Below, piece after piece: positions 1 through 35,331 of a stretch of 35,331 bases of DNA; position 1 is the stretch's first letter, and each line of letters starts with the position of its first letter. The translations under genes were made by a program, and so were the position numbers. Location: positions 1-35,331 of the forward strand of contig RPOO01000002.1 in the NCBI GenBank assembly GCA_003857025.1, written 5' to 3'. The notes beneath the pieces were generated by a model. The model did no database searches and was not told the DNA's origin. It saw nothing but the letters and a program-made list of their open reading frames with translations. This DNA is from Methanothrix sp. (GTDB taxonomy: Archaea; Halobacteriota; Methanosarcinia; Methanotrichales; Methanotrichaceae).

Positions 1-515
1 GCTGCCATAGGGATGCCGAGGTCGCTGCACTCCTTCAGGAAATCCCCTGCTAAAAATCCGAGGCCTCCGGCATAAAAGGGCAGAGCATGGTGCAGCCCGT
101 ACTCGGCTGAGAAATAGGCGATATTATGCTTCTTAGGATCGGCGATATTCTCACCGAACCAGCCGCGGGAGATGTCCATGTAGCTCTCGAATCGAGCCAT
201 GACTGCGTCATAGTGCCTGAGAAAGTGAGGGTCTTGGGACGCAGCTTGCAGGGCTTCTTTATCCATGCGGTTGAGCATCTTTACCGGGTTGTGATTGCTC
301 AGATGCCAGCCCTGGCGGTTGAGCAGCTTGAAGACGGCTCTGCCTTCCGGATGCCAGCTCCACCAGAGGTTGTAGGCAAGCTCTCTAAGTCCGGAGAGCC
401 TTTCCGGCAAATGGGGAAATTTGTCTTTAACACCATACATAAATTTAGTCAGCTCCAGGCCAAGTCCATAAACCCTTCCAAGTCCACATATTTTTCCAGG
501 TCCATAAACTCTCAT
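1..515 (-). CDS. alpha-glucan (glycogen/maltodextrin) phosphorylase, N-terminal part, truncated by window edge
   Basis: Manual minus-strand translation is open from ATG at 515 to base 1: [81 protein letters not shown]...[54 protein letters not shown] and [26 protein letters not shown] are typical of archaeal-type alpha-glucan phosphorylases. The exact start is uncertain. Confidence 0.85.
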   Translation of the reverse strand, partial: [171 protein letters not shown]

Positions 516-686
516 CAAATTTAGGTTCTCTTGGAAGATATATCCTGCGATTCTTATATTATATTCTTGTATTATATAATTTTACTTCTTCTCTGCTGCT
601 ATCACAAAGGCGTTTTCGCAGCATCTCCCAGCAAGAGGAACTCAAAGCTGAAAAGCACTAAATAGTATACAGTCGAAGATTATTTT

Positions 687-1994
687 GTGAAAGCAAAGGC
701 GGAATTAAAACGCGTCCTGGGCCTCTTCGAGATCACGCTGTCCGGCATCGGCATAATCCTGGGTGCCGGCATCTATGCGCTCATCGGCGAGGCGGCGGGC
801 CTGGCAGGAAACGCCGTATGGCTCTCGTTTGCCATCTCGTCGCTGGTCGCCCTCCTCACCGGCCTGGCCTACGCGGAGCTGTCGTCCATGTTTCCCAGGG
901 CCAGCGCCGAGTATGAGTACACGGCGCAGGCATTCAGCCGCTTTCCCGCCTTCGTCATCGGCTGGCTGATCATATTCAGCGGCGTAATCGGAGCCGCCAC
1001 CGTCTCTTTGGGCTTTGCCGGATACTTTCAGGCACTGACGGGGGCACCAATTCTGCCTGCCGCCCTGGTGCTGGTGGCCCTCCTGGCCGTCCTGATCTTC
1101 ACCGGCATCAAACAGTCGGCAAGGTTCGCCATCGCCTTCACACTGATCGAGGCGGCGGGGCTCTTCTTTGTGATAGTTGTCGGCATTCCTCATCTGGGCA
1201 GCGTCAATTATCTGGAGATGCCCTTCGGCCTTTCCGGCGTCTTTCAGGCATCGGCTCTGATATTCTTTGCATTCATCGGCTTTGAGGATATGGTCAAGCT
1301 TTCCGAGGAAGCGGAAGATCCGGAAAAGAACATTCCTCGCGGATTGATTCTGGCCATCTCGGCGAGCATCATTCTGTATATTCTGGTAGCACTGTGCGCC
1401 ACAAGCGTCCTTGGCTGGCAGGAGCTTTCCACCTCATCCGCTCCGTTTTCCGATATTGCCCATGCCGCTTTGGGCCGGAACGCCTCGCTTGCCATATCAG
1501 TGATGGCGCTCTTTGCTACCACCAACACCGTGCTGCTCATGCTCCTGGCGGCATCCAGGATCGTCTTCGGCATGGCGGAATCCTCGTCGCTTCCTTTGAT
1601 TTTGGCGTCTGTTCACCCGCGCACCAAAACGCCCTGGGCGGCCGTAGTCCTGGTCACGATAATGTGCATGGCATTTGTCTTTCTGCAGGACATATCGTTC
1701 GTGGCCAACGTCAACAATTTCACAGTCTTTCTGACTTTTATGGTCATCAACGCCGCCCTGATACGTCTCCGCTACAGGAGGCCGGAATTGGCCAGGCCCT
1801 TTCGGGTGCCTTTTTCCTGGGGGAAGCTGCCGATTCTGCCGCTTTTAGGCATCGTCGTCAATCTCTTCCTGATGCTGCAGCTCTCCTGGTCGGCTATTGC
1901 TCTTGGCGCTGGATTGACCATCCTCGGCGCGGCGGCGGCGCATTTTCTGGATAAGTCTTCTTCAAGTTCGGAGGACACGGCTCAGAAGGTGTAA
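687..1994 (+). CDS. APC-family amino acid permease
   Basis: 435-aa multi-TM protein with GTG start; N-terminal LGLFEITLSGIGIILGAGIYALIGEAAGLAG and FIGFEDMVKLSEEAEDPEKNIPRGL are typical of the APC superfamily. Confidence 0.9.
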   Translation: MKAKAELKRVLGLFEITLSGIGIILGAGIYALIGEAAGLAGNAVWLSFAISSLVALLTGLAYAELSSMFPRASAEYEYTAQAFSRFPAFVIGWLIIFSGVIGAATVSLGFAGYFQALTGAPILPAALVLVALLAVLIFTGIKQSARFAIAFTLIEAAGLFFVIVVGIPHLGSVNYLEMPFGLSGVFQASALIFFAFIGFEDMVKLSEEAEDPEKNIPRGLILAISASIILYILVALCATSVLGWQELSTSSAPFSDIAHAALGRNASLAISVMALFATTNTVLLMLLAASRIVFGMAESSSLPLILASVHPRTKTPWAAVVLVTIMCMAFVFLQDISFVANVNNFTVFLTFMVINAALIRLRYRRPELARPFRVPFSWGKLPILPLLGIVVNLFLMLQLSWSAIALGAGLTILGAAAAHFLDKSSSSSEDTAQKV

Positions 1995-2009
1995 ACGCAA
2001 GAACGTGAT

Positions 2010-2555
2010 ATGGATGCGAGAGCAATATATGAAGGCGACAATGTGAGGGTCACAAAGTACGTAATAACCTCCCCCGAGTGCACCGATATCCTTCCATCTG
2101 ACGTATCCTCGATGGTCTATGATTCAAAACACAGCGTAAACGTCAAAGAGACCTGCTTTGGGGCAATCATCGACGGCGAGGAGGACGGGATCAAGCTTCT
2201 TATCGAGGAGATCAGGGCACTTGATCCGCCGGGGATTTTTATTAAAGACCGAGGATTCCCTCCGGGAGACCCCAGGCGCTGCAGAGGACCGACTTGCGGC
2301 TCTCCGAATAAGATAGTCTCGCTCGCTTTTGGTCGCCGTGCCGGAGGGGCCAGGACGGGCTATTGCATGATCGAGGCAGAGTCGAGGATGTTGCCCATGA
2401 TCTCAAGAGCCCTTGCATTCCAGGCTAAAGGAGAAACTGATGCCCCGGAAAAAGCCGCCGCGACAAAGCGGCCTCTGGATAAAATGAAACTGGAAGAGAT
2501 CATCAAGGATGAGCTTCCTTTAGGTTCATGGCTAAAGTGGACTGATTGCCACTAA
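2010..2555 (+). CDS. probable methanogenesis marker protein 6
   Basis: 181 aa; YVITSPECTDILPSDV...VKETCFGAIIDGEE...IFIKDRGFPPGDPRRCRGP...RTGYCMIEAESRMLPMISRAL resembles the methanogen-restricted marker 6 family from memory. No search was possible. Confidence 0.6.
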   Translation: MDARAIYEGDNVRVTKYVITSPECTDILPSDVSSMVYDSKHSVNVKETCFGAIIDGEEDGIKLLIEEIRALDPPGIFIKDRGFPPGDPRRCRGPTCGSPNKIVSLAFGRRAGGARTGYCMIEAESRMLPMISRALAFQAKGETDAPEKAAATKRPLDKMKLEEIIKDELPLGSWLKWTDCH

Positions 2556-2577
2556 ACCGGCTTGATCTCCAGCAGCG

Positions 2578-5500
2578 TTATTTTTTCGCCAATGCCTTTT
2601 CCACCAGCCCCCTGCCCCGGTCCTTGAGATAGCTCTGCAAGACCTCCTGCACCATAACCATAAACTGCTCCTGGCTGTAGCTCAGCTTTGCCGCCAACCG
2701 CTCAACCATCGGCTCGACGTTCTTGACCTCATCGCTCTTGATGCTCCTTAAAACCACGGCGGCCAGAGCCATCAGGCGCAGGCCCTCCGGCATCTTATTC
2801 ATCTGCACGGCTAGAGCGCCGAGCTGGAAGAAGGCCCCCGCCTCGCCCGGCTTGTCGCAAAGGTCCTGGTAGACGTGCAGAGCGCCTCGGAAATTCTCCC
2901 AGGCGGCCTCTTTGTTGCCCCTCTGGGACTCGATCAGGCCGAGGTTGTGCAGAATGGCCGCCTCCCCCCGCAGCTCGCCAATCTCGCGCTTGAGTTGGAG
3001 GGCTTGCCGGAACTCCTCTACCGCAGGATCATAGTCACCCTTCTCGAAGTCGATGGAGGCCAGAGCATATTGCGCTTCGGCCATGCTCGGCCGGTCATCG
3101 ATACGACTCAGCAACGCCACGACCCGCGCCAGCCTGGTCCGGGCAGCCTCAAGGTTGCCGCGGTTGAAGTCGAGCATGGCCATGCTCTGCAGCGTAGAGG
3201 ACAGACTGCGCAGATCTCCCAGTTTCTCCAAGATATCGAGGGTTTTTTGCATCTTTTCCATGGCAGCGTCGTAGTCCTTCTGCAGCAAATCGATCGACGC
3301 AAGCCCCTGCAGCGCTGCCGCCACCCCGGCTGTATCGCCCTCGACGCGGCAGATCTCCTCAGCTTGGCAAAAGCTCTCACGTGCCTGCTCGTTCTTACCC
3401 TGGCGGAGAAGGAGCATGCCCAGGCCCTGAAGGGCAATTCTATCCGGACCGCTCTCCAGGGCGCGAGCGTACCATTCTGCAGCTTTGGAAAAATTGCCCA
3501 GCTCCATAAAGGCTTGCGCAATCCAGTTCATAGGCTCGGGATGCTTTTCCATTCCCAGGATCGGCAGGTTTTGCCGGATCACTTCCGCATAGTAGCCCCG
3601 CCGAACCAAATAGCTGCTGATGCGGCTCGTGACGGTTCTTGCATTCGGCGTGTCTCCAGCGGCAAGATAGTGCCCCCGCGCCTCCAGCAATGCATCTAAC
3701 CGAGAAAGCCCGAGCATTGATGCCTGTCCTTCTTCCGCCAGATCCCTCAGAAACACTGCTGCCGCCTTTTCCGCTGCGACTCGCTCCTCCGGCAACAGAG
3801 CCTCCAGGAAACCGGGCCGGAGGAAGGGCTGCACGCAGAGCAGCTTTCTCACAGGATAAGCCAGCATGAGCCGCTGCAATTTCCCAGCCAATTCATCAGC
3901 AGCACTCTCCGAGATCCCGGCTGCGGCCGCCAGGCCCGCAGAATTGACGGCTATTCCGAAAACCGCCGCCCGACCCAAGGAGAGACGCAAATCCGGGCCC
4001 AAGAGGGAGAGCCCTGCTTTCGGGATGTCGTCGCTGCTTTGAATTCCATCACCGATCCTGGCCGCTTGCGTGGCCGGAGCCAGGAGGCCGGGATTTCCCG
4101 CCGCCAGAGAATAAAGCTTGAAAAGCTCTTCGTAGCCGGTCTCGCCGCGGCGATACCGCTCAGTCACTGCCTCGTCCAGCAGCAGGAATTTGATAAATGC
4201 GCTCCCGGCCAGGCCCGACAGCGGCCACTCCCAGGCACGCTTGGGCAGTGTCAATGCATCGGCGGGAAGAGCCGAGCAGGTGATGATAGCCCGGCTGCTC
4301 TCCATTCCCTTCAGAGTCTGCAAATAGAACGCCGCCAGCTCTGCATCGTTGATGCGGCCAGTCTTCTCTTCCAGGCCCAGGCCGTCCCACAGGATCAGAT
4401 ATTTTCCCTCATTAAGCAATTTTTGCGCGCTCTTCAGCCTGTCCGCCAGGGGCGTTTTTGCGTCTCGCAGATCCTGTGCCTCCTTCGGCTTGCCGATCCT
4501 GGTCAAAAAGCCGATGACCGCCTCCAGGAATCGCGCTGCGCTCAAGGGATTATTTCGAGAGCTGTAGACGGGAATGATGGAATATCCGAAAAGAGCAAGC
4601 TGCCGGGCGAGCCTGGTGGCCAGAGCGCTTTTGCCCATGCCGCTCTTTCCTGTGATGACAATCGTGCGAGCCGCGCCGCTTTGCATAGCCGGAAGGAGAC
4701 GATGCAGATCCCGTCTTCGGTTCACGAAATTGAATGCATGTCCCTCTGCCATTCCCGGCAGAGGCTCCAGAACATTCCTGACAGTATCCCAATTTGTTGC
4801 GCCCCCCGGCGTCTTGTCGGCATCAAATATGCGTTGTTGATCTGTGGAAGAGTATAGAATCGGCAGGGCGCAGACTTTTCCTTCCTTGAGGCATGAATCC
4901 CGAGCATCTCGACGGGCCGTTCCCAGTGCCTCGCCAATGGACTTGCCCTGCGCCAGTGCTTCGTAGAATGCAGCCGCTGAGGCTGCTGAACCATTCCAGG
5001 CCACAGCCAGAGGCAGATGCTCCGCCGCGCTCATGGCCAGCAGATCAAGAGATTCTGGGTGATCATTCTGGCAGCCACCGAAAATGAGACACTGCACGCC
5101 GCACCCCTTCAAAGCTTCTGCCACTTCAGTTCCGGTCTTTGCATCCGACCGACCATCCTCGTCCTGCACGACAAAGAGCGCCTTGCCGCTCGAAATCTTT
5201 GCCAGCCCGACGAGATGAACCAGGTGTGGGCGAAAAGTTTTGGCATGCATTTTCAGCTCATCGAACGTGCCGAGGTCGCCGATCTGCAGGACTGCATCCC
5301 GGCCTTCCATCGTCCGCAAGAAGCCCTGCTCCTCCAGAGCATAATCAAGAGGCTCGCAGGCCACAAAGAGCACGCGTAAAGGCCCCGGCTCAAGCTTTGC
5401 GCTCTGGATTTGAGAGGCTGTCTGCGCCGCCTCGGCCATCGGACGGCGAACTATGCTGAACCTTTCGCTAAAACCGACCGCCTCACCGGCGAATTTTAGA

Positions 5501-5850
5501 TACTCCCAGGGGAGCTGCAAAGCATCGGGACTGGTAGACGCGACGATCAGGTCCCCGCCTGATGAGAGTCGGCCCTTGAAGTCCTGCCAACCCTTCTCGA
5601 AGAATAACTGGAAGAGCCCGTCACCCAGGATGGAGAGGTAGTCCTGCGCCTCCCTGACCGCGCAGCCTTTTCGGAAGAGCGAGGCATATTGCGCCGCCAT
5701 CTCCCGCACCTGCTGGGATTCGACCGGGGTCAATTGCCCTTCCGATACGACATCTTCACCAATCAAGATCCTGCAGGAAAAGGCCCTCGCCCCCGTGCCT
5801 CCCGCTTCGGAAATAGTGATCGCTATCCTCTGATCTAGCTTCTGACTCAT
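2578..5850 (-). CDS. CHAT-like domain / STAND-type NTPase / TPR-repeat protein
   Basis: N-terminal LQLPWEYLKFAGEAVGFSERFSIVRRP and C-proximal LAVAWNGSAASAAAFYEALAQGKSIGEALGTARRDA fit CHAT. Walker A is ITGKSGMGKSALATRLARQL. About 8 C-terminal TPR-like units follow (LQGLGMLLLRQGKNEQARESFCQAEEI... etc.). The ORF track gives 5892, but ATG at 5850 (MSQKLDQRIAI) follows a GGAGGAAT ribosome-binding motif and avoids overlap with the upstream gene. Confidence 0.85.
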   Translation of the reverse strand: MSQKLDQRIAITISEAGGTGARAFSCRILIGEDVVSEGQLTPVESQQVREMAAQYASLFRKGCAVREAQDYLSILGDGLFQLFFEKGWQDFKGRLSSGGDLIVASTSPDALQLPWEYLKFAGEAVGFSERFSIVRRPMAEAAQTASQIQSAKLEPGPLRVLFVACEPLDYALEEQGFLRTMEGRDAVLQIGDLGTFDELKMHAKTFRPHLVHLVGLAKISSGKALFVVQDEDGRSDAKTGTEVAEALKGCGVQCLIFGGCQNDHPESLDLLAMSAAEHLPLAVAWNGSAASAAAFYEALAQGKSIGEALGTARRDARDSCLKEGKVCALPILYSSTDQQRIFDADKTPGGATNWDTVRNVLEPLPGMAEGHAFNFVNRRRDLHRLLPAMQSGAARTIVITGKSGMGKSALATRLARQLALFGYSIIPVYSSRNNPLSAARFLEAVIGFLTRIGKPKEAQDLRDAKTPLADRLKSAQKLLNEGKYLILWDGLGLEEKTGRINDAELAAFYLQTLKGMESSRAIITCSALPADALTLPKRAWEWPLSGLAGSAFIKFLLLDEAVTERYRRGETGYEELFKLYSLAAGNPGLLAPATQAARIGDGIQSSDDIPKAGLSLLGPDLRLSLGRAAVFGIAVNSAGLAAAAGISESAADELAGKLQRLMLAYPVRKLLCVQPFLRPGFLEALLPEERVAAEKAAAVFLRDLAEEGQASMLGLSRLDALLEARGHYLAAGDTPNARTVTSRISSYLVRRGYYAEVIRQNLPILGMEKHPEPMNWIAQAFMELGNFSKAAEWYARALESGPDRIALQGLGMLLLRQGKNEQARESFCQAEEICRVEGDTAGVAAALQGLASIDLLQKDYDAAMEKMQKTLDILEKLGDLRSLSSTLQSMAMLDFNRGNLEAARTRLARVVALLSRIDDRPSMAEAQYALASIDFEKGDYDPAVEEFRQALQLKREIGELRGEAAILHNLGLIESQRGNKEAAWENFRGALHVYQDLCDKPGEAGAFFQLGALAVQMNKMPEGLRLMALAAVVLRSIKSDEVKNVEPMVERLAAKLSYSQEQFMVMVQEVLQSYLKDRGRGLVEKALAKK

Positions 5851-5854
5851 TTGT

Positions 5855-6784
5855 TTATTCCTCCTCCGTCCTTTTGCCGGTTTGACCATCATTCGATTTG
5901 CCGTTCAAATCACGGCTCAATTCGCAGTAATCCTTTGGCTCCATGTGCACTACCACATCCTCCACGCCCTCGACGGAGCCTTTGATCCGGTCTTCGACCT
6001 CTTCTGCAACTTTATGCGCCGCCTCAAGCGATAAAGACGAGTCCACGCCGATATGCAAATCCACATACATCTGCCCCGGCGCTCCCCTTGTTCGGATGCG
6101 GTGGCAGCTGCACACTCCCGGCACGGACATTGCCAGCTTTGCGATGACGTTCTCCTCGATCAAAGCTTTGTCCAGCAGTATCTTGGAGCTGTCTTTGATG
6201 ATCTCAAGGCCGGTCAGGATGATCAATCCGGTGATGAGCAAAGCAATGATGGGATCGGCCAGAGGGTAGCCCATCTTGACTGCCACCAGGCCGGCGATGA
6301 CCCCCACAGAAGCATAGACATCGCTGCGAGTATGCATGGAATCGGCCACCAGAATGCTGCTCTTCAGCCTCCTGCCAATGATGTACTCGTATGCGGCGAT
6401 GCCCACATTGATAGCAAGCGTCCCGCCCATGATGGCAAAGCTGATTTCATTGACCTCCGGCACAGCCGGATGGAGGACGCGATTGGTTGCAGCCATGACT
6501 ATCTGGAAGCAACTGGCGAAGAGAAGAACGGCAATCCCCAAAGACGCAAATGTCTCAAACTTGGAGTGTCCGTAAGGATGCTCCCGATCGGGGGGGCGCG
6601 AGGCCAGGGAGATGCCTACCAGGCCGATGATGTTGGAGCAGGAATCAAAGAGCGAGTGCAGCCCGTCCGAGGTCATTGACAGCGAGCCGGTATACAGCCC
6701 CCATCCGCCCTTTGCCAGAGCCACAAGTAAATTTAATATGAAGACAATTATAAGAATACGCCTGACCGTCGCGTAGTATGTCAT
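5855..6784 (-). CDS. cation diffusion facilitator (CDF) family transporter
   Basis: 309 aa; TSDGLHSLFDSCSNIIGLVGI, DREHPYGHSKFETFASLG, ADSMHTRSDVYASVGVIAG and a cytoplasmic ferredoxin-like C-terminal domain. Confidence 0.93.
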   Translation of the reverse strand: MTYYATVRRILIIVFILNLLVALAKGGWGLYTGSLSMTSDGLHSLFDSCSNIIGLVGISLASRPPDREHPYGHSKFETFASLGIAVLLFASCFQIVMAATNRVLHPAVPEVNEISFAIMGGTLAINVGIAAYEYIIGRRLKSSILVADSMHTRSDVYASVGVIAGLVAVKMGYPLADPIIALLITGLIILTGLEIIKDSSKILLDKALIEENVIAKLAMSVPGVCSCHRIRTRGAPGQMYVDLHIGVDSSLSLEAAHKVAEEVEDRIKGSVEGVEDVVVHMEPKDYCELSRDLNGKSNDGQTGKRTEEE

Positions 6785-6961
6785 CGAAATAGATATGCTC
6801 GGCTGGTGATAAATAAGTTTTTGAGCGAGTTCGAAGCCGCGGCGAAATGAAGCGAAGAAGAGCCGAAGCGATGCGGATTCGACTTATAATGAAGTTGGAA
6901 GCGAAGCCGGGCATAAAGCAGCATAAAACATTGCGAAGTTGGAGCAAAAAGCAAGACCGAG

Positions 6962-7384
6962 TTGATTTGCATGATCATAACCAGATACATTGAGTTTGAG
7001 ACCCGCAGCGGCGACCTGAAAGATATTACTGAAGAAGTGCAGGGCATAGTCCTGGACTCCGACCTGGAAGCGGGAACGGCCACCGTTTTCGTCCCCGGAG
7101 CGACGGGGGCCGTGACGACCATCGAATACGAGGACGGCCTGGCTTCGGACCTCGGCGATGCCCTGCAGAGGCTCGCGCCCCAGGAGATCGATTATGCTCA
7201 TAACCTGCGATGGCATGACGGAAACGGCCATTCGCACATTCGAGCTTCGCTGATCGGTCCGAGCCTGGTGGTTCCCTTTTCCGGGAAAAGACTGATGCTG
7301 GGAACCTGGCAGCAAATCGTCTTCCTGGAACTGGACAACCGGCCACGGCATCGAAAGATAATCGTGCAGATTATGGGTGAATAG
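6962..7384 (+). CDS. YjbQ / UPF0047 family protein
   Basis: IEFETRSGDLKDITEEVQGIVLDSDLEAGTATVFVPGATGAVTTIEYEDGL...AHNLRWHDGNGHSHIRASLIGPSLVVPFSGKRLMLGTWQQIVFLELDNRPRHRKIIVQIMGE matches the family pattern (GTWQQI, FxELDxRxRxR). The start may be M4 (6971). Confidence 0.9.
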   Translation: MICMIITRYIEFETRSGDLKDITEEVQGIVLDSDLEAGTATVFVPGATGAVTTIEYEDGLASDLGDALQRLAPQEIDYAHNLRWHDGNGHSHIRASLIGPSLVVPFSGKRLMLGTWQQIVFLELDNRPRHRKIIVQIMGE

Positions 7385-7444
7385 AACCCGCGGCAGCAAA
7401 ACAAGCCTTCTGGGCCATCGATTTGACCTCGAAGGCAATTGCAG

Positions 7445-8098
7445 TCAGACAACCAGTAACTTGACCGGCAAACCCTGACGCGCCAGATCATCAGACTGCA
7501 AGATTCTGTGGTTGTTGTCTCCGTCCACTAACGTGATATTCAAGAGCTGCCAGTAGCCGGTTTCTACCATGTTCATGTCGTCTTTGGGAAGACGCATACG
7601 CACCGTGTAGATGCCGTCTTTCGAGCCGCCGGAAGTCCGGTTTCCCGAATTAAAGAGCGCCACTGCCGTCTGACTGCTGGACGGTGCCTCAAAATACACA
7701 GCCGATGCCCACAGGCCGCTCTGGTCGTCTATGATGTGGGCGGTTAGGTTGACGGTCTGATCCGATCTCGATGAGATTGTCGTCGGCTCAAAATCAAAGC
7801 CGGCCAGACTTGGCGGCTGATCATCAGCCAGGGCACCAGCACCGGCTGCCTGGGATTGTGGTGGAACCAGCGGATCGATTGCATCCGAAGAAGAAAAGCA
7901 CTCGCTGCTGCCGGCAAGCTTGATGGTCTTCTGCATTGAGAAGGCCCCTATCAAATCCTCGGAGCTGCTGCCGTAGGCGAAGGCCGGGCAAGATAGAATC
8001 CAAGCAAATAAAATTAACTCGATCAGAATCGCTGCAAGCGAAAATCGTGCTCTAAACCATAGATGCTCCATCAATACAATCATATCAATGGAAAGCAA
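7445..8098 (-). CDS. secreted or membrane-anchored hypothetical protein with Ig-like/beta-sandwich C-terminus
   Basis: 217 aa; N-terminal hydrophobic segment FSLAAILIELILFAWILSCPAFAYG, then DFEPTTISSRSDQTVNLTAHIIDDQSGL...SGGSKDGIYTVRMRLPKDDMNMVETGYWQLLNITLVDGDNN. Confidence 0.65.
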   Translation of the reverse strand: MLSIDMIVLMEHLWFRARFSLAAILIELILFAWILSCPAFAYGSSSEDLIGAFSMQKTIKLAGSSECFSSSDAIDPLVPPQSQAAGAGALADDQPPSLAGFDFEPTTISSRSDQTVNLTAHIIDDQSGLWASAVYFEAPSSSQTAVALFNSGNRTSGGSKDGIYTVRMRLPKDDMNMVETGYWQLLNITLVDGDNNHRILQSDDLARQGLPVKLLVV

Positions 8099-8244
8099 AT
8101 ATATGTTTTCCTGAAATATGTTTTCCCAAAGCGCCTACCATTTGATTTTGCCGCTTTCGTTTCCTTGAATATTAAATATTCTCGAAATCTCGGCATGATC
8201 GGTAACTATTATTAGGATTCTTTTCGTTCATGGAGAAACTGATC

Positions 8245-8272
8245 GGGAGCAATCTAATGGGAGCAATCTAAT
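8245..8272 (+). repeat. two tandem 14-bp copies of GGGAGCAATCTAAT
   Basis: Exact: 8245-8258 and 8259-8272. Confidence 0.9.
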
Positions 8273-8377
8273 AGAAGTGCGTGAAGGCAAAAAGTGCTGT
8301 ATGAAAACTCCTTGCTGCTGATTTCTCTAGTCGCCTATCTTATCAATCTCTTTTGATAGGCCAGGATTCCAGGCACT

Positions 8378-8860
8378 TTAAACATCGAATAAACGAGTTT
8401 TCCGGCGTGCATCACAAGCGCATATCGCATTCCTTAACCCATTCCAATCGCAGTCATAATGCAAGGGCCAATATTTTCTCAGCATCTCGGCAAGTTCACC
8501 CATCTTCACCGGCTTGCTTACATAATCATCCATGCCGGCTTCAAGACACTTCTCCCGAAACCCCTGAAAGCCGCTGGCGGTTAATGCAATAATCTTAAGC
8601 CGCTCATTCGGCAGTCGTTGGCGGATAATTTTAGTAGCCGTCAGGCCGTCCATCCGAGGCATGCAGATGTTCATCAGGATTATGTCATACGACTGCCGCT
8701 CAAGGGCCAACAAGACTTCGAAACCGTTTGAAGCCGTATCTACAGAGCATCCCATATGCCTGAGCATTAGCTGCAAGACTTTCATATTTAATGCATCATC
8801 TTCTGCCAGCAAAATATGCAGCCCACTGACGCCAAAATTTCCAATCATTAAACCATACAA
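8378..8860 (-). CDS. stand-alone receiver (REC) domain protein, phosphoacceptor Asp replaced by Asn
   Basis: LLAEDDALNMKVLQLMLRHMGCSVDTASNGFEVLLALERQSYDIILMNICMPRMDGLTATKIIRQ...IIALTASGF...VSKPVKMGELAEMLRKYWPL: whole REC fold, with LMN in place of LMD. Confidence 0.9.
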   Translation of the reverse strand: MYGLMIGNFGVSGLHILLAEDDALNMKVLQLMLRHMGCSVDTASNGFEVLLALERQSYDIILMNICMPRMDGLTATKIIRQRLPNERLKIIALTASGFQGFREKCLEAGMDDYVSKPVKMGELAEMLRKYWPLHYDCDWNGLRNAICACDARRKTRLFDV

Positions 8861-9054
8861 CTGATAGTACTGAATTATATTTAAGCTTATTCACAAGAAA
8901 TTAATAACGAAATATATTATATTAGATATGCCAAATAATCAGTCAATCATAATTAAATAATTAAATAAGTTGGCAAAGATCGGAGCGATGCTTGATCCAA
9001 AAATGCTTGACTCGATGGTAGTGCGAACCATAAAAAATAATTAGTAATGAGATA

Positions 9055-12000
9055 CTAGCAACCGTTAGACCCTGGCCAATATCTATTCAATACTTCCTCC
9101 AGATCGCTTATCTTCACAGGTTTGCTGATATAATCATCCATGCCGCTATCCAGACATTTCTTCATATCGCCTTCCAGGGCAGAAGCTGTTATGGCTATCA
9201 CTTTGGGACCGTTATCCGGCCAGCGTTGGCGAATAATCCTCGTTGCATCCAGTCCGCCGATCTCGGGCATTCTGACATCCATGAGCACGATATCGTAATG
9301 CTGGCGACCGAGGGCTTGCAGGGCTTCTATTCCATTGGCAACGGGGTCCGCGCTGCAGCCCAGGCGCTTGAGCATTGCCATAACGACCTTTTGATTTGAT
9401 GAGTTGTCCTCGGCGAGCAGGATGCGTGGTGAATGAATCGATGGTGAATGAACCGATACATTCTCATCGGCACCACTAACCTGAGATGATCCTTCCATTG
9501 GCTTACCGGCGAAAAGATCGAGCAGTACCATGAATAATTGAGCCAGCTTGATGGGTTTGGTGAGAACGGCAGTGAATATATCCGGGGCCTCGCTCCGGCC
9601 CAGAGAGGCGAGCAGCACCAACGGCAGAGTAACGCTGATTTTTCGCATCTCCTCGGCCAACACTAATCCGTCGATATCGGCAATATCTCCATCAAGGATA
9701 GCCAAATCAAAGTCGTCCCCTCTCTGAATCCAACTGAGAGCATCCCGGCCCGAGGACGCGATCAGGGGCACCATTCCCCAGTAATATGTTTGAAGACCCA
9801 AGATATGACGGTTGGTTTTATTATTATCGACTATCAGCACATGCTTGCCCACAAGCTGAGGCTGAATGATATTCAAGAAGGGCTTCGCATCTGTTGGGGC
9901 TGCGAGAAGGTTGATGGTGAAATGGAATGTCGAGCCCTTTCCAAGAACGCTTTCCACCCAAATCCTGCCGCCCATCAGCTCCACGAGCTTCTTGCTTATG
10001 GCCAGCCCAAGACCTGTGCCCCCATAATTGCGTGTTGCAGAAGTCTCGACCTGGCTGAATGGTTTGAACAATTTCTCGTTATCTTCCGGAGAGATGCCGA
10101 TCCCTGTATCTTGAATTGCGAAATGAATCTCGTGTTTTTTGGAAAATGCCTTATCCGAGACTGCCTTTTCTGAGACGAAAAGTCTGATCTCGCCCTCCGA
10201 TGTGAATTTGACTGCATTATTCAACAAATTGACAAGTATCTGGCGCAATCTCGCCGGATCTCCTAATATATCGTCGGGAACGTTCTTATCAATTAAATAA
10301 ACAAGATTCAGTTTTTTCTCGTTGGCTTGAACCGCTACCAGGTCGATGGACTCTTCAATGCATCTGCGAATACTGAAAGGCTGCTCCTCCAGCACCGTTT
10401 TCTCCTGATCCATCTTCGAGAAATCCAGAATATCGTTTATTATGACCATGAGCGCATCGCCGCTCATCCTGATCGTCTCGATGAAGTCTCTTTGCTCTTC
10501 GTTCAATGCGTCACCATCGAGAAGCAGGCTGGTCATGCCGATTACCGCATTCATGGGAGTTCGGATTTCATGGCTCATGTTGGCCATAAACTCTGATTTG
10601 GCTTGAATTGCTGCATCTGCCAGTTCCTTGGCCTCGCGCAGAGCTTTTTCCGTCTTTTCATGCTCAACAATCTCCGCCTTCAGCCCGGCATTTGAGCATT
10701 CCAGCTCCACCTTCGCCCGATTCAACTCAGCGGTCCTCTCCTGGACACGCAGCTCAAGCTCATCCTTGGCCTTGCGGAGCGCTTCCTCGAAGTTTTTGCG
10801 CTCTGTGATGTCGACCACAGCGCCTGACGCGCGCCAGGGGTACAGGTTCCCGGCATCTGCATCTCCCGCGAATTCCGTGGTCCCGCGGACCCGCAGCCAT
10901 CGAACATGACCCTCGGAATGAACGATGCGATAGTCCATCTCCAAGACTCCGTTTCGATCACCGTAGGGATTATTGGCCGATGTCATGGCTGCCAGATAGG
11001 CCGGGCGGTCCGCGGGATGGACGGCTATCGGCACTCCATCCGCATCCAGAAGGAACGGTTCATTCGCCATCAAGCCGAAGAGCCTCTTGAGTTCAGGAGA
11101 CCAGTAGCTTTGGTTGGAAATGAAGTCGTGAGTGTAAGTGCCGACCTCGCCGTTTTCGGCTGCCAGACGCGCTCGCGCCTCGCTCTCGCGCAAAGCCTCC
11201 TCAGCCAGCTTCATCGGCGTCAAATCAACAGTGGCGATCCCGATGCCTGTAACTCTTCCCGCCACATCACGAATCGGCTCCAGGAAAACATCGAGAAACA
11301 TCGGCTTGCCGCTACGCATGAACCATATCTGCTCGCGAACCTCCGACTCAGTCTCAAGTACCCGGCGCTTTAGCTCAATCAAGTGCTCAGCTTCCTGCGG
11401 CTCGAACAGTTCCCTATCAGTCTTTCCCACAACCTCGACAGGGTTCACGGTCTTCTGGTTGTATGCCCAGAGGAAGCGAAGTTCCCTGTCCTGAGCGGCC
11501 ACCGAAACAGGCGCGTTCTGCAGAGATAATCTGAAGCGCTCCTCGCTCTCCCGCAAGGCCTCTTCGGCTCTGATGCGGCCAGTGGCGAGCGCGACCTGCT
11601 CCGCCACCGACTTCATCATCCCCAGATCTTCTTCGCTAAATGAACGGCGCGAACTGGTGCCGAAAGAAAGCGTGCCGATAACTTTGCCCTGATCCAGCAG
11701 CGGATAGCAGACATAAGCCTTGACGCCAAAGGATCTCACCAGCTCCGCCCTTGAGTCAAGAGTCTCTTGGATATTCTCGGCCACAATCCTGCAGCCCTGC
11801 TGAGCCACCAAGCCGCAGACGGCCTCGCCGTATTCCAGCCATTCAATCTCCCGGGCCTTTTCCTCCGGGATGCCTGCCCATGCATTCAGGTGAAGGCGCC
11901 CTTCCCGCTCATCAATGAGATAATTAAAAAAGACATGGCAGTCCAGGAATTTCATTACCTTCAGGCACAGATCCCTCACGATCCGCCGGGGCGTCTTGCT

Positions 12001-14799
12001 CTCGAGCAGTCGGCTGGCAGTGTAAGATATGATCTCGAGCCGCTCGTTGTTGCGGCAGAGCTGCTCTTCCGCTCTCTTGCGCTCGGTGATGTCGCGGAAG
12101 ACAAGCACGACTCCACTGATGCTTCCGTCCCGGTTCTTTATGGGCGCTCCGCTATCATCGATTGGAACTTCTAAGCCGTCTCTTCTTATAAGGATGGTAT
12201 GATTGGCAAGACCGACAATTGCTCCCTTTTCCAGCACTTTGGCGATGGGATCGGCGACCTCGGCTCTCGTGTACTCATTGATGATATCAAAAACAAGTTT
12301 AGCCGGCTGCATCTTTGCTTCTTGAAGAGTCCATCCCGTCAGCTCTTCTGCCACGTGGTTCATGAAGGTGACCTTACCGTCATTATCGGTTGCAATGACT
12401 GCATCACCAATGCTGGCCAGCGTAGTGGCAAAGCGTTGCTCGCTCTTTCGCAAATCCTCTTCGGCCAGGAGATGGAGCCGCTCATCATCGAGAGCGCCCA
12501 GAGCATAGGATATATCTGCGCTCAGAGATTCCAGCAGTTCGACATGCTCGGCATCGAAGGCTTTGGGTTCAAGGGCATAGATTGTGAGAGCGCCGACCAC
12601 ACTTTCCCGGCAGCGCAAGGGAAATGAGGCCGAAGCACGGAACCCATAACGCAAAGCCGCTTTACGCCAGGGGAGTGTGGCCGAATTGGAGTCAAAGTCG
12701 TCATTGGTTACAGCCTTTTCCTCGCGAATGCAGGTGCCCGTCGGACCGCTGCCAAACTCGCCATCAACCTCGATTCGAATCCCTTTGAGATAGTCAACCG
12801 CCTGGCCCGCACAGGCCACAGGAAACACTCGCCTGCCTTCCACTTGCCCAATCCACACCAGCGGAAAAGAGCCAATTTCCGCCACAACCCGGCAGACATC
12901 GGAATACAGCGACTCAACATCCTGTTTTCGCACTATGATCTCATTCACCCGGCTGAGCACTGCGTAGAGGCGGGTGAGCTTAGAGAGCCGTTCCTCCTGG
13001 CGCTTTCGCTCCGTGATGTCGATGCATATTCCGATCATCCGGACGGGGCGGTCATGATCGTAAATTCCTCTTCCAAGGGCGTTTATCCAGCGCACGCTGC
13101 CATCGGGCCTGACAATGCGGTAAATGCTATCAAGTCCCGTATGCTCCGTTATTGCCTGCTTGATCCTCGAATTGGCTCCGTCTCTATCTTCAGGATGCAG
13201 AACGCTATTCCACACATGGAAAGATGCGGCATTGCTCTTTGGATCGATGCCGAACACCTCAAACAGCTCCGGGGACCACGCGATACTATTGTCTATTACA
13301 TTCCAATCCCAAGTCCCGGCCCCAGCTCCCTGCAAAGCCGTCTCTAAGCGCTCATTCACTTGCCGCAGCGCGTCTTTCATCCTCTTGGATTCGGTCATAT
13401 CGCTATAGGTAACGACTACGCCGTACCCATCCAGGGAGAGCGGTTCTGCGGTTACATTGATCCAGGTAACATCATCACTGCTCTTGACTATTCCCATCTC
13501 GATGTTCTCGACGCGCTTTTTTTCTTCAAGGGCACGCACGCTGGCAAACTCTTCGGGCGGCATGGGCGTGCCGTCCGGGCGAATGATCATCCATTCTGCG
13601 CCGTCGATCTCTCGGCTCGTATGCTCCTGCAAAGGAACGCCAAGAAGCCTCACTGCTTCTTTATTAGCTTCCAGAATCCGGCCATCCTGATCGGAGACTG
13701 TGATCCCAAGAGGAAATGAATCAAAAAGGGCGGAATATTTCAGCAGATTGATGCGCAATTCCTCATCCTTTCTCTTGCGCTCGGTGGTGTCCATGAAAAT
13801 AACTGCGAACTGAAGAGGCATAGAGCGATAGGCAAACACCTGATAATGTTTGCCCAGCGCCGGAGAATAGTGCTCAAATTGGGTCGGCTCGCCGGTCAAT
13901 GCCACGGCACCGTAAGCCTTCACCCACAGCGGGCTATCTCCGGGCAGTACCTCATTGTGTGTCCTGCCGATCAAGTCTGTGCGCTTCAATCCCGTGAGAC
14001 GCTCAAATGCAGGGTTGACATCGAGGAATCGAAAGTCGACCGGCTCGCCCGATTCATCGCAGATGATCTCGTGAAGTGCGAAGCCTTCCGTCATTGCATT
14101 GAAGAGATCTCGATAGCGCAGCTCGCTCTCTTGCAGCGTGGCACTGGTTCTCTCGACAAGCTCGTGAAACTCTTCCTCGCGCTTTTGCAGCGTTTGCTCC
14201 ATCCTTTTATTAGTGGAGTTCTCGATGATCTGCCAAACACCTGAGCGTTTGATCAGGGCTAACTGATGGTTGGCGACGACGTCCAGAATCTCCGGTGCCC
14301 GGCATTCCGGAAGGGAATATGTGCAGAGGGCCATCATACGAAAGCGGCCGATAGCGTTGTTGATGGCTGCTTCATATTCAGCGAAGTTCTTCCAATCGTC
14401 TTTCTCCGGCCAAAAGATGTTTGCAGAGATCCTCATGCCGGCATATCCTCGCTGCAACGCCGCCTCAAGCTTATTCACCCATCCCCCGAACACTTCATTC
14501 GCGGAGAATTCCCAGGATCGCGGGTACCCACGACTGCAATCAAGGATCTCGATCTGGCCTTTTTCAATGTAATCGTCCAGGTCGGGAACTGCTGAACGCA
14601 GGGCATTGATGGCCGAATCGACCTGCAAAGGAGCCGAGGTTATCCACATGCAAAATTCGCCGGCCTTCAACCCCTCCCGAAAATAGGGTACGAGAGTCTC
14701 GATCAGATCCTGGCTGGTATAGTAAAATTGGCAAAAATGCGTCCCCCAGGGAATTACACCTACAATATCGATTCCCGATTGCCTCGTGGCAGCATCCAT
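9055..14799 (-). CDS. giant hybrid sensor histidine kinase: MEDS-PAS/GAF array-HisKA-HATPase-REC-REC
   Basis: 1914 aa. MEDS-like N-terminus (GVIPWGTHFCQFYYTSQDLIETLVPYFREGLKAGEFCMWITS). Multiple PAS/PAC units (ITERKR motifs) and two GAF-like segments. H-box FMANMSHEIRTPMNAVIGM, N-box LRQILVNLLNNAVKFT, G1 DTGIGIS, G2 GGTGLGLAIS. Two C-terminal receivers (LAILDGDIADIDG; DIVLMDVRMPEIGG). Confidence 0.95.
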   Translation of the reverse strand: MDAATRQSGIDIVGVIPWGTHFCQFYYTSQDLIETLVPYFREGLKAGEFCMWITSAPLQVDSAINALRSAVPDLDDYIEKGQIEILDCSRGYPRSWEFSANEVFGGWVNKLEAALQRGYAGMRISANIFWPEKDDWKNFAEYEAAINNAIGRFRMMALCTYSLPECRAPEILDVVANHQLALIKRSGVWQIIENSTNKRMEQTLQKREEEFHELVERTSATLQESELRYRDLFNAMTEGFALHEIICDESGEPVDFRFLDVNPAFERLTGLKRTDLIGRTHNEVLPGDSPLWVKAYGAVALTGEPTQFEHYSPALGKHYQVFAYRSMPLQFAVIFMDTTERKRKDEELRINLLKYSALFDSFPLGITVSDQDGRILEANKEAVRLLGVPLQEHTSREIDGAEWMIIRPDGTPMPPEEFASVRALEEKKRVENIEMGIVKSSDDVTWINVTAEPLSLDGYGVVVTYSDMTESKRMKDALRQVNERLETALQGAGAGTWDWNVIDNSIAWSPELFEVFGIDPKSNAASFHVWNSVLHPEDRDGANSRIKQAITEHTGLDSIYRIVRPDGSVRWINALGRGIYDHDRPVRMIGICIDITERKRQEERLSKLTRLYAVLSRVNEIIVRKQDVESLYSDVCRVVAEIGSFPLVWIGQVEGRRVFPVACAGQAVDYLKGIRIEVDGEFGSGPTGTCIREEKAVTNDDFDSNSATLPWRKAALRYGFRASASFPLRCRESVVGALTIYALEPKAFDAEHVELLESLSADISYALGALDDERLHLLAEEDLRKSEQRFATTLASIGDAVIATDNDGKVTFMNHVAEELTGWTLQEAKMQPAKLVFDIINEYTRAEVADPIAKVLEKGAIVGLANHTILIRRDGLEVPIDDSGAPIKNRDGSISGVVLVFRDITERKRAEEQLCRNNERLEIISYTASRLLESKTPRRIVRDLCLKVMKFLDCHVFFNYLIDEREGRLHLNAWAGIPEEKAREIEWLEYGEAVCGLVAQQGCRIVAENIQETLDSRAELVRSFGVKAYVCYPLLDQGKVIGTLSFGTSSRRSFSEEDLGMMKSVAEQVALATGRIRAEEALRESEERFRLSLQNAPVSVAAQDRELRFLWAYNQKTVNPVEVVGKTDRELFEPQEAEHLIELKRRVLETESEVREQIWFMRSGKPMFLDVFLEPIRDVAGRVTGIGIATVDLTPMKLAEEALRESEARARLAAENGEVGTYTHDFISNQSYWSPELKRLFGLMANEPFLLDADGVPIAVHPADRPAYLAAMTSANNPYGDRNGVLEMDYRIVHSEGHVRWLRVRGTTEFAGDADAGNLYPWRASGAVVDITERKNFEEALRKAKDELELRVQERTAELNRAKVELECSNAGLKAEIVEHEKTEKALREAKELADAAIQAKSEFMANMSHEIRTPMNAVIGMTSLLLDGDALNEEQRDFIETIRMSGDALMVIINDILDFSKMDQEKTVLEEQPFSIRRCIEESIDLVAVQANEKKLNLVYLIDKNVPDDILGDPARLRQILVNLLNNAVKFTSEGEIRLFVSEKAVSDKAFSKKHEIHFAIQDTGIGISPEDNEKLFKPFSQVETSATRNYGGTGLGLAISKKLVELMGGRIWVESVLGKGSTFHFTINLLAAPTDAKPFLNIIQPQLVGKHVLIVDNNKTNRHILGLQTYYWGMVPLIASSGRDALSWIQRGDDFDLAILDGDIADIDGLVLAEEMRKISVTLPLVLLASLGRSEAPDIFTAVLTKPIKLAQLFMVLLDLFAGKPMEGSSQVSGADENVSVHSPSIHSPRILLAEDNSSNQKVVMAMLKRLGCSADPVANGIEALQALGRQHYDIVLMDVRMPEIGGLDATRIIRQRWPDNGPKVIAITASALEGDMKKCLDSGMDDYISKPVKISDLEEVLNRYWPGSNGC
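9080..10600 (-). repeat. paralogous kinase/receiver cassette, copy A (HisKA-HATPase-REC-REC), approximate limits
   Basis: Long stretches of high nucleotide similarity to about 14950-16460, e.g. CTTCACAGGTTTGCTGATATA...TTTCTTCATATCGCCTTCCAGGGC and TCGAGCCCTTTCCAAGAACGCTTTCCACCCAAATCCTGCCGCCCATCAGCTCCACGAGCTTCTT. Limits by eye. Confidence 0.75.
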
Positions 14800-14925
14800 C
14801 TATTTATCGCTCCTGGTCCTGACTCTTTGCTCTTGTCCGACTCGCTTACTTGAAATAAAATGAAAAATATCCAATTATTTTAATATTGTTGAGCATTTCC
14901 GCCAATTCTCCATTCTTGAATATTG

Positions 14926-17892
14926 TCACTCTTTAAATGCGGGCCGATATTTGTTCAATACTTCTTCCAGATCGCTCATCTTCACAGGTTTGCTGATATA
15001 GCCGTCCATACCGCTATCCAAACATTTCTTCATATCGCCTTCCAGGGCGTAGGCAGTTATCGCTATCACCTTCGGCCCATTTTCAGGCCAGCGCTCACGA
15101 ATGATCTTCGTGGCATCCAGGCCGCCGATCTCAGGCATTCTGACATCCATAAGGACGATATCATAATGCTGACGACCAAGGGCTTGCAGGGCTTCTATTC
15201 CATTGGCGACGGGATCGGCTCTGTAGCCCAGGCGCTTGAGCATCGCCATAACAACCTTTTGGTTTGATGTGTTGTCCTCAGCAAGAAGGATGCGCGGCGA
15301 ATGGACCGATGCATTTGCGTTATCATCATTTGCGTCACGATCACTTGCATCATCATCACTTGCATGAGAAGATCCTCCATCCGGCTTCTTGGCAAATAAC
15401 TCAAGCAGGACGACATACAATTGAGCGAGCTTTATCGGTTTAACGAGAACTGCGGTAAAAATATCAGAGGTCTCGCTATAGTCCAAGGAGGTGAGAAGCA
15501 CCAACGGCAAAGCCCTATTGAATTCTCGCATCTCCTTGGCCAACAACAATCCATCGTCATCCTCTATGCTGCCATCAAGGATAACCAGATCAAAGTCGTC
15601 ACCCCTCTTAATCCAGCTAAGAGCATCTCGGCCCGAAGATGCAATCAAAGGCACCATACCCCAAGAATATGCTTGAAGACCCAGGATATGCCGGTTGATT
15701 TTATTATTATCGACTATCAGCACGTGCTTGCCCACAAGCTGAGGCTGAATAATATTCATGAAAGGCTTCGCATCGTTCAAAGCTGCGAGCGTGTTTATGG
15801 TGAAATGGAATGTCGAGCCCTTTCCAAGAACGCTTTCCACCCAAATCCTGCCGCCCATCAGCTCCACGAGCTTCTTACTTATGGCCAGCCCGAGGCCCGT
15901 CCCCCCATAATTTCGTGTTGTGGAAGTCTCGACCTGGCTGAAGGGTTTGAACAATTTTTCAATATTGTCTGCAGAAATGCCGATCCCCGTATCTTGAATT
16001 GCGAAATGAATCTCGTGATTTTTGGAAATATCCGTGCAAGAGACGGAAAGCTTGACATCTCCCTTATTGGTGAATTTGCTTGCGTTATTCAACAGGTTAA
16101 TGAGTACCTGACGCAGCCTCGCCGGGTCTCCTAATATTGTCTCCGGGACGTTTTCATCGATTACATAGGACAGATTCAGCCGTTTCTCTTTAGCCTGAAC
16201 GGCCACCAGGTCGATGGACTCTTCAATGCAGTTGCGAAGACTGAAAGGCTGCTCCTCCAGCACGGTCCTTTGCCGGTCCATCTTCGAGAAGTCGAGGATA
16301 TCGTTTATTATGACCATGAGCGCATCGCCGCTCGTTCTGATCGTCTCGATGAAGTCCCTATGCTCAAGTGCCAGGTTTTCATCATCTAAGAGAAGAGAGG
16401 TCATGCCTATGACCGCATTCATGGGCGTGCGGATCTCATGGCTCATGTTGGCCATGAAATCGGATTTGGCCAAAACCGCAGCCTCTGCGGCATCTTTGGC
16501 CGCCCTTAACTCCGCCTCGGCCTGTTTGCGGGCGGTCACGTCTCTGCCCAGGGATAAAACGGCGGGATAGCTTTCAAAAACAATAGGAGTCGATGCAACT
16601 TCGGCTTCGACGATTCTGCCATCCATCCGGATAAATTTGTACTCTGCCGTCTCACTTATCTCATTCATTTCCAAAATCTTATTTATCCGATCCCGGGCCA
16701 TTTCCTTGTGATCTTCATGGACAAAATGCAGGATAGATCGGCCCAGGAATTCTTCTCGATTTGATCCCCCAAGAAGTTTTACCAGTGCATCATTAGCGAA
16801 AAGGATCTTGTCGCTCTTTAGAACGCAGATGGCATCAGGAGACAGCTCCACAAGCCGCCTGTACTGCGCCTCACTCTTCTGCAGAGCTTTGTTGATCTTC
16901 TCGAGATCGGCAGTCCTCTCCAAAACCTTCAGCTCCAACTCATCTTTCGCCTGTCTTAGAGCCTCTTCCGCTTTTTTGCGCTCCGATATGTCGCGGATAA
17001 TGCTCAAAAGGACGCGCTTACCTTCGATTATTGTTCCAATGGAGCTGACCTCCACCGGAAAGACGCTGCCATCTTTGCACATGTGATAGGTTTCGAAGAG
17101 CAGACCTCTGGCATCGGCGAGCTGCATTTGCATAAATGCGCTCTCTTTGGCATCACGAGGCCTCAAATCAAGGATGTTCTTGGAAAGCAGCTCATCACGA
17201 GTATATCCGTAGGCTTTTATTGCAGCCTCATTGGCCTCGATTATGCTGCCGTCTCTGCTCATATGGAATATGATGTCACGAGCATGTTTGGATATAAGCT
17301 GATAGCGGTTTAATATCGACTCGGCTTTCTTGCTCTCCGTTATATCGACTATGGCAATCCGGCATTCTCTCTCGCCCGGTGGTAAATCAGACGTGGCCGT
17401 GCCGACAATTCGGGCATAGATAATCGGCACTCCATCCCGCAAGAGGCTTAATTCGCAAGTTTGCCTGACGGAGGTCTCAAATGTCTTCTTGCGGAAATCA
17501 TCAAAAGAGGCACGATCTTTGAGCGCAACAAACTTCGAAAAGCTCCTGTTCGTCAGATTGCGCCTCTCTACTCCGAGAAGCGTGGCTCCCGCCAGGTTGA
17601 CCTCCAGAATAATCCCCTGCTCATTCAGATTGAATAGGCCGATAGGCGCAAAATCGTAGAGGTCGGAGTACTTCGCCAGAGCATCTTCCGCTTCCAGCTT
17701 GGTGCGCTTCAGCTCCTCGTTTTGCATCTCCAGCTCAATCTGGTGAACCTGCAGTTCATGGACCAGAGCCAGAGCGTCTTTGCTCCCCTCAACTGCAAAG
17801 CCGCCAGCATTGTCTTTGCGGTACTTCAGGCGCTCCTCCGCCTGACGGCGCAGATCTCTTCCGGGATTCGTTTCAGTTCGTTCTTTTTTCAT
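14926..17892 (-). CDS. hybrid sensor histidine kinase: PAS(x3)-HisKA-HATPase-REC-REC
   Basis: 988 aa; PAS segments (LYDFAPIGLFNLNEQG; HARDIIFHMSRDGSIIEANEA; VELSPDAICVLKSDKILFAND), H-box MSHEIRTPMNAVIGM, DTGIGIS, GGTGLGLAIS, two receivers (LVILDGSIEDDDG; DIVLMDVRMPEIGG). Confidence 0.95.
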   Translation of the reverse strand: MKKERTETNPGRDLRRQAEERLKYRKDNAGGFAVEGSKDALALVHELQVHQIELEMQNEELKRTKLEAEDALAKYSDLYDFAPIGLFNLNEQGIILEVNLAGATLLGVERRNLTNRSFSKFVALKDRASFDDFRKKTFETSVRQTCELSLLRDGVPIIYARIVGTATSDLPPGERECRIAIVDITESKKAESILNRYQLISKHARDIIFHMSRDGSIIEANEAAIKAYGYTRDELLSKNILDLRPRDAKESAFMQMQLADARGLLFETYHMCKDGSVFPVEVSSIGTIIEGKRVLLSIIRDISERKKAEEALRQAKDELELKVLERTADLEKINKALQKSEAQYRRLVELSPDAICVLKSDKILFANDALVKLLGGSNREEFLGRSILHFVHEDHKEMARDRINKILEMNEISETAEYKFIRMDGRIVEAEVASTPIVFESYPAVLSLGRDVTARKQAEAELRAAKDAAEAAVLAKSDFMANMSHEIRTPMNAVIGMTSLLLDDENLALEHRDFIETIRTSGDALMVIINDILDFSKMDRQRTVLEEQPFSLRNCIEESIDLVAVQAKEKRLNLSYVIDENVPETILGDPARLRQVLINLLNNASKFTNKGDVKLSVSCTDISKNHEIHFAIQDTGIGISADNIEKLFKPFSQVETSTTRNYGGTGLGLAISKKLVELMGGRIWVESVLGKGSTFHFTINTLAALNDAKPFMNIIQPQLVGKHVLIVDNNKINRHILGLQAYSWGMVPLIASSGRDALSWIKRGDDFDLVILDGSIEDDDGLLLAKEMREFNRALPLVLLTSLDYSETSDIFTAVLVKPIKLAQLYVVLLELFAKKPDGGSSHASDDDASDRDANDDNANASVHSPRILLAEDNTSNQKVVMAMLKRLGYRADPVANGIEALQALGRQHYDIVLMDVRMPEIGGLDATKIIRERWPENGPKVIAITAYALEGDMKKCLDSGMDGYISKPVKMSDLEEVLNKYRPAFKE
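14950..16460 (-). repeat. paralogous kinase/receiver cassette, copy B, approximate limits
   Basis: Direct-repeat partner of about 9080-10600; same order and near-identical protein sequence. Confidence 0.75.
15310..15367 (-). repeat. low-complexity in-frame repeat encoding an Asp/Asn/Ala/Ser inter-receiver linker
   Basis: Plus strand GCATTTGCGTTATCATCATTTGCGTCACGATCACTTGCATCATCATCACTTGCATGA; encodes SHASDDDASDRDANDDNANAS between REC1 and REC2. Confidence 0.8.
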
Positions 17893-20800
17893 GGCCCTGC
17901 CCCGTTGGCAGTTTGGGACTGCTCTTTTCGGTCAGTGATATCTTCTATGGCGAGGAGGATCAGTTGCTTGCGGGAACTTTCCTGCACAATTCGTCGTGCA
18001 TTGAGAAGCATTCTCCTCTTGCCTATGCCCGGAAACTCATGTTCCACCAGGAAGCTCTCGATCTGAGTGTTTTGAGGAAGGATATCTACCAGAAGCTGCC
18101 TCAGGGCAGGAGCGTTCCACTGTCCGCTCCCCAGATCATAAAGAATCTTTCCTTCGGTCTCCTCGGACGTCAAGTGGAATGTCCGATAAAATGATTGATT
18201 GGCAGAGAGAATTTTCATATCGCCGTTCAGCACCAGCAGAGGTTCACGAACCGTGCGAATGATGCCCTCTGCGTATTCGGTGCGCTCTGCCATGCTTTCC
18301 GCCATCCTTCTGAAATCGGTGATATTTGAGAAGGTCATCACAACGCCATCGATGACATTATCGACCGTTCGATAGGGAATGATGCGCATCATATACCAGT
18401 CCCCATCTTTGGTCTGCAGCTGAGACTCCTTGAACACGAGAGTCTGAAGTACCTCATTTACGTCTCTGGCAAGATCCTCTTGCCGAAGATTGGAGACGAT
18501 GTCTGTGAGAGGACGTCCAATATCGCCCTGAATCAGGCTGACGATCTTGGTTGCCTGCGAAGTAAAACGCCTGATCTTCAAGTCGTTGTCCAGAAATATG
18601 GTGGGAACTTGCATGCTGTTGAGGAGGTTTTTCATGTCATTGTTGACTTCCGAGAGCTGCTCATTCTTGGACTGCAGTTCGGCATTGAGAGTTGTCAGCT
18701 CCTCATTTAGGGATTGCATCTCCTCTTTGGAGGTAATCATCTCCTCGTTAGTGCTCTGCAGCTCCTCATTGGTAGATTGCAACTCCTCATTGGCGGATTT
18801 AAGCTCCTCCTGAGAGGTCTCCATCTCTTCGAGGACCGTCTGCAGGTGTTCCTTCGTGTACTGCAGTTCCTTCCCCAGCTCATCGTTCAAAGCCTTCATG
18901 CGGGAAGAGGACACCGATCTTCCCTTGGCGGGCATAACGTTTTCGCTTTGAGCTGCAACATCCTCAAACTGAACCATCATGAGCCCTCGCATGGCCTCCG
19001 GCTCGTTGAAGGGGCTGACGGTGAGGTTGACGATCTGTTCCAATCCGTTGGATTTGACCTTCAAGCCCTGCAAAGTTATCTTCGTCTTCTCGGTAATCGC
19101 TTTGCGAATGGCGATTCCAAGCTCTGCTTTCAAGCCCTCGCGGGCCATGGCGTAGATATTCATGTTCGCTTTTCCGACAGGCGGCTCCAGATACGTTCCC
19201 GTCCGCCGGGTGAAGTAAAGGATGTCCCCCTTTTCATTGATGAGCACGACCGGAGGAGCGATGGTCTGCAAAATGAGCGTCTGGGCAATCTCGGTGACGC
19301 TGGCACCGGAGAATTTTTGCGCACTGACAACGTCCTGGAGGCGGGCTCCGTAGGGCAGAGGCGACGTGGGAAATTCCACAAATGTTTTGCGGGCGATGGG
19401 AGCTTCCCTGCGCTCGAAGATCTTCCGCTTGTTGTCCAGGGGAAGGAAAAGGTCGTTGAAGCCTCCGATGGACTCGGAAGAGCCGAGGAAGAGAATGCCC
19501 CCCGGATCAAGAGAATAATGGAAGATGGGCATCAGCACTTTTTGCGTCTCGGAGTTCAAGTAAATGAGAAGGTTGCGGCAACTGAGCATATCCAGTCTGG
19601 TGAATGGCGGGTCCGTGAGAACGTTCTGCTGGGCAAAGACTATCATCTCCCGGATCTCGCTTCTGATGCGGTAGCCGCCGTTATCTTCTTTTATAAAAAA
19701 ACGCTGCAAACGCTCAGGCGACACATCCTGGGCAATGCTGAGAGGGTAATTTCCCTGGCGGGCGAAGTCAATGGCCTCTTTATCTATGTCCGTGGCATAG
19801 ATTTGGATCTTAAATTTACCCGCCAGCCCATGATCATCCAGGTATTCTCTGAGAAGAATGGCAATGGAGTATGCCTCCTCGCCGGTGGAGCAACCGACCA
19901 CCCAGATGCGCAAAGTGTCTCCGGTGTTCTTGCTCTCGAGCAACTTTGAGACGGCTTTATCCTTCAGGGCGACAAAAGAATCCTGTTCCCTGAAAAAGCT
20001 GGTAACGCCGATCAGGAACTCTTTGAAGAGCAAATCGATCTCATTTGAATTTTCCTGAAGATAGCGAAGGTACTGATTTATATTACTAATTTGATGAACG
20101 CTCATTCGCCTTTCTATACGGCGGTTGACGGTGTTCTTCTTGTAGAGGCTGAAATCATTTCCGGTTTGTGCCCGCAGAAGGGCGAATATCTTGTTCATTG
20201 CGCCGTTAACCTTCTTTTCCGCAGGAGGCTGTCCACTGGTTAAATTGAAAAAGTGATTCACATAGCTGAGCAGCTTTTCCGGCAGATCCTGCACAGGAGC
20301 GATAAAATCGGCAAGCTCGGTATTGATGGCGCTGTAGGGCATTCCGTTGTATTTCGCCGAGCTTGGTTCTTGCACCATCACCATGCCCATCCGCTCTTTG
20401 ATGGCCTTCAGGCCCAAAGAGCCGTCCGATCCCATTCCGGATAGGATGATCGCGATGCTCTTTTCTTTCTGATCATCGGCCAGATGCCTGAAGAAAAAAT
20501 CGATGGGTGTCCGAAATCCCCGGGGCATGGACGGCTCCAGCAACTGAAGGGCTCCATGCATGATGGACATGTCCTTGTTCGGAGGAATCACATAGACACA
20601 GTTCGGTTGAACTCTCGTTCCGTCTTTGGCTTGAACCACCTTCATGCTCGTGATGCGCCCAAGAAGTTCAGGCATGAGGCCCTTGTGAGTAGGATCGAGA
20701 TGGGTAACAAGTACAAAGGCCATTCCCGTGTCTGCGGGCATGTTTCGGAAGAATTGCTCAAAAGCTTCCAGAGAGCCGGCTGACCCGCCCATTCCTACAA

Positions 20801-20942
20801 CGTATCTGGGTTTCTTTTCGTAGCTTTTGATGGACGCACTATCTTTATGCAAAGAGTCTTTGTGCAGAGAATCGTTATGCGAAGAATCAGAGACGGTTTT
20901 GAGGGCGCTATTGATTTTCGAGTCTTTGGCATTTGGTTTCAT
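17889..20942 (-). CDS. CheB methylesterase - CheR methyltransferase - coiled coil - PAS fusion protein
   Basis: 1017 aa; CheB core without receiver (GMGGSAGSLEAFEQFFRNMP, LVTHLDPTHKGLMPELLGR, ILSGMGSDGSLGLKAIKE); CheR (RRIERRMSVHQI, GVTSFFREQDSF, VVGCSTGEEAYSIAILL, CRNLLIYLNSETQKVL); heptad coiled coil; PAS domains. Stop codon overlaps the next gene's ATG (ATGA). Confidence 0.95.
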   Translation of the reverse strand: MKPNAKDSKINSALKTVSDSSHNDSLHKDSLHKDSASIKSYEKKPRYVVGMGGSAGSLEAFEQFFRNMPADTGMAFVLVTHLDPTHKGLMPELLGRITSMKVVQAKDGTRVQPNCVYVIPPNKDMSIMHGALQLLEPSMPRGFRTPIDFFFRHLADDQKEKSIAIILSGMGSDGSLGLKAIKERMGMVMVQEPSSAKYNGMPYSAINTELADFIAPVQDLPEKLLSYVNHFFNLTSGQPPAEKKVNGAMNKIFALLRAQTGNDFSLYKKNTVNRRIERRMSVHQISNINQYLRYLQENSNEIDLLFKEFLIGVTSFFREQDSFVALKDKAVSKLLESKNTGDTLRIWVVGCSTGEEAYSIAILLREYLDDHGLAGKFKIQIYATDIDKEAIDFARQGNYPLSIAQDVSPERLQRFFIKEDNGGYRIRSEIREMIVFAQQNVLTDPPFTRLDMLSCRNLLIYLNSETQKVLMPIFHYSLDPGGILFLGSSESIGGFNDLFLPLDNKRKIFERREAPIARKTFVEFPTSPLPYGARLQDVVSAQKFSGASVTEIAQTLILQTIAPPVVLINEKGDILYFTRRTGTYLEPPVGKANMNIYAMAREGLKAELGIAIRKAITEKTKITLQGLKVKSNGLEQIVNLTVSPFNEPEAMRGLMMVQFEDVAAQSENVMPAKGRSVSSSRMKALNDELGKELQYTKEHLQTVLEEMETSQEELKSANEELQSTNEELQSTNEEMITSKEEMQSLNEELTTLNAELQSKNEQLSEVNNDMKNLLNSMQVPTIFLDNDLKIRRFTSQATKIVSLIQGDIGRPLTDIVSNLRQEDLARDVNEVLQTLVFKESQLQTKDGDWYMMRIIPYRTVDNVIDGVVMTFSNITDFRRMAESMAERTEYAEGIIRTVREPLLVLNGDMKILSANQSFYRTFHLTSEETEGKILYDLGSGQWNAPALRQLLVDILPQNTQIESFLVEHEFPGIGKRRMLLNARRIVQESSRKQLILLAIEDITDRKEQSQTANGAGP

Positions 20943-21457
20943 ATTTTATCCTCGCTTCGCGAAAGCAGGAGTCCGTCTTCGATGTCGGCTGAATATTTGG
21001 ATATGATATCATTAACGCTCGTGAAGCGATCGCAGGATGATACTTTATTCACTAGATTACGTCTGATACCGGGAACACGGCAAAAGAATTTTGCGAGCTT
21101 GCAAAAACGCACGGACACCATAGCGGTATACTAACTAGCTTATACTATGTATTAATTGCTATTACCAATACATGTGCCAATTTTTATAAGAATAGATATG
21201 TTTAAACGCAAGCGAAAATCCGAGATATAATAGTGATTCGCTATTTTGACTTGCATCCCAAATTCCCAAATAATCCCTCAAGCATATTGATTTTCATCCT
21301 TCGAGCACGGGCCCGGTCCAAAAGCTCATGAAGGCTTTATCATTTCGATTCACCCCGCGATGAATTTTTCGTATGAAAAGAATATATTAATATGAGAATA
21401 TTAATATGAGAAATATATTATAACATTAAAAGAATAATACAGAAATAGTGATCCATA

Positions 21458-21512
21458 GGGGGATGCAAGGCAGATCCCCGCCAATTCATTGGCAGGAGTG
21501 GTCGCGCCACTC
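21458..21512. other. cluster of three consecutive hairpins (candidate structured RNA or DNA element)
   Basis: GGGGAT-9nt-ATCCCC (21459-21479), GCCAA-TTCA-TTGGC (21480-21493), GAGTGG-TCGCG-CCACTC (21496-21512), read directly; intergenic. Confidence 0.5.
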
Positions 21513-21588
21513 AAATAGACCATGAGTTAATTATTCTTACATAGTCCTTGTCATCCTGCACTCGGAATTGATGCATCCCACCCGGGGC

Positions 21589-21888
21589 TCAGAAATTACG
21601 TTGGGGCCATAACGAGTAATGTGCACCGGGAAGCGGCGTTCCTATTCTCTTTTCATTTATGCCCAAGTTCACCGCCTCTTCCGTATAAGCCGACCTTATG
21701 CCTGCTTCTATGGCCTGCACCGTCGAAATATCCCAATCATAAAGACGTGCATCGTAGTACAGATTCAATAAAGCACCTTCTTCAGTACCGGCTTGCCCGA
21801 CAGTATCCAAAAAATCTTCAACATCTCTCCTGCTCACACCATTTTGTGACGCAAGATTCACGATCTCATTAAGAGACAACGAACGCAT
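21589..21888 (-). CDS. small hypothetical protein (99 aa)
   Basis: MRSLSLNEIVNLASQNGVSRRDVEDFLDTVGQAGTEEGALLNLYYDARLYDWDISTVQAIEAGIRSAYTEEAVNLGINEKRIGTPLPGAHYSLWPQRNF. ATG at 21888 is preceded by AGGGGGTTTAACAAA (RBS-like). The track start (21918) is 10 codons further upstream. Confidence 0.6.
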   Translation of the reverse strand: MRSLSLNEIVNLASQNGVSRRDVEDFLDTVGQAGTEEGALLNLYYDARLYDWDISTVQAIEAGIRSAYTEEAVNLGINEKRIGTPLPGAHYSLWPQRNF

Positions 21889-21901
21889 TTTGTTAAACCC
21901 C

Positions 21902-22081
21902 CTAAACAAACCGCTCAACCGTCTTGTACGCGGTACCGATCAAATTGCTCAAACACAGCCGATCCTTACACGGGAAATCCAAAGGTTGAATCATTTTGTC
22001 AACGTCATTGTTCTTCTTCGAGATCTTAGCCAAAAGATCTTGACCGAAGCATCTGACACCTTTCGACCTGATGCAACGCAT
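21902..22081 (-). CDS. possible 59-aa small ORF immediately upstream of the 99-aa ORF
   Basis: Manual translation: MRCIRSKGVRCFGQDLLAKISKKNNDVDKMIQPLDFPCKDRLCLSNLIGTAYKTVERFV*. Natural-looking composition; just under the apparent length cut-off of the ORF track; its stop overlaps the RBS-like motif of the downstream ORF. Confidence 0.35.
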   Translation of the reverse strand: MRCIRSKGVRCFGQDLLAKISKKNNDVDKMIQPLDFPCKDRLCLSNLIGTAYKTVERFV

Positions 22082-22482
22082 TTCCGGATGCTCGCTTATG
22101 TTTGCATCTCAGTAATTGACACATTTGCATAAGTTATTTATGGCACAGTTTGAGAATTATAGCTCAAAGTGTGAACTATTCGAAAATAATCCATGTGACG
22201 AATTTTCCTCTGGCCACGGCATCGAAGCCGACGAAGAGAAGAGATACGAGCCTGCAATAGAGCTGGTTAACGCTTCCAGCCTCTCATAAGCCTTTCTGCT
22301 CGGCTCTGCCACATCTCAAGAGCGATAAAACGGAAAACAAGAGTGGTAAAATGGAAAACAAGATCTATGGTACACAATCGCAGCAATTGAATATCGATAT
22401 CCTGAAGCTTTAAACAGATTTCAAAAGAGTGAGTGAGAAAAACGGTGCAGGCTAAAATAGCGCAGACGAACCGATGCAATAT

Positions 22483-24477
22483 CTATGCATTTTGGTGCTT
22501 GCCGAGCATTTCCGCCAGTTCTTCCATCTTAACGGGTTTGCTGATATAGTCATCCATGCCCGCTGCAAGGCATTGCTCCCGGTCGCCCTTGAGAGCATAT
22601 GCAGTAACGGCGATGATCTTCAATTTGCCGTCCCAACGCTGGCGGATCACTCGGGTGGCTTCCAGGCCGTCCATCTCAGGCATCCGAACATCCATTAGCA
22701 CCACATCAAAATGTTCGCTTTCCAGCGCCTGCAAAGCCTCTCGTCCGTTGGAAACGGCTTTCGCCGGATATCCCAGGCGCTTGAGCATCATGAGGATTAC
22801 CTTTTGGTTCGATAAATTGTCTTCCGCCAGGAGCACACGCATGCTGCCGGGCCTTGCGCTTTCCAGATGATTTGGCGTGCCGTAACTTGGAAGGATCGGC
22901 CCGGAAAATACCGACGAAATAGAATTGAACAGATCGGCCTGTCGAATGGGCTTGGCTAAAGTTGAGGCAAAAAGATCCGAGTCGATCCGCTGTCCGGCAA
23001 ACGTCATAGCCACAAGAGGCAAGCTCTTGTCGGCTTTTCTTATCTCCTTGGCTGCTGCTAAGCCAAGATTTTGAGATATGCCCGCATCTAATAGAGCAAT
23101 ATCAAACGGCTCAACAGCGTTGAGCAATCCGGATGCATCGCCGTTCCCGGCAGCGGCCACCGGGATCATGCCCCACTCTATTGCCTGGGCGGTCAGGAAA
23201 TCGCGAATGGTTTTGCTGCCGTCCAGGATGAGAATTCGCTTTCCGTCCAGAGGCAATTGCACTCCCGTCAGAGGTGAGATGTTGGGCACGTGCTTCGTCT
23301 TGATGGTGAAATGGATAGTGGACCCTTCGCCCATCTTGCTCTCCGCCCAAATTCTGCCGCTCATCAGCTCGACCAGTCCTTTGCTTTCGACAAGATCCCG
23401 GTAAATCTCTTTGCTCTTGTTTGCCGCCCTGGTCTTGACGGCGGAATCGAAGAGGTGATCAATCTCATCCGCAGGGATGCCGGGAGCTGTATCTTTGACC
23501 TGGAAATGAATCTCAAACAGAGGATCGGAACGAACTGATGAAACGAATAGCACGACCTCTCCTTTGCGAGTGTTATTTATGGCATGGTCCAGCAGGCTAA
23601 CCAGGATCTGTTTGAGCTTTTTCGGGTCGCCGATGATCACATTCGGCGAGATTTTATCCATGACGTATGCCAGATTCAGCCTCTTTGCCGCCGCTTTTTC
23701 GGCAAACGACTGCAACGCATCCTCGATAGAGCCGCGCAAGTTGAAGGTTTGAATCTCAAGGCCCGTATTCTCCCGCTCGATCTTCGAGAAGTCGAGGATA
23801 TCATTGACAACGGCCATCAGAGCATCGGCGGATATTCGGATGGTCTCCACGAAATCTTTCTGCTCCGGGGTGATATTGTCATTGAGGAGCAGGCTGGTCA
23901 TGCCGACTATCGCATTCATGGGCATGCGAATCTCATAGCTCATATCGGCCATCAGCTTCTTGTACGTTTTTAAGATTTCAATTACACTTTTTTCATCTTT
24001 TATGCGATATCTCTTTTGCCGTCCAACTTTTTCATGTGACAGCACATCGCGATCTTCCAAAATATTGATATATTTGGATGCAGTGGAAGGGCTCATGGAC
24101 AGCCGCTGTGCAATCTGGGAAAATGTGGAGCCGGGGGATTCTATCAGCACCAGAATTATGTCTCGAAAACGCTTCTGTTGAAGCAGTGGAGCCAATGCCT
24201 TTTCCTCGGGCTTGAGCTTGCCGGAGACAAAATATATCTTCAAATTGTTCTGCTTCTGGCTGACGATCAATCCGCTTTTCTCTAAATGATCAAGATGATA
24301 TCTCAATGTGCTCAGACGTATATCAAGCTCCCTTGCGATCTTCCTGAGATGAGAGCCGGGATAGCTCGATACGTAATCGAAGATCTGTTCCCGGTTCTCG
24401 GAAGCTGCATCGTCTTGCATATCGCATCGGTCTAATGCGCTCAAAGGATATCTATCTTCCTTTTCTAAATCAAGCAT
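22483..24477 (-). CDS. tandem winged-helix DNA-binding domain fused to degenerate HisKA/HATPase and two receivers
   Basis: Two HTH segments (HLRKIARELDIRLSTLRYHLDHLEKSGLI; TFSQIAQRLSMSPSTASKYINILEDRDVL) followed by MADMSYEIRMPMNAIVGMTSLL (H to Y), KLKQILVSLLDHAINNT, VKDTAPGIPADEI, no GGTGLGLAIS motif, then REC (FDIALLDAGISQNLG) and REC (FDVVLMDVRMPEMDG). Confidence 0.9.
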   Translation of the reverse strand: MLDLEKEDRYPLSALDRCDMQDDAASENREQIFDYVSSYPGSHLRKIARELDIRLSTLRYHLDHLEKSGLIVSQKQNNLKIYFVSGKLKPEEKALAPLLQQKRFRDIILVLIESPGSTFSQIAQRLSMSPSTASKYINILEDRDVLSHEKVGRQKRYRIKDEKSVIEILKTYKKLMADMSYEIRMPMNAIVGMTSLLLNDNITPEQKDFVETIRISADALMAVVNDILDFSKIERENTGLEIQTFNLRGSIEDALQSFAEKAAAKRLNLAYVMDKISPNVIIGDPKKLKQILVSLLDHAINNTRKGEVVLFVSSVRSDPLFEIHFQVKDTAPGIPADEIDHLFDSAVKTRAANKSKEIYRDLVESKGLVELMSGRIWAESKMGEGSTIHFTIKTKHVPNISPLTGVQLPLDGKRILILDGSKTIRDFLTAQAIEWGMIPVAAAGNGDASGLLNAVEPFDIALLDAGISQNLGLAAAKEIRKADKSLPLVAMTFAGQRIDSDLFASTLAKPIRQADLFNSISSVFSGPILPSYGTPNHLESARPGSMRVLLAEDNLSNQKVILMMLKRLGYPAKAVSNGREALQALESEHFDVVLMDVRMPEMDGLEATRVIRQRWDGKLKIIAVTAYALKGDREQCLAAGMDDYISKPVKMEELAEMLGKHQNA

Positions 24478-24810
24478 CCAATTAAAAAACCTTGATGGTG
24501 GACCGATGATCCGGCAAGCTATAATAGGAAAATGGTCCGTAAAATAATGGCGCAGATTAAATTATCTTTAAAAAAATAATTAAAAATGATTTTTGGATTA
24601 TGATGATTATGATTTTATTAATAAAGTTGAAAGAAGCGGATAATACCAGAAAATGTCGGCAAACTATTTCAGGATATTCAAAAAATCCTTAGGAACAACA
24701 TTTGGCGATTTTGTCACGGTGGTTTGTCTGCATGTTGTTTACGTTTTGTGCTATAATTCGTGATACGTGTCATAAAATCCATATACAAAACAATCCCATT
24801 AGTATTTAGC

Positions 24811-24860
24811 GGGAAACGGATAAAAGGTGCTGTCCCTCCTTCCTTTTCCAGCCGTTTCCC
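24811..24860. other. long inverted repeat / hairpin, 9-bp plus 6-bp stems
   Basis: GGGAAACGG-AT-AAAAGG-TGCTGTCCCTCCTT-CCTTTT-CCAG-CCGTTTCCC; both stems are perfect complements. Confidence 0.6.
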
Positions 24861-25111
24861 CAAGGCCTCCATAAAATTGGCTAAAGCGATGCTTGAATAA
24901 AAATTTGAAAAAAAGCGGCTTTCAGAAAAGTGTGCTGTGGGGATGATGAGATCAGTTCGTAGAGTTGATCAAGGAAGCGAGCTGAGATCCAATCGCAGAT
25001 CTTGCAGGGGCTGTTTTCCTGCTCCAAGGATTATGGACCGCAGAAGGATGGCCGGCATTGGATCTTTGCATTTTGTCCAAAATGTCAACTGTATAATTTT
25101 AGGGTAGGGTA

Positions 25112-25513
25112 GTGGGATTTAGAAAGAATGGTGATTCAAGTATGAGATCAAATGCCAAATCAAATACTAAGAAGAAGCCAAGCAAAGCAGCAGCTGCCGC
25201 GCAAGCCGTTAGCAATTCCGCGAGTGAATCGGACCAAAAAAAGCAGATTGTACCGAGCGAAAGGGCAAAACAAATACCTGCGATCAAGAATAAGCAGCAT
25301 GTGGATCTATCTATGGGAGTAATTGCGCCAGAATGCGATATGCAGGATGAGACGGATGCGGAAAGCTGCAATGGATTATATACATTAAGATATGATATTA
25401 ATGATCGAGGAATTGGAAAGATCCTTTTGCCTCCAAGTCTTTCCACGCTTCTGCAATCAGATCGCGTGGCCATCTCGCCCGCTGCGGGAGGGCTTTTCAT
25501 AAGATCACTTTAG
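25112..25513 (+). CDS. hypothetical protein with Lys/Ala-rich N-terminal tail
   Basis: MRSNAKSNTKKKPSKAAAAAQAVSNSAS...SCNGLYTLRYDINDRGIGKILLPPSLSTLLQSDRVAISPAAGGLFIRSL; start probably ATG at 25142. Confidence 0.55.
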   Translation: MGFRKNGDSSMRSNAKSNTKKKPSKAAAAAQAVSNSASESDQKKQIVPSERAKQIPAIKNKQHVDLSMGVIAPECDMQDETDAESCNGLYTLRYDINDRGIGKILLPPSLSTLLQSDRVAISPAAGGLFIRSL

Positions 25514-25878
25514 ATTTGAGTTTCATGCAAAAGAGCAGCTAACATGGTGGATTGGTATAAACACCAGTGCAGCAAATAGTCAGAATGATTCCAAAAGATG
25601 CATCGCTTGCGGCAGATTGGCCGATGCAGGGCCGTTCTGCCATTACTGCCAGGAAAATCGAGATGAGTTGCGATGCTGGCCCAAGTGATATGAGCCACAA
25701 AAAATGCAAAAAATAAAAAAGCAAGATGCCGCCTTGGGCTAGGCTCGACGGCAATTGATCAATCTCTGGCATGAAAATTCTGCCAGCAAAAAAATCCTGA
25801 CGAAATACCATACAAATGATAAGATCTAACCAGCATTGATGCCCGGATACGGAATCTTCGGAGCCTTGGGTTCTGCCA

Positions 25879-26337
25879 TTACCCCAGGCTCTCCACCAGC
25901 ACCTCTCCCTCTTCCGTAACAAAAATCTGGGCATCATGCTCTAATGACCTCTTTTTGAAGAGCCGGGGAGCTTTGCGCCGCAGCTGAACGATGATATCCA
26001 TAGATGTGACCGGCAGACGCAGCGACCTTTGATCCGCCGCCTCAAAAATCATCTTGGGCAGATCGAATACGTCTATCCCGGCCAATGCCCGCAGCGAAAT
26101 GGGCGCACGAATCATCATCCACTGCTGCAGCGTGCGCTCAGCCCTGGCGATGTTCTGGTGCGCCCGCTTCTCCAGGATGCTGATGTTGGAGCGAGTCGTG
26201 CCCATGAGTTCGGCTACATCCGCCTGAGAGAGACCTTGAAGACGCAGCTTCAATACCTTTAGCTGCCTCTCTGTTAATAGTGAATCCTCGCATTCATCTT
26301 TTGGCTCCGGAGCGTCATCGAATTCGTCGGCAGTCAT
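25879..26337 (-). CDS. Tfx family DNA-binding protein
   Basis: LLTERQLKVLKLRLQGLSQADVAELMGTTRSNISILEKRAHQNIARAERTLQQW plus C-terminal domain PISLRALAGIDVFDLPKMIFEAADQRSLRLPVTSMDII matches the archaeal Tfx architecture. Confidence 0.88.
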   Translation of the reverse strand: MTADEFDDAPEPKDECEDSLLTERQLKVLKLRLQGLSQADVAELMGTTRSNISILEKRAHQNIARAERTLQQWMMIRAPISLRALAGIDVFDLPKMIFEAADQRSLRLPVTSMDIIVQLRRKAPRLFKKRSLEHDAQIFVTEEGEVLVESLG

Positions 26338-26424
26338 GTTATGATTCCGTTAACGAACTATGAGGAGATAAATGCATCTTTTGGCAGCAGCCGCCCTGGA
26401 ATGCGCCTGAAAGAGCTTCGATTC

Positions 26425-26442
26425 AAAAACAGTCGGAACTGT
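26425..26442 (-). terminator. hairpin plus T-tract at the end of the tup operon
   Basis: Minus strand ACAGT-TCCG-ACTGT-TTTTG just past the tupC-like stop (26447). Confidence 0.5.
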
Positions 26443-26446
26443 AAAC

Positions 26447-27181
26447 TCATATGCCGTCGGAACTGCAAAGCATCTGATCGCAAACTTCCCTGTCGCCGAA
26501 GACTTCATCCGGTCGGCCCAATTTTACCAACCTCCCGCCCAGCAGCACGGCCACCCGGTCCGCCAGTTTCCTGCACTGCTGCATGTTGTGAGTGGCCATG
26601 ATCACCGTGATATTCTCGCTTGCCAAGCTCTGAATAATCCCGTCGATGGACTTGGCGCTCTTCGGGTCCAGGTTAGCGGTGGGCTCGTCGAGCAAGAGAA
26701 GTTCCGGCTGCAGAACAAGTGCTCTCGCCAGTGCGATTCTCTGCATCTCACCACCGGAGAGTGTTGCAGCATCCCGTTCCTCATAGCCGGACAGGCCCAC
26801 TGCATGCAGAGCCGACCTCACACGCTCCCCGTCATTTCGGCCCCGGACCTTCAATCCAAAGGAGACATTGCCCTGCACGCTGCCCCGGAACATGACCGGC
26901 TTTTGAAATACCATAGCCATCCTGCGGCGCGCCTGCAGCAATGCCCTCTCGCCCGCACCAGCCATGGAGACACCGTCGAAGATAATCCGGCCTCCTGTCG
27001 GCCCATCGAGCAGACCGATCTGGCGCAAAAGAGTGGTCTTGCCCGATCCTGTAGGTCCGATGAGAGCCAAAACCTCGCCGCGCTGCACTGTCAGATTTAT
27101 CCCTTTTAAAATGTCCACCAAACTCTGGCCCTGACGAGCTGTTTTTCTCAGGTCGGTTATCTCCAGGAACGCCATTCTCAT
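26447..27181 (-). CDS. tupC: tungstate/molybdate ABC transporter, ATP-binding protein
   Basis: Walker A GPTGSGKTT, signature LSGGEMQRIALARAL, Walker B LLLLDEPTANLD; 4-bp overlap with the permease gene. Confidence 0.85.
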   Translation of the reverse strand: MRMAFLEITDLRKTARQGQSLVDILKGINLTVQRGEVLALIGPTGSGKTTLLRQIGLLDGPTGGRIIFDGVSMAGAGERALLQARRRMAMVFQKPVMFRGSVQGNVSFGLKVRGRNDGERVRSALHAVGLSGYEERDAATLSGGEMQRIALARALVLQPELLLLDEPTANLDPKSAKSIDGIIQSLASENITVIMATHNMQQCRKLADRVAVLLGGRLVKLGRPDEVFGDREVCDQMLCSSDGI

Positions 27182-27864
27182 CTTCCCTGAACTCGATTTA
27201 AAAGCAGATTGATCACCAGCGAAATGGATATCAGGATCATTCCCAGAGCCATAGATAGCTCCAGGTTTCCCATCGAGGTTTCAAGAGCGATGGACGTGGT
27301 GAGGACGCGGGTGTAGCCCCGGATATTCCCGCCGATCATCATGGCCACGCCCACCTCGGAGAGCGCCCGGCCAAATCCAAGCAATACCGCAGCCATCACA
27401 GCCTGCCTGGCCTCATTAATTACAGTTACGATGATCTGTATCTCCGTTGCGCCAAGCGACCTTGCCGTGTCCTTGATTTGCGGACTGACCGCAGCAAGAG
27501 CGGTAACTGTAAGGCCGATCATTATGGGGCTGACCAAGATCGCCTGGCCGAAGACCATTCCCCATGGCGAGAAAAGAAGGCCGAGACTGCCTAGCGGCCC
27601 GGAGCGGGAGATGAGCAGAAAAACGATCAAGCCTACTGTTACCGTCGGAAGGCTGTAAAGGGTTTGAATAAGGTTTACCAGAATCTTTTTGCCGCGAAAA
27701 CTGTGAAACTCGATGAGCCCGCCCAAAGGCACGCAGATGACGGCGGCCAGGAATGCGGATGATAAAGAAATATAGAGAGATCTGGTGGTGATCTCGACCA
27801 CCTGCGCATTTAGTGTTATGATCAGATCAATGGCTCTGACAAATCCGCCCCAGATCTCTTGCAA
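27178..27864 (-). CDS. tupB: tungstate ABC transporter, permease
   Basis: 228-aa multi-TM protein; SLGATEIQIIVTVINEARQAVMAAVLLGFGRALSEVGVAMMIGGNIRGYTRVLTTSIALETSMG is typical of TupB permeases. Confidence 0.88.
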   Translation of the reverse strand: MQEIWGGFVRAIDLIITLNAQVVEITTRSLYISLSSAFLAAVICVPLGGLIEFHSFRGKKILVNLIQTLYSLPTVTVGLIVFLLISRSGPLGSLGLLFSPWGMVFGQAILVSPIMIGLTVTALAAVSPQIKDTARSLGATEIQIIVTVINEARQAVMAAVLLGFGRALSEVGVAMMIGGNIRGYTRVLTTSIALETSMGNLELSMALGMILISISLVINLLLNRVQGR

Positions 27865-27921
27865 CCGATTTCACCACATCTTCCGCTTTTCGCCCAAGAA
27901 TACTGTCGGCCTTCCCCGTCC

Positions 27922-28842
27922 CTAAGCTGCTGCGCAGGAGGCGGCAGTGGGTGCGGCACACTCGCCATCCGAGCAGCCGATCAATGTGCAGTTGCCCCTG
28001 GCCGGCGAGAAGAGCGCCCTTCCAAATTTCTCCTTCCCGTAGCCTGCGATCAGGTCCTGGCCCTCGTTGGACACAAGGAAATCGATGAACTGGTTGGCAA
28101 GCGTACAGTTGACGCCGGGATGCTTGGCCGGATTTACGGCGATTGCCACATAAACATTGAGCAGATCCGATCCGCCCTCGATCAAAGGAACCAGAGTAAG
28201 GTTGCCCTGATAAGCCATGAACGTGGACATGTCGGTCAGCGTGTAACCCTGCTTTTCATTGGCCAGGTTCAGCGTCGCTCCCATGCCCTGCCCGGCATCG
28301 ATGTACCAGGGGCCGGAAGAGTTAACCTGGGAGTAGTTGAGCCCTGCCTTCTTCCACAGCTGCTTTTCGCGAGAGTGAGTGCCGGAGTTGTCGCCGCGGG
28401 ACACGAATTTAACCTTGTTGGCATTTGCCTTTCCTTTCTCCATAATCACTGCGAAAGCCTGCGACGCATTCATGTCCTTGATGCCCGCGGGATCGTCTTT
28501 GGGGCCTATGATGTAGAAGTAGTTGTAGGCAATGCAGCGCCTCTCCAGGCCGTGCCCGTCCTTGATGAACTTCAGCTCACGCTCTTTGTCGTGCACCAGA
28601 AGAGCATCGACATCGCCGCGCTCGCCATACTGGATAGCAATTCCCGTTCCGCCCGAAACCACATCCAGCGATACATTATACTTCTCATCGAACTTCTCTT
28701 TAACCAGATCAAGAAGCCCGGTATCCTGCAAGCTGGTGGTCGTGGCCAGCTTCAGCCTCGCCCCGTCTGCGGCAACGGCGGAGCAACATAAGACAGCCAG
28801 TGCCAGAACTGACAATGCAGTCAGCAAAATCTTTCTCGCCAT
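27922..28842 (-). CDS. tupA: tungstate ABC transporter, substrate-binding protein
   Basis: Signal peptide; LKLATTTSLQDTGLLDLVKEKFDEKYNVSLDVVSGGTGIAIQYGERGDVDALLVHDKERELKFI...FVSRGDNSGTHSREKQLWKKAG is TupA-like. Confidence 0.9.
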   Translation of the reverse strand: MARKILLTALSVLALAVLCCSAVAADGARLKLATTTSLQDTGLLDLVKEKFDEKYNVSLDVVSGGTGIAIQYGERGDVDALLVHDKERELKFIKDGHGLERRCIAYNYFYIIGPKDDPAGIKDMNASQAFAVIMEKGKANANKVKFVSRGDNSGTHSREKQLWKKAGLNYSQVNSSGPWYIDAGQGMGATLNLANEKQGYTLTDMSTFMAYQGNLTLVPLIEGGSDLLNVYVAIAVNPAKHPGVNCTLANQFIDFLVSNEGQDLIAGYGKEKFGRALFSPARGNCTLIGCSDGECAAPTAASCAAA

Positions 28843-29080
28843 TTTGAATCCCTCGTTTAGACACTATAGCTTGCAATAAATAGGTTATGTAAGTGAAAGG
28901 GATTACATGCCTCTGCCGGAGATTCTTCAAATCCAATTAGATTCAAATCCGATAAAATTGAAGGGACAAGCCGGAACAAGCAAAGCTTGTGCATGCAAAA
29001 CCAGAACAAACAAGCTTGAACAAGCAGGCCGAAGCGGCTAGAGCAAGCTATATCTTGTCGAATTCCATATACCTGAATCG

Positions 29081-30145
29081 ATGCAGGAAAATACGCAGAA
29101 GAGCGCCGGGAATCATAAAGAGAATTATGCGGGAAAATGTATTGAAAGCAAAAAAAATTATCCTAGCAGTGATGCACAAAAGACGCTGGAAGGCAAGTCG
29201 ATTCTGGTCACCGGCGGCGCGGGATTCATCGGCAGCCACCTGGTGGACCGACTGCTCAAGAATAACGCGGTCACCGTCCTTGACAACTTCAGCTCCGGGA
29301 AAAAAGAGTTTCTGGAGCGCCATCTCCAAAATCCCAATTTCAGTCTCATAACTGCTGACCTTCTCGACTATGCCGCATTGGAGAAAGCCGTGTCGGGAAA
29401 GGACATGGTCTTTCACCTGGCCGCCAATCCCGATGTAAAGCTGGGCGCGGAGAACACCCGCGTTCATCTGGAGCAAAATGTGCTTGCCACCTACAATATC
29501 CTGGAAGCCATGCGCAAGACCGGCGTCCGGCGCATCGCATTCACATCCACGTCCACAGTCTACGGCGAAGCTGCGGTCGTGCCGACGCCGGAGGACTATG
29601 GCCCCCTGCTTCCCATCTCGCTTTATGGAGCCTCGAAGCTCTCTTGCGAGGCGCTAATCTCTTCCTACTGCCACACCTTCGAGATGCAGTCGTGGATCTA
29701 TCGCTTCGCCAACATCGTGGGCGAGCGGGGCACGCACGGCGTCCTGGTGGATTTCATCCGCAAGCTGCGACAAAATCCTCATGAGCTGGAGATCCTGGGT
29801 TCAGGCAAACAGAGCAAGTCCTACCTGGAAGTGAAAGATTGCGTCAAAGCTATGATCTACGCGGTCGAGAACTCCGGCGAACCGACCAATGTCTTCAACA
29901 TCGGTTCCAGAGACGCGATTGATGTGACACGTATCGCGGATATCGTCGCCGAGAAGATGGGTCTGGTCGGCGTCAATTACAGGTACACCGGCGGAGTCAA
30001 TGGCCGGGGCTGGAAGGGCGATGTCATGATCATGATGCTCTCCATCGACAAGATCGAGAGGCTCGGCTGGAAGCCGGAGCTTGGGTCTGAGGGTGCCATT
30101 GAGATGGCGGTTGAGGCGCTGCTCAAGGACCAGGCAGCGAGATGA
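29081..30145 (+). CDS. NAD-dependent epimerase/dehydratase (UDP-glucose 4-epimerase-like)
   Basis: ILVTGGAGFIGSHLVDRLL, VFHLAANPDVKLG, FTSTSTVYGEA, SLYGASKLSCEALISSY; extended SDR. About 35 extra N-terminal residues make the start uncertain. Confidence 0.93.
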   Translation: MQENTQKSAGNHKENYAGKCIESKKNYPSSDAQKTLEGKSILVTGGAGFIGSHLVDRLLKNNAVTVLDNFSSGKKEFLERHLQNPNFSLITADLLDYAALEKAVSGKDMVFHLAANPDVKLGAENTRVHLEQNVLATYNILEAMRKTGVRRIAFTSTSTVYGEAAVVPTPEDYGPLLPISLYGASKLSCEALISSYCHTFEMQSWIYRFANIVGERGTHGVLVDFIRKLRQNPHELEILGSGKQSKSYLEVKDCVKAMIYAVENSGEPTNVFNIGSRDAIDVTRIADIVAEKMGLVGVNYRYTGGVNGRGWKGDVMIMMLSIDKIERLGWKPELGSEGAIEMAVEALLKDQAAR

Positions 30146-30159
30146 GTGAAAAAGGTCCT

Positions 30160-30244
30160 GCTAGAATTGTTTTTATCTTTCTTTAACGAGATCGGAATGA
30201 AGAAGTAGGGAAAAAATAATAAAAATTATAAAATTATTTAAAGA
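30160..30244. terminator. shared T-rich region between convergent genes
   Basis: TTGTTTTTATCTTTCTTT on plus after the epimerase; CTTTAAATAATTTTATAATTTTTATTATTTTTTCCC on minus after the rhodanese gene. Consistent with archaeal oligo-T termination. Confidence 0.45.
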
Positions 30245-31294
30245 TTAGTGAACATTGCTTACCACCCATTCCGTTTGCTGCCACCAGTCACCTTCCAGAA
30301 GCGTGGCATTGTAGCCCATAAGCTTGAGGCTGTAGAAGAGCCGGTAAGCCTCGGGTGTGCCGTAAGCAATCTGAGTTCCCTTCTTGTTCAGGCTCCTCCG
30401 GTCGAACAATTCCTTTAGCGTGGCCGCGTCTTTGATCTTTGAGTCATCGAAGAGGTTTTCAATGGTCATGGGAAGGGCGGAGTTGGTCAGCTTGTTCAAA
30501 CCGAAATCGGCGAAGTCCCTTGCATCCAGGATTTGAATATCCGACATGTTCAGGAAGCTCTGCAAATTCGTGGGCGTTGCCAGCAGCCAGGGAACAACGT
30601 GCATCTCATAATTTGAGGCGGAGACGAGCGGATTGGTCTTGTCCGGCTCGACGCCTGCACTCCAGGCGGCGTCTATGCCGCCGTCAAGCAGGCCGACATC
30701 CTTTTGGCCCAAATAGCTCAAGGCCCAGAAGACGAAAGCCGCACCGTCATCTGATCCGCCGTAAACCACTATTCGATCGCTGTTGTTTACTCCGGCTTTG
30801 CAGAGCGCACTTGTCGCCAGATCGGGATCGAGGCTGCCGCTTTTTTGCATGTCCTTCCAGTAGAGGTTGCGAGCGCCGGGAATATGGCCGCTCTGATACT
30901 CCTGCGGGCTCCTGACATCCAGAAGCGTCGTCCCTGCCCCAGTGGTAGTGGACAAGGAAGCGGCATCGATGAAGAGCTTCGACTCAGGATATTTATCCGC
31001 CGGGCTCTTTATAGGAAGTGATGTGGTCGAGAGCTGATTGCCGCTGCTTTGATTCCCGCTCTGTCCCTTCTGCAGCATCTTATTCATCTCAGTCCTTTCG
31101 TAAGCATCCTTCTTGGCCAACCAGCCGTCCAGGTCGGTCCAGTCCGGGCAGGTGGGACAGAACTCACCGTTTTCCGTACCTGCCAGTGCAGTGATCAAAA
31201 TAACATTAAGATAAATGGCCGCCAGCAGGGAGATGATCATAGCGATTCCCATTGCTCGGCGATGCCTTTTCCTGCCATACTCAGAGCCACTCAT
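30245..31294 (-). CDS. membrane-anchored tandem rhodanese-like protein, apparently catalytically inactive
   Basis: N-terminal TM segment; rhodanese domain 1 TLLDVRSPQEYQSGHIPGARNLYW...IVVYGGSDDGAAFVFWALSYLG; domain 2 IQILDARDFADFG...TQIAYGTPEAYRLFYSLKLMGY. Confidence 0.88.
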   Translation of the reverse strand: MSGSEYGRKRHRRAMGIAMIISLLAAIYLNVILITALAGTENGEFCPTCPDWTDLDGWLAKKDAYERTEMNKMLQKGQSGNQSSGNQLSTTSLPIKSPADKYPESKLFIDAASLSTTTGAGTTLLDVRSPQEYQSGHIPGARNLYWKDMQKSGSLDPDLATSALCKAGVNNSDRIVVYGGSDDGAAFVFWALSYLGQKDVGLLDGGIDAAWSAGVEPDKTNPLVSASNYEMHVVPWLLATPTNLQSFLNMSDIQILDARDFADFGLNKLTNSALPMTIENLFDDSKIKDAATLKELFDRRSLNKKGTQIAYGTPEAYRLFYSLKLMGYNATLLEGDWWQQTEWVVSNVH

Positions 31295-31384
31295 GATTTC
31301 TCTCCAACCAATAGTGTATGGGCATTTTGCCCTATTTCAGGCTTGTTAAAATGGGAAACTATAAATACCACAAACTAATCCATC

Positions 31385-31474
31385 GATGTATTAAATTGAA
31401 CTTTGATGTACTAATTGATACATCGCAAAAAATCTCACAATAGATCACAAAGAAATCACAAAAATATATCACGA
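31385..31474. promoter_or_regulatory. operator-like repeats upstream of ADH synthase
   Basis: GATGTA repeats at 31385 and 31405 with inverted TACATC at 31419-31424; TCACAA at 31435, 31445 and 31456 and TCACGA at 31469. Confidence 0.45.
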
Positions 31475-31479
31475 TAGGA

Positions 31480-32286
31480 GTGCTGGAATTGAGAGGAACA
31501 TCGATTCGCATGGAGAGGATTATCAACCGCAACACAGGCAATGCAGTCATCATTCCCATGGACCACGGCGTCTCCGTCGGTCCCATCAAGGGCATTCGCA
31601 GCGTCAAAGCCATCGCCGATGCCGTGGCCTCCGGCGGCGCCGATGCCGCCGTTGTGCACAAGGGCGCGGCAGCCTTCGGACATCGGGGCTACGGGCGCGA
31701 CCTGGGCCTGATCATCCATCTCTCGGCATCGACTGCTTTAGGCCCCGATCCCAACAACAAGGTCCTGGTAGCGACGGTGGAAGAGGCTCTCAAGATCGGA
31801 GCGGACGGCGTGAGCATTCAGGTGAACGTGGGCGCTGAGGATGAAGGGCGCATGCTCTCAACTTTGGGCGAAGTTTCCCGCCACTGCCAGGACTGGGGAA
31901 TGCCGCTGCTGGCCATGATGTATCCGCGCGGCAGGAAGATCCAGGATGAATACGCCGAGGTGAACATCGCCCACGCGGCACGGGTGGGTGCGGAGCTTGG
32001 CGCAGATATCGTCAAGACCAATTATACCGGCGACCAGGACAGTTTTGCCAGGGTCGTGGAGAGCTGCCCGGTGCCGGTCGTCATCGCCGGAGGCCCGCGG
32101 GTCGAGTCCGAGCTGGACCTTCTGGCAATGGTGGAAGGAGCGATCGGGGCCGGGGCGCGAGGCGTGGCCATCGGCAGAAATGTATTCCAGCATGAAGACC
32201 CTGCGCTCATCACCCGGCGCATCTGCGGCGTGGTCCACAAGGGCCTGTGTGCCGAGGAAGCTTTACAGATCACGTCTGCAAAATAG
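31480..32286 (+). CDS. aroA': 2-amino-3,7-dideoxy-D-threo-hept-6-ulosonate (ADH) synthase
   Basis: Class I aldolase-like; [68 protein letters not shown]. The real start may be TTG at 31489 or ATG at 31510, since an AGGAG motif abuts the listed GTG. Confidence 0.92.
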
Positions 32287-32352
32287 GTTGCATGGGTTCG
32301 CCAAACCGCCACAGCAGTAAAGATAAGAAGGAACAGTCATTCAATTAGGCTG

Positions 32353-33333
32353 ATGAAAGCGCTGGCGATATTCTCCATTCTCTTCCTGCTGGCGGCCTGC
32401 TGCCGCGGGTCCGACCTACCGGAAGACGGTCCTCATCTTGAGGTCGCGTCCATTTCCGGAAATCTGGAGATCGACAGGCCATCCGTGATTGCAGTTGAAC
32501 TCCGCAACAATGCAACATATAATGCAACTTATGATGCAGGAGAATCAGACACTGGATCGGATGCGCTTGATGTGGAAAGATCAACGGCCAATGCCGGCGC
32601 AGTAGAGGCCGAGCTTTCCTCGCAAGACGACAGAATCGATGTACTTTCCGGACCGCAGGTGCTCGGAACTTTTGCTCCGGGAATGAATCGGTCCATCCGC
32701 TTTGCGGCCCTGGCCAAGGGAGCGCAAAAGGGCGTCTATCCGCTGCAACTGAGCCTTCGTTTCTCGCGGCTTGTGCAGGTGAGCACCACCGGAGACGAGA
32801 GTGTGCCGGATGTTGCATTTAGTTATGAGGACGAACGGCAGGAACTGCCCATTCAGGTCGATGTGGTGCAGGGACCGAAGATCGAAATCGAGGAGATCAA
32901 GGGCAATGCCGCTCTGGGAAAAGAGTCGGAGCTGGAGACGGTTTTGGCAAATCGCGGTGATGAGACCGCCGTTGATCTTCAGATAAAGATACAGCCCTTG
33001 CCGCCTTTTGTTGAAGCGCAAAATTCACAGGAGCGGCTGCGAATCGATCCGGGGGGCACAGTTTCTACAAAGCTGCGAGTTAATGCAGATGAAAACGCCA
33101 CGCCGGGATATTACCCCTTGCCGTGCAGCATATCTTACAGAAATGGGGAAAACGGGGATGAGCGAAGCGAGGATCTGGCTCTTCTCATTCATGTGCAAAA
33201 TGACTCGTTCCTGGGATGGCTGACGATGCCGGCAGCGGGATTGCTGCTCATGGTCGGCGGATTTTGGGGAGGCAGAACGCTGCTCGGCCAAAAGAAAAGA
33301 AAGGTCAGGAATTTTCGGCGATTGCTTCCGTGA
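32353..33333 (+). CDS. secreted/membrane-anchored protein with beta-sandwich (COG1361/CARDB-like) repeats and C-terminal TM
   Basis: N-terminal signal MKALAIFSILFLLAACC; LEVASISGNLEIDRPSVIAVELRNNA and IEIEEIKGNAALGKESELETVLANRGDETAVDLQIKI; C-terminal GWLTMPAAGLLLMVGGFWGG plus basic tail. Confidence 0.75.
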   Translation: MKALAIFSILFLLAACCRGSDLPEDGPHLEVASISGNLEIDRPSVIAVELRNNATYNATYDAGESDTGSDALDVERSTANAGAVEAELSSQDDRIDVLSGPQVLGTFAPGMNRSIRFAALAKGAQKGVYPLQLSLRFSRLVQVSTTGDESVPDVAFSYEDERQELPIQVDVVQGPKIEIEEIKGNAALGKESELETVLANRGDETAVDLQIKIQPLPPFVEAQNSQERLRIDPGGTVSTKLRVNADENATPGYYPLPCSISYRNGENGDERSEDLALLIHVQNDSFLGWLTMPAAGLLLMVGGFWGGRTLLGQKKRKVRNFRRLLP

Positions 33334-33436
33334 CAGGTTCATCGACCGTTTTGGGGACCTGATCGGCGATAGGCGAACGAGCTGCCAAATAAGTTGCCGA
33401 CTTCCCAAAGGCCGTACAGAAAGACATGAACCGGAA

Positions 33437-34687
33437 TTATTCGGCCAGCGAAACCAACCGCTTGAAGCGCTTTTGTGCTTCTTCCAAGATTGCCGCCTCT
33501 CCTGGGATTACCCCATCGCGCATGAGGACCTTGCCGTTGACGATGGTCGTGTCAACTCCGCCGGTCATGCTGTAGACCAGATGCGAGACCATATTGCTGA
33601 AAGGATAGAGCCAGGGCCTCGTTTTCAGGTTGATGAGAGAAAGATCGGCCAGCGCGCCCGCATGGAGGCCCAGATTGAGGCCGAATGCCCGATAAGCATT
33701 CTCTGTGGCTAGGTGCCAGATCTGCTCGGCAGAAAACGCCGCCGGGGTGTGATAGGCATTCTTTTGCACAATGGCTGTTACCTTCATCTCCTCGAAGAGA
33801 TTGAGATTATTATTGCTCGATGCGCCGTCCGTTCCGAGACATACGTTAACATTCGCCTTCATCAGAGTATTAAGAGGAGCAATTCCCGAAGCCAGCTTGA
33901 GATTGCTCACCGTGCAGTTCACCACATTAACCTTACCTTTCGCCAGCAAATAGCAGTCCCGCTCGGAGAGCCAGACGCAATGGGCAGCCGCAAGACGCTC
34001 ATTTGCCATTCCTAGAGTGTCCAGGTATTCTACCGGGCTTTTTCCCGTTGTCAGATTGGATCCTTCCACCTCTTCGCGAGTCTCGGAAAGATGGGTGTGG
34101 ATTATGACATCGTGCCGATCGGCGATCTCTTTTGCTTTGAGCAGCGTCTCTTTCGAACAAGCATAGACGGAATGAGGCCCAACCGTGGGCATGATCAGAT
34201 CATCGCCCTTCCAGCGAGAGACGAAAGGCTCAACCTGACCGAGCATCTCCGGCTTCATATCAAAGATTACACCGGAGATGAATGCCCTCAGGCCCGTCTC
34301 TTTGGTGGCATTAGCCGCCACATCCGGGTAGTAATACATGTCGCTATAGCAGGTGACTCCGAAGCGAATCAGCTCCAAGCAGCCCAGTTTCACGCCCCAG
34401 CGAATATCCTCCTCGGTCAAGCGGGCCTCCAGGGGCCAGATCTTTTCCTGCAGCCAGGGCATCAGTTCCATGTCGTCCGCGTAGCCGCGAAGCAATGTCA
34501 TGGCCAGGTGAGTGTGAGCGTTAATGAGGCCCGGGATGGCGAGTTGACCATGTCCGTCAATCAGCTCCTCGCCCGGCTCGTCCGACAGGTCGCGACCGAT
34601 TTTAATGATTCTATTCCCTTGAATGAGAATATCGCGCCCATTCAAGAGTTGACCGGACTCTAAAAGAGAGACATCTTTGATGAGCAT
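33437..34687 (-). CDS. amidohydrolase: 5'-deoxyadenosine / SAH / MTA deaminase family
   Basis: LAIPGLINAHTHLAMTLLRGYADDMELMPWLQEKIWPLEARLTEEDIRWG, HTHLSETREEVE, AAHCVWLSERD, CLGTDGASSNNNLNLFEEMK. Start MLIKDVSLLESG at 34687 preferred over the track's 34828. Confidence 0.92.
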   Translation of the reverse strand: MLIKDVSLLESGQLLNGRDILIQGNRIIKIGRDLSDEPGEELIDGHGQLAIPGLINAHTHLAMTLLRGYADDMELMPWLQEKIWPLEARLTEEDIRWGVKLGCLELIRFGVTCYSDMYYYPDVAANATKETGLRAFISGVIFDMKPEMLGQVEPFVSRWKGDDLIMPTVGPHSVYACSKETLLKAKEIADRHDVIIHTHLSETREEVEGSNLTTGKSPVEYLDTLGMANERLAAAHCVWLSERDCYLLAKGKVNVVNCTVSNLKLASGIAPLNTLMKANVNVCLGTDGASSNNNLNLFEEMKVTAIVQKNAYHTPAAFSAEQIWHLATENAYRAFGLNLGLHAGALADLSLINLKTRPWLYPFSNMVSHLVYSMTGGVDTTIVNGKVLMRDGVIPGEAAILEEAQKRFKRLVSLAE

Positions 34688-34887
34688 AGGTATCAGGAAC
34701 GCGAGAAAGGTATAAAAATTATCCGGAGGAGCGATAAACCTATAAGCAATTACAGAAAACCATAATTGCTTGCTCATCTTTGCTCGATTAGGTCTGACTC
34801 CGGAGAGCTTGACCGTCAAGCTTAACAAAGCAAGATCAATTCAACTCGTCAGGCTTAAAAGCAGCAGAGCGAAAGCAACAGAGATGT

Positions 34888-34925
34888 GCTGAGGTAGCCA
34901 AGCGGCCTACGGCGCTGGTCTTGAG
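34888..34925 (+). tRNA. tRNA-Ser(TGA), 5' exon
   Basis: GCTGAGG acceptor, D-arm GCC/GGC, anticodon stem CTGGT, loop CTTGAG to splice site. Confidence 0.9.
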
Positions 34926-34957
34926 GTTCCCACATCCTTCGAACGCCGGAACAAGCA
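34926..34957 (+). other. 32-nt archaeal tRNA intron at canonical position 37/38
   Basis: Bulge-helix-bulge: CTGGT-CTTG-AG^G-TTCC ... GGAA-CAAG-CA^A-ACCAG; perfect 4-bp central helix and two 3-nt bulges. Confidence 0.9.
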
Positions 34958-35004
34958 AACCAGTGGTGCATCGCACCTCGTGAGTTCAAATCTCACCCTC
35001 AGCG
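34958..35004 (+). tRNA. tRNA-Ser(TGA), 3' exon
   Basis: Anticodon stem ACCAG, long variable arm GGTGC-ATC-GCACC, T-arm GTGAG-TTCAAAT-CTCAC, acceptor CCTCAGC, discriminator G (Ser-type); CCA not encoded. Confidence 0.9.
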
Positions 35005-35151
35005 TTATTTTACCGATAATTTCGAAACATAGAATATTATAAAATGTATTTATTCTTTTGATGATTCTGTTGTTAAGCCGGATAACGCAAGGTATGTTAG
35101 CCCTATCTTCCTCCACAAGTTATAAGACAAGTGGACCGGAGCGGTAAACTA

Positions 35152-35176
35152 CCCACGGCTAAAGCCCGTGGGCTTT
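35152..35176 (-). ncRNA. alternative hairpins at the tnpB 3' end (IS right-end / omegaRNA 3' region candidate)
   Basis: CCCACGG-CTAAAGC-CCGTGGG (35152-35172) and, mutually exclusive, AAAGCCC-GT-GGGCTTT (35161-35176). Confidence 0.5.
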
Positions 35177-35331
35177 CTGTAGCCCTGAAAGGACTACCTT
35201 GATATTTGGTAGCCCTTCCGAGCCTCCAGGCCGGTCTACATAGCGGCCCAATAAAGCAATATTCTTAGCACCATTGAAATCAGCATCACCAGACCAGGAG
35301 CACGAAGGACACTTGAAACTCTTTCCGTTCC
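35159..35331 (-). mobile_element. tnpB: IS200/IS605-type RNA-guided endonuclease TnpB, C-terminal end, truncated by window edge
   Basis: Minus-strand translation ...KSFKCPSCSWSGDADFNGAKNIALLGRYVDRPGGSEGLPNIKVVLSGLQKAHGL*; CPSCSWSGDADFNGAKNI is the second half of the TnpB zinc ribbon plus terminal Asp/Asn motif. Confidence 0.85.

Follow-up and report, generated by a model that had tools for sequence, protein, structure and literature searches.

A Stand-Alone Archaeal Receiver with Asparagine at the Phosphoacceptor Position and Its Asn-Bearing Relatives in Five Further Methanothrix Species

Overview

A stand-alone receiver encoded on a Methanothrix contig carries asparagine at the position of the phosphoacceptor aspartate, and the same substitution is found in stand-alone receivers of five further species of the genus. 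We give slightly better than an even chance to the reading, drawn from sequence comparison and structure prediction, that it is a maintained stand-alone aspartate-less receiver (ALR), derived from a hybrid kinase's C-terminal receiver and serving as a putative interaction adaptor that works independently of phosphorylation. The window, by which we mean the whole stretch of DNA that was analysed (35,331 nucleotides), is the entire contig C16 of a draft genome of 3.16 Mb in 379 contigs. Two features define the case:

8378-8860, minus strand: stand-alone Asn receiver (aspartate-less receiver), identified by its ORF and translation, PF00072, AlphaFold2 and relatives in five species
8669-8671, minus strand: AAC codon for Asn64 at the phosphoacceptor position, identified from the sequence and an alignment of receivers

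A Receiver Fold with an Otherwise Complete Pocket

Read from a TTG at 8860, the open reading frame encodes 160 amino acids, though translation may well begin at the in-frame ATG at 8848 instead. Pfam finds a single domain in the protein, PF00072, at residues 16-127 (E 3.5e-28, 110 of 111 profile positions), and AlphaFold2 predicts the five-stranded (beta-alpha)5 receiver fold with a pLDDT around 90 over the domain. The top PDB matches are receivers, the first of them the hybrid-kinase receiver PA1611. Beyond about residue 131 lies a tail of low AlphaFold2 confidence outside the receiver domain, so that the protein, with its one Pfam domain, is a receiver alone and has no output domain.

When 55 receivers are aligned, 49 carry Asp in the acceptor column and six carry Asn; these six are the stand-alone Asn proteins and no others. 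The first-pass annotation had described a stand-alone receiver with Asn for the phosphoacceptor Asp, an intact acidic pair, Thr and Lys, and a fold that was conserved while the acceptor was lost; this description stands in every part, given the AAC codon within a PF00072 match, the presence of E20, D21, T94 and K116 in the alignment, and a predicted receiver fold with Asn64. The window protein also has Ala at T+1, Pro at D+4, Gly at D+8 and an aromatic residue at K-3. With a residue other than Asp at the aligned phosphoacceptor position it is an ALR by sequence, and for want of a phosphorylatable Asp it falls outside the stand-alone CheY-like response regulators that take phosphate.

The Thr, the Lys, the T+1 Ala, the D+4 Pro and the first acid are retained in all six Asn receivers; in that of G024 the second acid is lost too (AENN), and the remaining pocket residues are retained in five of the six species. 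Other positions set the group apart from its Asp-bearing counterparts. The residue that follows the acidic pair, position 22, is Asp in five of the six Asn receivers, whereas 48 of the 49 Asp receivers have Asn there; Q26, present in 45 of the 49, is absent from all six, as is D101, which is present in 47 of the 49. At position 22 (8797-8795 in the window) it looks as if Asp and Asn had exchanged places within the pocket region.

A pocket kept this fully raises the possibility that the protein is a latent receiver, in which Asn deamidates to Asp in its own active site and thereby provides a slow switch-on, or a timer of protein age. The retention of all the other pocket residues in five of the six species would suit such a role, as would a remark in Maule et al. 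(2015, PMC4395418), which cites Wolanin et al. (2003), that Asn at the acceptor site can quickly revert to Asp. However, the loss of the second acid in G024 means that metal binding would be impaired there, and the deamidation-prone pairs N-G and N-S are not found at the site, the residue after Asn being Ile or Leu. We consider this reading very unlikely.

Asn Receivers Elsewhere in the Genus and Class

Five further stand-alone Asn receivers were found within the 26-species genus, in the genomes designated G009, G012, G017, G021 and G024. All six proteins use AAC for the Asn, and they are about 160-195 amino acids in size. A plain best-hit search suggests that the genus holds no ortholog, because paralogous kinase receivers score higher; a DNA motif for the Asn form exposed these relatives. 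In the 26 genomes the motif M-N-x-x-M-P-x-x-D-G has five matches (the window, G009, G012, G021 and G024), as against 257 for the form with Asp, a figure summed over a per-genome table; the G017 protein escapes the motif because it ends in N-G and not D-G.

Searches beyond this set gave no further members. No Asn receiver with the exact motif was found outside the genus in 238 genomes of the class, where a match in L137 was rejected as located in another protein and one in L136 as lying in no ORF of at least 100 amino acids. The G021 protein, searched against 50 genomes of the family, brought up no additional member, and a search of the genome contigs turned up no relative nearer than 41%.

The first-pass annotation had proposed that conservation of Asn in orthologs be checked, and had named two findings that would count against its view: Asp at this position in orthologs from close relatives together with relaxed selection on this copy, and a sequencing error at 8669-8671. 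The relatives keep Asn, not Asp, in all five species. As to an error of sequencing or assembly, the contig does belong to a draft genome and the change amounts to a single G-to-A, but the same AAC stands at the same position in stand-alone receivers of five other assemblies, and an error is for practical purposes excluded because these share the codon.

Gene Neighbourhoods and the Question of a Decoy

In the window the Asn receiver is preceded, on the same strand, by an intergenic gap and a set of signalling genes, which in order of transcription are CheB-CheR-PAS, the PAS hybrid kinase, the MEDS-PAS-GAF hybrid kinase, the gap and the Asn receiver:

8861-9054, minus strand: A+T-rich intergenic stretch of 194 bases, 27% G+C, with TATA-like AT runs, identified from composition and sequence
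9055-14799, minus strand: upstream hybrid histidine kinase of 1914 amino acids with MEDS, several PAS and GAF domains, HisKA, HATPase and two receivers, identified by ORF, Pfam and alignment
14926-17892, minus strand: hybrid histidine kinase of 988 amino acids with PAS, HisKA, HATPase and two receivers, H-box intact, identified by ORF, Pfam and alignment
17889-20942, minus strand: CheB-CheR-PAS fusion of 1017 amino acids, sharing 4 bases with the start of the kinase, identified by Pfam, genus search and loci
22483-24477, minus strand: HTH protein with a degenerate hybrid kinase, last receiver intact, identified by Pfam and alignment with a G024 homolog

The stretch at 8861-9054 is possibly the Asn receiver's own putative promoter. 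In the alignment the H-box of the 1914-residue kinase is intact as well (MSHEIRTPMN). The HTH protein is a candidate for the cluster's output regulator. It has Tyr in place of the H-box His (MSYEIRMPMN) and degenerate ATP-binding motifs, while its G024 homolog (L067:8191-10218) shows the same His-to-Tyr change with the ATP motifs intact; the window protein looks like a transcription regulator made from a dead kinase. Elsewhere in the window, 2578-5892 on the minus strand encodes 1104 amino acids that seem to open with a CHAT-type region, continue with an NTPase (GKSGMGKSALA) and close with TPR-like repeats; 26447-28842 on the minus strand holds a substrate-binding protein, a permease and an ATPase that, judged by eye, resemble a tungstate or molybdate ABC transporter, and these putative transporter genes are followed by a DNA-binding gene at 25879-26337.

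Part of this arrangement recurs. G012 and G021 have the Asn receiver immediately upstream of CheB-CheR-PAS and a PAS hybrid kinase on the same strand, so that a place next to CheB-CheR-PAS and a hybrid kinase is common to these two genomes and the window. Homologs of CheB-CheR-PAS occur in four genomes, all four of which have the Asn receiver, compared with six of 26 overall (hypergeometric P 0.001, a value that ignores kinship and genome incompleteness), and we regard the link as solid enough to base experiments on. Further CheB-CheR loci, the second in their genomes, in G000 (L110:4200-7400), G021 (L113:2606-5149) and G012 (L114:8627-11236) adjoin a hybrid kinase with a VLMDCQMP receiver and have no Asn receiver alongside.

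The Asn receiver can nevertheless persist without the CheB-CheR-PAS and hybrid-kinase pair. In G017 its neighbours are a hydrolase of the MBL fold and a small lipoprotein, with no adjacent kinase and no CheB-CheR; in G009, a genome without a CheB-CheR protein, it stands between the MBL gene and the end of the contig; in G024 it adjoins the lipoprotein gene. In G014, G015, G016 and G019 the hydrolase adjoins the lipoprotein with no receiver in between, and no Asn receiver lies beside the MBL gene of G000. The window copy is located differently from the other five, its neighbours not including the MBL hydrolase and lipoprotein. In G024 (L066:8511-11753) the place held by the MBL hydrolase in other species is taken, two ORFs upstream from the Asn receiver, by a serine-recombinase-like gene, possibly a sign of insertion or rearrangement.

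A role as a decoy or titrator of the adjacent kinases had been suggested at the outset. The receiver would dock on the DHp/H-box region of the hybrid kinases and block transfer to the true receivers, and for want of Asp it could not itself be discharged; binding competition has been proposed in the literature for pseudo-receivers (PMC12632262). The position of the gene right after two kinases whose H-boxes are intact, its homology to the receivers of those kinases and the recurrence of the kinase and CheB-CheR pair beside it in G012 and G021 all speak for such a role. Against it stands the face on which docking would depend: the exposed positions of helix 1 (alpha-1) are the usual kinase-docking face of receivers in other systems. 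At these positions all six Asn proteins depart from the receivers of the kinases themselves and match the Asp-receiver consensus at only two to three of eight, compared with three to eight of eight in Asp receivers and four of eight in the window's own two kinases. Because the docking face is defined from outside knowledge this is modest evidence, but it weighs against a simple decoy of the adjacent kinases and in favour of some other partner. Taken with the presence of the receiver in G017, without an adjacent kinase or a CheB-CheR protein, and in G009, without the latter, it leads us to hold a decoy to be unlikely; an adaptor in a constitutive state appears to be the candidate that fits better.

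Descent and Maintenance

For the tree of 55 receivers the acceptor column was masked, and very long rows, which had attracted the window copy, were left out. The five other Asn receivers form one clade (support 100/98), and in the best tree the window copy joins them, with support of 62/20. It is the most diverged of the set, at 42-48% identity to the others, and its branch (0.61) is the longest among the Asn proteins. Grouping it instead with the window's own two kinase receivers or with the wider kinase group is not rejected by AU tests (p 0.11 and 0.18). A common origin of all six is likely, and is favoured because D22, N64 and the losses at positions 26 and 101 are shared, but orthology of the window copy with the other five is weakly supported, and the copy may have a separate origin, since it is both the most diverged and located elsewhere. 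Under either origin the nearest relatives are C-terminal receivers of hybrid kinases from the same type of cluster.

Pairwise dN/dS among the five other copies is 0.18-0.31 at dS 0.55-1.6, which indicates that they are maintained proteins under purifying selection. For the window copy against the others dS is saturated (pS 0.73-0.84, pN 0.35-0.38), so selection on it can be inferred only over most of its history, and this copy may have begun to decay recently. It could then be argued that the window copy is non-functional or decaying, its Asn being a step in that decay and independent of the Asn receivers of other species, as its separate location, long branch, weak grouping with the others and unrejected local origin would allow. 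However, its frame is intact and its pocket complete, in codon use it falls between a random choice of synonyms and a neighbouring kinase (about 2.4 SD above random), pN is 0.35-0.38 against a saturated pS, and with all or most of the other five it shares the Asn, D22 and the absence of Q26 and D101. Decay is, we believe, quite unlikely, and maintenance of the window copy as an adaptor remains the reading that we prefer.

How the Protein May Act

As an adaptor, the Asn receiver would take up no phosphate and would be held in one fixed conformational state. It would act by binding a protein, which might be another kinase or might belong to the same signalling set as a receiver or a regulator, and its activity would be set by its own amount or by the state of its partner and not by its own phosphorylation. 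Protein-protein interaction is one of the working modes proposed for pseudo-receivers (Bourret et al. 2025, PMC12632262). Since the pocket is more fully kept than is usual among these, the Asn receiver could still bind something or still react. A more specific proposal is an archaeal receiver locked by the change from D to N, the rest of whose pocket is under selection, and which is either a fixed-state subunit of the CheB-CheR/hybrid-kinase set or is released by deamidation; we think this improbable.

Relation to Known Systems

Asn makes up 16% of ALR substitutions (Maule et al. 2015, PMC4395418), and ALRs are up to 10% of archaeal receivers by the same account, or 10-15% by a figure cited within PMC12632262. 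About 40% of archaeal response regulators consist of a receiver alone, and Methanothrix soehngenii has eight kinases, every one of them hybrid (PMC5847659). The MEDS domains, archaeal-type HTH domains and many hybrid kinases found here would suit a methanogen close to Methanothrix (Methanosaeta). ALRs are thus a sizeable share of archaeal receivers, yet reviewers in 2025 were aware of no published study of the function of archaeal pseudo-receivers (PsRs; Bourret et al., PMC12632262). The present family is small and well bounded, with six species, a single domain and candidate partner genes adjacent in three genomes, and therefore the role of a receiver without phosphate is directly testable with purified proteins.

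Each part of the system is of a known kind, although the conserved archaeal lineage of Asn receivers appears to be undescribed. RitR, an ALR of the Asn subclass (PMC4395418), likewise has Asn for the acceptor Asp and retains the fold, but its pocket residues are changed (Lys10, Asp81) and its output binds DNA, whereas the window protein keeps Thr, Lys and the acidic pair and has no output domain. Pseudo-receivers share with it the want of a residue needed for phosphotransfer (PMC12632262); in most bacterial PsRs DD2 is missing, and many are without T, K, T+1 or the D+4 Pro, all of which the window protein retains. FilR2 of Methanosaeta harundinacea (PMC3991700) is, like the window protein, a methanogen stand-alone receiver encoded beside a histidine kinase, but it is phosphorylated by FilI whereas the window protein has no acceptor, a distinction drawn from its published description. 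The CmrRST system of C. difficile, as outlined in PMC12632262, offers in CmrT a comparable case of a receiver without key residues, encoded together with a kinase and receiver set that is normal in other respects; CmrT is presented there as an OmpR-family response regulator with an output domain, whereas the window protein has a single domain. The notable point in the present case is the clean loss of the acceptor alone, in a stand-alone protein that is conserved across species.
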